A program made the translations under genes and the position numbers. From the IMG/VR virus record IMGVR_UViG_3300048927_000759, positions 1 through 51,063 of that record: a stretch of DNA of 51,063 nt. One strand, given 5' to 3'. The notes beneath the pieces are model-generated. The model was not told the DNA's origin and did not search any database. It was given only the letters and a program-made list of their open reading frames with translations. How positions within the stretch are numbered: position 1 is the stretch's first letter; each line of letters opens with the position of its first letter. Shown piece by piece: positions 1 to 51,063 of the stretch. This stretch comes from a virus.

Positions 1-699
1 CTCGGTGATCTCTGGGGCTTCACAGGTCGTTTTCATCTTCAGCTATTCCATCCCGATGTTGTTAATGTCCCGGATTATGCGTGGTTTTGGGAAAAGAAGA
101 CGGGCGCCAGCGTGTTACGAAACCTCGGATCTCATCTTTTCAACGCACTCGTACATCTGTTTGGTCCAGTTGAATCCGTCGTCGCCGATCTGCGCCGCAT
201 ACTACCGAAATGGCAGCTGCACGATGGTACGACTCTTAATGTCGAAACGCACGATCATGCGTCCTTGTTGGTACGGCTTAAAAATGGTGTGACGGGCGTC
301 GTGGATTTGAGCTGGGCCGGCAGTGATGGCCAGGGCTTCCAAATATCAGCCCATGGATCGCGCGGACGCCTGGAAGTTACTTCAGAACATTTTCCGGGGC
401 CACTGGATACGACATTGCGCGGCTCACAATCGTCGTCATATGAAAATGCTCTGCCAGTAAAGTTGGAAACACCTGAGCGCTTGCGTTTTGCAGATGGTGT
501 TGCGATTAATGCTGATGCGGACGTAATGGCACCGGTATTTCCGATGGCGCGTTCGATGCAGGCGATGACCGGGGCGGTCCGGACGGGGGGGCAATCAAGC
601 GCACCGGATTTTGCGCAGGCGACGCATGTGCACGCCGTGATCGAGGCCGCGGAGCGCAGTATGGCGTCGGGTGCGTGGTGCGTTGTCGAAAATATATGA
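1..699 (+). CDS. Gfo/Idh/MocA-family oxidoreductase, C-terminal part (5' end outside window)
   Basis: The frame is open from base 1 to a TGA at 697-699, so the gene begins before the window. About 232 residues are visible. The segment TGASVLRNLGSHLFNAL resembles the GG-x-L-x-D-x-GSH-x-x-D signature at the start of the C-terminal substrate domain of Gfo/Idh/MocA dehydrogenases, followed by the usual beta-sheet region on the effect of a mutation-free sugar-binding face. These enzymes oxidise or reduce sugars and related polyols with NAD(P); the Rossmann domain would lie upstream of base 1. It is host chromosome, outside the prophage. Substrate cannot be inferred. Confidence 0.75.
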   Translation, partial: LGDLWGFTGRFHLQLFHPDVVNVPDYAWFWEKKTGASVLRNLGSHLFNALVHLFGPVESVVADLRRILPKWQLHDGTTLNVETHDHASLLVRLKNGVTGVVDLSWAGSDGQGFQISAHGSRGRLEVTSEHFPGPLDTTLRGSQSSSYENALPVKLETPERLRFADGVAINADADVMAPVFPMARSMQAMTGAVRTGGQSSAPDFAQATHVHAVIEAAERSMASGAWCVVENI

Positions 700-837
700 T
701 GACTGTACTCATATACGGTAAAAAAATATCGAAAATTTAAACACCAAACAAAGCATCCAAGTGAAATGCGCGGTGTTATTTCAATAGGCTGCTAAAGGTT
801 ATGGAATTCGCTACCGCATCTGGACGGCGGCGGAATC

Positions 838-1471
838 ATGATCGCTACCCCCTATTATTGGTGCTGCAACCGTGCCTGTCCTGCACATGGCAAATCGGTC
901 AAACGCGCCGAGATTGAGGATGCGTTTGCCGAGCTGTTGCGTAGACTGCAACCCAGCGCAGATTTACTGAAAGTGGCGCGCGCGATGTTCAAAACACTTT
1001 GGGACAATCGTTTGGCATCGCAAGAATCCCGCGTAAAAACATTGCGTGCGGACAAAGAAAAAGTCGAACAGCAAATCGAGCAATTTCTTGATCGGATTGC
1101 AGACACGACGACGCCCTTGATCGTTGCCGCGTACGAAAAGCATATCCTCGAATTGGAAGAACAAAAGATCGTTCTCACCGAAAAAATCGAAGCGAGCGGG
1201 GAAACTCGGAGGGGGTTTGATGAAACGCTTAGAACCGCGCTCAAATTTCTCGCAAACCCCTGGGTTTTATGGAATTCCGAGCGATTGGAAGACAAGCGAA
1301 TGGTGCTGAAATTGGCTTTTGCGGAGCGTCTGACCTATGTGCGAAATGAGGGGGTTTAGAACCGCTAATTTTGCTTTACCGTTCAAGGTGTTAGCAAACC
1401 TCGCGGGCTCTAATTTGGAGGCGGGGGGAGTTGAACCCGCAGGACTAACAGTAAATACGCTACTCCATTAG
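838..1471 (+). pseudogene. Serine recombinase, C-terminal remnant, frameshifted
   Basis: Residues PYYWCCNRACPAHGKSV match the second half of the recombinase zinc beta-ribbon, followed by a long coiled coil, as in large serine recombinases of integrative elements. The N-terminal catalytic domain and first Cys pair are missing. The frame stops at 1357-1359 just after YVRNEG, but removing one G from the GGGGG run near 1350 restores the usual family ending (NEGFRTANFALPFKVL) and carries the frame through the attL repeat to 1471. So the gene is both 5'-truncated and frameshifted. It is a relic of another mobile element that once lay against the ssrA 3' end. Confidence 0.7.
1416..1438. repeat. attL core (copy of tmRNA 3' end)
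   Basis: This 23-bp sequence (TGGAGGCGGGGGGAGTTGAA plus CCC) is identical to 48398..48420, where it is the T-arm and acceptor end of the tmRNA on the minus strand. Homology stops immediately on both sides. The base order leftward of the core is TAATT rather than a second TGG, so this left copy does not encode a CCA end. Confidence 0.9.
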
Positions 1472-1472
1472 A

Positions 1473-1508
1473 GATGTTGTCATTTAGCTGTCAATATAAC
1501 GTGACAAC
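1473..1508. promoter_or_regulatory. Left attP arm: putative integrase arm-type sites
   Basis: GATGTTGTCATT-TA-GCTGTCA at 1473-1493 matches 48294-48314 at 19 of 21 bases (only the central two differ). It contains two direct copies of the motif G(T/C)TGTCA, and an inverted copy GTGACAAC follows at 1501-1508. Repeated short sites on both phage arms next to the att core are typical of tyrosine-integrase arm sites. Binding is inferred. Confidence 0.6.
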
Positions 1509-1513
1509 GATAA

Positions 1514-1714
1514 TCACCAGGCGCTCTCGATCAGATCGTATGCATTCTGATAGCGGCGGATCGCGTTGCTGATGGATTGCGGCGAGGCATCAACGAGCGC
1601 GGCAGCGTGGATGCCGGGATGACCTCCCACAAGCACCAGCCGGGCGCCTTCCTCGGCAGGCCCGCCGCGCGAGCGCAGCAGTTTGGCGATTGCGTCAAAT
1701 TGGGCTGGGGTCAT
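1514..1714 (-). CDS. KorA/TrfB-like transcriptional regulator
   Basis: The 66-residue protein starts MTPAQFDAIAKLLRSRGGPA and continues with ARLVLV and SPQSISNAIRR, the pattern of the TrfB/KorA helix-turn-helix domain known from IncP plasmids, where KorA represses plasmid operons. It is the last gene of the leftward operon, overlapping the previous gene by ATGA, and lies directly beside the left attP arm. By family it should bind an operator as a dimer; target unknown. It may shut down part of the operon or the attachment region. Confidence 0.75.
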   Translation of the reverse strand: MTPAQFDAIAKLLRSRGGPAEEGARLVLVGGHPGIHAAALVDASPQSISNAIRRYQNAYDLIESAW

Positions 1715-1902
1715 TTCGGCCTCGGCTTGTTCTGCTCGCGCCCGGCGGCAAAGCCCAGCAAAAATGCCTCGATCAGCCGGTTGCGCAGACCGTCGCCGCC
1801 GGGTCGCAATGGAGCCTCGTGCAGCACGCTATGGTCCTGCATCGCGGATTCGGCAGCCTGACGCGCTTGTGCGCGCCAGTTTCTGTTCGGGTGGTTGGTC
1901 AT
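1711..1902 (-). CDS. Small hypothetical protein
   Basis: A 63-residue, Arg/Ala-rich, probably helical protein of no family I recognise. It overlaps both neighbours by ATGA (1711-1714 and 1899-1902), which supports translation coupling in the leftward operon. No signal peptide, membrane segment or metal motif is visible. Confidence 0.6.
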   Translation of the reverse strand: MTNHPNRNWRAQARQAAESAMQDHSVLHEAPLRPGGDGLRNRLIEAFLLGFAAGREQNKPRPK

Positions 1903-2084
1903 TGCGCGATACCGGTGTTGCCGTACCAGACGACCTTGGACTCGGGCCAGCCGACCAACTTCTCGGGATCACCCTCGCCAGCCAGATCGTAATACGCGCG
2001 AAAGTCATCGACAGAATCAAAGCCGTTAACAACATTGCGCGACAGGACGCCCCTTTCGGATTTTGTGTAGACCACTATTTGCAT
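1899..2084 (-). CDS. Small hypothetical protein
   Basis: 61 residues, beginning MQIVVYTKSERG and ending VVWYGNTGIAQ; acidic and possibly alpha/beta. No family recognised. It lies after a stable hairpin (2102-2119) and is coupled by ATGA to the next gene. Confidence 0.6.
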   Translation of the reverse strand: MQIVVYTKSERGVLSRNVVNGFDSVDDFRAYYDLAGEGDPEKLVGWPESKVVWYGNTGIAQ

Positions 2085-2101
2085 TTTGCATTTCCTGAGA
2101 T

Positions 2102-2119
2102 GCCCCGCCGAAGCGGGGC
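2102..2119 (-). terminator. GC hairpin with UUCG loop
   Basis: On the minus-strand RNA GCCCCGC-UUCG-GCGGGGC forms a perfect 7-bp stem with a UUCG tetraloop between two genes of the leftward operon. No U-tract follows, so it may be a partial terminator or an mRNA-stability/processing element rather than a strong intrinsic terminator. Confidence 0.5.
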
Positions 2120-2126
2120 GCCTGGG

Positions 2127-2324
2127 TTAAACGCCGGTTTTGTAGCTGGGGCGGTTGATGTATTCGATTGCGGATGCGGTGGTTTTCGGGCTTTCCATCG
2201 TTTGCGATTTTTCGCCGTTGATGCCGGTCCAGCTGTCGCCGCCGTTGTAGATCATTTTTTTGCCTGCGGCAGGGTCCAGACCGAAACATTCGCCGTAGTT
2301 TTTGCCAATTTCGAGGGTTTTCAT
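2127..2324 (-). CDS. Small hypothetical protein
   Basis: 65 residues from an ATG at 2324, chosen because GAGAGAAG lies just upstream; a longer reading to 2396 has no comparable ribosome site. The protein begins MKTLEIGKNYGECFGLDP. No family recognised. It sits directly downstream of the integrase gene. Confidence 0.6.
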   Translation of the reverse strand: MKTLEIGKNYGECFGLDPAAGKKMIYNGGDSWTGINGEKSQTMESPKTTASAIEYINRPSYKTGV

Positions 2325-2423
2325 TTCGCTTCTCTCTGCCCCTCGATCCGGGAGGCGCCGGTTGCAGCAATCTTGCTGCATGTGGTCAGTATACACGTCT
2401 AAGCGTGGATTTCAAGCATAAAA

Positions 2424-3584
2424 CTACCGTTCGTCGGGGTCTTTGGCTTGAGCAAAAGCCGCTTCCGCCTTGACTCCCGACTCGGAGTCTTCAGAGGGCA
2501 TCCACCGCCCGTAGATCGTGCGGATCATGCCCCAGTCCCTGTGCCCCATCTGCTGGGCCACCCACATTGGATGTTCGCCGGCGGACAGCATCATAGATGC
2601 ATAGGTATGGCGCGTCTGATACGGCCGCCGATAGCGCACGGCAGCGCGCTTCAGTGCTGGCGTCCATAGTGTCTTCCGGATGGCCTGGTCGCCCGTCCAG
2701 CGTTCGCCAGTGCGCGGATTCTGGAAAATTTCCTTCGCTTCCAGTGTGAATTGCTTTTGCGCTTCCAGTGCCTCTCTGGCTGGACGCAACAACTTCACGC
2801 TGCGGGTGCCTGCCGCCGTTTTCGTGGTTTCTGGTTCGGCGGCCGCCTGTGTCATGGCTCGGCTGATCCGGATTTCGCCACGAGACCAGTCGATATCATT
2901 CCAATCGACGGCGACCAGCTCGGATGTTCGCAAGCCAGTCCAGAACGCGAATTGAATCAGGTTTCGTGCCTGGCCAGTGAGCGCCGATAATATCGCGGCC
3001 TGCTCGTCGGCGGAAAATGGGTCGACGTCATCGACTTTGCCAACCGTCTCTCGCCTCTGATAGGTCCATCCTGCCATCGGGTTGGCCGGAATGATCTCTT
3101 CGTCCACCGCGTCATTGAGCGCAGATCGCAAGCAGCTTTGAATATTGCGCAGGGTTTTATTCGATACGTCGAGTTCATCGAACCAGTCGCGAAAATCTCG
3201 GCGGATCAGTTGCGCCAGCAGCCGGCCTTTGAATCGCGGGATTATCCGGTGATTCACTATTTTCTCGTAGCCCTGATATGTGCTGGCTTTGAGGTGCTTC
3301 TTCTTGCGGGGAAGCCACCAATCGAGAAATCCGGTGAGGGTGTCCTGGCGCATAAGGGGTGCGAACTGAGCTGCGCGCGGTGAATCGGGAAATGTTACCG
3401 CGTAATCGAATGTGCCTTTCTCAATCGCGTCGAGAATTGCTGCACGGTGCTGCTCAGCACGTTTCAGGTTAGCGGGCGTGGGCTTGAGCTGGATGCGTTC
3501 GCGGCAACGCGTGCCGCGGTATTGGAACGTGATCTCGATGCTGCTTGCAGAGGCTGCTTTGGCGCCGCGCCCATCTCTACCCAT
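2424..3584 (-). CDS. int: Phage integrase, tyrosine recombinase
   Basis: 386 residues. Residues ~15-65 look like the short N-terminal arm-DNA-binding domain (DUF3596 type), ~80-180 the SAM-like core-binding domain, and ~185-365 the catalytic domain. Catalytic residues visible: R219 (GLRTSEL), K255, R325 (PYQTRHTYAS, with Tyr in place of the first His of HxxR, common in this subgroup), H348 (MGHRD) and nucleophile Y358 (TIYGRW). It should recombine attP with the ssrA attB. It overlaps the excisionase gene by about 120 bp and lies 1 kb from attL, as expected. Confidence 0.95.
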   Translation of the reverse strand: MGRDGRGAKAASASSIEITFQYRGTRCRERIQLKPTPANLKRAEQHRAAILDAIEKGTFDYAVTFPDSPRAAQFAPLMRQDTLTGFLDWWLPRKKKHLKASTYQGYEKIVNHRIIPRFKGRLLAQLIRRDFRDWFDELDVSNKTLRNIQSCLRSALNDAVDEEIIPANPMAGWTYQRRETVGKVDDVDPFSADEQAAILSALTGQARNLIQFAFWTGLRTSELVAVDWNDIDWSRGEIRISRAMTQAAAEPETTKTAAGTRSVKLLRPAREALEAQKQFTLEAKEIFQNPRTGERWTGDQAIRKTLWTPALKRAAVRYRRPYQTRHTYASMMLSAGEHPMWVAQQMGHRDWGMIRTIYGRWMPSEDSESGVKAEAAFAQAKDPDER

Positions 3585-3748
3585 TGCTCATAACCTTCAA
3601 CATCGATCAGCACGCGCCCATCCGGTGCCCGCTTCCAGACAAAATCTTCAGGCCAAACCCGGTCACGGATTTTGGATTCGATCGCCGCTTTCGTATAGCC
3701 GGAGAATTCCGAGAATTTTTTAATGGTGACGTAGCGGGCGGCAGTCAT
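3464..3748 (-). CDS. Excisionase-like DNA-binding protein
   Basis: 94 residues; the first ~58 (YVTIKKFSEFSGYTKAAI, then RVWPEDFVWKRAPDGRVLI) match the winged-helix/MerR-like fold of phage excisionases, which bend attachment-site DNA and direct integrase to excision. It immediately precedes and overlaps int, the classic xis-int order. The Ala/Ser-rich C-terminal tail lies in the overlap and has little recognisable structure. Confidence 0.75.
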   Translation of the reverse strand: MTAARYVTIKKFSEFSGYTKAAIESKIRDRVWPEDFVWKRAPDGRVLIDVEGYEQWVEMGAAPKQPLQAASRSRSNTAARVAANASSSSPRPLT

Positions 3749-4194
3749 TTCCCACTCTCCCGCGCTGCTATGGCTGCGTCGATGGTTGCGCCAAGGTCTG
3801 CACTAATTCGCAGAGACTTCGGGGCAATAAAAATAAGTGCTATGCCTTCATCGAGATCTAGTTCTTTTTCGGGGTAGAAGTGACAAGCTGCATACCATTG
3901 TTCGAGCTTTCGCCACCGCTCCTGATCCCTCCTTGCCGCTGCGAGCTGCTGTTCCAATTCCACCGTGCGGCCATAGCCATCCGGCAAAACGATGGTGCCG
4001 CGCAGAATGTTGGCGAGCACGGCTGCCGGGTTGCGCAGCTTCTCAGCCGTATTGGCGAGCTGCTGTTCGAGTTCGGCGATGCGCTGGTTCTGCTCGTCTA
4101 CCAGATTGCCAAGCAGCACTTTTTCGATCTGCGAGAGAGCATCATCTGGCTGTTCATGGCAGATTTCCGCTATCTGATTCAATGGGTCGCTCAT
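3745..4194 (-). CDS. Hypothetical phage protein with coiled coil
   Basis: 149 residues, acidic, with two heptad-rich stretches (around residues 25-55 and 75-95) that predict a coiled coil. No catalytic motif seen. ATGA overlap with the excisionase gene shows co-translation. Function unknown. Confidence 0.65.
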   Translation of the reverse strand: MSDPLNQIAEICHEQPDDALSQIEKVLLGNLVDEQNQRIAELEQQLANTAEKLRNPAAVLANILRGTIVLPDGYGRTVELEQQLAAARRDQERWRKLEQWYAACHFYPEKELDLDEGIALIFIAPKSLRISADLGATIDAAIAARESGK

Positions 4195-4232
4195 CCCTTC
4201 ACCTCGTCTGCTGGGGGCTTGATGCTGCGCGC

Positions 4233-4550
4233 TCAGTGCTCATCGGTGCGGGCCTCCTGGTGACGCTTAAACACGACGCTGCATTCATCGTTGCGTTTCA
4301 GCTCGCGCCCATCAATGGCGCTGATCACCGTGTAGCCCATGCAGCGATGGTTATGGCGCGTGAAATCTGTCTCCGGCCTCTGGCATTGCGGGCGCCAGTC
4401 GCAGGCGCGGCAGATGTTGCCGAGCGACTGGGTTGCCACTGTCGATTTCAGGACCGCGTAATAGCCTACTGGCGCCTCGGTCGGGTCGAGCAGGCCGGGC
4501 ATCTTGCGCAGCAGATCCAACTGCTGAGGATTGCTCGGTACTTCACCCAT
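4233..4550 (-). CDS. Hypothetical phage protein, Cys/His cluster
   Basis: 105 residues. The middle (CRACDWRPQCQRP followed by HNHRC) has four Cys and two His in about 30 residues, which could bind a metal. No known family recognised. It overlaps the start of its upstream neighbour by 8 bp, within the leftward operon. Confidence 0.6.
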   Translation of the reverse strand: MGEVPSNPQQLDLLRKMPGLLDPTEAPVGYYAVLKSTVATQSLGNICRACDWRPQCQRPETDFTRHNHRCMGYTVISAIDGRELKRNDECSVVFKRHQEARTDEH

Positions 4551-5064
4551 TCCAATCCACCTTTGCGCTGAGAATGGCGCGCAGTCGTTGCATTGATTTC
4601 TTGGCCAGCTCAGTATCGCCTTCGCTCTGCGTGGTTATGTCGGCGAATTCGAGAAGATGCAGCAGGTCTGCTACCTCTGCCTGAAATACAACGTCGCCAA
4701 CTGTCTTCGGTACGATGCTCACCGCATCGCCCTGAGCGGGTCCATCCATAAACTTAAGTGCCCGCAATGTGTGCGCCTTGGAGTCATACCATGGCGGAAC
4801 CACAGGGAGAACCTCAATACCGTTTTCAGTTTCGATTTCCAAGTAATCAGGCGCACCATCCCACGGAACCGGCTCATCGCTGCTGGCGGGCTGGGCGGCA
4901 TCCCACGCAGCTTCAAACCCAGCTTCGTAAATCCGTTCGCGCTCTATGGTGCGAGTAATTTGAGGGCGCAGCTCGAAGTATTTATCTATCGATTTGTTGC
5001 GGGCCGATTCCATAAGTGCGCGAGCCATTTCATAACCGCCTGCTGCCTGATTGGGATCAGTCAT
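4543..5064 (-). CDS. Hypothetical phage protein
   Basis: 173 residues, acidic, mainly helical by composition, with Trp/Pro-rich centre (PVVPPWYDSKAHTLRALKF). It resembles the composite hypothetical proteins common in early regions of proteobacterial phages, but no defined domain is recognised. Context is the leftward operon only. Confidence 0.65.
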   Translation of the reverse strand: MTDPNQAAGGYEMARALMESARNKSIDKYFELRPQITRTIERERIYEAGFEAAWDAAQPASSDEPVPWDGAPDYLEIETENGIEVLPVVPPWYDSKAHTLRALKFMDGPAQGDAVSIVPKTVGDVVFQAEVADLLHLLEFADITTQSEGDTELAKKSMQRLRAILSAKVDWNG

Positions 5065-5067
5065 TGG

Positions 5068-5187
5068 TCAGTCCTCGTCAATCCAGATACGCCCGCAAAC
5101 ATTGCATTCACACTGCCATGCGCCGTGGCCAATAGCAGTGATGCGATAACTACGATGGAACAACCAACATTTAATCCTGTGCCACAT
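5068..5187 (-). CDS. Very small Cys-containing protein
   Basis: A 39-residue protein starting MWHRIKCWLFHRSYRI, with CECNVC near the end. AAGGGGG lies 7 bases upstream of the ATG at 5187, and the gene overlaps the upstream neighbour by 17 bp. The basic start and C-x-C-x-x-C end resemble small prophage zinc-ribbon-like proteins of the DUF1660 kind, but the match is weak. Confidence 0.5.
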   Translation of the reverse strand: MWHRIKCWLFHRSYRITAIGHGAWQCECNVCGRIWIDED

Positions 5188-5953
5188 CGCTGCCCCCTTG
5201 ATCGCGGGGCGGGGTTTTGAATGGCGCTCCGCAGTTGTAACAGACATCGCCAATCTTCGGGACGATCGACCGACAGCTTTGACACAGCACAGACCCTACC
5301 TCGAACGTGTTTTCCGGTATGGGGCGCGTGTTGATTGCCCCGGCCTCGCTAGTGGGGCGGGCGGCGGCTTGGAGATATTCGTCGATCATTTCGAGCGCTT
5401 CATTCACCAAATACGGGACGGCCCTTTCATGCGCCATCGTGGCGGCAGATACTTTGCCGCGAATTGCAAACAGCGCATCATCCGGCACCCCTGCCGATGT
5501 GGGGGCGGGCTTGTCTCGATATACGCTCCCGATTGCATCAGCAGCCAGATAAGCAAGCGTGCCAGCGTTATCCGGTCTGACTGCTGCTTCAGCCCAGCTT
5601 TTTACAATTGCGTGCACAACTGCATCCGCGTCCAGCCCCTCCCCGCGCACAGCAGCGGGCGGCGGGGCGGCGTTATAAGCGACACGCCAAATTTGAGCTG
5701 GCGCAACTACGCCGCTCGTGTCACGCATGTATTCATATTCGCGATCCATTTCTACGCGCATTTCTTTGGTCGGCTCGTACGGCACCAGCTTCCACCCATC
5801 CGGCAACGCCCGCGCTGCTTGCAAGCATTCATTGCTCTGCTGAATTTCAACTGGCCAGCGATTGGCTATAGCCAGTGCGAACAGTTGCGCCGGGCTATCC
5901 CAAAATATCTCGCTGCCTTGATCGTCTATTTGTGCAGTGATCGTCGCCATCAT
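5171..5953 (-). CDS. Hypothetical phage protein with C-terminal zinc ribbon
   Basis: 260 residues. A LPDGWKLVPYEPTKEM motif (residues ~50-66), widespread in phage hypothetical proteins, is followed by helical segments and a C-terminal CQSC...CYNC zinc-ribbon motif (residues ~222-241). Start and the RT stop overlap as TAATG at 5951-5955, so it is translationally coupled to the reverse transcriptase. Role unknown. Confidence 0.7.
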   Translation of the reverse strand: MMATITAQIDDQGSEIFWDSPAQLFALAIANRWPVEIQQSNECLQAARALPDGWKLVPYEPTKEMRVEMDREYEYMRDTSGVVAPAQIWRVAYNAAPPPAAVRGEGLDADAVVHAIVKSWAEAAVRPDNAGTLAYLAADAIGSVYRDKPAPTSAGVPDDALFAIRGKVSAATMAHERAVPYLVNEALEMIDEYLQAAARPTSEAGAINTRPIPENTFEVGSVLCQSCRSIVPKIGDVCYNCGAPFKTPPRDQGGSDVAQD

Positions 5954-7083
5954 TAAGCGCCTCGATAGATTTTTGTTAAGCCAATATTTACGGCTCGACC
6001 TCGCCGCAACACGATTTTCGCCAGATGTTCGCGATCGCTGCGGCTATGGCTTGCTTGTCCTAGCAAGCCGAAATAGCTGTTGGCGGTTTCGCGCATATCC
6101 TGCATCGGTACTGCGGCCGTGCGGCGCAGCGCTTGCTCGACGGTGCGGCGGCGTGTGATTCGGCGCCATGGTTTGATGATCTGTCCGACAAAATCGGCGC
6201 CGCGTGCGACTGGCTGCAGAATGGTTTTGCGTGGATTGAGCTGGGCGTGAAGCTGTTCGCGTAGCAACGTATCAATGCGTTCGCGAGCATTATTCAGCCA
6301 TTGGGGTGATTCGTGCAGCAGCAAAAAATCATCGACGTAGCGGATGTAATGTCGGCAACGCAGGCGATGTTTTACGAACTGGTCGAGCACGTCGAGATAG
6401 ACATTCGCAAAAAACTGGCTGCTGAGGTTGCCGATGGGTAGGCCGCAATGCGCCGGCTGGTTGGTCAACTGTTTATGTGCTGGCACCAGGCGCAACTGGT
6501 CTGGGCCGCCGCGCAGCTCGAAATCCTGTCGCGGGTCGTGCCATAACACCAAATCGGTCAGTGCCAGCCACCAAGTCTCAGTCACGCGCTTTGCCAGCAG
6601 CTCGCGCAGCACATGTTTGTCGATACTGACAAAAAAATTGGCGAGGTCGCATTTCAGGTAATAAATCGGCCGCGACCAGTTCTGGCTGGCGCTGCGAATT
6701 TTATTCTCCAGTCGTTTAGCTGCGTACAGAGTGCCTCGGCCGGGAATGCAGGCACAGCTGTCGGCGATGAATGACGCGTAGAAGCGCGGGGCAATTTTGT
6801 TGTACAGCAAGTGATGCACGATGCGATCGCGAAAATCTGCCGCCCACACCTCGCGCGGTTTTGGGCGCGTGACGACGAAGCAGATCGAGCGGCCGGGTTT
6901 GTAGCTGCCGTCGAGTAGCTCTTCGTAAAGTTCGTATAGGTTGCGCCCCATGTGTTGCTCGAAGGCGAGCGCGCTGGCGCTGTTGCGTTTGCTCTGCCGG
7001 CAATTGAAATAGGCTTGCAACAGATCGGAGAATAAAAAATCAGCATGGTTTGCAAGGGTAAAATCTGCGGACTGCGCGCGCAC
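5953..7083 (-). CDS. DGR reverse transcriptase
   Basis: About 376 residues from a GTG at 7083 that lies inside the template repeat; AAGGA is about 11 bases upstream. An in-frame ATG at 7122 is also inside the repeat, so the exact start is uncertain. Motifs: KCDLANFFVSID with catalytic D146, GLPIGNLSSQFFANVYLD (residues ~214-231) and YVDD at 249-252. The IGNLSSQ form, in place of the QGxxxSP of group II intron and retroviral enzymes, is diagnostic for diversity-generating retroelements. It should copy TR RNA into adenine-mutagenised cDNA. No maturase or endonuclease domain is present. Confidence 0.95.
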   Translation of the reverse strand: MRAQSADFTLANHADFLFSDLLQAYFNCRQSKRNSASALAFEQHMGRNLYELYEELLDGSYKPGRSICFVVTRPKPREVWAADFRDRIVHHLLYNKIAPRFYASFIADSCACIPGRGTLYAAKRLENKIRSASQNWSRPIYYLKCDLANFFVSIDKHVLRELLAKRVTETWWLALTDLVLWHDPRQDFELRGGPDQLRLVPAHKQLTNQPAHCGLPIGNLSSQFFANVYLDVLDQFVKHRLRCRHYIRYVDDFLLLHESPQWLNNARERIDTLLREQLHAQLNPRKTILQPVARGADFVGQIIKPWRRITRRRTVEQALRRTAAVPMQDMRETANSYFGLLGQASHSRSDREHLAKIVLRRGRAVNIGLTKIYRGA

Positions 7084-7164
7084 GAAGCTTGTTGTCCTTG
7101 TCGTTGTTGTTCTGGTTGCCATCGTCGAAGTTCTGATACCAGGCGTTGTTCGCTGAGTACTGCG
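7062..7164 (-). repeat. DGR template repeat (TR), 103 bp
   Basis: Read on the minus strand this encodes, in the target-gene frame, QYSANNAWYQNF then DDGNQNNNDKDNKLRARAV. It contains eight AAC codons, the hallmark of an adenine-rich template. It aligns without gaps to three variable repeats of the same length. The GC-rich 3' part (CTTCGTGCGCGCGCAGTCCG) is identical in all four copies. It lies between avd and the RT, overlapping the RT start, and is not followed by the hairpin that follows each variable repeat. Confidence 0.96.
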
Positions 7165-7320
7165 CAATGCCGTGCTGTTCACGTCGCCCTGCCGAAGGCT
7201 TGCGCCGATCAGCGGGGTAACTGCGCTAGACCTGCAAGGCCTGTTGCCTGCGGTTTCCGTGATGCGCTTGACCGTCGCCGGATGGACGAGGGGCACGACC
7301 AGATTTAAAATCGCACGGGC

Positions 7321-7340
7321 ATGAGCGCCGTGACGCTCAT
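7321..7340 (-). other. Hairpin at the avd 3' end / start of TR leader RNA
   Basis: ATGAGCG-TCACGG-CGCTCAT on the minus strand is a perfect 7-bp stem with 6-base loop. It overlaps the avd stop codon and begins the 172-bp non-coding leader (7165-7336) that precedes TR. Upstream RNA beside avd is known to be part of the functional template RNA in studied DGRs; a structural role here is inferred. Confidence 0.5.
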
Positions 7341-7699
7341 ACGACAGGCGCGGATGCACTTTTACTACTCCTTTTCCAGCCGTTGGCCTGCTTGCCGATC
7401 GATGCGGTGAGTTGGATCGCTGAGGCATGCTGATTGACGCCAATGAAGCCTTTGTCTTTCAGTATGCGCATCAGAAAATCGATCGTCTCGGCGCGCTCGA
7501 TGATCTCCATCAGATGTGAAGACTTGTCGCGCGCCGCGTTCGCTCGGGCAATCAGGACCAATAGCTGGCAGCACTCATCACTGATGCGCGATCCGAGGCT
7601 CTGTTTGATGTCGCGGCGAATATTCTTCGTCACGTCAATGGCGAGGCTCAGAAGGTCGTAAGCGACCTTGAATATCGGCAATTGGTGATGGGTAGCCAT
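7337..7699 (-). CDS. avd: DGR accessory variability determinant
   Basis: 120 residues, mostly helical, basic C-terminus; size, charge and the pattern LPIFKVAYDLL near the N-terminus and IGVNQHASAIQLTASIGKQ near the C-terminus fit the Avd four-helix-bundle family (related to 23S rRNA intervening-sequence proteins). Avd forms a pentamer that binds the RT and template RNA and is required for mutagenic homing. It lies between the VR1 target and TR, the usual position. Confidence 0.9.
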   Translation of the reverse strand: MATHHQLPIFKVAYDLLSLAIDVTKNIRRDIKQSLGSRISDECCQLLVLIARANAARDKSSHLMEIIERAETIDFLMRILKDKGFIGVNQHASAIQLTASIGKQANGWKRSSKSASAPVV

Positions 7700-7718
7700 G
7701 CTGAAAAAACTCGCGTAA

Positions 7719-7735
7719 AGGGCGCTGCGCGCCCT
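7719..7735 (-). other. Hairpin downstream of VR1
   Basis: AGGGCGC-TGC-GCGCCCT, 7-bp stem and 3-base loop, 28 bp beyond the VR1 end. Equivalent hairpins lie 29 and 28 bp beyond VR2 and VR3. DNA hairpin/cruciform elements just downstream of VR are known to promote target recognition in the Bordetella phage DGR. Confidence 0.75.
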
Positions 7736-7747
7736 GAAATTACTGAA

Positions 7748-8365
7748 TTATCGAATTACCGATAATCTGCGGACTGCGCGCGCACGAAGCTTGTAGTCCT
7801 TGTCGTTGATGCCCTGGCCGCCACCGCCGAAGGTCTGACACCAGGCGCTGTCCGCTGAGAACTGCGTGCTGCTCCAGTACCAGCCATCTTCGAAAAGCTC
7901 CGGCACATTGACCCAGCACAGCCGCAATTCGCGGCGCGCGGCTAGATACCAGTCGTCATGACCTTCAATTGTCAGGCTGGATGCCCACTCGGCGGCGGGG
8001 TGATCATGAGCTGAGCTGGCTAAAGCCAATGTGTTGGCGTAGCCGTCGAGATCGCTTACAGCGCCCTCTATGGATTGTCCGCGTCCGCCAAACGTTATTT
8101 CACGAGAGAACCCGTCAGGACCGGCTGCTACGATCAGGTGATGATCGGTGGCGCCTTTTTCACCACGCACGATTCCCGCATAAATTCCGCCCGCTTGCTT
8201 CCAGTATTCACCGACGGCGGGTGGTTTGGTTTTATCTGTTGCCAGCGCTGCCAGCTCGACTGTGGGCTGCTGCAAACTGTCGAGAAAATTCTGAACGATG
8301 AGATGCGGAGGTAATTTGATCTGTGCGCCGCCGTACTCAAACTCGAACATCGTTGCTGTTGCCAT
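7748..8365 (-). CDS. DGR target protein 1 (C-type-lectin/DUF1566-like)
   Basis: 205 residues from the ATG at 8365 (GGAG six bases upstream). The C-terminal half has the DUF1566/Lcl pattern: DDWYLAARRELRL, then GWYWSSTQ and RARAVRR, a C-type-lectin fold in which variable residues line a ligand-binding face. VR1 encodes residues ~167-201, including WCQTFGGGGQGIN. It has about 50 extra N-terminal residues compared with target 3. No signal peptide or membrane segment is visible, so the product should be cytoplasmic unless exported by lysis or packaged in virions. Immediately upstream of avd. Confidence 0.93.
   Translation of the reverse strand: MATATMFEFEYGGAQIKLPPHLIVQNFLDSLQQPTVELAALATDKTKPPAVGEYWKQAGGIYAGIVRGEKGATDHHLIVAAGPDGFSREITFGGRGQSIEGAVSDLDGYANTLALASSAHDHPAAEWASSLTIEGHDDWYLAARRELRLCWVNVPELFEDGWYWSSTQFSADSAWCQTFGGGGQGINDKDYKLRARAVRRLSVIR
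7764..7866 (-). repeat. DGR variable repeat 1 (VR1)
   Basis: 103 bp, no gaps against TR. Thirteen substitutions, all at adenines of the coding-strand TR (for example AAC to GAC, AGC, ACC, GGC, ATC, TAC). The last 30 coding bases are invariant. Confidence 0.96.
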
Positions 8366-8394
8366 GGTGCTCTCCAAAAAAATCGCGCGTAAAG

Positions 8395-8406
8395 GCGCTG
8401 GGCGCC
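8395..8406 (-). other. Hairpin downstream of VR2
   Basis: GGCGC-TG-GCGCC (or 4-bp stem with CTGG loop), 29 bp beyond VR2. Shorter than the VR1 and VR3 hairpins but at the same position and in the same conserved spacer. Confidence 0.65.
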
Positions 8407-8419
8407 GAAAATTACCGAA

Positions 8420-9046
8420 TTACTGAATGATCAAGAATCTGCGGACTGCGCGCGCACGAAGCTCGTGGTCCTTGCAGTGGCCGCCCTGGTAGCCATCGTC
8501 GAAGCGCTGACCCCAGGCGCCGTCCGCTGAGTACTGCGTCGAGGTCCAGTACCATGTTTCGTGGAATGCTTCGGCGCCGCCGGCTCGCAATAATTCGACG
8601 CCGGTTTGCGAGGGTTCGGTTTCGCTATAGGCGTAAGTTGCCAGAGGCAGCGCGCTAGAGTTCTCGCCACTGCGCCACGTGTAGTTTTCTTCTTCGGTCG
8701 GCTTCAGGTGGCGATAGCAGATTTCGAGTTCGTCACGGCTCGGCAGATACCAGTCTGCATAACCATCAATGGATAACCCCAGCGCCCATTGCGCAAGTTC
8801 GAGCTTTGCTTCCGCCATAGCGCGCGTATTGGCAAGACCATCACTAAAGCTGCCGGTACCGGACATCTTGGTGTAATCGCTACTCCACACTCCGGGTGCG
8901 CGGTCGCCGGCTGTGCGCGGTGAAACAACGAGGGCAAAGTGATTTTGGCCGATGCGAAAGCGGCCGGCGTAGAAGCCTCCCTGAAATTGCGTGCCTGGTT
9001 TGGTTGGTGCTGCGCTTGCAGCGACATCTAAAACGGATGCGTTCAT
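8420..9046 (-). CDS. DGR target protein 2 (C-type-lectin/DUF1566-like)
   Basis: 208 residues from an ATG at 9046 (AAAGGA six bases upstream). ADWYLPSRDELEICY and TWYWTSTQ followed by RARAVRRFLIIQ are clear DUF1566/Lcl motifs. It has an insertion of roughly 35 residues between these two motifs compared with targets 1 and 3. VR2 encodes residues ~170-204 (GAWGQRFDDGYQGGH). No export signal. It is the most diverged target from the template (17 substitutions) and is followed by the conserved spacer and target 1. Confidence 0.93.
   Translation of the reverse strand: MNASVLDVAASAAPTKPGTQFQGGFYAGRFRIGQNHFALVVSPRTAGDRAPGVWSSDYTKMSGTGSFSDGLANTRAMAEAKLELAQWALGLSIDGYADWYLPSRDELEICYRHLKPTEEENYTWRSGENSSALPLATYAYSETEPSQTGVELLRAGGAEAFHETWYWTSTQYSADGAWGQRFDDGYQGGHCKDHELRARAVRRFLIIQ
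8436..8538 (-). repeat. DGR variable repeat 2 (VR2)
   Basis: 103 bp, no gaps against TR. Seventeen substitutions: fifteen at TR adenines and two not (TAT to GGT at its first base; GAC to TGC at its first base). Confidence 0.96.
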
Positions 9047-9062
9047 GGTTCGTCCTTTGTGT

Positions 9063-9563
9063 TCAGCTTTCATAATTAGGAATAGGGTTGATCAGATCGC
9101 CGCGGCCGTTCGTCGAAACGTAGTCGCGGTAATAGACTTTGCGGGCCGGGTTTCCTGTCATGAAGCCCCAGCGGTTGCGCTTACGACCCATAATGAACAG
9201 CGTCCATACGCCGTCACGTGAAACCTGACTGATTCGATGAAATGTCTCGGCGCTGGCCGCGCGGGTATCGCCGCGACGGCGAACGCGTGTCAGGCCGAAA
9301 ACATCTTCTTCGAAGTACCATCCATGCAAAACGATCGTTCGCCAGTTCCATGGATGGGCATGCAGATAGGGGTCGGCATCTTCGCGTTTGATGTGGTGAA
9401 TGCGGATTGAAAACGGCAGTTTCCACGTGAAAGGGACCAGCCAGAAACGATGCATGTAGCCACCGATGTGGAGGTAAGGACGACGGGACGCTAGTGCAAT
9501 AAGCGCCGCGGCTATTGCCGGGTGGGCGCAAAAACGCGCAAAGAGTTGCCAAACTGTTTCCAT
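9063..9563 (-). CDS. Cupin-like phage protein
   Basis: 166 residues. RIHHIKREDADPYLHAHPWN and a following GWYFEE give the His/His...Glu pattern of a double-stranded beta-helix (cupin) metal site; a weakly hydrophobic N-terminal helix precedes it. Similar proteins occur in many phage genomes without assigned function. It ends 16 bp before target 2. Confidence 0.65.
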   Translation of the reverse strand: METVWQLFARFCAHPAIAAALIALASRRPYLHIGGYMHRFWLVPFTWKLPFSIRIHHIKREDADPYLHAHPWNWRTIVLHGWYFEEDVFGLTRVRRRGDTRAASAETFHRISQVSRDGVWTLFIMGRKRNRWGFMTGNPARKVYYRDYVSTNGRGDLINPIPNYES

Positions 9564-9827
9564 TTATCTCGCCTTATAAAGCCAAAATTTCATGTGAACC
9601 ACGCCGTTACCATCGGCGCGCATTTCATCGATCGCTGGCGTCATGTGCTGTCGCATCAGTGATCCATAATCGCAGGGTTGTTTGGTGCGAAATTCAGTTT
9701 GAAGAATCTCGCCGTTGGCGCCCTCTGCCCACAATTTCACCAACCACCGCTGCGCTCGCCGTGGCATCGGCTGATGCCATCGCGGCCGCTCGCCGTCGAT
9801 TGCGCTGTCGAAGCAGGCGATTGGCAT
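9564..9827 (-). CDS. Small hypothetical protein
   Basis: 87 residues from ATG at 9827, which overlaps the stop of the preceding peptide gene as TGATG. No family recognised; Trp- and Arg-rich. Ends directly before the cupin-like gene. Confidence 0.6.
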   Translation of the reverse strand: MPIACFDSAIDGERPRWHQPMPRRAQRWLVKLWAEGANGEILQTEFRTKQPCDYGSLMRQHMTPAIDEMRADGNGVVHMKFWLYKAR

Positions 9828-9898
9828 CAACCACGGGATACCAGCATCGAGATAATCGCCACATAGCAAAGCAGCACGAAAATGATTCCAAACAACAT
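9827..9898 (-). CDS. 23-residue membrane peptide
   Basis: MLFGIIFVLLCYVAIISMLV plus SRG is almost entirely one transmembrane helix. Its stop overlaps the next start codon (TGATG). No strong ribosome site is seen, so it could be a real small membrane protein or a leader for coupled translation. Confidence 0.4.
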   Translation of the reverse strand: MLFGIIFVLLCYVAIISMLVSRG

Positions 9899-9937
9899 AG
9901 GGCGAAGGCTGGGCTTATGATTGCGTTGCGTCATGGC

Positions 9938-10231
9938 TCAACCCGCCAGCGAGGTTTCGGTATTACGCAACGCCACATCGAGTGCGGCGCACATCACCAA
10001 ACGCTTTATGGCCGGGTCGACCGCCATCTGCGTTTCAAGCAGCTCGCAGACATGGGCAGCGGCAACGCGGGGGCATCCGTAGCGGCGCAGTTGAGCGGTG
10101 ACGAAGGGGACAAAGCGTTCGACGGTGCCGGAATAACTTTCGCCGAGCTGATCACGGATCTGATCGCGCATTGTCAGCAGGCGTATCGATTCGCGGATCT
10201 CGCGGTTGTTCTTCACTCGCTGTTGCGTCAT
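9938..10231 (-). CDS. Hypothetical protein
   Basis: 97 residues, basic N-terminus, helical. AAGGTGGAAAGCG precedes the ATG. No recognised domain; two Cys separated by 8 residues (CPRVAAAHVC) may be structural. Overlaps the upstream gene by 80 bp. Confidence 0.6.
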   Translation of the reverse strand: MTQQRVKNNREIRESIRLLTMRDQIRDQLGESYSGTVERFVPFVTAQLRRYGCPRVAAAHVCELLETQMAVDPAIKRLVMCAALDVALRNTETSLAG

Positions 10232-10367
10232 CGCTTTCCACCTTCACAAAAAGTTGATAACCAATATCCATCAGAGAGGGCCAGCGGCCTTTAGCGCGTT
10301 CCCGGGCGATAATCTCCATCGCCTCTTCGTAGTTTTTGCATGGCGTCAATCGGTGGTGCGGCGCCAT
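10152..10367 (-). CDS. Small hypothetical protein
   Basis: 71 residues from ATG 10367 (AGGA eight bases upstream). It overlaps both neighbours by about 77-80 bp in other frames, unusually long even for this operon. The C-terminal third is charged and low-complexity. No family recognised. Confidence 0.45.
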   Translation of the reverse strand: MAPHHRLTPCKNYEEAMEIIARERAKGRWPSLMDIGYQLFVKVESDDATASEEQPRDPRIDTPADNARSDP

Positions 10368-10623
10368 CAAGAATGTCCTGTATCAGTGCTCGGCCTTTTG
10401 GCTTCACGGTGGTGACCAAATAGGCGTTGTCTTTGTTGGTGGAGTCGCAGTGCCACTCACCTTGTTCGAGCGCAAAATATCCGTCGTTGATAAACACTGT
10501 TCGCGCCCAGTTGTTGGAGCCAATCGCGCCGAATTCGCGCAGTTTCTTGAATACCAGGTTTCTGCTGACGCCCATTTCCTTCGCCACCTCGGTGATCGTT
10601 GGAAACCGGCGTGGCGCTTTCAT
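10291..10623 (-). CDS. KilA-C/antirepressor C-terminal-domain-like protein
   Basis: 110 residues. PTITEVAKEMGVSRNLVFKK then LREFGAIGS...VFINDGYF...YLVTTVKPKGRALI follows the pattern of the phage antirepressor C-terminal (KilAC) DNA-binding domain, here without the usual N-terminal Bro/Ant domain. The ATG at 10623 overlaps the upstream stop as ATGA, which settles the start. It may modulate transcription of the prophage; direct evidence is lacking. Confidence 0.65.
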   Translation of the reverse strand: MKAPRRFPTITEVAKEMGVSRNLVFKKLREFGAIGSNNWARTVFINDGYFALEQGEWHCDSTNKDNAYLVTTVKPKGRALIQDILDGAAPPIDAMQKLRRGDGDYRPGTR

Positions 10624-10736
10624 CTCACGCACTCGGCGGCGTTGCGTGTGCCATTCAGGCAGGGCGTACGGTTATCCTCCGTCACCACGTAGGCGTGCGC
10701 GGCGAAGATAAGCAGCAACGCTGCCAGCGCTTTCAT
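10620..10736 (-). CDS. 38-residue secreted peptide
   Basis: MKALAALLLIFAAHAYVVTE has a Lys start, a hydrophobic core and an AHA cleavage-like site, followed by a short mature part with two Cys. It is bracketed by TGATG with the dNMP kinase and ATGA with the KilA-C-like gene, so the coupling supports translation. Function unknown. Confidence 0.55.
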   Translation of the reverse strand: MKALAALLLIFAAHAYVVTEDNRTPCLNGTRNAAECVR

Positions 10737-11326
10737 CACGCGGCCGGCCGGCGCAGCAGCTGATCGACCGCCTGCGTCACCTGCTGGTGCAGAAAATCCA
10801 CTGTTTGCGTATTGGCGATCACAAACTCGCCGTACTCTGGCGCGATGCCGCTTTCGCTGATGTGTTCGCGCACATTGATCTTGGCAACGTGGGGACTTCC
10901 GTCATTGCGCACATGCACCAGGCTGCCGTGATTGCGCACGAACTCGGCCTCGTTGGGAAAGCGCACATCGCTGATGACCACGCCCACAAATTCATGGCTG
11001 AGCGTTTCTTCGATCCACGCGAGGCGGTTGCGCACGGCGTGCACCCAGATATCCGGATGAATCAGGTTGCGGCCCCACTCGGTGCCGAGCGTTTGTAGAA
11101 CGTGGCGGGGGCTGCGATCGCAAAGCTGCTTCATCGGCTGATCTTTGACGTCGCGGTTTTCGAGCATGCCAACAAGGTTTTCGCGCGACATCGCGAGCAT
11201 TGCCGCGACCATGTCGTACAGCGGCGCCGCGAACGACAGCTCGCAAAAGTTTTCGTGATTGACCAAAAATTTGGCGATGGTCGATTTACCTGATCCGGCT
11301 GGGCCGGTGAGTCCGATAATCAGCAT
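10736..11326 (-). CDS. Deoxynucleoside monophosphate kinase
   Basis: 196 residues with a P-loop near the N-terminus (GLTGPAGSGKST, residues 5-16), an LQTLGTEWGR motif and VVISDVRFPNEAEF, all typical of phage dNMP kinases (T4 gp1-like family). These phosphorylate dNMPs to dNDPs to raise precursor pools for phage DNA synthesis. It lies in the leftward operon with the DGR; dNTP supply would also matter for reverse transcription, though a link is only inference. Confidence 0.85.
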   Translation of the reverse strand: MLIIGLTGPAGSGKSTIAKFLVNHENFCELSFAAPLYDMVAAMLAMSRENLVGMLENRDVKDQPMKQLCDRSPRHVLQTLGTEWGRNLIHPDIWVHAVRNRLAWIEETLSHEFVGVVISDVRFPNEAEFVRNHGSLVHVRNDGSPHVAKINVREHISESGIAPEYGEFVIANTQTVDFLHQQVTQAVDQLLRRPAA

Positions 11327-11505
11327 GTAGTTGCATCCTTGAGAGGTTGGTTGGCGCGGTCCAGTGCGCGTGCAAGTGCCTGCGCCTGTGGGTTCGGGCG
11401 CATCTCCAGCGAGTTGGCGTTGTGGGTAATCAGATCGCAGCCGATCGACTGCGCGAATTCAGCAATCGCGACAAATGCCGTCTCGTTGGGAATGGTGATT
11501 TGCAT
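11320..11505 (-). CDS. Small hypothetical protein
   Basis: 61 residues from ATG 11505 with GGAGG close upstream. It overlaps the kinase start by 7 bp. No family recognised. Its ribosome site belongs to the conserved spacer that follows VR3. Confidence 0.6.
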   Translation of the reverse strand: MQITIPNETAFVAIAEFAQSIGCDLITHNANSLEMRPNPQAQALARALDRANQPLKDATTC

Positions 11506-11534
11506 GACCGCCTCCAAAAAAAATTCGCGCGTAA

Positions 11535-11549
11535 CGGCGCTGCGCGCCG
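11535..11549 (-). other. Hairpin downstream of VR3
   Basis: CGGCGC-TGC-GCGCCG, perfect 6-bp stem, 28 bp beyond VR3, in the same spacer context as the hairpins after VR1 and VR2. Confidence 0.75.
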
Positions 11550-11561
11550 AAAATTACCGAA

Positions 11562-12062
11562 TTACTGAATGATCAATAATCTGCGGACTGCGCGCGCACG
11601 AAGCTCGTCGTCCTTGTCGTAGCCGTACTGGCCGCCACCGCCGAAGGTCTGACACCAGGCGTAGTCCGCTGAGTACTGCGTTGACGACCAATGCCAGTTG
11701 TCGACGATCAGGTCGGGCGCGACGAGTTTCACCAGACGCAATTCGTGGCGGGCGGGAAGATAGAAATCGTGATGGCCGCCGATCTGCAGATCGAGCAGGG
11801 CGCCGGCAAGCTCACTGGCGGCTTCTGCCATGGCGATGGTGTTGGCCTTGCCATCCCAATCGGAATTGGCCAAGGCCACTTTCGCGGAGCGTGCATGCCA
11901 CTGCACATCCTTAAACAGCGCGCGCGGATCCGTGGCGGCGATCAGGTGGTAGTCCGGCTGACCGTGCTGGCCGGGGCAGACGCCGATGTATATGCCGCCC
12001 TGTTCGGGCCATGGCTGGCCGATACGGGGGATGGCGGTGGTGGTGAGTTGGGTGGTGGTCAT
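11562..12062 (-). CDS. DGR target protein 3 (C-type-lectin/DUF1566-like)
   Basis: 166 residues; GGGAG lies just before the ATG. HDFYLPARHELRL and NWHWSSTQ followed by RARAVRRLLIIQ show the DUF1566/Lcl domain; VR3 encodes residues ~128-162 (YAWCQTFGGGGQYGY). It is the shortest target and the promoter-proximal gene of the whole leftward operon, 8 kb from the RT. No signal peptide. The EQGGIYIG region is shared with target 1 (KQAGGIYAG), so these are paralogues beyond the variable repeat. Confidence 0.93.
   Translation of the reverse strand: MTTTQLTTTAIPRIGQPWPEQGGIYIGVCPGQHGQPDYHLIAATDPRALFKDVQWHARSAKVALANSDWDGKANTIAMAEAASELAGALLDLQIGGHHDFYLPARHELRLVKLVAPDLIVDNWHWSSTQYSADYAWCQTFGGGGQYGYDKDDELRARAVRRLLIIQ
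11578..11680 (-). repeat. DGR variable repeat 3 (VR3)
   Basis: 103 bp, no gaps against TR. Fourteen substitutions, all at TR adenines. It shares the substituted block TGT CAG ACC TTC GGC followed by GGT GGC GGC with VR1. Confidence 0.96.
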
Positions 12063-12082
12063 GGGTGTGCTCCCGGTTGTCT

Positions 12083-12098
12083 AGTAACAGATTACTAA
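12083..12098. promoter_or_regulatory. Operator O1
   Basis: TAGTAA-CAGA-TTACTA, perfect 6-bp inverted repeat with 4-bp spacer. Same motif as three other sites in the prophage, two of them at the repressor/cro switch. It overlaps the likely -10 of the leftward promoter. Confidence 0.75.
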
Positions 12099-12118
12099 TC
12101 AATCGCGAGGCGGTCAAG
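12090..12118 (-). promoter_or_regulatory. Leftward operon promoter (pL-like)
   Basis: TTGACC (-35, 12118-12113 on the minus strand), 17-bp spacer, TAATCT (-10, 12095-12090), then target 3 starts at 12062. The -35 agrees well with sigma-70, the -10 is weak. Operators O1 and O2 overlap the -10 and -35. It should drive the DGR, integrase and associated genes. Confidence 0.55.
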
Positions 12119-12132
12119 TAACAAATTACTAA
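12117..12132. promoter_or_regulatory. Operator O2
   Basis: AAGTAA-CAAA-TTACTA, same inverted half-sites AGTAA/TTACT as O1, with centres 34 bp apart. It abuts the -35 of the leftward promoter. Confidence 0.75.
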
Positions 12133-12245
12133 ATATTTTCGATGCCGATTTTTTTCGATTTTGCTTCTACACTCATCGAATGTGCGCCAGCTATTACGGG
12201 TACAGATGCAACGACAGAAATTTGGCCAATATCAAGGATCGGATA

Positions 12246-12734
12246 ATGAAAAGACTACTCACGCTGATGCTCGCAGTTCTGGTGGCAGGCTGTGGCCACA
12301 GCGCAATCAATTATCGCCCTTCGCCCCCCGCAAATATGACTTGGGCCCGAGCTGTTTCTATCATTGAACGCGGGTTTTATGAGGATTATGGAGACCAAAA
12401 AACACAGGCAGTTCAAGTTACTGAAGAGGCTATCATTCTTTCAGACGGGAGCATTACCACCACGAGAGGTATCGGTACTGCGCTGCCTGTTTATGGGACA
12501 GCTATCGTTGCGACGAATAGCGTTGGGAAAACTGTTGCCGCGGGACAACACATCTATCTTGCAGCATTGGAGCCCAGCATTGTCGTAGAGCGTAACGGTC
12601 GTGACAATCGATTTGCCGTGATCATCAGAACAGAGCCTGGTATTACCGCGCGCCGTGTATTTTTCCGATCACAAGCCCGTGCTACAGAGTTTGCTGATGC
12701 AATCGAATATCTTCACCGATCCAGGCCGGATTAA
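12246..12734 (+). CDS. Prophage lipoprotein
   Basis: 162 residues from ATG 12246 (AAGGAT upstream). MKRLLTLMLAVLVAGCGHS is a lipoprotein signal with lipobox VAGC. The mature part has no recognised family and ends in alternating charged/hydrophobic strands. It is the only rightward gene between two leftward transcription units, converging on the repressor with a 9-bp gap, and reads more AT-rich than its neighbours: the profile of a moron expressed from the prophage and altering the host envelope (inferred). Confidence 0.75.
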   Translation: MKRLLTLMLAVLVAGCGHSAINYRPSPPANMTWARAVSIIERGFYEDYGDQKTQAVQVTEEAIILSDGSITTTRGIGTALPVYGTAIVATNSVGKTVAAGQHIYLAALEPSIVVERNGRDNRFAVIIRTEPGITARRVFFRSQARATEFADAIEYLHRSRPD

Positions 12735-12743
12735 TTTGCAGTT

Positions 12744-13103
12744 CTATTTATCTTGTTTATTGACCGTGTAGGCTGCCTCGCGCTCAGCAACCATCTCAAT
12801 GTGCTTGCGCCCGTCAGGGGATGAGCCTACGTAATTCTGGTAGATTTTGGCGATTCTGCCGCTGCCGATCAGCTCATCGGGAAGGCTGGGAATAATGAGT
12901 TGCCAGCCGGTTAACCCCCACGCGGCAGCTAATTTTTCGATGTTATCCAGGCTGGTCGCCGTGCGCTGGTTAACTACATTGTTGATCGTTTTTTGTGATA
13001 CCCCTGAAATTTTCGCAAGATCCTCCTCGCTCTGATTATGAATACTCATTAGGTGCTTGACGTTACGCGCCAGCGCTTCGCGAGGCATAAGCTTTTGTTT
13101 CAT
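12744..13103 (-). CDS. CI-like HTH repressor
   Basis: 119 residues if started at MKQKLMPREALARN. The XRE helix-turn-helix is SEEDLAKISGVSQKTINNVV. The frame is open to 13202, but that extension reads through operator O3, so the shorter start is preferred; no good ribosome site is seen for either. There is no LexA/S24 cleavage domain, so induction may depend on another factor. Divergent from cro, with shared operators; expected to silence cro and the leftward operon. Confidence 0.75.
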   Translation of the reverse strand: MKQKLMPREALARNVKHLMSIHNQSEEDLAKISGVSQKTINNVVNQRTATSLDNIEKLAAAWGLTGWQLIIPSLPDELIGSGRIAKIYQNYVGSSPDGRKHIEMVAEREAAYTVNKQDK

Positions 13104-13154
13104 TGGGTTTAGTAACCGAGTTCGTAATCTCCCGTTAATGCTATCGGAGCGTTT

Positions 13155-13170
13155 TAGTAATGTATTACTT
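13155..13170. promoter_or_regulatory. Operator O3
   Basis: TAGTAA-TGTA-TTACTT in the repressor-cro interval, overlapping the -35 of the rightward promoter by two bases. Confidence 0.75.
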
Positions 13171-13198
13171 GACTGCGCTGTGATTTTATCCATAGACT
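13169..13198 (+). promoter_or_regulatory. Rightward early promoter (pR-like)
   Basis: TTGACT at 13169-13174, 18-bp spacer, TAGACT at 13193-13198, followed by operator O4 and the cro start at 13226. Flanked by O3 and O4, as expected of a repressor-controlled early promoter. Confidence 0.6.
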
Positions 13199-13200
13199 TC

Positions 13201-13216
13201 AAGTAATCCGTTACTA
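13201..13216. promoter_or_regulatory. Operator O4
   Basis: AAGTAA-TCCG-TTACTA, ten bases before the cro start codon, centre 46 bp from O3. Together the four sites give WAGTAA-N4-TTACTW. Confidence 0.75.
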
Positions 13217-13225
13217 GGTGTGATC

Positions 13226-13426
13226 ATGAAAAAGACGTTGCTTGATGAAACTGTCGAGCTTTTGAAAGAGGATAAGGGTGATTGGCGGAATACTGCCGTT
13301 GCGACTGGTCTGGGTTATGACTGGCTTTCCAGCCTGTCTCAGGGGCGCATTCAAGATCCAGGTGTGAAGAAAATCGAAACGCTGCACCGTTATCTCAAAG
13401 AAAAGCTTTCCAATTCTGCTGCCTGA
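13226..13426 (+). CDS. Cro-like HTH regulator
   Basis: 66 residues; NTAVATGLGYDWLSSLSQGR is a Cro/XRE-type helix-turn-helix. AGGTG precedes the ATG at 13226. It is the first rightward gene, divergent from the repressor with O3 and O4 between, and a terminator-like hairpin follows. By position it should repress the repressor gene and favour lytic growth. Confidence 0.75.
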   Translation: MKKTLLDETVELLKEDKGDWRNTAVATGLGYDWLSSLSQGRIQDPGVKKIETLHRYLKEKLSNSAA

Positions 13427-13438
13427 TTTCACTTTTCC

Positions 13439-13464
13439 AAACCGTCCTAAGTGACGGTTTTATT
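13439..13464 (+). terminator. Intrinsic terminator after cro
   Basis: AAACCGTC-CTAAGT-GACGGTTTTA: 8-bp stem, 6-base loop and a short U-rich tail. It separates cro from the replication genes and may be an attenuation point in the early operon. Confidence 0.65.
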
Positions 13465-13501
13465 TGGCCTGAAAAGCGTCCTGCAACTGGAGTCAATTGA
13501 C

Positions 13502-13918
13502 ATGCCGTCGGTTGTATCACGACAAAATCCATTGCCACTTCGAATAATTCGGGAGGTCAGGGAGACCATGAACGACGAGCAAATAGCGCAGATCCCGTCG
13601 CTCTCGGCGGCGTGCTTCAAATGCATCGATGAGAGCGGCCTGCAGGACAAATCAATCTGCATCGAGCTAGGCATTGATCCAGGCGTGTTGTCGCGGGCTA
13701 AAACCGGTCAGGCGAACTTTCCGCCGGACAAGATCGATGCGCTGATGGATATCACCGGCAACGAAATCCCTCTGCGCTGGCAGGCGTTCAAGCGCGGTTA
13801 TGGCCTGGTGAAACTGAAATCGCGGCTGGAAGCGGAACTGGATTACGAGCGACAGCGATCCGCCGAGCTGGAGATGAAGCTGCAGCACTTCGAAGAGTTC
13901 ATGCGCGTTTCAAAATAA
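13502..13918 (+). CDS. Phage DNA-binding regulator (CII-like position)
   Basis: 138 residues from ATG 13502; an alternative ATG at 13568 has a better GGGAG. The middle (KSICIELGIDPGVLSRAKTG) looks like a divergent helix-turn-helix, followed by a coiled coil (residues ~105-133). It occupies the cII position between cro and the replication genes and probably regulates transcription, but family assignment is uncertain. Confidence 0.55.
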   Translation: MPSVVSRQNPLPLRIIREVRETMNDEQIAQIPSLSAACFKCIDESGLQDKSICIELGIDPGVLSRAKTGQANFPPDKIDALMDITGNEIPLRWQAFKRGYGLVKLKSRLEAELDYERQRSAELEMKLQHFEEFMRVSK

Positions 13919-13940
13919 TCAGGCGAACGAGGTGGTTGTT

Positions 13941-14222
13941 ATGTCGCTGAAGCAGTATGTCCCTGTTCCACATCGCCCCATTCAATGGGCATCCGCCGAA
14001 ATATGCGTGTGTGCGAAACACGACGACTGCTGGGTGATTCCCGGCGGCGAGCACACCAGCAGCCGCAACCGAGCCGTGCATTGCGCGCGTGAGCTGGCCG
14101 ATCTGATCGGCCCGGAAGTTTCTGCGCGAAGTAATCGCGGTGTTGAATTTGTGTTTTCTCCGCCGGCCACCACCGGACCGATTTCGGTCGACGCGCTGGA
14201 ACGTCTCCGCTCCATCGAATAA
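13941..14222 (+). CDS. Hypothetical protein
   Basis: 93 residues from ATG 13941 with GAGG upstream. Contains a C-x-C...C pattern (ICVCAKHDDCWVIPGGEHTS) but no known family. It lies 12 bp before the primase gene in the rightward early operon. Confidence 0.6.
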   Translation: MSLKQYVPVPHRPIQWASAEICVCAKHDDCWVIPGGEHTSSRNRAVHCARELADLIGPEVSARSNRGVEFVFSPPATTGPISVDALERLRSIE

Positions 14223-14234
14223 AAGGGTTTTTCC

Positions 14235-15302
14235 ATGCGTGAATATCCTCTCGACGAGATACGCGAGGCGCTTTCGTATCTCGATTACGACGACCGCGAG
14301 ACCTGGGTGCGCGCCGCGCTGATGCTGAAATCCAGCCTCGGCGAAGATGGCTTCGCGATGTGGGACGATTGGTCCGCCAATTACTCGCGCTACGACCCCA
14401 AGGCTGCGCGCAATGTGTGGAAGAGTGCCAAGGCGGGCAAGCTCACGGTTGGATCGCTGATTCATGAAGCGAAGGCCAAGGGCTGGCAACCCGGCGCGCG
14501 CAAGATCGACACCGCGGCGGATATCGCCGAGCGTGATCATCGTCGTGCTGCGCGAGCGGCATTGCTGGCGCAGGAAGAGGCCGACCGGGCGGCATATCAC
14601 AACGTGGTGGCCGATCATTGTGCGGCCGTGTGGGATTTGCTGGCGCCGACGGGCAGCTCTAAATATCTCGGTACCAAAAAGGTTGGTGCGTTTGGCATCC
14701 GCTTCGGTCGCGAATCCTTTCTCTCGGTGATTCATAAAGATCGCATCGCCGCGGAAATCATTCGCGATCGCGCTGCAGTAAAAGAATTTCTTGATCACAT
14801 CAATGCCATTCCGTACGAAGAGCGCACCGTGTCATTCCGGCATATCCGCAAGGGCTGCATCGCGGTGCCGCTGCGCGACGTCGGCGGTCATATCTGCAAT
14901 CTGCAGTTGATCTGGCCGGCCGGCGCCAAAACGTTTTTCTACAACGGCAAAAAATCCGGCTGTTTTCATTTAATCGGTGAGCCTAATCCCCGCGCCCCTC
15001 TGGTTATTGTCGAGGGCTACGCCACCGGCGCCAGCGTACATATGGCAACGCAATACCCAGTCGCTGTTGCGATCGATGCGGGAAATTTGATGCCCGTGGC
15101 GAAGGCGCTGCGCGGCTTGATGCCGGATATCGAATTGATTATTGCGGCGGATAACGATGCAGAGACGCCGGGGAACCCCGGTATTGCGAAGGGGCGCGAG
15201 ACGGCACTTGCCTTTGATGTGAAATGGTGTTTTCCGGAATTTCATGATGGTCAAGTCGGAACAGATTTCAACGATATGTTGGTCAACGCCATTGCTGCAT
15301 AA
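14235..15302 (+). CDS. Phage primase (PriCT-2 plus Toprim)
   Basis: 355 residues. Residues 4-83 match the PriCT_2 domain (IREALSYLDYDDRETWVRAA ... WKSAKAGK). The C-terminal half is a Toprim domain: LVIVEGYATG with E260 and IIAADNDAE with D306/D308, then a final DFNDM motif. It should synthesise RNA primers for phage DNA replication together with the helicase 0.7 kb downstream. No zinc-binding N-terminus is present. Confidence 0.85.
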   Translation: MREYPLDEIREALSYLDYDDRETWVRAALMLKSSLGEDGFAMWDDWSANYSRYDPKAARNVWKSAKAGKLTVGSLIHEAKAKGWQPGARKIDTAADIAERDHRRAARAALLAQEEADRAAYHNVVADHCAAVWDLLAPTGSSKYLGTKKVGAFGIRFGRESFLSVIHKDRIAAEIIRDRAAVKEFLDHINAIPYEERTVSFRHIRKGCIAVPLRDVGGHICNLQLIWPAGAKTFFYNGKKSGCFHLIGEPNPRAPLVIVEGYATGASVHMATQYPVAVAIDAGNLMPVAKALRGLMPDIELIIAADNDAETPGNPGIAKGRETALAFDVKWCFPEFHDGQVGTDFNDMLVNAIAA

Positions 15303-15335
15303 AAACTGAATTGGGTTTTGGTCAGGAGGTCAAAA

Positions 15336-16034
15336 ATTAATATTCACAAAATAATTGAAAATGTGGGGGGGCTGCTTCCAGGAATTCATTCGATGGCATC
15401 TAATGCGATTCGATTCGATTGCGGCGACATTTCCGAACTGCCTATTCTCGGGAAGTTTGACCCAGCGCCCGCACCATTCCCATTCGTATACATAGAGTTC
15501 ACCGATGAAATTCCTGGTGTGCCTAATATCGCTTTTTCCGCTTTTGTGCAGCAGCATGAAACGGCGGGCAATATAACCTTTAGACCATTTGTAGGTTTAT
15601 CTGGGGACTGGAGGGGCTTTCCTGGAGGGGCATTAACTGTCACAAAACAAGCCGAAAAATTGTGCATAGAAGGGAATATTGATCCTGATGCAGATGCGGT
15701 AGTCGAGCACGTGGCGTTGGCAATTTTGGCAATATTCACTGTGATGGCTTGTAGCAACGTACTTTTTTCTGATAATCCGGCACCAGAATCGCTAAACAAA
15801 AAGCGCAGCAAGGCGGGCAAGGTCCCATTGATGTCTTATAAAACCCTCACACTAAAAATTCCTAATGAGCGGATTGATTCTCTACCGCTGGGTGGTACTC
15901 ATGCGAGTCCTCGCCTGCACCTTCGGCGTGGTCACATTAGGCGGCTTTCATTCGATAAAGCAGTTTGGGTACAGTCTTCAATCGTTGGATCTAAGCATGG
16001 ATTTATCAGCAAAGATTATCGAGTGTCCAAATGA
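15336..16034 (+). CDS. Hypothetical phage protein (start ambiguous)
   Basis: About 232 residues. The C-terminal part THASPRLHLRRGHIRRL then KDYRV is shared by many phage-encoded proteins of unknown function. A perfect AGGAGG (15324-15329) is followed six bases later by ATT at 15336, with no ATG, GTG or TTG at that spacing; other in-frame starts are TTG 15318 (before the AGGAGG) and ATG 15393. The gene is more AT-rich than its neighbours. It overlaps the helicase start by ATGA. Confidence 0.65.
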   Translation: MNIHKIIENVGGLLPGIHSMASNAIRFDCGDISELPILGKFDPAPAPFPFVYIEFTDEIPGVPNIAFSAFVQQHETAGNITFRPFVGLSGDWRGFPGGALTVTKQAEKLCIEGNIDPDADAVVEHVALAILAIFTVMACSNVLFSDNPAPESLNKKRSKAGKVPLMSYKTLTLKIPNERIDSLPLGGTHASPRLHLRRGHIRRLSFDKAVWVQSSIVGSKHGFISKDYRVSK

Positions 16035-17674
16035 CGTTGGCATCCGGCCTTGAGGCTATAAAGGCGCGCATTTTATGGTGCCTTGAGCATCAGGATGAGA
16101 TCAATAGTCTTTTTGCCGATGGCGCCCCGCAACAACTGGCTGGGAATACGCCGCCACTCGAAACCTACGACGATATTCCGGATTCCCCGCGCCCCATCGA
16201 ACCGGTTGTCGCGCGTTTTTCTCTGGATGAACTGATACAACGTTTTTCGTTGGCCATGCCTGACGGGAAGATTTGGGATGCGTCGAAATCGCAGTTTGTG
16301 AAAGTCGGCGCCGCGAAATCGTGGTGGGGCGAAAAGCTCTACAAACTGTGGGTGGCCGATAATCGACGTTCGACCGTGGATCAGGAAGACGTCCGTATTT
16401 TTGCGGCTGCGGCGGCAACAAGGAGGCGTGGAGGGCTGCAAGCGGCGCTCGATCGCTACATTCTGATTTACCCGACAGATACGGTTTGGGATGTAGTGCG
16501 ACGTGAGCGCGTACCGATTGGGGCGATTAAGTTGGCCATTGCCGATGTGTATGACGATTGGATCAAGCATGACAAACGCAGAGAAATTGACGATACCGAC
16601 GTAGTGTTCGATCCCGTCGGTCCGCTTGAGCAAGCCGGTCGTATTAATACATTCCGTGGTCTGCCGATGCAGCCGATCGACGATGAGAACGCCTGTTCCA
16701 ATATTCGAACATTGTTGTGGCAGCTCGCTAATCAAGATGAAGCGATTTATTGGTGGATCGCGAAATGGCTGGCGCTTCCGCTCCAAAAAGTCGGCACCAA
16801 AATGGCGAGTGCTCTATTAATTCATAGTGAAACGCATGGCACTGGCAAGTCACTGCTATTCGAGGAGGTTATCAAGGCGATTTATGGTGACTACGGTGCA
16901 ACGCTGGGCCAGCACCAACTTGAAGGGCAATACTCAGATTGGCGAAGTCGGAATCTCTTCGCTTTGTTCGAAGAGGTTTTTTCAAGGCAGACGCGTTTTA
17001 ACTTTAGTGGCCAGCTGAAACATATGGTCACCGGGAAGACGCAGCGAATTGAAAAGAAATTCGTCTCGGGCTGGGAAGAGGCGAATCATATGAACGCCGT
17101 GTTTCTTTCGAATGAGACGCAGCCGTTTCCTATTGAGCGTAGTGATCGTAGATTTCTTGTGGTTTGGCCCCGCGAAAAGCTGCCCGCTGAAGTGTTTGAT
17201 GGCGTTTTGGATGAGGTTCGCAATGGTCGCGGTGTGCCGGCATTCCTTGGCTGGCTGCTGAGTCTCGATCTTGGCGCTTTCCACTCGCACACTGAGCCGA
17301 TCATGACGGAGGCAAAGCAGCGAATAATTGATTTGGGCTTGCCCGGCTGGGATTTGTTTTATCAGGAATGGCGGGAAGGCGCATTGCCGGTTCCCTTTCA
17401 GACCTGCCTTGTGATGGATCTGTACCAACTATATGAACGGTGGGCGAAGCCGCGGGGTGAGCATGTCGTGTCCTATAAGATTTTCGCGGGCTCGCTCGCT
17501 CCGCGTATGTCGCACCGTAAGGATTGCCCTTTTGATGATGGATTGAAGCGGCGTAAGGGAACATTTTTTATTGTGGATGCAAAGCCAGAAGAGACAACCC
17601 AGGAGCGATGGCTCGGACAAATGGTGTGTGATTTCCAATCGTCAATGGATGCTTGCCGCGATGATCGACTATGA
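16031..17674 (+). CDS. Replicative primase-helicase (P4/DUF5906 type)
   Basis: 547 residues. Walker A at 265-274 (HSETHGTGKS), the ALFEEVF Walker B-like strand about 40 residues later, then FVSGWEEANHMNAVFLSNE, typical of superfamily 3-like phage/plasmid helicases fused to or working with primases. N-terminal ~250 residues are uncharacterised. It should unwind phage DNA at the origin; the TCCGGA-rich segment immediately downstream is a candidate for that origin. Confidence 0.8.
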   Translation: MTLASGLEAIKARILWCLEHQDEINSLFADGAPQQLAGNTPPLETYDDIPDSPRPIEPVVARFSLDELIQRFSLAMPDGKIWDASKSQFVKVGAAKSWWGEKLYKLWVADNRRSTVDQEDVRIFAAAAATRRRGGLQAALDRYILIYPTDTVWDVVRRERVPIGAIKLAIADVYDDWIKHDKRREIDDTDVVFDPVGPLEQAGRINTFRGLPMQPIDDENACSNIRTLLWQLANQDEAIYWWIAKWLALPLQKVGTKMASALLIHSETHGTGKSLLFEEVIKAIYGDYGATLGQHQLEGQYSDWRSRNLFALFEEVFSRQTRFNFSGQLKHMVTGKTQRIEKKFVSGWEEANHMNAVFLSNETQPFPIERSDRRFLVVWPREKLPAEVFDGVLDEVRNGRGVPAFLGWLLSLDLGAFHSHTEPIMTEAKQRIIDLGLPGWDLFYQEWREGALPVPFQTCLVMDLYQLYERWAKPRGEHVVSYKIFAGSLAPRMSHRKDCPFDDGLKRRKGTFFIVDAKPEETTQERWLGQMVCDFQSSMDACRDDRL

Positions 17675-17695
17675 AACTCTTATTTTCCGGGGCAT

Positions 17696-17949
17696 GTCCG
17701 GACATTTGTCCGGCCATCGATGTGAGTTAGGCATTTGAATAGTTTAGATTTACCGGGCTTCCGGGCATTCCGGACTTTTTATACGCGTGTGCGCGCGCAT
17801 GCTTGGGTGCTAGGTCTGGGGATTGTTAAAAAAAATAATTTCCATGTGCGTGAATATATGTCCGTAATGTCCGGAAGCCCGGTAAATGTATATATTTCAT
17901 TTACTTAGTTTTCATAAACGTCCGGATAAATGTCCGGATATCGTCCGGA
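17696..17949. repeat. TCCGGA-rich inverted-repeat segment, candidate replication origin
   Basis: This 292-bp gene-free interval (17675-17966) carries six TCCGGA palindromes (17697, 17769, 17870, 17921, 17933, 17944) plus partial copies. The last three are spaced 12 and 11 bp, iteron-like. A perfect 17-bp inverted repeat, 17748-17764 (ATTTACCGGGCTTCCGG) and 17871-17887, flanks an AT-rich stretch. Position after the helicase gene fits an origin; an operator array is the alternative. Confidence 0.5.
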
Positions 17950-17966
17950 AGCCAGAGGAAAGACTA

Positions 17967-18230
17967 ATGAGCGATCAGATCACCGCAAGTTTCAGCGAAT
18001 TACTAAAACAAGCAGGAATGACAGCGGCGGATTATCTATCCGATGCAGTGCGCCACATCGATAAGACTTTTGGCGACGGGTATGCCAAAGCTAACCCGTT
18101 GCTGGTCGCAGAATTCATGCGCGTGGCAGGCAACGATTTCAATACGGCTTCGGCTGTAAAGGTCATGAGTGCCGCGCTTCGCGAGCTGGCCTTTAACGTC
18201 GAGCGAATCGCGGAGAATATGGTCGAATGA
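17967..18230 (+). CDS. Small phage protein
   Basis: 87 residues from ATG 17967 (GAGGAAAG upstream). Helical, acidic; MSDQITASFSELLKQAGMTA. No family recognised. Overlaps the antiterminator start by ATGA. Confidence 0.65.
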   Translation: MSDQITASFSELLKQAGMTAADYLSDAVRHIDKTFGDGYAKANPLLVAEFMRVAGNDFNTASAVKVMSAALRELAFNVERIAENMVE

Positions 18231-18568
18231 GCCTTCGAGAGACGCAGCAGAAGCTGGAATCATGGGGAATGTGGTTGCGCGGCGGTTCTGGTCTTGGCTA
18301 TGGCGCGAACGTGTTGGGGCAGATGCGCGGCGGCGGATTGCCGACGGCGCCGATCAGCGACGAATATGCGGGCCGTATCGATCGCGTGATTGCGGTGTTG
18401 AAGCGTACGAACGTCGAGCAGTACCGCTGCATCAAGCTCTGCTACGCGGAGCAGAAAACGAATCGTGCCATTGCGCGCGAGCTGGGAGTTGCGCCGATGA
18501 CAGTCCAAAGGCGCATTGAGTCTGGAGAGCACTGGTTGGATATGGCATTCGAAGTAGAAAATGTTTAG
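18227..18568 (+). CDS. Q-like late antiterminator
   Basis: 113 residues. LESWGMWLRGGSGLGY at the start and a C-terminal sigma-region-4-like helix-turn-helix (KTNRAIARELGVAPMTVQRR) match small phage antitermination/Q-like regulators. Immediately downstream are a sigma-70-like promoter and two intrinsic terminators before the lysis genes, the arrangement Q proteins act on. It would switch on late transcription. Confidence 0.7.
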   Translation: MSLRETQQKLESWGMWLRGGSGLGYGANVLGQMRGGGLPTAPISDEYAGRIDRVIAVLKRTNVEQYRCIKLCYAEQKTNRAIARELGVAPMTVQRRIESGEHWLDMAFEVENV

Positions 18569-18575
18569 CAGGGTG

Positions 18576-18603
18576 TTGACTTGGTGGTCCATGAACCTGT
18601 AAA
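18576..18603 (+). promoter_or_regulatory. Late promoter (pR'-like)
   Basis: TTGACT at 18576-18581, 16-bp spacer, TGTAAA at 18598-18603. A 7-bp inverted repeat TGGTGGT ... ACCACCA spans it. It lies just after the Q-like gene and before two terminators, matching a Q-controlled late promoter. Confidence 0.55.
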
Positions 18604-18643
18604 AAGTCACCACCATGCGGTTAACGCCGCTAAACAAAAAACT

Positions 18644-18672
18644 AAACCCGTCCGCTGAGGCGGGTTTTTTAT
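18644..18672 (+). terminator. Intrinsic terminator tR'1
   Basis: AAACCCG, 10-base loop, CGGGTTT then a T-run to about 18670. Forty bases downstream of the late promoter. Confidence 0.75.
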
Positions 18673-18691
18673 TCCCGATTGATTGCCGATG

Positions 18692-18717
18692 AAAGCCCGC
18701 CGTTGTGCGGGCTTTTT
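18692..18717 (+). terminator. Intrinsic terminator tR'2
   Basis: AAAGCCCGC-CGTTGT-GCGGGCTTT, perfect 9-bp stem, 6-base loop and TTTTT. Stronger than the preceding hairpin; both would block late transcription without antitermination. Confidence 0.8.
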
Positions 18718-18758
18718 CATTTCTGGAGCCAAGCATTGCCAGCCTTGAGATCTGCCGA

Positions 18759-19088
18759 ATGAGCCGAAACGAGGATGACAACGTGAAACTCGAAGTTCCG
18801 ACAGGCTACGGCCCTGAGCGACGCGGCTGGCATTTCGACAAGACGTGGAGCGTTAGCGATCTGCTGATCGTAATCGTGACACTGATCGGTGGCATCGGTG
18901 CGTATTACAACCTGAAGCAGGATGGGGCCATACAGGCTGCGCAAATCCAATACATCCTGCAGCAGCGCGCCGAGGATCGGCAGGGCACCGAATCGAAACT
19001 GAGTGACCTGCAGCAGCAGATCCGCACGATGGATTCACGCATGACCGATCGGCTGGACAAGATTGCCGACAAGGTCGGGGCGAAGTGA
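18759..19088 (+). CDS. Lysis-cassette membrane protein (holin candidate)
   Basis: 109 residues from ATG 18759; a GTG at 18783 with GAGG upstream is possible. One transmembrane helix (LLIVIVTLIGGIGAYY, residues ~35-51) and a charged, heptad-rich C-terminus. It overlaps the endolysin start by GTGA, the usual holin position, but one membrane span with a coiled coil is also compatible with an accessory lysis protein. Confidence 0.55.
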   Translation: MSRNEDDNVKLEVPTGYGPERRGWHFDKTWSVSDLLIVIVTLIGGIGAYYNLKQDGAIQAAQIQYILQQRAEDRQGTESKLSDLQQQIRTMDSRMTDRLDKIADKVGAK

Positions 19089-19573
19089 GCGCCGCAGTTT
19101 TCGAAAAGGCGTTTCAGCATGTGCTGAAAGTTGAAGGTGGTTTGGTAAACCATCCGAGTGATCCGGGCGGATTGACGAAATATGGCATCAGCCAGCGCTC
19201 CTATCCGTATCTCGATATTCGCAATCTCACCGTCGATCAGGCGCGTGCGATTTACTTGAAGGATTTCTGGCTGGCCGCACAGTGCGATCTGATGCCGCGT
19301 GGCATCGATGTGATGCTGTTCGATGCCGCGGTCAATCACGGCCCCGAGACGGCAAAGAAACTGCTGCAGCAAGCGGCTGGCGTGAAGCCGGACGGCAACA
19401 TCGGCCCGATCACCTTGAGCGCTGCCGCCGGCCGCAATGTGCTGATGGAATTCGCCATTGGCCGTGCGTTGAAATATTCCAACACGAAAAACTTTCTGAC
19501 ATTCGGCGCCGGGTGGATTCGCCGTGTGTTCACTGTTTACGAATTTGCGAAATCGATTCAGGAGTCAGCATGA
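19085..19573 (+). CDS. Endolysin, GH108 muramidase
   Basis: 162 residues, GTG start coupled to the previous gene. VLKVEGGLVNHPSDPGGLTK and YGIS give the GH108 signature, with E17 as the catalytic glutamate. The C-terminal ~70 residues match the PG_binding_3 domain that follows it in this family. It hydrolyses peptidoglycan at lysis. No signal peptide, so it depends on a holin. Confidence 0.9.
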   Translation: MSAAVFEKAFQHVLKVEGGLVNHPSDPGGLTKYGISQRSYPYLDIRNLTVDQARAIYLKDFWLAAQCDLMPRGIDVMLFDAAVNHGPETAKKLLQQAAGVKPDGNIGPITLSAAAGRNVLMEFAIGRALKYSNTKNFLTFGAGWIRRVFTVYEFAKSIQESA

Positions 19574-20199
19574 ACTCAACCGTTTGGATCAAGGCGGCCA
19601 TTACGTTTTTCATCGCTCTGGGTGGCACCCTAATCACGCTGTTTAGCGGTCAAGGCGTGCAGACGTTCGCCGATGTGACGCCGGTGCAGTACGCCGTCGC
19701 GGTGATTGGCGCTTTTCTCGCGGGTCTTGCAGTGGTGCAGGCGCAGCTTTCTGATAGCCCGGCCAATATTCGGCAGACGAACGACATCGTTGAAGCCGCG
19801 GCGAATCTCGATAAGCAGGCCGGGCTGTTCACGCCGAATTTCGCGGGCTTCGTGTTGATCCTCGCCACACTTGGCGCTTTCGGTATGACGCTGGCCGGGT
19901 GCCAGACGGTGCCGGAAACGCCGCGACAGGTGTTGCTGTCAGCGTATTCGGCCGCCGATTTCGCAACCACCTCGATCGCGCAAGCCAAGGTGGAAGGGCG
20001 CATCACCGCCGAGCAGCGCGATGTGTATATCAACGATGTTCAGCGCGCGCGCGATCTGCTGCATGAGGCGCGCGTGTTGCTGGCCAATGAGCCAGCGCCG
20101 GGATCGACCAATGATTCGCAGGCGACCGCCAAGCTGCGTTTCGCGCAGGAAATTCTGATTTCGATTCAGGCTGCATTGGCCAAGGAGCAAAACCCGTGA
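19570..20199 (+). CDS. Membrane protein with internal lipobox: holin-spanin-like fusion
   Basis: 209 residues, GGAG before the ATG. Residues ~8-25 and ~38-58 are two holin-like transmembrane segments. A third hydrophobic stretch (VLILATLGAFGMTLAGCQTV, ~96-115) ends in the lipobox LAGC followed by a helical, charged domain, like a stand-alone lipoprotein or outer-membrane spanin. This suggests fusion of two lysis genes, or an internal GTG start at about residue 95 giving a separate lipoprotein. Confidence 0.6.
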   Translation: MNSTVWIKAAITFFIALGGTLITLFSGQGVQTFADVTPVQYAVAVIGAFLAGLAVVQAQLSDSPANIRQTNDIVEAAANLDKQAGLFTPNFAGFVLILATLGAFGMTLAGCQTVPETPRQVLLSAYSAADFATTSIAQAKVEGRITAEQRDVYINDVQRARDLLHEARVLLANEPAPGSTNDSQATAKLRFAQEILISIQAALAKEQNP

Positions 20200-20387
20200 G
20201 CACTGCAAAAACCATTGCCGATGCATTGTCGGTACTGAATCTGGCTATCTCCGCAGCCAGCAATATCGAGAAAACGCGAATCGTGATCGCCGATGCGGTC
20301 GCCGCCGGTCGCGATGTGAGTGATGCGGAGTTGGCGGCGGCTGAGGCAGAACTGGACGCGTCCATCGATGCCGCGCGTAAGGCCTAA
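20196..20387 (+). CDS. Small helical protein
   Basis: 63 residues, GTG start overlapping the previous stop (GTGA). Ala-rich amphipathic helices (AAGRDVSDAELAAAEAELDA). No family recognised; lysis-cassette context. Confidence 0.6.
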   Translation: MSTAKTIADALSVLNLAISAASNIEKTRIVIADAVAAGRDVSDAELAAAEAELDASIDAARKA

Positions 20388-20422
20388 ACCAATCCCTCTG
20401 AACGTCATTCAGGAAATCAAAC

Positions 20423-20839
20423 ATGAAATCGATGCTATCAAACGCCCTCGTGCCAATGCTGATCGCTGCCGCGCTGTGTTTTGCTGGTGTGGCAAGTGCG
20501 GCGGTGTGCCCGACTCAGAAAGCGAGTTGCCCCGCAAATACGGTGTGTGCCGCATGGGCGGTCCCGACTACACGTGAAAGCGGGGCTCCACTTCCGGCGA
20601 ATGAAATTAAGGGATACGAGCTGTATCTGGATAACGTTCTGGTCACCTCGCCAACAACGAACGGCTACAACCATGCCGTACCGACTGACCAGCGCATCAC
20701 GACATCTAGCATCTGGTCAATCCTCACCGTTGACACGGATGGGGTTAAAAGCTCGAAGCCGAATGCCTGCACGCAGCCAGTGGTAATCGCGGGCCCAAAG
20801 TCGGCGCCGGCGGCTCCCGCGTTTGTGGCCGGGGGCTGA
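20423..20839 (+). CDS. Secreted protein with fibronectin-III-like domain
   Basis: 138 residues, AGGAAA before ATG. Signal peptide (MKSMLSNALVPMLIAAALCF ... ASA) then Cys-rich mature part (CPTQKASCPANTVC) and GYELYLDNVL ... WSILTVDTDG, the strand pattern of a fibronectin-III-like fold. Export with a Sec signal is odd for a virion protein; it may act in the periplasm or at lysis. Confidence 0.65.
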   Translation: MKSMLSNALVPMLIAAALCFAGVASAAVCPTQKASCPANTVCAAWAVPTTRESGAPLPANEIKGYELYLDNVLVTSPTTNGYNHAVPTDQRITTSSIWSILTVDTDGVKSSKPNACTQPVVIAGPKSAPAAPAFVAGG

Positions 20840-20883
20840 TCGGCTGGCTTTTCAGGCTGCTTCGAGTTTGTAGCGGATCGTAA

Positions 20884-22266
20884 ATGGGTATTCTCGGCAC
20901 AGCGTCGATCATCAATGGCAGCACCAATAACACGCCGGGTGCGCTGGCGCTCGATAACGACGTTCCTGCGGGCGCGCAGCTAGCTATTATTGAAATTCGC
21001 TTCGATGGGAACACGGACAATGTCGCCATCACATCGCTGATTTGTTCGTTCGGTGATTTGGAAATCTTGGGCCAGACCGCCGGGACAGATTCAAATTGCG
21101 CGTTGGCTTATGTATTGGTCGATGACGAGGGCTCTGGCCACACTATCACGCCGACGATTTCTGGCGGACAATACTTCGGCCAAATTTATACTGTGAATTT
21201 TCTCGACGAAGTCGATATCAGCTCTGAGGCTGCATGGCTTCGCGATTGGGATATCGATTTCAGCAATGGCACCGCGACCGCGACGGTAGACACCGAAGAG
21301 GGCGATATAGTTTTAGGGGCAACCGGTAACTATGAGCAATCGCCGCCGCTGCCTGCCGGCACGACCTCCCTCATCGGTCCGGTTGACACCAACCCGATTC
21401 GGGTTCGTGCTTTCTTTCTGGATGATCCGGAGAGCGGCTCGGCGGCTTTTTCTTCCGATAACAGTTACGGCACGGCGGTAGCCGTTTCGATTATTCCGGG
21501 CGCATCAGGCATCACGATTGATGCTGACATTGAGGCAATCTCGCTCTCAACCCTCAAAGCGAACGTAGCAAGCAATCGCACTATCGCGGGCGCGCTCGAA
21601 GCCCTTTTACTGACCGGCAATCGCGCAACGGTGTCGAGCAATAGAAGCATTGCCGGTGCAACCGAAGCGCTTTCAGTGTCTACGTTAAGCGCAACGGTTT
21701 CTTCCAATCGCAGTATTCAGACGGCGATTGAGTCGATATCGGTGCAAGGATTGCCGGCGATCCTTTCGCTCGGTATCGCTGCAAATAGCGAACAGATCAC
21801 GCTCAGCACCTTGCTGGCGACCATTTCGTCGAATCGTTCCATGTCTGGTCAGGTTGAATCGCTGCTGGTCAGTACGAACCCTGCGGCAATCTCGGTGGGA
21901 TCGTCAATCAGCGCCGGTGTTGAACAAATTGCGCTGCAGGCGAACGCTGCCCAAGTGCGGCTAAACGTGAATCTCAGCACGCAGATGGAAAGCATCCTGC
22001 TGACTGAGCTTGCGGCGCAGGTGACGTTGGGGCAGGCGATCAATGCCGGTGTCGAGAGCCTTGTTGTAACGCCCTTGGGCGCCACCTTGACGCTCAGCAC
22101 CGGCATTCAGGCGCATCTGGAAACGCTGAAGCTGACGACCTTCACGGCGGTCATTACCAGCCCGACTTCGCCAATCAGCGTTCCAGGGCTTGAATACACC
22201 ATTACCGGCGACCGACTGCATTACACGCTGCCGCTGAACAAACTTCATTTTACGTTTAGAGGATAA
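20884..22266 (+). CDS. Repeat-containing phage structural protein
   Basis: 460 residues. The first ~210 look like a beta-rich jelly-roll-type domain. Residues ~215-430 are about nine imperfect repeats of ~22 residues with the core LSVSTLSATVSSNRSI and an acidic (I/T)E(A/S) joint, expected to form a beta-solenoid or fibre. The short C-terminus (LHYTLPLNKLHFTF) differs. A fibre, decoration or adhesion role is inferred. Confidence 0.55.
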   Translation: MGILGTASIINGSTNNTPGALALDNDVPAGAQLAIIEIRFDGNTDNVAITSLICSFGDLEILGQTAGTDSNCALAYVLVDDEGSGHTITPTISGGQYFGQIYTVNFLDEVDISSEAAWLRDWDIDFSNGTATATVDTEEGDIVLGATGNYEQSPPLPAGTTSLIGPVDTNPIRVRAFFLDDPESGSAAFSSDNSYGTAVAVSIIPGASGITIDADIEAISLSTLKANVASNRTIAGALEALLLTGNRATVSSNRSIAGATEALSVSTLSATVSSNRSIQTAIESISVQGLPAILSLGIAANSEQITLSTLLATISSNRSMSGQVESLLVSTNPAAISVGSSISAGVEQIALQANAAQVRLNVNLSTQMESILLTELAAQVTLGQAINAGVESLVVTPLGATLTLSTGIQAHLETLKLTTFTAVITSPTSPISVPGLEYTITGDRLHYTLPLNKLHFTFRG

Positions 22267-22271
22267 CTACG

Positions 22272-22730
22272 ATGGCCGCCGGCGATATTGTTTTCTTCGA
22301 TCAGTGGCTGGTCGATGTGCAGGAAAAGCTTCACGACCATGAGAACGACACATTTAAGATGGGCTTTATCACCAGTGCGGTGACGCCGTCAGCGACCACA
22401 TCCGATCCACGTTGGGGTGCTGGTGGCGCGACCAACCTTAGTTCGAGCCAGGTAACTCCGGGCGGTAACTATTCGAGTGGCGGCCCTACCATTGCCAATC
22501 CGACCGTAACGCTTACCGGCGGTGCTGCGGTATGGGATGGGGACGATATCTCGATCGCGCAGAACGCTTCGAACCCGACCAACGCGCGTTGGGGAATCAT
22601 TTATAACGATACCGATACGGGCAAGCGCGCAGTGGGGTATCTCGATCTGGGCGCCGCGATTGATCTTTCTGCCGGCGCATTCGCTGCTGCATGGAATGCT
22701 GGTGGCATCTCTTCTATGAATCAGGCCTGA
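22272..22730 (+). CDS. Probable virion-associated protein
   Basis: 152 residues, rich in Gly, Ser, Thr and Asn, with no charged clusters; MAAGDIVFFDQWLVDVQEKL start. This composition is typical of small phage fibre or decoration proteins. It follows the repeat protein by 5 bp. Confidence 0.5.
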   Translation: MAAGDIVFFDQWLVDVQEKLHDHENDTFKMGFITSAVTPSATTSDPRWGAGGATNLSSSQVTPGGNYSSGGPTIANPTVTLTGGAAVWDGDDISIAQNASNPTNARWGIIYNDTDTGKRAVGYLDLGAAIDLSAGAFAAAWNAGGISSMNQA

Positions 22731-22734
22731 GATC

Positions 22735-22950
22735 ATGACTGACGAACGCAAGCCCCGTAGTGCCGCCAAGATTAATCCTAGCAACGTCGATCTGGCGGCG
22801 CGTCATGTTGGTCGCATTGGTCGGCTTCGAGATGCAGTTGCCAAAGCAGAAGCACGCGGCGACGTCGATAAGGCCGCGAGTCTAAACGCAGAGATCGCGC
22901 GCCGGCTCGATGAAGTTGCCGAAATCAAAGCGGAACTGGATAGCCTGTAA
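22735..22950 (+). CDS. Small coiled-coil protein
   Basis: 71 residues; residues ~25-70 are charged heptads (KAEARGDVDKAASLNAEIAR). TAATG overlap with the next start. Function unknown. Confidence 0.6.
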   Translation: MTDERKPRSAAKINPSNVDLAARHVGRIGRLRDAVAKAEARGDVDKAASLNAEIARRLDEVAEIKAELDSL

Positions 22951-23279
22951 TGCCGAGCATAGCGCCGCAGATCCGATCGCTATCGACTGACGAGCTGCGG
23001 AATATTTCCATCGACATGACCGATGCGCTCGATGAGAGCGAAGTTCTGGTCGGGACGCCGCAGGTGCAATCGCTGGCTGATTTCGTTTCGGACAATGCGC
23101 AGGTCAATAGCGCGGTGGTCGAGATCAATGGACGTCAGGTTTCTATCGGCAAGGCTGTGCAGTTCTCGGCTGAGTGCGATCAGCCCGGTGCTTATAACGT
23201 TGAGGTGGTGTGTGAGACGTCGGCGGGTCAGGAGATCGAGGCCCGTATTCGTGTTGATGTGCAGCGGAGTTTGTATTGA
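22950..23279 (+). CDS. Small beta-rich phage protein
   Basis: 109 residues. The C-terminal half (AVQFSAECDQPGAYNVEVVC) reads as an Ig/fibronectin-like beta-sandwich common in phage decoration modules. Coupled to both neighbours. Confidence 0.55.
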   Translation: MPSIAPQIRSLSTDELRNISIDMTDALDESEVLVGTPQVQSLADFVSDNAQVNSAVVEINGRQVSIGKAVQFSAECDQPGAYNVEVVCETSAGQEIEARIRVDVQRSLY

Positions 23280-23575
23280 TGAAAAAGCCACGGTTCTTTG
23301 TTGCTGAGCGCCCGCTGCGATTTGGAAAAGGCTTATGCCTGGTTGATGAGTATGGCGACATTGTACCGGGACAACGTTCGTGCAATATCAATCAGAGCTT
23401 CGACGACGTGCCATCAGTAACGGTTACATTTTTGATGGTGCCTAGCGGTGTCCCTCTGCATGACTCGATCGATCCTGTTATGAGCAGAATCAATGAGCTT
23501 GTAGCCATCGCAAAAGCAGAGATTGTTTTGAACACTGCGGCGGCTAAACAGCGCCTTGAACTGCTGGCTGCATAG
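23279..23575 (+). CDS. Hypothetical phage protein
   Basis: 98 residues from ATG 23279, overlapping the previous stop as TGATG. PRFFVAERPLRFGKGLCLVD start; no family recognised. Confidence 0.6.
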   Translation: MKKPRFFVAERPLRFGKGLCLVDEYGDIVPGQRSCNINQSFDDVPSVTVTFLMVPSGVPLHDSIDPVMSRINELVAIAKAEIVLNTAAAKQRLELLAA

Positions 23576-23577
23576 GT

Positions 23578-23757
23578 GTGCCCTGTGCGGGCTGTGAAGC
23601 GCGTCGAGCGTTTGCAAAGAAGTGGGCACGTATAGCATGGGAGAGAGCGCGTGGAATCGTCAGACCTGAATCGGCTGATCGAAGCGCTGATAGCGCAAAC
23701 CGAAGCGATCAATCGCCTCGCACAAAGCAACGTGATGTTGGTGCAGGCGATGGCTGA
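23578..23757 (+). CDS. Small CxxC protein
   Basis: 59 residues from GTG: MPCAGCEARRAFAKKWARIA then WERARG. A CxxCxxRR start with a basic helix is seen in small phage proteins near the packaging genes. The last ~107 bp overlap the next small gene in another frame. Confidence 0.45.
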   Translation: MPCAGCEARRAFAKKWARIAWERARGIVRPESADRSADSANRSDQSPRTKQRDVGAGDG

Positions 23758-23818
23758 GCATGGTGGTAGCGAGGAAGACTCGGTCAGTGGCTCCTATCTG
23801 GATGGTCGCCCGCGGTAA
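23651..23818 (+). CDS. Small helical phage protein
   Basis: 55 residues from GTG with GGGAGAGAG upstream: SSDLNRLIEALIAQTEAINR then a helical and acidic tail. Its stop overlaps the HNH start as TAATG. No family recognised. Confidence 0.55.
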   Translation: MESSDLNRLIEALIAQTEAINRLAQSNVMLVQAMAEHGGSEEDSVSGSYLDGRPR

Positions 23819-24138
23819 TGCCGCGCCTCCAAACCATAAAGCCCCGCGTGCAGGCGATTGGCTCGCGTGTAACCAAGGCCACCACGCTATCTGATCAACG
23901 AATGACGGGAAGAGCGCTTCAGCGCCGTCGCCTGTCCATGTGGAGCAAAGATCCGCACTGTGCGCATTGTCGTTGCGTCGTCGATTACCCCGATGGCTTC
24001 GAGCTCGACCACATCGTGCCCTTGTACAAGGGTGGTGCAGATGTCGAAGCCAACTGTCAGCTGCTCTGCGTGTATGTGGACGTCGATGGCAGTAAGGCTG
24101 GTTGCCACACCGGGAAGACGGCCGCCGACCTTGATTGA
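23818..24138 (+). CDS. HNH endonuclease, packaging-associated
   Basis: 106 residues. CAHC, FELDHIVPLYKGG, ANCQLLC and a final GCHTGK give a complete HNH zinc nuclease. In HK97-type phages an HNH protein beside the small terminase assists cos cleavage by the terminase. Its position 107 bp upstream of terS supports that role over homing. Confidence 0.85.
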   Translation: MPRLQTIKPRVQAIGSRVTKATTLSDQRMTGRALQRRRLSMWSKDPHCAHCRCVVDYPDGFELDHIVPLYKGGADVEANCQLLCVYVDVDGSKAGCHTGKTAADLD

Positions 24139-24245
24139 AGAAATGGGTAGGGGGGTAGGCAAAATGTTTGAAACCCGACCTATTCGGAAACCGCGCCCGA
24201 TCTCATTTGTGGAAAAAATCCCCCTTTAACGGATTCCGTTAAGTC

Positions 24246-24707
24246 ATGTCGTTAACTGAACAGCAACGCAAATATGCTGAAGCTCGAATGGAAGGTCTTT
24301 CCATTAAAGATTCCGCATTGGCAGCGGGCTGCCCGGTAAAAACGGCTGCACAGGCTGGTTCACGCCTCGAAAGGCACCCAGGCGTACTCGGCTACCTGGC
24401 AAGGTTGAAGGCGCTCGAGTCAGACACCAATCCAGCCGCCGGCCGCGATACATCTCCACCGGGGGGCGCGGGGGTTGATGGATCGTTCTTCGACGATCCG
24501 AAGGACATGCTCAAGTACGCGATGAACGACCGGAAACTAAGTGTCAAGGAGCGCATGCAGGCTGCAATCGCGTTGCTGCCCTTCGAGCACCAGAAGCTGG
24601 GCGAGGGCGGAAAAAAAGAGCGAAAGGAAGCGGCTGCGCATGATGCGGGAAAAGGTCGGTTCGCACCAAACAAACCGCCGTCGACACAATTGTCGTTGGT
24701 GAGATAG
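24246..24707 (+). CDS. Terminase small subunit
   Basis: 153 residues. MSLTEQQRKYAEARMEG and DSALAAGCPVKTAAQAGSRL are the N-terminal helix-turn-helix of phage small terminases; a basic C-terminal tail follows. It recognises phage DNA and recruits the large subunit encoded 1 bp downstream. Confidence 0.85.
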   Translation: MSLTEQQRKYAEARMEGLSIKDSALAAGCPVKTAAQAGSRLERHPGVLGYLARLKALESDTNPAAGRDTSPPGGAGVDGSFFDDPKDMLKYAMNDRKLSVKERMQAAIALLPFEHQKLGEGGKKERKEAAAHDAGKGRFAPNKPPSTQLSLVR

Positions 24708-24708
24708 C

Positions 24709-26367
24709 GTGGAATGGTCGACAGCCTGCGTTGATTGGCCTCGCCGATTAATCGCAGGTGAATCGCTTATTCCGCCGCCGATATTTCCTGCGGAAGCGCG
24801 GCGCGCCCTCGAAGTATTCAAGCAGCTGAAAATTGTCGATGCGCCTGGGAGCCCGACATTCGGCGAAGCGTGTGCACCATGGGTATTCGATCTGGTTGCT
24901 TCGATCTTTGGCGCCTACGACCCCGACACTGGCCGTCGCCTGATCACCGAATGGTTCATCCTCATCCCGAAGAAAAACAGCAAAAGCACCATTGCTGCCG
25001 GGATCATGATGACGGCGCTGATTCTGAATTGGCGTCAGTCCGCAGAGTTCTCGATTCTGGCGCCGACGGTCGAGGTCGCGAATAACGCCTACGCTCCGGC
25101 GCGCGATATGACGCAGCGCGAAGACGATCTCGATGCACTGCTGCATGTACAAACGCACATCAAAGCAATAACGCACCGGGAAAGCGGTGCCACGCTCAAA
25201 GTGGTGGCGGCCGATTCCAATGCGGTCGGCGGGAAAAAATCGGTTGGCACGCTGATCGACGAATTGTGGCTATTCGGCAAACGTCCTGATGCGGAAAACA
25301 TGCTGCGCGAGGCGATCGGCGGGCTGGCATCACGGCCAGAAGGATTCGTGATCTACCTGACCACGCAATCAGACGATCCGCCCGCTGGCGTGTTCAAGCA
25401 AAAGTTGCAATACGCGCGCGATGTACGCGATGGCGTGATCCACGATCCGCGCTTTGTACCGGTAATCTTCGAGCATCCGCCCGAAATGGTTGCGCGCAAG
25501 ACGCACCTGCTGGCGAAGAACCTCGGTTTGGTGAACCCGAATCTCGGCTATTCGGTCGATGGGGAATTTCTGCAGCGCGAATTCGAAAAGGCAAAAGCAA
25601 CGAGCCAGGAATCGTTCATCGGCTTCATGGCCAAGCATGCCAACGTTGAAATCGGCCTCGCGCTTCGTTCGGATCGATGGGCTGGCGCTGAATTCTGGGA
25701 AGGCGCCAGCGAAGTCCTGACGCTCGATGAGCTTATAGCGCGCTCCGAAGTTATCGATCTGGGTGTCGATGGCGGCGGGCTGGATGACTTGCTCGGACTT
25801 TATGCCATCGGGCGTGAAAAACTCACTCAGCGAAAGCTGGGTTGGGGTTACGCATGGGCGCATCCCTCAGTCATGGAGCGCCGCAAAGAAATCGCGCCGG
25901 CGTTACAGGATTTCGCCAAGGCAGGGCACCTCACCCTGGTGGAACGAGTAGGGGACGACATCGACGAGCTCGCAGACATCGCTGAGCAAATCTTCGATGC
26001 CGGCCTGCTCGATAAAATCGGCGTTGACCCGGTCGGCTTGGGGTCGATTCTGGACAAGCTCGAAGAGCGCGGCATTCCCGCTGATGCAGTAGTCGGCATA
26101 AGCCAAGGCTGGAAGTTGGGTGGTGCGGTGAAAACTGCAGAGCGCTGGCTGGCGGATGGCTCTTTTGCCCCGGCCGCACAACCAATGATGAATTGGTGTG
26201 TCAGCAACGCGCGAATCGAGCCGCGCGCTAACTCGATATTGATTACAAAGCAAGCCAGCGGGTCGGCGAAAATCGATCCTCTAATGGCGATGTTTAACGC
26301 AGTGACGCTGATGTCATTGAATCCATCGGCAACGAACAAAAAACTGATACTGGCGGTGGCTGGTTGA
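24709..26367 (+). CDS. Terminase large subunit
   Basis: 552 residues, GTG start. Walker A-like IPKKNSKST (residues 86-94), Walker B GTLIDELWLF with D184/E185, and a C-terminal RNase H-like nuclease (DLGVDGGGLDD near residue 350). This is the HK97/Terminase_1 family. It drives ATP-dependent packaging and cuts concatemers. Confidence 0.95.
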   Translation: MEWSTACVDWPRRLIAGESLIPPPIFPAEARRALEVFKQLKIVDAPGSPTFGEACAPWVFDLVASIFGAYDPDTGRRLITEWFILIPKKNSKSTIAAGIMMTALILNWRQSAEFSILAPTVEVANNAYAPARDMTQREDDLDALLHVQTHIKAITHRESGATLKVVAADSNAVGGKKSVGTLIDELWLFGKRPDAENMLREAIGGLASRPEGFVIYLTTQSDDPPAGVFKQKLQYARDVRDGVIHDPRFVPVIFEHPPEMVARKTHLLAKNLGLVNPNLGYSVDGEFLQREFEKAKATSQESFIGFMAKHANVEIGLALRSDRWAGAEFWEGASEVLTLDELIARSEVIDLGVDGGGLDDLLGLYAIGREKLTQRKLGWGYAWAHPSVMERRKEIAPALQDFAKAGHLTLVERVGDDIDELADIAEQIFDAGLLDKIGVDPVGLGSILDKLEERGIPADAVVGISQGWKLGGAVKTAERWLADGSFAPAAQPMMNWCVSNARIEPRANSILITKQASGSAKIDPLMAMFNAVTLMSLNPSATNKKLILAVAG

Positions 26368-26377
26368 AAGGGAAAAC

Positions 26378-26911
26378 ATGACCTGTATTGCTGGATTGAT
26401 TCATGACGGAAAAGTTTATGTATGCGCTGATAGCGCCGGTGTTTGTAAATACGATCTCGAAATTCGCAAAGACCGCAAAGTTTTCGTGAATGGAGACTTC
26501 GTTATTGGATTTACCTCATCGTTCCGAATGGGGCAGATTCTCCAGTTTGCATTCAACCCGCCAAAGAGACACCCGGAGAAATCAGTGATGGCTTATATGG
26601 TCACTGATTTCGTTAATGCAGTTCGCGGCGCATTGAAGGACGGCGGGTACGCACGGAAAGAATCCGAACAAGAATCTGCTGGTGATTTCTTGGTTGGATA
26701 TGCCGGCAGACTATTCAGCATTCGCAATGACTATCAAGTGGCAGAAAATGTTAGTGGCTTCGATTCAGTCGGTTGCGGAGAGTCATACGCAAAGGGCGTT
26801 CTTTTTGCTACGGAAGGCCAAGATCCTCTGACGCGATTGACACTGGCGTTGAAATGCGCAGAACAGCATAGCGCCGGCGTGCGCGGCCCATTTTATACCG
26901 AACAAATCTAG
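26378..26911 (+). CDS. Ntn-hydrolase/HslV-like protein
   Basis: 177 residues: MTCIAGLIHDGKVYVCADSA. A Thr after the initiator Met could be the N-terminal nucleophile of the proteasome/HslV fold, and GFTSSFRMGQ plus FLVGYAGRLFSI follow its strand pattern. Similar proteins occur in other phages. It lies between terminase and the prohead protease, a possible second maturation peptidase; activity unproven. More AT-rich than neighbours. Confidence 0.65.
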   Translation: MTCIAGLIHDGKVYVCADSAGVCKYDLEIRKDRKVFVNGDFVIGFTSSFRMGQILQFAFNPPKRHPEKSVMAYMVTDFVNAVRGALKDGGYARKESEQESAGDFLVGYAGRLFSIRNDYQVAENVSGFDSVGCGESYAKGVLFATEGQDPLTRLTLALKCAEQHSAGVRGPFYTEQI

Positions 26912-26919
26912 GAATAACG

Positions 26920-27480
26920 ATGAACACTCAGCTCGCATATAGCTTGTTCGAGATCAAAGCACTTGATGACGACAAGCGAATGATCACAGGCATTGCCACG
27001 ACCCCCGAGCCTGATCGCGTGGGCGATATCGTTGAGCCGATGGGTGCTACGTTCAAAGAATCCATCCCGTTCCTCTGGCAGCATCGGCACGATCAACCAA
27101 TTGGCGAAACGCGGCTGAGCCGGCCGACAAAGAATGGAATTAAATTTGTTTCCACAATTGCCAAAATCGAAGAAGAAGGCCCGCTAAAAACGATGCTTGA
27201 TATGGCATGGCAGTCGATCAAGGCCGGATTGGTACGCGGTGTCTCAATCGGCTTCCGCCCCACGAAATACGATTACATGAGCGAAGGCGGCGTGCGCTTT
27301 ACCGAATACGAAATTTATGAGCTCTCGGCTGTGACTATTCCGGCTAACGCTGCAGCAACTATTCAAAGTATCAAGGCTCTCGACTTCCGCCGCAGGGCTG
27401 ATGGCCCAGTGCGGCTAATCACTAGCGCGAAATCCAAATCCGAAAACCTCAATGGAGCCGTTCGGCTGATCCGCTCCTGA
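26920..27480 (+). CDS. HK97-family prohead protease
   Basis: 186 residues. FLWQHRHDQPIG (H55), VSIGFRP (S109) and YELSAVTIPAN give the S21-like catalytic set of HK97 gp4 proteases. It matures the prohead by trimming the capsid delta domain. Followed by two terminator hairpins before the capsid gene. Confidence 0.92.
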   Translation: MNTQLAYSLFEIKALDDDKRMITGIATTPEPDRVGDIVEPMGATFKESIPFLWQHRHDQPIGETRLSRPTKNGIKFVSTIAKIEEEGPLKTMLDMAWQSIKAGLVRGVSIGFRPTKYDYMSEGGVRFTEYEIYELSAVTIPANAAATIQSIKALDFRRRADGPVRLITSAKSKSENLNGAVRLIRS

Positions 27481-27531
27481 CGCTTCACCGCCCGCCGTTG
27501 CAAGCGGTGCCGTAAGCACACAAAACACAGG

Positions 27532-27582
27532 CCGCCTCCGGGCGGTTTTTTCATTTCTTGAACCGCCCTTGAGGCGGTTTTT
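27532..27582 (+). terminator. Tandem terminator hairpins before the capsid gene
   Basis: CCGCC-TCCG-GGCGG followed by TTTTTT (27532-27551) and AACCGCC-CTTGA-GGCGGTT followed by T's (27561-27582). They separate protease from capsid and could tune their relative expression or cover an internal capsid mRNA 5' end. Confidence 0.7.
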
Positions 27583-27602
27583 CGTTTCTGAGGAAACAAA
27601 TC

Positions 27603-29030
27603 ATGAAAACGTTTGCAGAGCAGGTTGCCGATCTGAAGGCGACGCGCGAAAACAAATCCGACGAAATGCGCTTAATCGCGCAGAAATCTGTCGACGAAGG
27701 CCGTTCTATGGATACTGGCGAAGCTGAGCAATTCGACACGCTGGAAGGTGAAATCAAACGCCTCGACGCCGATATTGGACGCCTGTCGAAAATGGCTGAA
27801 ATGGACAAGGAGGCTGCCAAGCCGATCACCGAGGATAAAAGCCAAAAGACTGACGGATTTGGCACCGTGCTGACGGTGAAGTCGAAAGAAAAACTTGAGC
27901 CAGGTATTGCGATGGCGCGTTATGCCATGTGCTTGATGAAAGCCAAAGGCAATCACCAACTGGCTTTTCAAATGGCTGCCAAGCATTTCCCGCAGACCGA
28001 AGGCGTTGTTATGACGCTGAAAGCGCAGGCGGAAGGTGCGAATCTCGCTCAGCTGATGCAAATGAAAGCGACTGTAGCAGCCGGCGACACGATCAATGCA
28101 ACGTGGGCGGCGCCGCTCGTCTACGCAGAGACTTTCGCAGGAGACTTCATTGAGTTTCTTCGCCCACGCACGCTGATTGGCCAGGCAAATTTCCGCAAGG
28201 TTCCTTTCAACGTTCGCATCGGCAGTCAGACCGGCGGCGGTACTGCGTACTGGGTCGGCCAAGGTAAGGCCAAGCCCGTAACGTCGTTTGGGTTCGGTGC
28301 CACCAGCGTGCCGTTCACCAAAGTCGCGGCGATCTCTGTAATCACTCAGGAGCTTGCTCGCTTCTCGGATCCATCTGCGGAAGCGCTGGTTCGCGACTCT
28401 CTTGCAGATTCGGTCATCGAGCGCATCGATGCGGATTTGTTTGATCCGGACAAAGCGGCCGTTGCAAACGTATCGCCGGCCGGCCTTCTGAATGGCGTCA
28501 CCCCGGTTGCGGCTGGATCCATTGACGGTAGCGATCCGGAATCTATTCGACGCGGCATCATGCTGCTGTGGGCGGCATGGGATAACACTTACCTTGGCGC
28601 GCGTCCGGCGTACTACACCACTCCGGCGGTAGCTCGAGTGCTCGCGTTTATGCGTGATCCATTGGGTAACCGAGCATTCGAAGGTATGACCCCGCAAGGC
28701 GGTACTTTGGATGGTGTACCCGTTCGCGTCTCGCAATATATCGCCAACAATGGCGGCTCTGGTGGCGCGCCCTTCATTCTGGTTGATGAAGCAGAGGTTT
28801 ATCTGGCAGACGATGGAAGCGTCACCGTCGACGCATCCGAGCAGGCGTCGATCGAGATGTCCGATACGCCGGCAGGTTCATCGAATCCGACTGTGGCGGC
28901 ATCCAGCGTGAACATGGTTTCAATGTGGCAAACGGATAGCTTGGCGCTGCGCGCGGAGCGCTTTATCTGGTGGGGCCCGCGCCGGGCTGGCGCTGTTCAG
29001 TGGATCGATGGATTCCCGACCAGCGGTTGA
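27603..29030 (+). CDS. Major capsid protein, HK97 fold
   Basis: 475 residues. Residues ~1-80 form the charged coiled-coil delta (scaffolding) domain; the rest is HK97-type, with GTAYWVGQGKAKPVTSF and FTKVAAISVITQELARFS (E-loop/P-domain) and VRVSQYI later. The delta domain should be removed by the upstream protease. AGGAAA precedes the ATG. Terminators flank the gene on both sides. Confidence 0.93.
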   Translation: MKTFAEQVADLKATRENKSDEMRLIAQKSVDEGRSMDTGEAEQFDTLEGEIKRLDADIGRLSKMAEMDKEAAKPITEDKSQKTDGFGTVLTVKSKEKLEPGIAMARYAMCLMKAKGNHQLAFQMAAKHFPQTEGVVMTLKAQAEGANLAQLMQMKATVAAGDTINATWAAPLVYAETFAGDFIEFLRPRTLIGQANFRKVPFNVRIGSQTGGGTAYWVGQGKAKPVTSFGFGATSVPFTKVAAISVITQELARFSDPSAEALVRDSLADSVIERIDADLFDPDKAAVANVSPAGLLNGVTPVAAGSIDGSDPESIRRGIMLLWAAWDNTYLGARPAYYTTPAVARVLAFMRDPLGNRAFEGMTPQGGTLDGVPVRVSQYIANNGGSGGAPFILVDEAEVYLADDGSVTVDASEQASIEMSDTPAGSSNPTVAASSVNMVSMWQTDSLALRAERFIWWGPRRAGAVQWIDGFPTSG

Positions 29031-29054
29031 TAGCAAAGCGGTTGATAGCAAATA

Positions 29055-29077
29055 GCGGGGCTTCGGCCCCGCCTTTT
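29055..29077 (+). terminator. Terminator after the capsid gene
   Basis: GCGGGGC-TTCG-GCCCCGC followed by CTTTTT. Stable 7-bp stem with a TTCG loop. Confidence 0.8.
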
Positions 29078-29091
29078 TGATGAGGAACCCC

Positions 29092-29403
29092 ATGGACAAG
29101 GTCGAATTCACATTCAAGCGCGGCGGTCGCACCAAGCCGGTGACGGCTTATCAGGCAAAAGTTCTGTCGCGCGCCGGGCTCGGCACCTACCAAACACGAG
29201 ACATGATTGCGAATCGGCAGATCGGCCAACAAATCCAGAACACCATGATGATTTCCGATACCGAATTACCGCCAATTAGCGATGAATATTCCGCCATGGA
29301 CAAAGACCAGTTGCACGAGCTCGCGAAGGAGCGCGGCATAAAAATTCACCATCTTGCCGGCGCGGATAAAGTGCGTTCGGCATTGCGAGAAGCCAGCGAG
29401 TGA
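29092..29403 (+). CDS. Hypothetical head-region protein
   Basis: 103 residues from ATG 29092 (GAGGAA upstream). KVEFTFKRGGRTKPVTAYQA, then a C-terminal SAP/Rho-N-like helical motif (KDQLHELAKERGIKIHHLAG). Overlaps the portal start by GTGA. Possibly a head assembly or DNA-binding factor. Confidence 0.55.
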   Translation: MDKVEFTFKRGGRTKPVTAYQAKVLSRAGLGTYQTRDMIANRQIGQQIQNTMMISDTELPPISDEYSAMDKDQLHELAKERGIKIHHLAGADKVRSALREASE

Positions 29404-30818
29404 AGCTGTTCGGCATCACTATCAGTCGCCATAAGCGCGCGCCCGACAGCCTCAATACGGTCGACGGCGGTTGGCGTAATGGCTGGCGTCGAATTATTGA
29501 GCCATTCACTGGCGCATGGCAGCAAAATTACGAGGAAAAGCGCGGCGATCTGATTACCTACCCGACGCTGTACGCGTGCATTTACCGCATTTCGTCGGAT
29601 ATTGGAAAACTGCCATACCGGCTTAAAACCACAGATGATTCAGGTTTGTCGCGCCCGGCCTCGTTGCCGCAGCAATCCGCCTACACGGTGCTAAAAAGTC
29701 AGAATGGATTTCAGACGCCGAATCAGTTCCGCGAATACTGGCTGATCACGAAGCTGACAAACGGCAACACCTACATTCTGAAGCGGCGCGATGAGCGCGG
29801 CGTGGTGAATGCGCTCTATATCCTTGATCCTGATCGCGTCATGCCGATGGTCTCGGATGCCGGTTTTGTTTACTACCAGCTCCAGACCGACGCATTGAAT
29901 ACCCTGCCGGATGGATACCCGGCAGAAAATCTTATCGTCCCGGCCAGTGAATTTATTCACGACCGCTGCATGACGATTCACCATCCGCTGATCGGTGTTC
30001 CACCTATGGCTGCCGCGCATTGGCCGGCGCTTAAAAACATGAAGATCATGCGCAGCGCGACAGAGTTTTTCGCAAACAACGCGCAGCCAGGCGGATTGCT
30101 CACCGCGCCCGCCGGCATGACCGAAGAGGATTCGAAAGCGGTTCAATCCTATTGGGATCAGAACTTCACTGGCGCGAAGTCGGGCAAGGTCGCCATCATT
30201 GGCGCCGATATGAAATTCACACCATTCGCGATGAAGTCGATTGATTCGCAGATGGTCGAGCAGATGCGTTACTCCGATGAGCAGATTTGCCAGCCGTTCG
30301 GTATGCCGCCGTTCATGGTCGGTATCGGCGGGATACCGAACGGGCTCGGTGTCGATGGCGTTTACCAGCTCTATTATCAAAACGCGCTGCAAACCCATAT
30401 CGAGCACATGGAGGTATTGCTTGATGAGGGGCTTCGTATTTCCGCACCACTCGGCGTCGAGCTCGATCTCGGACCACTGCTGCGGATGGATGTAGGCAAG
30501 CAGGCTGATGTGCATACCAAATTGGTCGGTGGTGGAATCGAAACTCCTAATGAGGGCCGTCTGCCGTTCAATCTGCCGCCGCTGGATGGTGGCGATACGG
30601 TTTATATGCAACAGCAGGATTTCCCGCTTGATCAGGTCCGCCTGAATAAGATCAATCAGGTTGCGGCCGATCAGGCGCCCGCTGATCCCGAGCCAGAGCC
30701 CGCCGAACTCAGCGAAGAAGATAAAGCTGTCATTGCCGAAGCCCGCGCAATCGTCGCGACGAACAGGGCAATCGACGCCATGCGCAAATCCGTACTTTTG
30801 GAGCCATTGAATGTTTGA
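29400..30818 (+). CDS. Portal protein, HK97 family
   Basis: 472 residues, GTG start. TYPTLYACIYRISSDIGKLP, then GGLLTAPAGMTEE and FGMPPFMVGIG are hallmarks of the phage portal family (PF04860). It forms the dodecameric DNA channel at one capsid vertex. The gene follows rather than precedes the capsid, and overlaps the next start by 8 bp. Confidence 0.92.
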   Translation: MKLFGITISRHKRAPDSLNTVDGGWRNGWRRIIEPFTGAWQQNYEEKRGDLITYPTLYACIYRISSDIGKLPYRLKTTDDSGLSRPASLPQQSAYTVLKSQNGFQTPNQFREYWLITKLTNGNTYILKRRDERGVVNALYILDPDRVMPMVSDAGFVYYQLQTDALNTLPDGYPAENLIVPASEFIHDRCMTIHHPLIGVPPMAAAHWPALKNMKIMRSATEFFANNAQPGGLLTAPAGMTEEDSKAVQSYWDQNFTGAKSGKVAIIGADMKFTPFAMKSIDSQMVEQMRYSDEQICQPFGMPPFMVGIGGIPNGLGVDGVYQLYYQNALQTHIEHMEVLLDEGLRISAPLGVELDLGPLLRMDVGKQADVHTKLVGGGIETPNEGRLPFNLPPLDGGDTVYMQQQDFPLDQVRLNKINQVAADQAPADPEPEPAELSEEDKAVIAEARAIVATNRAIDAMRKSVLLEPLNV

Positions 30819-31635
30819 CCCTGAAAAGTTCGGCGAGGCCATGGGCGCCGCCATTCGTGAGGCCGTTACGCCGCTGCTGAAACGAATTGAGATATTGGAG
30901 TCGCGCGAGTCGCCAAAGCCTGACTTCTCTGCGGCCATTTCCGAAGAGGTTGAAAAGCGTGTCGCGGCACTGCCAGCGCCAAAAGATGGCGATCACGGCA
31001 AAAGCATCACAATCGACGATGTTCGCCCAATGCTGGATGAAGCCGTAAAGGCCATGAATTCCGATGTGCGCGAAACGCTGGACGCGGCAATCAAAGCCAT
31101 CCCTATTCCGAAGGATGGTAACCACGGAGAATCAGTTACCGTCGAAGACGTAGCTCCGATGATTCGCGCCGAGGTCGAGAAATCCATTGCCGCTATCCCC
31201 GCACCGAAGGACGGTCTCGGCCTCGCCGGAGCAATGATCGATCGAGATGGCGTGCTGCAAATCACATTGACAAATGGTGAGGTGAAAAGCCTTGGCGTCG
31301 TGGTCGGCAAAGACGGGGCGGATTTCACCGACGCGAGTTTTGAGTATGACGGCGAACGCATGCTTACGATCAACTCCAAGTCAGGATCGATCGTGAAGCG
31401 TTTGCCCATCCCAATGGATAAAGGTTACTACCGGGCCGGCATGCCGGCATTTGAGAAAGGCGATATTGTCACTCATGAGGGGAGTGCATGGATCGCTCTC
31501 AGAGAAACAAAGGCGCGCCCTGGCTCCGACGTGAAAGAAGACTGGCGTCTATTCGTGCGCAAAGGCCGTGACGGTGAATCAATCGTCAAGACCGTCAATG
31601 GCGCGCCAGCTGCCCCTATCAAGTTGAAGAGCTGA
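30811..31635 (+). CDS. Decoration-like protein with carbohydrate-binding module
   Basis: 274 residues. An N-terminal helical part, then three short repeats around IP(A/I)PKDG at residues ~54, 97 and 130 (two followed by HG-x-S-x-T-x-x-DV), and a C-terminal aromatic module (GDIVTHEGSAWIALRETKA ... WRLFVRKG) like the chitin/cellulose-binding CBM5/12 fold. A head-surface role binding host glycan is inferred. Confidence 0.6.
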   Translation: MFDPEKFGEAMGAAIREAVTPLLKRIEILESRESPKPDFSAAISEEVEKRVAALPAPKDGDHGKSITIDDVRPMLDEAVKAMNSDVRETLDAAIKAIPIPKDGNHGESVTVEDVAPMIRAEVEKSIAAIPAPKDGLGLAGAMIDRDGVLQITLTNGEVKSLGVVVGKDGADFTDASFEYDGERMLTINSKSGSIVKRLPIPMDKGYYRAGMPAFEKGDIVTHEGSAWIALRETKARPGSDVKEDWRLFVRKGRDGESIVKTVNGAPAAPIKLKS

Positions 31636-31637
31636 TC

Positions 31638-32033
31638 ATGGCCGATCTGGTTACGCTCGATCAGGCAAAAATGCATCTTCGGGTGGACAGCGACGACGAA
31701 GATTTGTGGATTCAAGTGTTCATCTCAGCAATCAGCGGCGCAGTGATCGCCTGGCTGAAGGATGAATGGCGCGCGTACGTGATTGCGGTTGATGCCGATG
31801 GCAACCATTTGCTCGATAGCGCGGGCGATCCTTACCCGCTACCTGACGCCAATGGCGATTTCACCGTGAAGCCAATGGTAGTCGCTGCGGTTCTCGTTGA
31901 GCTGTCGCAGCAATATCGGTTCCGCGATGGCTCAGGCGCCGCGGCAGTGCTATCGCACTGGGGGCATGGATATACGCTCGGTGCCGGCGCTACAAGTTTG
32001 CTGACCCCGTTGCGGAAATCGACGGTCGCATGA
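31638..32033 (+). CDS. Head-tail connector (gp6-like)
   Basis: 131 residues. LVTLDQAKMHLRVDSDDED and SAISGAVIAWLK match HK97 gp6-type connectors that ring the portal. ATGA coupling with the head-closure gene. Confidence 0.85.
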   Translation: MADLVTLDQAKMHLRVDSDDEDLWIQVFISAISGAVIAWLKDEWRAYVIAVDADGNHLLDSAGDPYPLPDANGDFTVKPMVVAAVLVELSQQYRFRDGSGAAAVLSHWGHGYTLGAGATSLLTPLRKSTVA

Positions 32034-32407
32034 ACATTGAAGCCGGCAAACTCCGCCACCGCATTCGCATCGAGCGCCGCGATTATTATTACGACTCCAA
32101 CGGCCAGCCCATCCAAAACCCTGAAACGGGCGAAACACCCCAGCGCTGGGTTGAAGTGCAGACCGTGTGGGCGGCGATAGAACCACTTTCAGCACGGGAA
32201 TTTATTCAGTCCGCGGCTCTGCAATCGCAAATCACCGCGCGCATCGTGATTCGGTATCGCGATGGTCTGGATGCAGCAATGCGCCTGGTGCATGTCCGCA
32301 AAGGCCGGCCAGACGTCATCTACAACCCGGAAGGATTCCTGCCAGACAAAGATTCGGGACTGGAATATCTGACGATTCCTGTCGGCGCTGGAGTTAATCA
32401 GGGTTGA
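32030..32407 (+). CDS. Head-closure/head-tail adaptor protein
   Basis: 125 residues. GKLRHRIRIERRDYYYDS, WAAIEPLSAREFIQSA and ARIVIRYRDGL are the SPP1 gp16-like head-tail adaptor pattern. It closes the connector after packaging. Confidence 0.88.
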   Translation: MNIEAGKLRHRIRIERRDYYYDSNGQPIQNPETGETPQRWVEVQTVWAAIEPLSAREFIQSAALQSQITARIVIRYRDGLDAAMRLVHVRKGRPDVIYNPEGFLPDKDSGLEYLTIPVGAGVNQG

Positions 32408-32925
32408 GCACGTGGGCAGTGCTTGCCACCGGCCCGAGCATGTCGCAGCATCTCGCAGACTCCGCTCGCGGCCGCTGCAAAGTCGTGGCCGTCAGCGATT
32501 CATACCGGCTCGCGCCTTGGTGCGATGCCATCGCCAGCACCGACGCTGGCTGGTGGAAGGCAAATCCGGAAGCACTATTGCTGAACTGCCCGAAATTCGG
32601 CGCTATGCCCAGCTTCCGTGAGATACAAGGCGTTGAGCGTCTGCTGGTGGATACCGGAACAAACAGCGGTCTGCTGGGCTTGATGGCAGCGGTGAAGCTG
32701 GGCGCAACGCGCGTGCTGCTCTGCGGTTTTGATCTGCATAGCCCGGGAAATCATTTCTTCGGCAGGCACCCGGCGCCATTGAAGTCAACGTCGCCAAATC
32801 GAATGGAAGTTTTCAAACGGCAGTTCGAGCATTACCGGCCGCGCGGCGTCCAGATTTTGAATTGCACGCCCGGCAGTGCGCTCAAGTGTTATCCGTTCGC
32901 CGACCTGAATGAAAGCCTGGCTTAA
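32404..32925 (+). CDS. DUF115/MptE-like phage protein
   Basis: 173 residues from a TTG that overlaps the previous stop as TTGA. WAVLATGPSMSQ ... VAVSDSYRLAPWCDAIASTD and GATRVLLCGFDLH follow the Rossmann-like MptE/DUF115 fold often found beside glycosyltransferases. First of five sugar/methyl-modification-like genes placed between head closure and tail completion. Confidence 0.6.
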   Translation: MSTWAVLATGPSMSQHLADSARGRCKVVAVSDSYRLAPWCDAIASTDAGWWKANPEALLLNCPKFGAMPSFREIQGVERLLVDTGTNSGLLGLMAAVKLGATRVLLCGFDLHSPGNHFFGRHPAPLKSTSPNRMEVFKRQFEHYRPRGVQILNCTPGSALKCYPFADLNESLA

Positions 32926-33628
32926 CCTGCGCTACACCGTGCCGGCGCGCAGGGCCGCGTTCGAATCAGGCCTCCGTCGCATGGGGTATGAAATTGCGAG
33001 CGGGCTGCCGACTTCGCCGGGCGAGCGCGACGTCTTGATTACATGGAACCGAATAGGCGACGGCGATCGCTGCGCTGGGCTGTTCGAATCGCGCGGCTTG
33101 CCGGTGCTGGTCGCTGAAAATGCCGCGTGGGGAAATGATTTCGCCGGCCGGCGCTGGTATTCGCTGGCGCGTAATTACCACAACACTGCAGGCTGTTTTC
33201 CGATTGGCGGGAACGAGCGCTGGGATTCGCTCGGCGTCGAGTTGCCGCCGTGGCGTGCTGGCGGTGAAACAGTGATTTTGCCGCAACGCGGCATCGGCCC
33301 CGCATACGTCGCCATGCCTCGGCACTGGCCCGATCAGGCATTGCGAAAATACGGCGGCCGTCTCCGGCGGCATCCCGGCAAACACGAACTGATACCACTC
33401 GAAATCGATTTAAAGAACTGCGGCCGCGTAATCACGTGGGGCAGTGGCGCGGCCGTCAAGGCTGTGATGCTGGGTATTCCGGTGCTGGCGGAAATGCTCC
33501 ATTGGATCGGCCAGCAAGACAACACGGATGCCGGGAGGCTCGATATGTTGCGTCGCCTGGCGTGGGCGCAGTGGCAGCTGCACGAAATTGAAAGCGGAGA
33601 AGCTTTTGCGCAAGTCCTCGCTCGCTGA
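32909..33628 (+). CDS. Glycosyltransferase-like protein
   Basis: 239 residues. It has a Rossmann-type start (VLITWNRIGDGDRC), a CGRVITWGSGAAVKAVML segment like the donor-binding C-terminal domain of GT-B proteins, and GIPVLAE. Exact family not assigned. Overlaps both neighbours. Confidence 0.5.
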   Translation: MKAWLNLRYTVPARRAAFESGLRRMGYEIASGLPTSPGERDVLITWNRIGDGDRCAGLFESRGLPVLVAENAAWGNDFAGRRWYSLARNYHNTAGCFPIGGNERWDSLGVELPPWRAGGETVILPQRGIGPAYVAMPRHWPDQALRKYGGRLRRHPGKHELIPLEIDLKNCGRVITWGSGAAVKAVMLGIPVLAEMLHWIGQQDNTDAGRLDMLRRLAWAQWQLHEIESGEAFAQVLAR

Positions 33629-34133
33629 GTTTGAAAAAAAGTTTGTCCAGCCCCGCGTCGGCCGCACATTGATAGTCGGTTCGCAGGTGTATCGGGACAA
33701 AGAGGATCGCCGCCTGCGTTACGCCGATGCCGTCGGCATCGATATGCTCGATGGCCCTGGCGTTGATCGCGTAATCGATCTCGAAGAGCCGTTGCCAGAT
33801 GATCTGGGCCAGTTTGATCACGTCGAATGCATGAGCGTGCTGGAACATTCGCGGCGCCCCTGGCTTATGGCTGCCAATATCGAGCGTCTGATGGCGCCCG
33901 GCGCCACGCTGTTTGTGTCCGTGCCGTTTTGCTGGCGCGTGCATGGCTACCCTTCTGATTACTGGCGTATGACGCCCGATGGCCTGCTGGCTTTGTTCTC
34001 CACAGTAGACTGGCGCCACCGAATGATTGCGGCGGATCAGTTGTACGAAGGCCCAAAGTTCGGCACCACAAAAGTGGATGAGCATCCCTATTTGGCGCGT
34101 GCAGAAACGTGCGGTTTTGCGGTGATGCCTTGA
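33606..34133 (+). CDS. Class I SAM-dependent methyltransferase
   Basis: 175 residues from a TTG at 33606 with GGAGA upstream. RTLIVGSQVYRDKEDRRLRY, VGIDMLDGPGVDRVIDLEE, HVECMSVLEHSRRPW and LMAPGATLFVSVPFCWR reproduce the SAM-binding and post-motif strands of the type 11/23 families. Substrate unknown; the neighbours suggest a sugar or glycan. Confidence 0.8.
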   Translation: MRKSSLAEFEKKFVQPRVGRTLIVGSQVYRDKEDRRLRYADAVGIDMLDGPGVDRVIDLEEPLPDDLGQFDHVECMSVLEHSRRPWLMAANIERLMAPGATLFVSVPFCWRVHGYPSDYWRMTPDGLLALFSTVDWRHRMIAADQLYEGPKFGTTKVDEHPYLARAETCGFAVMP

Positions 34134-34951
34134 GGGTTCACTTCACCGGACGCGGCATCTCTGGCAGTTGGCAGATTCGCGGTGAGCAGCTCAGTGCGGC
34201 CATGGGCGCAACGGCCAAGCCGAATGTGTCGCCTGCTGATGCGGATTGGATTGTTGGCGTAAAACGCATTTCCGATGAGTTGGCTCGCGCCGCGCGCGGC
34301 CGGCTGGTCTGGGACGTGGTCGACGCATGGCCACAGCCCGCCGGCAACGGCTGGAATGAAACCCAGTGCAAGCAATGGCTGGCTGATGAGATGCAGCGCC
34401 TGCAGCCGCGCGCAGTCATCGCCGCCACCAAGGTGATGGCGCAGGATCTGGCCGGTTTCGGTGTGCCGGTGCTTTGGTTGCCCCATCACTACCGGCCACG
34501 CATCGCGATCAACCCGATTCGGGATCGGATTTATGCCGTCGGCTATGAAGGTGCTGAAAGTTACATAAGGCCATGGCGGTACGCGATTGAGCGCGAATGC
34601 AGCCGCATCGGCGCGCGCTTCGTCATCAACTCATCGGCGCTTGCGGATGTCGACGTGGTGCTCGCGATGCGCCATTCACTCGGCTACGCACCGCGCAACT
34701 GGAAATCCGGCGTGAAATTAGCCAATGCCCATGGCAGTGGTACGCCGTTCATCGGCGCACGCGAGCGCGGATATATTGAAGCGGCAACGGGCGGCGAATG
34801 TTGGGCGGATAGGCCGGATGAATTGGGCGAAGCATTTGAGCAACTGGCGCCTGAGTCGGTGAGATGGGCTGCACGAGAAGCATTTCTCAAAGCCGCGTAT
34901 TCGGTTGACGAAGCCGGCGCGCAATTGCGGGATTTCCTGCATGCACTGTGA
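34130..34951 (+). CDS. Glycosyltransferase-like protein
   Basis: 273 residues from TTG 34130, overlapping the previous stop. RVHFTGRGISGSWQIRGEQL, LVWDVVDAWPQP, AVIAATKVMAQDL and a late KLANAHGSGTPFIGARERGY segment fit a GT-B glycosyltransferase with its acidic/Gly-rich donor site. Overlaps the next gene by 11 bp. Confidence 0.55.
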   Translation: MRVHFTGRGISGSWQIRGEQLSAAMGATAKPNVSPADADWIVGVKRISDELARAARGRLVWDVVDAWPQPAGNGWNETQCKQWLADEMQRLQPRAVIAATKVMAQDLAGFGVPVLWLPHHYRPRIAINPIRDRIYAVGYEGAESYIRPWRYAIERECSRIGARFVINSSALADVDVVLAMRHSLGYAPRNWKSGVKLANAHGSGTPFIGARERGYIEAATGGECWADRPDELGEAFEQLAPESVRWAAREAFLKAAYSVDEAGAQLRDFLHAL

Positions 34952-35732
34952 AATTCTGCTGCAGCCCGATACAGCGAGGCGCGGCAGCAAGATTCTGCAT
35001 GCGATGGCCGCCGCCGCCGCCGAAGCTGGCATTGAGGTCGCTGTAGTCGATCGGTACACCGCCAGCACGCCCTGGCTTATGAGCTATGGCCTCGGCCATG
35101 TTCTCCGGCGCCCATGGATCGAAGCGCACCGTAAAAACGGCGGCCGCGTTATCGGTTGGGATCTCGGCTACTGGAATCGCGATGTGCCGTTGAATTTCAG
35201 CATGCGATTGACGATCGATGCCGATCATCCGCACGCATTGATACGCCCGATGTCCCCAGAGCGTTTCAAACGATCCGGCATCAAATTGCGGGCCGATGCC
35301 AATCCGGAAGGCCCGATCGTGCTGGTGGGGCAGGGAAGAAAGCAGCGAAAATTTTTAGGCAGCACCGGCCCCGATTGGGAACGCAGCACATTACGCCAGC
35401 TCCAGCAGCGCTTCGGCGACAAGCCGATTTTGTACAGGCCGAAAAAACCGGGCGAACGAATGACTGGCTGCCGCGAAGCGGTGGGACCAATCGAAAGCGT
35501 GCTGCGCGGTGCATCGCTGGTTGTTTGCGCGCATTCGAACGTAGCGGTGGATGCCTGCATCGCCGGCATACCGGTTGAATGCGAAGACGGCGCCGCGTTG
35601 GCCTTGTACCGCGACAATCCGAATCCAACACCCGAGCAGCGTCTGGATTTTCTGGGCAGCCTGGCGCATTGGCAGTGGTCGCCACTGGAAGCGCTGCAAG
35701 CGTGGCATCACATCAAACGAGAATTGGCATGA
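34941..35732 (+). CDS. Glycosyltransferase-like protein
   Basis: 263 residues from ATG 34941. ASLVVCAHSNVAVDACIAGI then PVECEDGAA is a GT-B-like donor-domain signature comparable with capsule or O-antigen enzymes. Related in style to its neighbour but not a close copy. Confidence 0.55.
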   Translation: MHCEILLQPDTARRGSKILHAMAAAAAEAGIEVAVVDRYTASTPWLMSYGLGHVLRRPWIEAHRKNGGRVIGWDLGYWNRDVPLNFSMRLTIDADHPHALIRPMSPERFKRSGIKLRADANPEGPIVLVGQGRKQRKFLGSTGPDWERSTLRQLQQRFGDKPILYRPKKPGERMTGCREAVGPIESVLRGASLVVCAHSNVAVDACIAGIPVECEDGAALALYRDNPNPTPEQRLDFLGSLAHWQWSPLEALQAWHHIKRELA

Positions 35733-36391
35733 TTCATCTGTTCTGCGGCTACGACGCACGCGAGGCGATAGGCTTTCACGTGTTCGTCGCCAGCGTGCTC
35801 CAGCGCGCCAGCGTGCCGGTGGCGATTCACCCGCTGGATGCCAAGGGGCTACCAGCTGGCAGCAACAGCTTCACGTTCTCGCGCTTCCTGGTGCCTTACC
35901 TGATGGGCTTTAAAGGCCATGCAATATTTGCGGACGCCAGCGACATGCTGATGCTGGCCGATATTGCCGAGCTCGATGCGCTGTTCAACCCCGGCTACGC
36001 CTTACAGGTGGTGCAGCATCCCGACTACTCCAGCCGGCACGCGCGCAAATATGTCGGTACCGGCATGGAATGTGACCAAAGCAATTACGATCGAAAAAAC
36101 TGGGCATCGTTGATGTTGATCAACTGTGAGCACCCGGCATGGGGAATTTCGAACCCGCTGCGTATTCGTCAAATGGCGCCGCTCGATCTTCTGCAGTTGC
36201 GCTTTGCGCTGTCCGCTGAGATTGGCACGCTGGATAGCAAATGGAATCGGCTGGTCGATGAGGGTCACCCAGTAGAAAGTGCTGCCGTGCTGCACTGGTC
36301 AAGCGGCATACCGGGTTTCACCCATTACGCCAATGCGCCGGGCGCGGAGCATTGGTTCGAGCAACGATCCGCAATGCTGGCGGTAGCGTGA
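35729..36391 (+). CDS. GT-A/GT8-like glycosyltransferase
   Basis: 220 residues. MIHLFCGYDAREAIGFHVFV, SFTFSRFLVPYL and AIFADASDMLMLADI (a DxD-like DAS(D) site) match the GT8/GT-A-type proteins with a nucleotide-sugar-binding Asp motif. Last gene of the modification block; its stop overlaps the tail-completion start as TGATG. Confidence 0.65.
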   Translation: MIHLFCGYDAREAIGFHVFVASVLQRASVPVAIHPLDAKGLPAGSNSFTFSRFLVPYLMGFKGHAIFADASDMLMLADIAELDALFNPGYALQVVQHPDYSSRHARKYVGTGMECDQSNYDRKNWASLMLINCEHPAWGISNPLRIRQMAPLDLLQLRFALSAEIGTLDSKWNRLVDEGHPVESAAVLHWSSGIPGFTHYANAPGAEHWFEQRSAMLAVA

Positions 36392-36831
36392 TGGCAGGCG
36401 TCACGTTCACATTGCGCGGCGCAGAAGATGTATCAGCCAAATTCAGGGCGTTATCGGAAGGAATACGTCGGAAGGTCGCGGCTCCCGCCGCAAAAGACGC
36501 CATGGAAATCCTGCTGACTGAAGCCCAGCATCGCGCTGCCTTGGTCGACGATCCTAAAACGCCGAACTACATTCCGTTGAACTTGGCGATGGTCGAAAGA
36601 AAAAAACTCGGCGAAGGAATCGGCGCGGTTGTGGTTTCGGTGGGTGTTCGAAAGCGAAAAAAAGGTATGGGCGGCGGTAATACATTTTACTGGTGGTGGG
36701 TAGAGCTGGGCACATCTAAAACCAGAGCGCAGCCATTCTTACGCGGATCGCTGGAAGATAATCGGCAGAAAATCTTCAACGAGTTTGTCAGCTCTGCTCG
36801 TTACCAACTGATAAAACTGGGTGAATACTGA
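36391..36831 (+). CDS. Tail-completion protein (HK97 gp10-like)
   Basis: 146 residues. FRALSEGIRRKVAAPAAKDA, YIPLNLAMVERKKL and FYWWWVELGTSKTRAQPFL are characteristic of HK97 gp10 tail components. It resumes the head-tail module after the modification block. Confidence 0.88.
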   Translation: MAGVTFTLRGAEDVSAKFRALSEGIRRKVAAPAAKDAMEILLTEAQHRAALVDDPKTPNYIPLNLAMVERKKLGEGIGAVVVSVGVRKRKKGMGGGNTFYWWWVELGTSKTRAQPFLRGSLEDNRQKIFNEFVSSARYQLIKLGEY

Positions 36832-36833
36832 TT

Positions 36834-37199
36834 ATGCAGGCGCCGATTTTTTCCATCTGCGAGGCTTCAGCCCAAGTGACGGCACTCATTGGTGCCAGTC
36901 CTGTTCGGCTCTATGAGTTTGGCAGGGCCCCTCAGGGTGTCACGAAGCCGTATGCCGTTTGGCAGGTCATCGGCGGGTCTCCAGAGAACTATTTGGCAGG
37001 CCGACCTGATGTGAATGGCTACCGGTTGCAAGTGGATGCATTCGCAACTACCAGCGACCAGGCAAAGGCCGTGCAGGATGCATTGGAATATGCCATTGAG
37101 CTCAATGCACATGTTGTTAGTTACAACGGCGAATCAGAGGATCCGGAAACAAAATTGCGAAGATCCAGTTTCGATGTTCACTGGTTTGTGAATCGCTGA
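36834..37199 (+). CDS. Tail terminator (DUF3168)
   Basis: 121 residues. VRLYEFGRAPQGVTKPYAVW and VDAFATTSDQAKAV match DUF3168/gp17-like tail terminator proteins that cap the tail tube. Followed by an intrinsic terminator. Confidence 0.88.
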   Translation: MQAPIFSICEASAQVTALIGASPVRLYEFGRAPQGVTKPYAVWQVIGGSPENYLAGRPDVNGYRLQVDAFATTSDQAKAVQDALEYAIELNAHVVSYNGESEDPETKLRRSSFDVHWFVNR

Positions 37200-37221
37200 A
37201 CAGGAATCAAGTTAGACCACG

Positions 37222-37241
37222 ACCCGCTACGGCGGGTTTTT
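37222..37241 (+). terminator. Terminator before the tail-tube gene
   Basis: ACCCGC-TACG-GCGGGT followed by TTTT. Sits in the 80-bp gap before the tube gene. Confidence 0.75.
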
Positions 37242-37279
37242 ATTACCTGAAAAAGCCCCCGTGGCATTAGGAGAAAGTA

Positions 37280-37768
37280 ATGAGCAAGAAAACCCAAGGA
37301 ACCGACCTGTACACCATCGATCCGGACACGGGCGCGTTGATCGTTGTTGGATGCGTGACCTCGATTGATGGCATCGATACGGCGATCGATCAAATCGAGA
37401 CAACTTGTCTGCAGGATGCCGCCCGCAGCTACGAGGCTGGTCTCGCCACCCCGGGTACTGCAACTTTTGGAATCAATACCGACCCATCCGATCCGGCGCA
37501 TGTCCGGTTGCATCAACTCAAAATCGCTGGAACCACATTGCGTTGGGCCATTGGTTGGTCTGAGGCGCCCGGCACTCCGCCTACAGTCGCCAGCGCTGAT
37601 TCCAATGGCGATTATGATTTTCAATCGCCGCTTCCAGCTACTCGCTCGTGGATCGTTTTCGAAGGCTACATGAACAGCTTTCCATTCAGCTTTGCACAGA
37701 ATGCGGTTGTTACGTCGACCGTCGGCATTCAGGTTTCCGGCGAACCCCAACTCATCGCGGCTGCATAA
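37280..37768 (+). CDS. Major tail tube protein
   Basis: 162 residues. GTDLYTIDPDTGALIVVGCV and ETTCLQDAARSYEAGLATPG match siphovirus tube proteins. It follows tail completion and precedes the frameshifted chaperone, the standard order. Confidence 0.85.
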   Translation: MSKKTQGTDLYTIDPDTGALIVVGCVTSIDGIDTAIDQIETTCLQDAARSYEAGLATPGTATFGINTDPSDPAHVRLHQLKIAGTTLRWAIGWSEAPGTPPTVASADSNGDYDFQSPLPATRSWIVFEGYMNSFPFSFAQNAVVTSTVGIQVSGEPQLIAAA

Positions 37769-37780
37769 TTCGGGAAAATT

Positions 37781-38137
37781 ATGGAATTCAGTATTGAATC
37801 TCTGAAAAGCGCCGGCGCGTTCGTCGGCGCGCCGGTATCCCGAGAAATCGAATGGAATTCGGACGGGAAAACACACTCGGCCACAGTGCATATTCGCCTG
37901 AGCAGCTATGACCGCGCGCTAAAAGAATTCGATATTCAGCGCGAAGGTGGTGATGTGCTGGTTGGCCGAATCGTTGGCGGAATTGTCGATCCTAGTGGAG
38001 TGCCAGTCTTTAGCGCGGAGCATATTCAAGGCGATCCGGTAACGGGCGAAGGGAAAATGTGCGCCAGCTTGTTCTTCGCATTATTGACCGCAATCAATGA
38101 TGCCAATGGGTATCAGGTTGAAGAAGTAAAAAACTAG
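37781..38137 (+). CDS. Tail assembly chaperone, short form (gpG-like)
   Basis: 118 residues ending EEVKN at TAG 38135. It is the short product of the lambda G/GT-type system; the slippery site AAAAAAC lies immediately before its stop. It binds the tape measure during tail assembly and is absent from virions in related phages. Confidence 0.8.
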   Translation: MEFSIESLKSAGAFVGAPVSREIEWNSDGKTHSATVHIRLSSYDRALKEFDIQREGGDVLVGRIVGGIVDPSGVPVFSAEHIQGDPVTGEGKMCASLFFALLTAINDANGYQVEEVKN

Positions 38138-38475
38138 AACCCTCCGATGCGTTTTGGCATGAGCTCGTTTTGGCTGGTGTCGGGGGGAGAACGGTCGCAG
38201 AGGCAAAGCAAAATATCAGCTATGCAGAAGCGGCGAAATGGAGCGCATACCTCAAAGAGCACGGCTGGATTAGCCAGCCAGCGGGTATTCGAAATTTAAT
38301 CTCGCATCTTGAGTTTTATTCGGCGCAAGTAGCGTGGTCCGTATTCAAGGCTGCCGGGGCAAAAGACATCAAGATTTCCGATTTCATGCCGAGTAGCTCT
38401 TCATCTGATGAAGAGGATGTCGCAACACTCGATGATTTCATGTCGATACTGAAAAGCGCAAAAATCAAAAAATGA
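37781..38475 (+). CDS. Tail assembly chaperone, -1 frameshift fusion (gpGT-like)
   Basis: A -1 slip on AAAAAAC (38128-38134) joins the 118 residues of the short form to 113 more (LEPSDAFWHELVLAGVGG onward), giving 231. The downstream frame has no good start of its own and its content (AKQNISYAEAAKWSAYLKEH) matches gpT-like extensions. Order G-T-tape measure is conserved in long-tailed phages. Confidence 0.85.
38128..38134 (+). other. Programmed -1 ribosomal frameshift site
   Basis: A AAA AAC in the zero frame with the TAG stop directly after: a canonical X-XXY-YYZ heptamer. See the fusion entry. Confidence 0.85.
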
Positions 38476-38484
38476 GGATGTTCC

Positions 38485-41262
38485 GTGGCAACTGATTCTC
38501 TGGGCCAGCTTACTGTCGATATGGTCGCCAATACCGGCGGCTTCGAGCGTGGAATGGACCGGGTGGAGCGCGCGCTAAAAAGCACCACACGAGAGGCAAA
38601 ATTTCAGGGCCAGCAGCTTGATAAATTAATCGGTCAAATCGATCCGGTTGTTGCGGCATACAGCCGTCTCGACAAAATGGAAGAGCAGCTGCGCAAACAT
38701 CGCCAGGCGAATCGGCTGGACGAAGCGGACTTTCAGGGATATCTCAAATCAATCAATGAGCAGCGTGCCGCTGTTGAAAAAACATCATCCAGCTTTGCTG
38801 GTGGGGCTATAAGCGCCAAGCAATTCGCCGCGGCAACCCGGGGTTTACCTGCCCAATTCACTGACATCGCAGTTTCCCTGCAGGCTGGACAAAACCCGCT
38901 GACAGTTTTTCTGCAGCAAGGCGGCCAGCTGAAAGATATGTTTGGCGGTCTGGGCCCGGCAACAAAGGCGCTTGGCGGCTACGTATTGGGATTGATCAAT
39001 CCCTTCACCGTTGCCGCTGCTGCTGCGGCGGCCCTGGCGCTGGCATACAAACAGGGTAGCGATGAATCGACCGCCTATAACAAAGCAATCATCCTTTCAG
39101 GAAATGCATCAGGCGTGAGCGCAGGCCAGCTAGCGACCATGGCTGAACAGATTGACGAAGTTGCTGGAACTCAACGCAATGCAGCCTCGGCACTGGCTCA
39201 ATTCGCCGAGTCTGGAAAATTCACCGCCAACCAGCTCAAAGAGGTAACGCAGGCCGCAATCCAATTCGAAGTCGCAACAGGTCAGGCAATTGACAAGACT
39301 GTCGAGCAATTCAAAAAACTGGCTGACGATCCGGCCAAGGCATCCGCCGAGCTGAACAAGCAATACAACTATCTCACCGCGTCCATTTACGCCCAAATTA
39401 CCGCGCTACAGCAACAGGGAGATGCCGCAGGCGCCGCCGATCTCGCGATTGATGCATTCGCGAAAACCATGGCCGACCGCGCGCAGAAAATCGAGGACAA
39501 TCTGGGACTGATAGAGCGCGTATGGAAGGGTATCAAGGAGGGTGCGGCAGAAGCGTGGGACGAAATGCTAGGCATAGGGCGCGATAAGACGCTAGAGCAA
39601 CAACTTTCGGAGTTGGAAAAAGGTCGCAGTATGTTTTCTGCGAAGACTGCCGCCGGTTTTGCTAGTGGAGGCTTGATTGGCGGGGTAGGCGCGCAACTAT
39701 TCGGATCATTCAGCGGCCCCAGCGTTGACGATGAGCGTGAAAGGCTGAAGCTCGCAATTCAACAGAGAGACCAGTCTGCCGCCAAAGAAGCCGCAACCGC
39801 TAAATCTAACCGCGATGCGATCGACGCCCAGTTAAAAATTGATGAGTTGACTAAATCAGCTCTCACCAATGAACAAAAGCGCACCAAAGAAATAGCGGAA
39901 TACCGTAAGAATTTGGAAAAAATCCGCGCCATCAATCCACAAGATACACGGCTCGATCAGGCGGAAATCGATAAAAATATCGCAAACATCAATGACAAAT
40001 ACAAAGACCAAAAAGCACCGAAACAAAAAGCCTTTCGGGAAGATTCCGGTCAGAAATTATTGGATGACTTGCGACAACAGTATGCAGTTATTCAGGCTCA
40101 GAATGATGCCTTGGGTGAGCAGGATAAATCCGCGCAGAAGATAGGCGAAAATGCCAAGGCACTTATCAAATGGGAATCTGAACTAGCGACACTAAAAGAA
40201 ACGAAAACCTTAACTGCCGAGCAAAAATCGCTGCTGGCAAGTTCCGACCTTTTGACGGCTCAATATAAGCGAAACGCCGTGCTCGAAGAGGAGTTGGAGC
40301 ACCGCAAAGAGATTATTGATGTCACCAAGGATTATCAGAAACTCACCGATGTATTAGACGCAAACGGAAAGAGCCAGCTAAAAACAGCGCGCGCTCAGCT
40401 TGAAGTTCTGGAGCGAGCAAAAAAAGCAGGCATCGTCAATCCTGAAGATTACGCAAAACAGCAGGCTCAAATTGCCGGAGTTTTGACGACAAAAGCGCCG
40501 AAGTTTTCGGGGCTCGATGCATCAATCGGCGGTGCAGGCGGCGAACTGGATAAGATCGCGGATGCAAAGAAAGAGCTGGAAACATGGTATTCGGAGCAGC
40601 TGGAAATTTTAGCTAAGTTCAGGGAAGAAAAGTCAGAGTTAACCGCAGTCGCAGATCAGGAAGAACTAGAGCTTAAAAAGCAACACGAAGAGAAGCTCAT
40701 GGGTTTGGAAAAAGCTCGTGTTCGAGGAACTTTAGCGGCTAGTGAAGAATTTTTCGGCAATATGGCTGCACTAAGTCAGTCAGGTAATAAGAAGTTAGGT
40801 CAGATCGGTAAGGCAGCTGCAATCGCGCAAGCTACGATTTCTGGGGTGCAGGCGGTAATGAACGCGCTAGCCGTCCCGCCGTATCCGGTTGGCCTGGCCC
40901 TTTCTATTTCGGCTGGCGTGCTGGCCGCTGCGAACGTTGCCCAAATTGCTGGCGTTGGATTTAAAACTGGCGGATATACGGGTAGTGGTGGAGTCAATGA
41001 CGTTGCCGGGGTTGTGCACGGGCGTGAATTCGTTTTTGACGCCGCTTCAACGGCTCGAATTGGAGTAGCCAATCTTAAAGCAATGCAGACTGGTGGAATG
41101 GATAGCGTTGCTGCTCGTATTGATGCTCCGGCGAGAAATGTAAATACCAACATCAATATCAGCCTCCCCGGCATGACCCGCGCCAGCGAGGCGCGCGAGT
41201 CCGCGCCGGCACTCAAGCGCGCCGTCAGCCGCGGTATTGCCGACGCGATGAGATATTCCTGA
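38485..41262 (+). CDS. Tail tape measure protein
   Basis: 925 residues, GTG start with GAGGAT upstream. Long coiled-coil regions (~40-110, ~430-700), a hydrophobic stretch GLINPFTVAAAAAAALALA (~169-187), and the C-terminal block of this family (GVGFKTGGYTGSGGVNDVAG then VHGREFVFDA). It sets tail length and helps DNA ejection. Confidence 0.92.
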   Translation: MATDSLGQLTVDMVANTGGFERGMDRVERALKSTTREAKFQGQQLDKLIGQIDPVVAAYSRLDKMEEQLRKHRQANRLDEADFQGYLKSINEQRAAVEKTSSSFAGGAISAKQFAAATRGLPAQFTDIAVSLQAGQNPLTVFLQQGGQLKDMFGGLGPATKALGGYVLGLINPFTVAAAAAAALALAYKQGSDESTAYNKAIILSGNASGVSAGQLATMAEQIDEVAGTQRNAASALAQFAESGKFTANQLKEVTQAAIQFEVATGQAIDKTVEQFKKLADDPAKASAELNKQYNYLTASIYAQITALQQQGDAAGAADLAIDAFAKTMADRAQKIEDNLGLIERVWKGIKEGAAEAWDEMLGIGRDKTLEQQLSELEKGRSMFSAKTAAGFASGGLIGGVGAQLFGSFSGPSVDDERERLKLAIQQRDQSAAKEAATAKSNRDAIDAQLKIDELTKSALTNEQKRTKEIAEYRKNLEKIRAINPQDTRLDQAEIDKNIANINDKYKDQKAPKQKAFREDSGQKLLDDLRQQYAVIQAQNDALGEQDKSAQKIGENAKALIKWESELATLKETKTLTAEQKSLLASSDLLTAQYKRNAVLEEELEHRKEIIDVTKDYQKLTDVLDANGKSQLKTARAQLEVLERAKKAGIVNPEDYAKQQAQIAGVLTTKAPKFSGLDASIGGAGGELDKIADAKKELETWYSEQLEILAKFREEKSELTAVADQEELELKKQHEEKLMGLEKARVRGTLAASEEFFGNMAALSQSGNKKLGQIGKAAAIAQATISGVQAVMNALAVPPYPVGLALSISAGVLAAANVAQIAGVGFKTGGYTGSGGVNDVAGVVHGREFVFDAASTARIGVANLKAMQTGGMDSVAARIDAPARNVNTNINISLPGMTRASEARESAPALKRAVSRGIADAMRYS

Positions 41263-42146
41263 TGGGCGAGTTCATCGAAGAGCGCATGAATGTCTGTATG
41301 CGCGTGGGTGCCCAGCAGGAAGATAGTTATTTCGTGCAGGCGGTGACGACCTCGGGCGGTAATCGTTATGCCTCGCTGAAAAATGCGCTGCCGTACCGCG
41401 TGTTTGATGTGGATTACGTCAAGCCGGGCGCGGATCTGGAAAACGAGATCGCGAGCTTGTTCCATCGCACATGGGGCGGTTATGCCGGGTTCCGGGTCAA
41501 GGCGTGGAAGGATTTCACTACCGCGCTCGATGGCGTCTCGGCGTACGCGGCCACCGATTGCATCCTGAACAAAATCAGCACAGGCGTGTATCAGTTGCTG
41601 AAGGAGTACGGCCGTGACAAGCCGGCGCTGGCCAGCATCGGCCGCCCGAAGCGGCTGATCTACAAGCCGGTCGCAGGACGCGTTGCAGTGGCGGTGAGCG
41701 GGCAGGCACTACCCTCGGGCCAGTGGACGGTCGATACGACGACTGGGCGCGTTACGCTGGCCGCCAACAAGACGGATACCATCGTCGGCATCACCCAGGC
41801 TGCCAACGCAGTGCTCGATGTCGGTACCAACACCTTTCTGGTCGGGGAGTCGGTGGTGATCACCGGCGTTGCCGGCATGACGCAGATCAACGGTCGCCGG
41901 GGACTGATCACCGCCAAGCCCGATAGCACCCATATCACCGTGGCGATCAACTCCACGGCATTCACCGCGTACACCAGCGGTGGCACGGTGCAAACACTGC
42001 CGCTTGATACCGGCGCCGATCTCGTCACCGCCGGATGCGAGTTCGATATTCCCGTCGCATTCGATTCCGCCTTCTCGTCGTCGGCGCTCGGCAATGGCGT
42101 GTTCGATGCCTCCGGGTTAAGGCTCGTAGAGATTCTTAATCCCTAG
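41262..42146 (+). CDS. Distal tail protein, DUF2460
   Basis: 294 residues. Residues ~1-150 include GFRVKAWKDFTTALDG, as in DUF2460 proteins of gene transfer agents and related siphoviruses. A beta-rich segment (VVITGVAGMTQINGRRGL) follows, with a terminal FDIPVAFD motif. Part of the tail-tip complex with the next virion genes. Confidence 0.9.
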   Translation: MGEFIEERMNVCMRVGAQQEDSYFVQAVTTSGGNRYASLKNALPYRVFDVDYVKPGADLENEIASLFHRTWGGYAGFRVKAWKDFTTALDGVSAYAATDCILNKISTGVYQLLKEYGRDKPALASIGRPKRLIYKPVAGRVAVAVSGQALPSGQWTVDTTTGRVTLAANKTDTIVGITQAANAVLDVGTNTFLVGESVVITGVAGMTQINGRRGLITAKPDSTHITVAINSTAFTAYTSGGTVQTLPLDTGADLVTAGCEFDIPVAFDSAFSSSALGNGVFDASGLRLVEILNP

Positions 42147-42177
42147 CAAAAAATGAGACCACGTATAGGATTCTGTT

Positions 42178-42864
42178 TTGAATTTTCCAAATTCCGCCAA
42201 GTCATTAAGCGAGGCCAGGCAGCTGGGGTTGAATCGTTATTTCACAGGAAAGGCTTGTAAGCACGGCCATGTTTGCGAAAGGAACGCTTACGGAATGTGT
42301 ATTGAGTGCAGCAGGGTTGCCGATAGAGCAAGACGCGAAAACCTTGAAAGGCGGGCAGCTAACAATGAGCGATCAAAGCAATACTACGCGGACAATAAAG
42401 ATGAATTTTTAGCGAAGTGTCGTAAATACTACCGCGATAATCATGAAGCAAGTCTCTTGCGCATGGCAGAGTTTAGAAAAAGAAACCCTCAAAAGCGCAA
42501 GGAGTATTACGCAAAAAATAGAGAGGCAGCGTTATCGTATAGGAAGGTTTATGCCATAAGAAATAGGGAAAAGGTAAATGAATATTTAAGAAGAAGGCGC
42601 GCCTTTAAAAATTCCGCGGATGGATTTCACACGTCTAATGAAGTGAAAATTCTTTTCATAAAGCAGGGCGGACATTGTGCAGCTTGCAATTCAAAACTGA
42701 TTGTTTCCGGACCTTGCAAATATCATATTGATCACATTGTGCCGCTTAGCAAAGGTGGGAGCGATTGGATATCCAACATTCAATTACTGTGTAGATTTTG
42801 TAATTGCTCGAAAAAAGACAAGCTTCCGCATGAGTGGGCGAAGGCTAGGGGGCCGCTGATATGA
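42178..42864 (+). CDS. Free-standing HNH endonuclease
   Basis: 228 residues from a TTG with TAGGA upstream. The N-terminal CKHGH...CIEC cluster and basic, repetitive middle precede a complete HNH site: CAAC, YHIDHIVPLSKGG, NIQLLCRFCN. It sits between two genes that are adjacent in related phages and is clearly more AT-rich, as expected of a homing endonuclease gene that entered the tail operon. Confidence 0.85.
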   Translation: MNFPNSAKSLSEARQLGLNRYFTGKACKHGHVCERNAYGMCIECSRVADRARRENLERRAANNERSKQYYADNKDEFLAKCRKYYRDNHEASLLRMAEFRKRNPQKRKEYYAKNREAALSYRKVYAIRNREKVNEYLRRRRAFKNSADGFHTSNEVKILFIKQGGHCAACNSKLIVSGPCKYHIDHIVPLSKGGSDWISNIQLLCRFCNCSKKDKLPHEWAKARGPLI

Positions 42865-43688
42865 AGTCTCATGTAGCCGATTACCGCTGGCGCATCCACG
42901 CGCTGCGGATTGAAGCCGTTGGCGGTCAGGTGGTGCGATTCGTCGAGTACCCGCACGATCTCGTCATGGGCGCCAACACCTACAAGGCCGACTCCGGCTA
43001 CCAGTTCACCGATTACTCCACGACGAGCTCTACATCGGCGTCTGTGGTCGATCTGGAGGGCATCCTGCTCGCCGGTGGCATCAACCGCGATCAGCTCGCC
43101 TCGGGCGTGTGGGATAACGCCAAGATGTATCTGTTCGCGACGACGTGGGTGAATCCCACTGAAGACGAGGAACCGCTGGGCAAATTCATCTTCGGCAAAA
43201 CACGGATCATCGACGATCGCTACGCCTGCGAAATGATGCACATCATCGATGCACTCAATCAGGATGTCGGTCGCTCCATTATCCCGACCTGCCCGTGGGA
43301 GTTCGGCGGCGTGGAATGCGGCGTCGATCTGGGCCCGCATACCTACACCGGCACCATCACCGATGTTGAAAGCCGCGTGGTATTTGGCGATAGCGGACGG
43401 CTGGAAGCCGATGGATTCTTCGACTTCGGCACGCTCGAATTCACGACGGGCAACAACGTCGGACTGCGCCCGCTGGAAATCCAGCGGTTCACCAGCGATT
43501 CCAACGGCGGCACCTTCGAAATCTTCTTGCCGTTCCACTACGAAATTCAGATTGGTGATCAATACACCGTCGTCCGCGGCTGTTCCAAATTGCGCGAGGC
43601 CTGCAAGGGATACGACAACATCCTCAATTTCGGCGGGTTCCCCGACCAGCCCACCAATAACATGGTCAACAAGGTAGGCGGACAATGA
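42861..43688 (+). CDS. Tail-tip protein, DUF2163 / phage BR0599 family
   Basis: 275 residues. WRIHALRIEAVGG, GYQFTDYSTTS and the C-terminal CSKLREACKGYDNILNFGGF motif match DUF2163/BR0599 proteins (gp13-like of gene transfer agents). Works with DUF2460, NlpC/P60 and the J-like protein in the tail tip. Confidence 0.92.
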   Translation: MKSHVADYRWRIHALRIEAVGGQVVRFVEYPHDLVMGANTYKADSGYQFTDYSTTSSTSASVVDLEGILLAGGINRDQLASGVWDNAKMYLFATTWVNPTEDEEPLGKFIFGKTRIIDDRYACEMMHIIDALNQDVGRSIIPTCPWEFGGVECGVDLGPHTYTGTITDVESRVVFGDSGRLEADGFFDFGTLEFTTGNNVGLRPLEIQRFTSDSNGGTFEIFLPFHYEIQIGDQYTVVRGCSKLREACKGYDNILNFGGFPDQPTNNMVNKVGGQ

Positions 43689-44101
43689 GCGCCGAGCAGA
43701 TCATCGCCGCGGCGCGCGCGCAGCTCGGCGTGCGCTTCCAGCACCAGGCGCGGGCGCCGGGCCTCGCGCTCGATTGCGCCGGACTGCTGGTGCATGTGCT
43801 CGATGTACTAGGCCTTCCGTATGTCGACGAGCGGGGCTATCCGCGCCAGCCGTACAAAGGGCTGATCAAATCCATCCTCGACGCGCAATCCTCGCTGCGC
43901 CTGCTGCCGAATAAATCCGAGGCCGCCGCGGGCGATGTGCTGCTGATGCGCCTGAAAATCGAACCGCAACACGTCGCGATTTACACCGGCAAAACGATCA
44001 TCCATTCGTATTCGCAGGTCGGCAAAGTCGTCGAGCACGACCTCACGCCCGACTGGTTGCGACTTATTACCAACGTCTACCGCATCGAGCCCGCCGCATG
44101 A
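43685..44101 (+). CDS. Tail-tip NlpC/P60-type peptidase
   Basis: 138 residues. LALDCAGLL (C31) and EPQHVAIY (H96) form the catalytic Cys-His pair of NlpC/P60 domains. It likely cuts peptidoglycan cross-links during DNA ejection. ATGA overlaps with both neighbours. Confidence 0.9.
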   Translation: MSAEQIIAAARAQLGVRFQHQARAPGLALDCAGLLVHVLDVLGLPYVDERGYPRQPYKGLIKSILDAQSSLRLLPNKSEAAAGDVLLMRLKIEPQHVAIYTGKTIIHSYSQVGKVVEHDLTPDWLRLITNVYRIEPAA

Positions 44102-47100
44102 GTCTCAGCGCAACCCTGTTCGGTCGCGATTCATTAATTTTCAAAGCGACCAATGTTCTCGGCCTAGGCATACCCGGCTTTCTCGATCGCAAGTTCGGCG
44201 TGCCCGATCCAGTAGATCCAGTAGCGAACACCGATTTCCAAACCTCCACCTACGGCGTGCCACTACCACGCCATTACGGCACCGTGCCGGCCGTCGGCAA
44301 TATTTTCTGGCTGGAAGGCGGCAAACTCAGAGCCGTCACGAAAAAGAAAAAGCAGGGTGGCAAAGGCGGCGGCGGGCAAACGGTAAAAACCATCGAATAC
44401 TTCGCCACGTTCGCCGTGGCGCTGGCCGATACCAGCAAGACAGGTCCAATCGCCGGCATACGCCGCATCTGGATCGGCCCCAATCTTTGGTACAACGCCG
44501 GCAGTAACGATCTGCAAACAATCATCGCCGGCAATCAAAACACCGGCGGCAGCCTCACGGGGCCGCTGTCGGGCATCGCTTCACTGACGAGTAAATTCGG
44601 CTTCGGTGGCGATAAATGTCGCGTTTACCTCGGCACCGATGATCAAGAGCCTGATCCACGCATGCAGGCGGACATTGGCGTTGATAACTGTCCTGCGTAT
44701 CGCAATACCGCCTACATTGTTTTTTATGATTTTCCGCTCAGTGAAAAATATGGCGGGAGCTTGCAGGCAGCGCAGGTGAAGGCGGAGTTGGTGACGGACC
44801 AGAATGGCACCGGCCTACGCCTTTACGATGTAGCCACGCAAAATTCGATAGTCTTGAACGACACGGCAACTATTGCTTCAATGTCGGGCGGAATATTCTC
44901 GTTTAGCGCAGATCCGGCCGATCCTCGTCCGCAGGCTGGTGACTTTACTAACTTTAAAAAGTATCGCTACTCGCTCACGCAGGAAAAATTCATATCAGTC
45001 GCTGACGACGACAAATCCTACACCGCGCCGAATTTAGAGACGTTCAATTATCCGATCGGAATCGCTGGCGATTGGTCCTGGTCATATCACTTCAGTAGTT
45101 CGCCAGATGCTGCTCGAATTGCCGGAAGCTCGACCGAAGGCGATTCAATAATTTTGGCGCCCTATATTGGCGAAAGCGTAATTTCTTTCGGTTCATACGT
45201 CGTCGACTCGCTATTGTATGTATTCAGGAAGCGCGTTGACGGATCGTGTTACTACGAAATTTACAATGGAAATTCCCTATCGTCGACCGGGGAAATCTTG
45301 AATTCCGATGGTACGCCGTACACCGAAGAAATTGGAAATTATACCTATCACATCGATGCGGGCGGTACACCTATAGTTGAGGTTGGCGGCCAAGCGCTAT
45401 GGATTGTTAGCGCTGTATCGCCGCGGGTAAGCGTTTTTCTATTAAGCGACAATGGCGATTTTAATTTCATCGAAGGCATAAACTTTTCATTTGGCACTAA
45501 TCAGGTTTGGGGGGCTGCGGCAGATGGCGTGCTATCGGTGGCTTACCGATCAACCATCGCTAGCTTTGTAAGGTCAGTGGTTTCCAGTTCAGTTTTGCCA
45601 GAGCTGGCCGATATTGTTACGCAAGAACTGCTTTTATCATCACTCATAGAAACTTCGGATATTGAAGCCTCCGAACTGATAGACATTGTGCGTGGATACA
45701 GCATTGCAAGTGGTTCCATTCGAAATGGTATCGCTCCTCTGCAGGGCGCTTATCCCTTCGACTTAATTCCTAGTGGCTACACGATCAAAGGTGTCCCTCG
45801 CGGACAGGATCCAGTCGCCACTATCAACCTTTCGGAGCTGGGTGCGGTTGCTGGTTACGGCATGGCTGATGTGATTCTCGATCAGCCGCGCGAGATGGAT
45901 ACACAATTACCGCGCGAGGTATTTGTCAAATACCTAGATCCCGATCGAGATTACGATACCAATGAGCAGTCTTGGGCCCGCAGCTCAACCGATTCAGTAA
46001 ACGTCGAGCGACTCACATTCAATATTTCACTTTTCGCAGACGAGGCGCGCGGCATTGCCCAAGTTATTTGCTTTGTAAGATGGCTGGAGCGGAACGATTA
46101 TTCCTTCACGCTACCTCCAATATACAGCGACATCGAGCCCGCCGATGTAATAACCATTAGCACGCCCTACGCGCAATTTTCTGTTCGATTGGCGGAGATA
46201 AATAATCGCGCCGATGGGGTGAGAGAGTGCAAAGCGAAGCCGAATGCTCCGGCGCTATATGCCGCAAATGCCGTCGGCGGTCAGGGCGTGATACCTGACG
46301 GAGAGATGACTTTCCCATCAGAGATGGTTCTTTTCTTGGCGGATATCCCCCTAATCAGGGATATCGACAACGAGCCTGGTTTCGGCGCAGCGGTGGCTGG
46401 ATATTCTGACAATTGGCCCGGTGGGTTCATTTTCGAATCTAACGACAACGAGCAGACTTATACCGACATTCAGTCGGCCAGCGCTCCGGTAACAATGGGG
46501 ACTGCACGCAATGCATTGGGCACAGATGATGGCACCAATACTGACTTCGTCGGCGCATTACAAATTGATCTCATTGCTGGATCTTTGGAGTCCATTACAT
46601 CAGATCAGTTTTACACCAGCTTGCAATGGTGTGCTTATGGCGATGATCAGCGATGGGAGTTAATTCGGTTTCAAAATGCAGCTATTCAACTAGACGGCAG
46701 CTATATATTGACTACGCTCGCGCGGGGTTGTCGTGGTACTGAATGGGCGACCGGACTGCACCTCGTAGGGGATAAATTTATCTTTCTCGATGATGCAGAT
46801 ATGCTTTTCATCGGTTCTTCTACAGCATCCATCGGTATTCAAAAATATTACAAAGCAGCTACTTTTGGGCGAACTATCGACGAAGTATCTTCTCAGTCGT
46901 TCACGTATCGAGGCGTGAATCTCAAGCCGTTGAGCCCTGTGTATTTAACAGCATCCAATGTCGGTGGCGACTGGTCGGTAGACGCTTCAAGAAGAAGTCG
47001 ACTCTCAAGCAGTTGGTGGACATCGGGTGTAGAGCCTCCTCTTGGAGAGGGTCATGAGCTGTATGAAATGGATATTCTGAATGGAGGGGTTGTTGTAAGG

Positions 47101-47904
47101 ACTATTCAATCATCGACGCTACCGATCCCATATAACGCTTCACAGCAAGCGGAGGATTTTGGGTCAATAGTCAGCTCGCTGGAGGTGAATCTTTATCAGA
47201 TTAGCGATATCGTTGGTCGTGGTTATCCGGCAAATAAAACCTTTTCGACCACCGTATCCAATCTGACTTATCTTTTGCTGCGGATGAATGGCGCGAACGC
47301 ATCCACAACATTCACCGATTCTTCACCTTATGCCCGAACTGCAACTGCTTCAGGCAATGCCCAGATAACAACCGCAGAATATTATTGGGGCGGCTCAAGT
47401 GGCGCGTTTGATGGAACAGGTGATTATCTCACCATTGCGCATAATGCCGTTTTTCATCCGTCCGGGGCGTTCACTATCGCAGTAATGCTTAGACCTCTAA
47501 TACTTAATTCTACGAAGACGATTGTAAGTAAAAGGGCAACAGGCACTCCAACAATCGGTTGGTCCTTTTATACGGACACCGGCGGGAAGCTGGGATTTAT
47601 TGCTTGGGATGGCTCTGGCAATACTGTCGTGACCATGCTGAGCACAGATGCGCTGGTCAACGGTTCTTGGCAGCATGTTGCAGTGAGTAGAGACGCTGGT
47701 GGTGTCTGGAGGTTATTCGTACGCGGCAATAAGCAGGCGCAAATTGCTGAAAGCGCTCCAATAGGGTCGAATTCACAATCTGTATTGGTTGGTCGCGATC
47801 CTACGACAGCCGCCCGTGATTTTAATGGGAACATGAATGGATTAATTATTATTGGTGCGACGCTTTACACCGAAGACTTCATTCCGCCGGTCGCTCCTTA
47901 TTGA
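44098..47904 (+). CDS. Tail-tip host-specificity protein (J-like) with C-terminal LamG domain
   Basis: 1268 residues. The first ~220 are strongly conserved in style (YGVPLPRHYGTVPAVGNIFW, GKGGGGQ, KTIEYFATFAVALADT), typical of GTA gp15/J-type tail-tip proteins. The centre is beta-rich and more AT-rich. Residues ~1055-1268 form a concanavalin/LamG-like domain: FDGTGDYLTIAHN, SWQHVAVSRDAGG, FRGN-type strand. The C-terminus should bind the receptor; there is no DGR variable repeat here. Confidence 0.9.
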   Translation: MSLSATLFGRDSLIFKATNVLGLGIPGFLDRKFGVPDPVDPVANTDFQTSTYGVPLPRHYGTVPAVGNIFWLEGGKLRAVTKKKKQGGKGGGGQTVKTIEYFATFAVALADTSKTGPIAGIRRIWIGPNLWYNAGSNDLQTIIAGNQNTGGSLTGPLSGIASLTSKFGFGGDKCRVYLGTDDQEPDPRMQADIGVDNCPAYRNTAYIVFYDFPLSEKYGGSLQAAQVKAELVTDQNGTGLRLYDVATQNSIVLNDTATIASMSGGIFSFSADPADPRPQAGDFTNFKKYRYSLTQEKFISVADDDKSYTAPNLETFNYPIGIAGDWSWSYHFSSSPDAARIAGSSTEGDSIILAPYIGESVISFGSYVVDSLLYVFRKRVDGSCYYEIYNGNSLSSTGEILNSDGTPYTEEIGNYTYHIDAGGTPIVEVGGQALWIVSAVSPRVSVFLLSDNGDFNFIEGINFSFGTNQVWGAAADGVLSVAYRSTIASFVRSVVSSSVLPELADIVTQELLLSSLIETSDIEASELIDIVRGYSIASGSIRNGIAPLQGAYPFDLIPSGYTIKGVPRGQDPVATINLSELGAVAGYGMADVILDQPREMDTQLPREVFVKYLDPDRDYDTNEQSWARSSTDSVNVERLTFNISLFADEARGIAQVICFVRWLERNDYSFTLPPIYSDIEPADVITISTPYAQFSVRLAEINNRADGVRECKAKPNAPALYAANAVGGQGVIPDGEMTFPSEMVLFLADIPLIRDIDNEPGFGAAVAGYSDNWPGGFIFESNDNEQTYTDIQSASAPVTMGTARNALGTDDGTNTDFVGALQIDLIAGSLESITSDQFYTSLQWCAYGDDQRWELIRFQNAAIQLDGSYILTTLARGCRGTEWATGLHLVGDKFIFLDDADMLFIGSSTASIGIQKYYKAATFGRTIDEVSSQSFTYRGVNLKPLSPVYLTASNVGGDWSVDASRRSRLSSSWWTSGVEPPLGEGHELYEMDILNGGVVVRTIQSSTLPIPYNASQQAEDFGSIVSSLEVNLYQISDIVGRGYPANKTFSTTVSNLTYLLLRMNGANASTTFTDSSPYARTATASGNAQITTAEYYWGGSSGAFDGTGDYLTIAHNAVFHPSGAFTIAVMLRPLILNSTKTIVSKRATGTPTIGWSFYTDTGGKLGFIAWDGSGNTVVTMLSTDALVNGSWQHVAVSRDAGGVWRLFVRGNKQAQIAESAPIGSNSQSVLVGRDPTTAARDFNGNMNGLIIIGATLYTEDFIPPVAPY

Positions 47905-47912
47905 GGTGATAA

Positions 47913-48287
47913 ATGGCAGTTGACTCGATCCTTGGCATCACCAAGTCAAACAACAACAGCACCGAGGCCTATCTGATCTTGAACGATGCAATCGATGCGC
48001 TCGCGCAGTCGGCCAATCGGTCTCTAAGCATCAATCTGGCATCCGCTGACTACACGCTAACGGCGACCGAATTCACGCGGAATAAATTGTTCCAGACAAC
48101 GGGGAACGCGGTCAGCCGCACACTAACTGTACCGGCCTCCGTGCGAATCTTCGCGGTGAGAAATGGGGGATCATCGACATTAAATGTCACGCGCGGCTCT
48201 ACCACGCTGACTGTAGCAACCACAAAAACAAGATTTTTCTACACTGATGGCACGACAAACGGGCTGGTGCTGTTGGACTTAACGTAA
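47913..48287 (+). CDS. Small tail-fibre-associated protein
   Basis: 124 residues. SILGITKSNNNSTEAYLILN and a Thr/Ser/Gly-rich beta-rich remainder, the pattern of small fibre proteins encoded after J-like genes. GAGGTG precedes the ATG. Last gene before the right att arm. Confidence 0.65.
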   Translation: MAVDSILGITKSNNNSTEAYLILNDAIDALAQSANRSLSINLASADYTLTATEFTRNKLFQTTGNAVSRTLTVPASVRIFAVRNGGSSTLNVTRGSTTLTVATTKTRFFYTDGTTNGLVLLDLT

Positions 48288-48293
48288 AGATGT

Positions 48294-48362
48294 GATGTTG
48301 TCATTGTGCTGTCATTACTGAGCCAAAACATCCCAATTTAGCCCTACGTAATGACAGTCAAC
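48294..48362. promoter_or_regulatory. Right attP arm: putative integrase arm-type sites
   Basis: GATGTTGTCATT-GT-GCTGTCA (48294-48314) nearly repeats the left-arm 21-mer, and an inverted TGACAG at 48352-48357 follows. No gene between 48288 and tmRNA. Same logic as the left arm. Confidence 0.6.
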
Positions 48363-48394
48363 GACTTTTAAGCTACTGATATTTCTAGGTTGAT

Positions 48395-48747
48395 TGGTGG
48401 AGGCGGGGGGAGTTGAACCCCCGTCCGCTAGTCCGCTGCCTTTGGCTCTACATGTTTAGGTTCCGTTAATTGATTTAACTTGCTACAGCCCAACGGGCAG
48501 GACGTAGCTCGCGATCCCGTAAGGTTTTAATCGTTTGGCACCGGGCGGGCCGCACGCTTAGTCAGATAAAGTGACAGTTGGTTTTCCTATCTGACGTCAG
48601 TCACCAACTGCAAGCAGCCCTTAGGCTGCGAGAGCGTACGATTCGTCGTTTGCGACTATTCGTGTACAGCTTTGGATTAACGTGATTCGCTGCCATCACG
48701 ACATGCACCTCAGGTTTTGATACCAACGTCGAATCCGTATCGCCCCC
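48395..48747 (-). ncRNA. ssrA: tmRNA
   Basis: 353 nt. The 5' end GGGGGCG pairs with CGCCUCC before the ACCA 3' end (48395-48398 on the plus strand reads TGGT). The tag frame at 48653-48621 encodes ANDESYALAA then UAA. GGGUUCAACUCCCCC is the T-arm. It rescues stalled ribosomes with SmpB, encoded just upstream. The prophage uses its 3' end as attB; the terminal CCA in this copy now lies at the phage-derived junction. Confidence 0.95.
48398..48420. repeat. attR core within tmRNA
   Basis: Identical to 1416..1438. Here it is part of the functional tmRNA 3' end, so integration keeps the gene intact. Confidence 0.9.
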
Positions 48748-48854
48748 AAAACTTTCGCGTTTCCTTGGCGTTGCTTTCCTCTCGGAAGGTCGCGCGTTGG
48801 TGTGCGAGGTTCTGGATGTTCATCCAACTGCGATGAACGCTACAGAAATGACAC

Positions 48855-48897
48855 GGGGATGCGGCTTGGTGTTTCGCTTGCTGGCCACCGCATCCCC
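48855..48897. other. 10-bp inverted repeat in the ssrA-smpB interval
   Basis: GGGGATGCGG ... CCGCATCCCC with a 23-base loop. The 310-bp interval 48748-49057 has no convincing gene; it should hold the ssrA promoter, which I could not place with confidence. The repeat may be the smpB transcript end, though no U-tract follows. Confidence 0.4.
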
Positions 48898-49057
48898 TTT
48901 CTCTCCGCCTGGGAGAGAACAGAAGGTGTACATGAGTACACCGGCTCCTACTATGGGCGCTGGGCGCCGCGATTTCAACGATTGCTTTAGAGAATTTGTT
49001 TCTTAACCTGTGGCTTTTACAGATACATCATGTTTCAGGTACTTTTCGTGTTATCCA

Positions 49058-49546
49058 CTATTCGCGTTCGCCTTTATTGGCGTGGCGCACGACACGTTGT
49101 TTCTCGCGATTCCAGTCGCGTTCTTTTTCCGTCTCGCGTTTGTCGTGACTTTGCTTGCCTTTGGCGAGCGCGATTTCGACTTTGACGAGATGATTTTTCC
49201 AGTACATCGCGGTGCACACGCAGGTGTAACCCTTTTGTTGCGTGGCGCCGATTAATTTATTCAGCTCGCGGCGTTTCAGCAACAGTTTGCGTGTACGGCG
49301 CGGGTCGATCACGAAGTGGGTCGAAACGGTGTTGATCGGCGTGATAAGGCCGCCGATCAAAAAGGCTTCGCCATTTTTCAACAGCACGTAGGTGTCGACG
49401 ATCTGGGCTTTGCCGGCGCGCAGGCATTTCACTTCCCAGCCTTGCAGCGCGATGCCGGCTTCGTAGCGATCTTCCAGCGCGAATTCGAAGCGTGCCTTCT
49501 TGTTGAGGGCGATGGTTCCGTTTTCTTGGGGCTTCTTGGCGTTCAT
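49058..49546 (-). CDS. smpB: SsrA-binding protein
   Basis: 162 residues from [20 protein letters not shown], which fits the family length of about 160; longer starts add residues without homology. [40 protein letters not shown] and the basic C-terminal helix ([18 protein letters not shown]) are classic SmpB. It delivers tmRNA to stalled ribosomes. Adjacent to ssrA, as in many proteobacteria. Confidence 0.95.
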
Positions 49547-49686
49547 CTCGGATTCTTGTTGTGTCGACTCCAACAGAGGGCGTTGTGAGGCTGCGCCGTG
49601 ATGCGGGCCGCGCATTATAGGGGTTGAGCTTGGCGTTGACTAAGGGTTTGGGGAGAATGGCTCTTTTCCTGGTCGAGCTGAGCCTT

Positions 49687-51063
49687 ATGCCCTTTTCCCG
49701 TACGTCCATCCACGGCGGTTGGTCGAGCGAATGGACTTTTGTCGCGGCGGCGACCAGTTCGGCAATTGGCCTCGGCAGCCTGTGGCGATTCGCGTATCTC
49801 GCCGGAGTGCACGGCGGCGCGCGCTTCGTGCTCCTTTATCTGATTTGCGCGCTGGTCGTCGCGGCGCCGGTGCTGGTGGCGCAGGTGGTGCTGGGCGCGC
49901 GCGGCCGCGCCGATCCGGTCCACGCGGTGGAGGCGGCTGCGCTGGAGTCGGCCGTGAGCCGGCACTGGCGCGGCATCGGTTACCTCAGTGTGGTGGCATC
50001 GCTGCTGATTCTGTCGTACTTCAGCGTGATCGGCGGCTGGCTGCTGGTGTATGCGCGCTGGCTGTATGAAGGCGATCTGGCGGCAGCGAGTGCGCGGCAG
50101 ATCGGCGAGCAATTCGGGCAGTTACTCGCCGATACGCCGCTGCAGATGTTCGCGCATTTCATCTTCATGGCGTCGGTGTGGCTGGTGGTCGCGTTCGGCG
50201 TGCGGCGCGGGCTGGGTGTACTGGTGCGGGTGGCGCTGCCGGCGCTGCTGATCCTGCTGGTGGTGCTGGTGTTGTACGCGTTCCGCATGGGCAACATGGG
50301 CGCGGCGCTGAGTTTTCTGTTCATGCCGACCGATGTCGAATTCACCTGGGACAGCGCACTGACGGCGCTCGGGCAGGCGTTTTTCTCATTTAGTCTGTCT
50401 ATGGGCGGGCTGATGGCATATGGCGCGTATGTCCCGGACCGGCGCCCGCTGATGCGGCTGATCCTGACGGTGATCCTGCTCGATACCGCCGTGGCGGTGC
50501 TCGCCGGGCTGGCGATTTTCCCGCTAGTGTTCGCGCAACGACTGGAGCCAAGCGTCGGCCCCGGCCTGATGTTTGTGACGCTGCCGTATATCTTCGGCAA
50601 TGTGCAGAGCGGTGGCATTGTCGGCACCGCGTTCTTCGGGCTGGTGCTGCTGGCGGCGCTGGGTTCGGCGATCGCGCTGTTAGAGCCGGGCACGGCATGG
50701 CTGGTGCAGCGGTTCCGCTGGCGGCGACCGTTCGCGGCGCTGGTGCTGGCGGGGCTGGCATGGGCGCTCGGCTTGCTGACGATTTTCTCGTTCAGCCTCT
50801 GGCCGACCTGGCGCCCCGGCGGCCGCAGTCTGTTCGCGTGGATCGACTGGGTCGGCGCATCGGTACTGCTGCCGCTGTGCGGCTTGTTGATTGCGATTTT
50901 CGTGGGCTGGCGCATGCGCCGCGAGGCGTCGCGCGATGAGTTGTTCGTCGAGCACCCACGCTTCTACGCCGTGTGGCGTTTTCTGTTGCGGTATATTGCG
51001 CCGCTCGCGATCGGCGGGATTCTCATCGGCGGTATCTACAAGGTGTTTGCCGGTGGTAACTAA
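49687..51063 (+). CDS. Sodium:neurotransmitter symporter (SNF) family transporter
   Basis: 458 residues from ATG 49687; an ATG at 49657 with GGGGAGA upstream is also possible. WSSEWTFVAAATSSAIGLGS and LWRFAYLAG form the first SNF/LeuT-fold helix with sodium-site residues, and about eleven to twelve hydrophobic helices follow. It should import an amino acid or similar solute with Na+. The TAA ends exactly at the window edge. Host gene, divergent from smpB. Confidence 0.88.
   Translation: MPFSRTSIHGGWSSEWTFVAAATSSAIGLGSLWRFAYLAGVHGGARFVLLYLICALVVAAPVLVAQVVLGARGRADPVHAVEAAALESAVSRHWRGIGYLSVVASLLILSYFSVIGGWLLVYARWLYEGDLAAASARQIGEQFGQLLADTPLQMFAHFIFMASVWLVVAFGVRRGLGVLVRVALPALLILLVVLVLYAFRMGNMGAALSFLFMPTDVEFTWDSALTALGQAFFSFSLSMGGLMAYGAYVPDRRPLMRLILTVILLDTAVAVLAGLAIFPLVFAQRLEPSVGPGLMFVTLPYIFGNVQSGGIVGTAFFGLVLLAALGSAIALLEPGTAWLVQRFRWRRPFAALVLAGLAWALGLLTIFSFSLWPTWRPGGRSLFAWIDWVGASVLLPLCGLLIAIFVGWRMRREASRDELFVEHPRFYAVWRFLLRYIAPLAIGGILIGGIYKVFAGGN

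Follow-up and report, generated by a model that had tools for sequence, protein, structure and literature searches.

A diversity-generating retroelement with three lectin targets and an RT-15 RNA 5' of its template repeat in a temperate prophage

On the leftward arm of a prophage, one template repeat (TR) is accompanied by three variable repeats (VRs) at the 3' ends of three genes. The window, i.e., the whole stretch of 51,063 nucleotides analysed here (IMG/VR record IMGVR_UViG_3300048927_000759), thereby raises the question of whether a single diversity-generating retroelement (DGR) would rewrite all three genes, what their products might do, and how the RNA of such a cassette is organised. 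A sequence-only reading had described the DGR as complete, with a single TR serving three targets in a leftward prophage operon, and this proved correct: the reverse transcriptase (RT), the accessory protein Avd, the TR and the VRs were all found, as were the att sites. We are highly confident that this is a bona fide DGR of a temperate tailed prophage at ssrA, transcribed early and leftward, in which RT-Avd adenine mutagenesis would rewrite the 3' ends of three lectin genes.

The cassette within its prophage

The features on which the argument rests are as follows.

1416-1438, no strand assigned: attL core TGGAGGCGGGGGGAGTTGAACCC, identical to 48398-48420
2424-3584, minus strand: integrase (PHROG 1 integrase, 8.2e-64), at the far end of the leftward arm carrying the DGR
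5953-7050, minus strand: DGR reverse transcriptase (PHROG 1423 'Reverse transcriptase', 5.5e-113; RVT_1, 1.5e-13)
7062-7164, minus strand: TR, 103 nt with 33 adenines (TR/VR alignment)
7163-7353, minus strand: RT-15 structured RNA (Rfam RF03018, covariance model), directly 5' of the TR
7337-7699, minus strand: Avd accessory protein, 120 aa (Pfam bAvd PF22296, 5.2e-16; PHROG 3206 (Avd), 5.2e-29)
7700-7763, minus strand: hairpin GGGCGCGCAGCGCCC downstream of VR1 (folding)
7748-8365, minus strand: target 1 (T1), 205 aa, Lcl_C/DUF1566 (Pfam and PHROG 4245)
7764-7866, minus strand: VR1, 103 nt, gapless; 13 substitutions, 13 of 13 at TR adenines
8420-9073, minus strand: target 2 (T2), 217 aa, Lcl_C/DUF1566 (PF07603, 1.4e-9, over the cut-off)
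8436-8538, minus strand: VR2, 103 nt, gapless; 17 substitutions, 15 at adenines and 2 elsewhere
11562-12062, minus strand: target 3 (T3), 166 aa, Lcl_C/DUF1566 (Pfam and PHROG 4245), leading the leftward operon
11578-11680, minus strand: VR3, 103 nt, gapless; 14 substitutions, 14 of 14 at TR adenines
12083-12096 and 12117-12130, no strand assigned: two operator-like palindromes AGTAANNNNTTACT upstream of T3
12744-13202, minus strand: HTH repressor (PHROG transcriptional regulator/repressor families, best 4.5e-7)
13156-13169 and 13202-13215, no strand assigned: two more operator palindromes, around the start of the repressor gene
48398-48420, no strand assigned: att core at the right end, identical to 1416-1438

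The two att cores delimit a prophage at 1416-48420. Integrated at the tmRNA gene (ssrA), it is that of a temperate tailed phage and is complete in both att sites and phage modules. Between T3 and the T2/T1 pair lie genes with profile matches to dNMP kinase, KilA-C and a cupin-type cysteine dioxygenase, the identities that the earlier reading had assigned to them. With at most one mismatch, the operator-like palindrome occurs only four times in the window against 0.29 copies expected, and all four flank the region of the repressor and the operon start. The motif is absent from the nearest relatives (L002, L003 and L082), and the operator is therefore specific to this prophage. Because a sigma-70 consensus scan performed no better than shuffles (6 promoter-like sites against 4.6, none listed upstream of T3), we place the promoter from the operators only.

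The RT carries the motifs GLPIGNLSSQ and YVDD, so that the IGNLSSQ and YVDD noticed earlier are both present. Affinity to non-DGR enzymes, which the first reading had raised as a possible objection, was checked against PDB sequences: the best match is 8ub7 (4e-36), whereas the next ones, group II and other RTs, reach only about 1e-8. The depositors of 8ub7 named it 'Reverse transcriptase'; we take it to be the BPP-1 DGR RT. A retron, a group II element and a DRT system were ruled out, as the corresponding NCBIfam RT models all scored far below their cut-offs. The enzyme is thus DGR-type as judged by sequence and profile searches. Its reading frame, which ends at 5953, stays open upstream to 7443 and encloses the whole TR, and the conserved RT motifs begin near 7020. 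In all 105 related loci compared, the RT frame is likewise continuous into the TR, and translation of the RT probably starts within the 3' part of the TR.

The Avd assignment is upheld by the Pfam and PHROG matches listed above; the NCBIfam model DivGenRetAVD gave 1.8e-13 and 50.7 bits, under its 80-bit cut-off, and PDB sequences gave no match. A fusion of Avd and RT by frameshift was considered and rejected: although the RT frame of this prophage runs open into avd, an in-frame stop falls within the TR in 44 of 137 related loci.

Alignment agrees with the earlier description of one 103-bp TR and three gapless 103-bp VRs. Pooled over the three VRs, 42 of the 44 differences from the TR fall on TR adenines, and the non-adenine positions are matched at 70/70 in VR1, 68/70 in VR2 and 70/70 in VR3; the two exceptions are T27G and G63T in VR2, VR1 and VR3 having no non-adenine change. 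The best match in a shuffled-sequence control was 54%, and a search of the TR against the whole window returned no fourth VR. Folding places counterparts of the VR1 hairpin after VR2 (8372-8435) and VR3 (11514-11577) and none after the TR.

These elements suggest the following course of events. A leftward early transcript starting beside the repressor, and presumably under its control, would comprise T3, several early genes, T2, T1, avd, RT-15, the TR and the RT. In reverse transcribing the TR RNA, the RT-Avd complex would make errors opposite adenines, and the cDNA so made would take the place of the VR at the 3' end of T1, T2 or T3, with the IMH-like 3' end common to the repeats and the downstream hairpin as guides. 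The resulting mutations would land in the C-terminal segment of three paralogous Lcl_C/DUF1566 C-type-lectin proteins.

Possible roles of the three target proteins

Each target, a protein of 166-217 aa, consists of a lone Lcl_C/DUF1566 C-type-lectin domain (an internal ATG at 9046 could also serve as the start of T2). All three match PHROG 4245 and, in keeping with their first description as DUF1566/C-type-lectin-like, the Lcl_C/DUF1566 family PF07603, T1 and T3 at E values of about 3e-7, just under the Pfam cut-off that T2 exceeds. A search of T2 against PDB sequences gave no match. Structure prediction, which the earlier reading had recommended, yielded AlphaFold2 models with pLDDT 92.9 for T2 and 86.5 for T3; the best PDB fold match of both is 8q4e, the C-terminal domain of Legionella Lcl, and T2 and T3 are accordingly C-type-lectin-like in their predicted fold. 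The mutations fall in a C-terminal segment that presumably faces the ligand, and the targets are most likely binders of host-surface ligands; the term 'receptor-binding protein' is one that we infer from fold and homologues.

We lean slightly towards the view that the targets are virion receptor-binding proteins, like Mtd in BPP-1, and that the cassette widens host range. This would agree with the Lcl_C fold, which the Legionella adhesin Lcl also has, and with matches of the domain in a viral structure library, namely in a tail fibre protein, in S74-peptidase and collagen-repeat proteins, and in a 'virion structural protein' of phage 201phi2-1. A homologue also resides in the tail/lysis module of phage PMBT3, and Roux et al. 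(PMC8144416) assign phage DGR targets mostly to the tail proteins. Gene position, however, argues against a virion role: in this prophage and in four of four isolated relatives the targets sit on the early arm, in the repressor-integrase interval and on the strand opposite the structural genes. They are, moreover, single-domain proteins in which no virion-attachment (tail-attachment) domain was recognised.

The same conserved early-arm position lends weight to another explanation, to which we give somewhat less than an even chance: the targets may be early proteins outside the virion, such as binders that serve surface exclusion, host takeover or anti-defence, and be diversified from within the early operon. 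The first gene past the repressor operators is T3, and an orphan homologue lacking an RT adjoins cI in the D3-like phage PMG1. Against this stand the related domains in tail-fibre-like proteins; inspection of the targets by eye, moreover, showed neither an evident signal peptide nor a membrane anchor, and no functional partner was identified.

Multiple targets and diversification among relatives

The sequence-only reading had called three targets in one phage uncommon, which comparison does not support: at least two VRs are present in 142 of 161 related loci of the RT clade and at least three in 40 of 161. A DGR of this clade normally has at least two targets, and the three-target layout is common among relatives. 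In published surveys, multiple VRs occur in about one-seventh (PMC3521204) or in 28.6% (PMC6642488) of DGRs, and DUF1566 is the commonest target domain. Nor is the suggestion supported that the arrangement and its targets may be undescribed, given these surveys and the three VRs on one TR in both Pseudomonas phage Cruim01 and Burkholderia phage Magia. Their distal targets lie 9.1 kb and 7.1 kb away, respectively, near the repressor, and in the Magia record two lectin-fold proteins already bear the annotation 'possible DGR targets'. The gene order of the cassette is common to the isolated phages Cruim01, Haboob, Magia and QDWS. The Magia and Cruim01 DGRs resemble the present one in RT (65-69% identical), in the place of RT-15, in three VRs per TR and in the early arm; they differ in intervening genes and VR contents, and the Magia repeats measure about 90 nt.

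VR diversity between siblings, whose absence the earlier reading would have taken as a refutation, was seen in clade relatives. L077 and L105 differ at 19 VR positions, all at TR adenines, with 0 non-adenine differences, 0 in the TR and 0 in 3017 flanking columns; L077 and L078 differ at 32 positions at TR adenines and at 0 non-adenine positions. By such comparison, DGR activity is visible in these close relatives. The searches of IMG/VR, GTDB genomes and INPHARED returned no close sibling of this prophage, the best RT identity being 74%. The present DGR is complete and probably working. That it is an inactive relic with three frozen VRs in a decaying prophage is very improbable: although no sibling was found to show turnover, VR2 has its two non-adenine changes, and VR1 and VR3 have an unusually long identical tract in common, nothing in the cassette is broken (RT, Avd, RT-15, TR and every target ORF), the prophage keeps a full set of att sites and phage modules, hardly any substitution strays from TR adenines, and relatives are active.

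RT-15 5' of the TR and a proposed RNA architecture unlike that of BPP-1

The less expected part of the cassette is RT-15, which lies 5' of the TR, on the opposite side from the BPP-1 RNA. Its match is full-length (165.1 bits, with the gathering score at 82, and an E value of 6.6e-40), 27 of 45 base pairs have compensatory changes, and all nine related loci (9/9) and all four isolated phages (4/4) have it at the same position. The sequence-only reading made no mention of it. Rfam files RF03018 apart from RF03022 (Phage_DGR), and the present comparison shows it to be regularly placed immediately 5' of a DGR TR. No published link between RT-15 and DGRs turned up in the literature searched, which was limited in reach, and this placement is thus only possibly new. 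RF03022, the BPP-1-type DGR RNA, was absent from the window and from all 13 related loci and phages scanned, whereas it was found in the BPP-1 positive control; a conserved structure 3' of the TR was rejected as well, since the comparison gave 4-6 weak pairs, at most one of them compensatory.

The BPP-1 DGR (avd-TR-brt, target mtd) is alike in its RT, Avd and TR, in a C-type-lectin target gene that carries its VR at the 3' end, in adenine-specific mutagenesis and in a hairpin after the VR (compare the post-IMH stem-loop of BPP-1 targets). It differs in having one target, adjoining tail genes, where three are present here; in a TR that abuts avd, where here RT-15 lies between the two; and in a 144-nt spacer before brt that holds RF03022, where here the RT frame enters the TR 3' end and no spacer is present. 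DiGReF 'group 3' and multi-VR DGRs likewise have a TR that overlaps the RT ORF at its 5' end, and each DGR has 2-4 VRs, which lie in paralogous target ORFs (PMC3521204); the part of that survey considered here gives no RNA element or immunity-region context.

We tentatively propose, at close to but below even chances, that this DGR clade has an RNA architecture unlike that of BPP-1. RT-15, 5' of the TR, would recruit RT-Avd or stop the cDNA; the BPP-1-type priming spacer would be missing because the RT would be coded from a start inside the 3' end of the TR, and priming would therefore occur from elsewhere or inside the RT coding sequence. The lectins would be made from a repressor-controlled early operon and not with the tail genes.

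As a multi-target DGR, this element is one more example of a frequent arrangement. Whether lectin targets encoded in an early operon are present in virions is a testable question. The position of RF03022 3' of the TR in BPP-1 versus RT-15 5' of the TR in this clade likewise offers a testable contrast in DGR RNA design, and since the isolated phages Cruim01, Haboob, Magia and QDWS carry the RT-15 design, cDNA start and stop could be tested in DGRs that are not of the BPP-1 type.

Repeats, cassette proteins and activity

The three-target DGR is real and complete. The sequence-only reading had described one TR and three gapless 103-nt VRs at the 3' ends of the target genes, and this is borne out by the TR/VR alignment:

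7062-7164, minus strand: TR, 103 nt, 33 adenine positions
7764-7866, minus strand: VR1, 103 nt, gapless; matches the TR at 70/70 non-adenine positions, differs at 13/33 adenine positions
8436-8538, minus strand: VR2, 103 nt, gapless; matches at 68/70, differs at 15/33
11578-11680, minus strand: VR3, 103 nt, gapless; matches at 70/70, differs at 14/33

The top score of a shuffled control reached 54% of non-adenine positions, and the TR/VR search of the window found no further VRs. The reading frame is identical in all three VRs, each at the 3' end of its ORF; in this frame the TR reads QYSANNAWYQNFDDGNQNNNDKDNKLRARAVRR, with 20 variable codons. A GC-rich hairpin lies 3' of every VR and is absent after the TR. 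In VR2, each of the two non-adenine changes (T27G, G63T) shares a codon with a mutated adenine and lies immediately 5' of it. VR1 and VR3 agree at eight consecutive TR-adenine positions, six of them mutated alike (WCQTFGGGGQ); this tract is the longest among 231 VR pairs (runner-up four; null about 3e-5 per pair), and it could result from gene conversion between the targets or from parallel selection.

The RT has DGR-type matches in PHROG, Pfam and PDB, and Avd matches bAvd, PHROG Avd and, with a score below the curated cut-off, the NCBIfam DGR Avd model. The target proteins T1, T2 and T3, encoded by the genes carrying VR1, VR2 and VR3, are all sequence-related (T1 and T3 at 49% identity) and belong by profile matches to Lcl_C/DUF1566 and PHROG 4245. 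AlphaFold2 models of T2 and T3 (pLDDT 92.9 and 86.5) have as top PDB match 8q4e, the C-terminal domain of the Legionella adhesin Lcl, followed in the fold search by C-type-lectin-like proteins with weak scores; in a viral structure library the target domain recurs in tail-fibre-like proteins, phage D3 and a 201phi2-1 virion protein.

VR diversity between sibling prophages, whose absence would have counted against the sequence-only reading, was tested in relatives and is present. The related loci L077 and L105 are identical in the TR and in 3017 non-VR columns and carry 19 VR differences, all at TR adenines. L078, a second prophage in the genome record of L077, differs from it at 32 VR positions, again TR adenines only. 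The TR-adenine excess recurs in less close pairs, and VR change is absent in several same-site pairs. These comparisons show, at sequence level, an active clade. For the window's own prophage, IMG/VR, GTDB genomes and INPHARED yielded no close sibling; its DGR is probably active.

Number of targets among relatives

RT searches gave 160 related loci, whose named hosts are mostly Pseudomonas and Burkholderiales carrying them as prophages. Window included, the TR/VR detector counted no VR in four loci, one in 15, two in 102, three in 35 and four in five; these counts contain about ten duplicate loci, and VR numbers are minimum values for loci with truncated flanks. In the isolated phages with related DGRs, the VRs lie 0.7, 1.4 and 9.1 kb away from the TR in Cruim01 and 0.6, 1.1 and 7.1 kb away in Magia, the Magia record already naming two possible DGR targets, and Haboob and QDWS have two VRs each. 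Multiple VRs occur in about 1/7 of DGRs according to one survey (PMC3521204) and in 28.6% in another, where DUF1566 is the commonest target domain (PMC6642488); two targets are reported in ~13% (PMC10743442). Given these counts in relatives, isolated phages and surveys, the three-target arrangement is ordinary within its clade, and its earlier description as uncommon is not supported: multi-VR loci prevail among the 161.

Target relatives also occur with no RT annotated nearby, in PMG1 (L164:5857-6345), Medea1 (L165:5319-6627) and PMBT3 (L166:6058-6570); in Medea1, two adjoining DUF1566 genes retain a short A-biased repeat pair.

Prophage setting and proposed control

RT, Avd, repeats and prophage bounds were all found, in agreement with the proposed complete DGR in a prophage leftward operon. 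The bounds are:

1416-1438 and 48398-48420: 23-bp att core, the latter copy within the 3' end of a tmRNA gene

The prophage is complete: it has genes for integrase, primase, terminase, portal, capsid, tape measure and tail, and outside it there is a sodium-transporter gene of host type. The large tail protein encoded at 44098-47904 is similar to the 'megatron' baseplate protein of GTAs (NCBIfam E 4.6e-103, under the cut-off).

The leftward arm extends from repressor to integrase, and T3 is its first gene. Exactly four copies of AGTAANNNNTTACT occur in the window against 0.29 expected, one pair 21-68 bp upstream of T3 and the other where the repressor gene starts. In the simplest reading the repressor would control both sites, and the DGR operon would be turned on with the lytic programme. 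The nearest relatives lack the motif, as expected if repressor specificity differs phage by phage. Beside the repressor, on the strand opposite the DGR operon, lies a small lipoprotein-like gene (12247-12734, plus strand; MKRLLTLMLAVLVAGCG...) with no family match in PHROG and NCBIfam profile searches, its product being a candidate lysogenic-conversion or superinfection-exclusion protein.

RT-15 RNA and the TR-RT junction

The TR is flanked by a structured RNA:

7353-7163, minus strand: RT-15 RNA (Rfam RF03018 match), ending at the TR start

In Rfam scans this position is kept in all nine relatives and all four isolated phages, and compensatory changes affect 27/45 pairs across 33 loci. BPP-1, the Bordetella phage with the reference DGR, differs: scanned likewise, it has Phage_DGR (RF03022) 3' of the TR, inside a 144-nt spacer before brt, and its avd adjoins the TR directly. 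There, RT-Avd recruitment and cDNA priming depend on the spacer, and the stop on a motif in avd (PMC12875486). RT-15 may, by analogy, serve RT-Avd binding or the cDNA stop at the TR border.

The present clade has no BPP-1-like spacer between TR and RT: the interval separating the 3' end of the TR and the conserved RT motif AYFNCR, in eight lengths of 49-76 nt, is congruent modulo 3 and the RT frame is open throughout it in 105/105 loci. No covarying structure was found in the 120-180 nt examined 3' of the TR. An in-frame ATG lies inside the TR in 108/137 loci, and in 19 the RT start is forced inside it, unless translation begins at a rare start codon; in many relatives the TR is coding in the RT reading frame (MATRTTTTRTT... 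peptide). From these frames, the TR may be template and RT N-terminus at once, and one survey reports a DGR group whose TR overlaps the RT ORF (PMC3521204). The main interest of this DGR lies in an RNA layout mirrored with respect to BPP-1, together with its early-operon lectin targets, both of which are common to isolated phages too.

Follow-up and report, generated by a model that had tools for sequence, protein, structure and literature searches.

Repressor-type operators shared by the immunity switch and the predicted promoter of a DGR operon in a putative lambda-like prophage and its relatives

In the prophage-like virus record described here, the promoter predicted for the operon of a diversity-generating retroelement (DGR), a targeted-hypermutation system, carries the same operators as the divergent repressor/cro switch. 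The record (IMGVR_UViG_3300048927_000759, 51063 bases) was analyzed at full length and is referred to below as the window. It is very likely that the repressor and Cro control the leftward promoter, pL, and the DGR would belong to the leftward early operon. Comparison of related loci indicates that the same OL/OR layout, built from other operator sequences, is present in dozens of related phages.

The record is best explained as a temperate prophage whose immunity region is of the lambda kind. A 23-bp direct repeat occurs at 1416-1438 and 48398-48420, and the second copy sits at the end of a tmRNA gene (48395-48747). The two copies are likely att sites. The record thus resembles a prophage of about 47 kb integrated in ssrA, together with host flanks. 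The integrase gene (2424-3584, minus strand, identified with Pfam) is located at the far end of the leftward region. The immunity repressor is an HTH_3 protein of 119 aa (12744-13103, minus strand; Pfam 4.5e-7, with PHROG matches to transcriptional repressors). It is accompanied by a divergent gene for a 66-aa Cro-like protein (13226-13426, plus strand; phrog_9425 transcriptional repressor, 9.8e-9), which gives the gene pair of a lambda-type switch. Pfam and PHROG scans of the repressor revealed no peptidase domain, including the RecA-cleavable S24 type. Cleavage in the SOS response is therefore not the expected trigger, and induction need not follow that route. Single-sequence searches with the repressor and Cro returned no relatives in the viral_contigs set, nor did a repressor search of genome_contigs and the phage collection.

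Between the repressor and OL lies a lipoprotein-like gene (12246-12734, plus strand), recognized by eye, for which no family was found. This slot holds a variable accessory gene. Genes judged lipoprotein-like by eye also occupy it in L017 (1026-1391) and L060 (4017-4544), whereas L019 carries a BstA-like abortive infection protein there (4539-5693; phrog_6287, 2.8e-91). In the window, L017 and L019, the slot gene is on the strand opposite to the repressor.

The operator is a 16-bp dyad, WAGTAA-N4-TTACTW, with four exact matches in the 51-kb record. As the initial annotation had claimed, two of these WAGTAANNNNTTACTW matches lie at the leftward promoter and two between repressor and cro. The OL pair consists of TAGTAACAGATTACTA at 12082-12097, which overlaps the -10 hexamer of the predicted pL, and AAGTAACAAATTACTA at 12116-12131, which overlaps the edge of its -35 hexamer. 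The OR pair consists of TAGTAATGTATTACTT at 13155-13170, overlapping the -35 edge of the predicted rightward promoter, pR, and AAGTAATCCGTTACTA at 13201-13216, just past its -10 hexamer. The starts first given for the OR sites (13155 and 13201) were accurate, while those given for the OL sites (12083 and 12117) proved to be one base late. The spacing is 34 bp in the OL pair and 46 bp in the OR pair. The former is found about 20 bp ahead of the start codon of target 1, the first leftward gene, and the latter in the repressor-cro gap; no other promoter in the record carries the dyad. The motif search of the whole record that had been called for yielded these four sites and no fifth 16-mer with up to two mismatches. 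Base composition predicts about 0.005 exact sites per record, compared with the four present. With two mismatches allowed, 4 of 100 dinucleotide shuffles reached four matches (mean 1.16), whereas the real sites are all exact. The 14-mer core AGTAAN4TTACT has four exact occurrences in the record, none with one mismatch and five with two, and two of these five fall in repeats that follow two of the variable repeats (VRs). A half-site at 13110 was weighed as part of a possible third operator, for autoregulation, close to the start of the repressor gene; it was rejected, as its other arm has no match.

The predicted pL (TTGACC-17-TAATCT, 12089-12117, minus strand) has the best minus-strand score between 5900 and 12200, and the start codon of target 1 lies about 27 bp beyond it. 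Its match to the consensus is weak, and 88% of 300 dinucleotide shuffles equal its score. For this reason the predicted promoter, though top-ranked on the operon's minus strand, was not accepted as evidence in its own right. Its placement at the operator edge agrees with that in other members of the family. The predicted pR reads TTGACT-18-TAGACT (13169-13198, plus strand). On the leftward strand, the 12116-12131 operator continues into TTGACC, and TAATCT follows 17 bp on, inside the 12082-12097 operator. On the rightward strand, the 13155-13170 operator continues into TTGACT, and TAGACT stops 2 bp short of the 13201 operator. The operator thus enters the -35 hexamer in identical register at both sites, and the operators overlap the hexamers of the predicted promoters as in a lambda-type OL/OR circuit. 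A consensus scan of the minus strand between 5500 and 12200 returned no promoter-like or terminator-like site, and the same scan also misses pL. Weaker minus-strand promoter candidates were detected near the reverse transcriptase (RT) gene, at 7055 and 5979, by a weight-table scan. Given these candidates, the blindness of the consensus scan to pL and a pL score within the range of shuffles, the RT may also be expressed at a low level from another promoter, independently of the repressor.

The leftward region contains the components of a DGR, all on the minus strand. The RT gene (5953-7041, start not fixed) matches RVT_1 at 1.5e-13, a bAvd-like Avd gene is located at 7337-7699 (Pfam 5.2e-16), and an RT-15 RNA (Rfam RF03018, 165 bits) at 7163-7353 directly precedes the 102-nt template repeat (TR) core at 7063-7164. 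An RVT_1 RT, Avd and an RT-associated RNA, as expected of a DGR, are all present. Target 1 (11562-12062) opens the leftward operon and matches phrog_4245 and, below the Pfam cut-off, Lcl_C (2.6e-7); target 2 (8420-9046) has an Lcl_C domain, and target 3 (7748-8365) a match to Lcl_C below the Pfam cut-off. Each of them contains a VR. Relative to the TR core, the VRs differ at 14, 17 and 13 positions, and 14 of 14, 15 of 17 and 13 of 13 of these are TR adenines, in line with the initial annotation of three targets. Inspection by eye revealed no obvious signal peptide in any of the three. The tail gene at 44098-47904 is distant from all of them. Between targets 1 and 2, at 9063-11326, the leftward operon includes a deoxynucleoside monophosphate kinase (phrog_139) and a phrog_4786-like protein (cysteine dioxygenase). 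Similar GC-rich hairpins come after the VRs, one behind each (11500-11560, 8376-8420 and 7704-7747), and in every case a T run stands a short way from the stem. Terminators at these places were considered by eye and rejected, since the T run does not adjoin the stem and the minus-strand scan finds none. We take these structures to be, more likely, the hairpin known to follow target repeats in DGRs.

The operator itself was used to locate relatives of the immunity module. Together with the RT profile, it provided a route to relatives where single-protein searches had given none. Viral contigs were scanned for two AGTAAN4TTACT sites within about 50 bp, which gave 55 contigs, and the window repressor and Cro were compared with these by tblastn (matches listed up to E 0.05). 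Three of the 55 encode relatives of the repressor and/or Cro (E 6e-6 to 2e-14): L053 both (repressor 34% over 74 aa, Cro 39% over 56), L019 a Cro relative (47% over 55) and L017 a repressor relative (31% over 85). The other 52 contigs showed no repressor or Cro relative by tblastn. In all three, the dyad is present at the repressor/cro start (6666 and 6689 in L053, 3740 and 3763 in L019, 14 in L017), and a second pair occurs beyond the repressor (8379 and 8402, 5803 and 5836, 1531 and 1565, respectively). The spacings of these five pairs (34 bp in L017; 23 and 33 bp in L019; 23 and 23 bp in L053), inspected later, fall inside the bins found for the wider family (23-26, 33-35 and 45-46 bp). In L053 and L019, TTGAC adjoins the edge of the operator. 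OL heads Erf/exonuclease genes in L017 and a region with a ParB-like gene and integrase in L053. None of the 55 contigs has an RT match. Immunity modules of this type can thus stand without a DGR, at least within the stretches of L017, L019 and L053 analyzed. Three further contigs (L032, L037 and L038) have two AGTAAN4TTACT pairs about 270 bp apart and no recognized repressor or Cro relative.

Related DGR loci allow the shared-operator layout to be assessed independently of the particular dyad. Seven phages have RTs 63-68% identical to that of the window. In each of them the DGR is on the repressor strand. Five of the phage records annotate both repressor and integrase in place or name them, and there the DGR lies between the two; for SC_8 and zrk29-1, the repressor assignment came from ORF lists. 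An RT profile search matched at least 80 viral and at least 80 genome loci. The matches listed, the window and the seven phages form a set of 168 loci, 130 of which have more than 5 kb ahead of the RT. Among these 130, a repressor-like ORF was found upstream on the RT strand in 74, on the other strand only in 3 and not at all in 53, so that a same-strand upstream repressor was absent by ORF search of the sequence covered in 56. The ORF search misses some repressors, because L065 is among the 53 blanks though its record annotates one. The test set comprised 66 of the loci listed (63 distinct; 65 selected by script and L065 by hand), each with a repressor, a divergent ORF and enough sequence. 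Each dyad pair detected close to the start of the repressor gene was looked for in the 2.5-kb stretch that follows this gene, and the score in a locus's own stretch was ranked against scores of the same dyads in the stretches of other loci, in one run with fixed settings.

Operator sharing within the own stretch was significant at p<0.05 in 45 of the 66 loci listed, of which 43 are distinct, compared with 3.3 expected, and at p<0.02 in 39. Control stretches of the same loci gave 1 of 51 to the left of the switch, 2 of 53 just before the RT and 1 of 54 after it. The test failed in 21 loci. Two of these share sites by eye (L064, p 0.09; L065, p 0.75), L141 is identical in sequence to L064, and the other 18 were counted as misses. 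These failures, like the 56 of 130 loci in which the ORF search gave no upstream repressor on the RT strand, count against the interpretation. Among the 43 distinct loci listed, TTGAC lies within the OL span in 26 (versus 15% of mismatched pairs), and the operator spacing falls into the three bins named above in 40 (versus 21% of mismatched pairs, the bins having been chosen post hoc). In the same 43 loci, similar operators go together with more similar repressors (mean 29.9 versus 7.0 bits, reached in 0 of 2000 permutations) and with more similar Cro ORFs (p 0.0015). Common descent of the whole immunity region may explain part of this covariation. The operators differ among phages, which suggests that immunity modules are swapped while the DGR stays in pL. 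The earlier proposal that the DGR promoter and the immunity switch share repressor/Cro operators thus gains support both from the operator-matched contigs with homologous repressor or Cro and from the layout in these 45 loci with its negative controls.

No boxA-like site was found near OL in the window, and boxA-type antitermination was rejected there as unsupported. Within 250 bp after OL, the boxA-like GCTCTTTAACA is exact in four of the 45 relatives listed (L060, L087, L105 and L168) and present with one mismatch in L067 and L094. With up to two mismatches, such a site occurs in 8 of 45, versus 1 of 45 in the upstream control. This sequence similarity hints at antitermination of the DGR operon in the relatives that carry the site, the window excepted.

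In phage lambda, immunity is governed by CI and Cro acting at the operators OL and OR. The window resembles lambda in its divergent repressor and cro genes with operators between them, in the recurrence of these operators at the leftward promoter beyond the repressor, and in a leftward region that extends to the integrase. Unlike lambda, it has a leftward operon with a DGR and three targets, two operators found per promoter rather than three, spacings of 34 and 46 bp, an opposite-strand lipoprotein-like gene between repressor and OL, and a repressor without a recognized peptidase domain. The lambda and P22 repressors are RecA-cleavable and of the S24 type, a trait not needed for the OL/OR layout. 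The DGR of Bordetella phage BPP-1 has Avd, TR and VR and adenine specificity, as does that of the window, and its RT is 31% identical to the window RT over 62% of the query. The BPP-1 target Mtd is described as a virion protein in the part of PMC11792537 consulted, whereas the window targets are small Lcl_C proteins of an early operon.

Burkholderia phage Magia (NC_070954) belongs to the same DGR clade, with an RT 64% identical to that of the window. The first leftward gene beyond its OL is likewise a lectin-fold DGR target on the repressor strand, and its OL operators flank or overlap TTGACA and TATAAT and match the dyads between its repressor and cro. The order at 5314-5352 is operator, TTGACA, operator, TATAAT. 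The operator sequence differs, being ATAACC..GGTTAT in Magia and AGTAA..TTACT in the window. In the portion of the Magia announcement available (PMC7883833), the DGR and the repressor are noted, and the words promoter and operator do not appear. A CI-like repressor is also tied to DGR activity in the hankyphage, a Mu-like transposable Bacteroides phage with a tail-fibre target, in both of which respects it differs from the window. According to the sections of PMC12135933 consulted, silencing of RepCHP raised the expression of most phage genes and DGR activity, and its loss gave virions with active DGR mutagenesis; operators at the DGR promoter are not described in those sections. The main text of PMC8144416 does not contain the words temperate, lysogen, promoter, expressed, early or repressor. 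In the literature listings and passages searched, repressor operators are nowhere described at the promoter of a DGR, nor is a textbook lambda-type immunity circuit with a DGR as payload; an earlier report in print may exist.

From these features we infer operator binding, occlusion and repression of pL, a single leftward transcript and the timing of its expression. The repressor (12744-13103) and Cro (13226-13426) would both recognize the AGTAA-N4-TTACT dyad. The operon started by the predicted pL would open with target 1, continue through genes of nucleotide metabolism to targets 2 and 3, and extend across Avd, the TR RNA and the RT. In the lysogen, repressor dimers on OL would cover the -35 edge and the -10 hexamer, occlude pL and keep the operon low. 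During infection, before repressor accumulates, or upon induction, pL would fire, and targets, template RNA, Avd and RT would be made together, with Cro later damping pL. Repressor operators on the DGR operon promoter thus imply that hypermutation is probably off in dormancy and on during infection or induction. That Avd and RT in particular are silent in lysogens through repression of pL is judged fairly likely, with less assurance than the control of pL itself.

Chance recurrence of an AT-rich dyad, to which the four-match shuffles at two mismatches lend something, is close to negligible given four exact sites against 0.005 expected, paired at two promoters. Binding by a host regulator instead of the phage proteins is very improbable. 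The dyad is indeed simple and AT-rich, and its assignment to repressor and Cro comes from sequence comparison, but it is confined to two promoters of the record, homologous repressor or Cro genes adjoin it in contigs picked out by the dyad scan, and relatives in the clade show different dyads at the two corresponding positions.

More serious alternatives accept repressor control of pL and concern its reach and its meaning. A weak constitutive promoter might serve Avd, the TR RNA and the RT, so that only the targets and bulk expression would track the prophage state and lysogens would hypermutate at a low level. We regard this as doubtful, though a real contender. The minus-strand candidates at 7055 and 5979 speak for it, as does a terminator annotated in the Magia record ahead of the DGR cassette, upstream of the second target, and so do hankyphage lysogens, a different phage type, which the consulted sections of PMC12135933 present as DGR-active in ordinary culture. 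Against it stand the lack of minus-strand promoter and terminator matches in the consensus scan of 5500-12200, a scan that misses pL too, and, by eye, the lack of a T run directly after the stem in the hairpin-like repeats behind the target VRs. Control by the repressor might also be real and incidental, shuffling of the early region having placed the DGR in pL with no selection on timing. This we consider nearly an even proposition, leaning slightly against. In lambda, OL serves recombination genes, and same-operator phages without a DGR likewise use OL for recombination (L017) or ParB-like genes (L053). The DGR nevertheless lies behind OL in 43 distinct loci listed, whose operators and repressors vary. 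Such constancy is compatible with selection on timing but is no proof of it.

Repressor/Cro control of the DGR operon, as favored here, bears directly on when phage DGRs act, a subject described as little studied in the part of PMC11792537 available. Shared operators would provide a direct rule, with the DGR off in lysogeny and on in infection or induction, and this layout opens the question of when phage DGRs are active to tests in isolated phages of the clade. Removal of the repressor would be a way to turn the DGR on at will. Targets among the early genes separate these DGRs from those of tail operons. More tentatively, and with the odds against it, a clade of temperate phages of proteobacteria may have retained its DGR in an early operon under repressor control while the immunity module was exchanged many times. 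The lectin-fold targets, which are small, apparently cytoplasmic and not part of the virion on this view, would then be hypermutated in the first minutes after infection or induction. If this is true, the diversified proteins would act inside the cell rather than as tail adhesins, for example in counter-defence or superinfection conflict.
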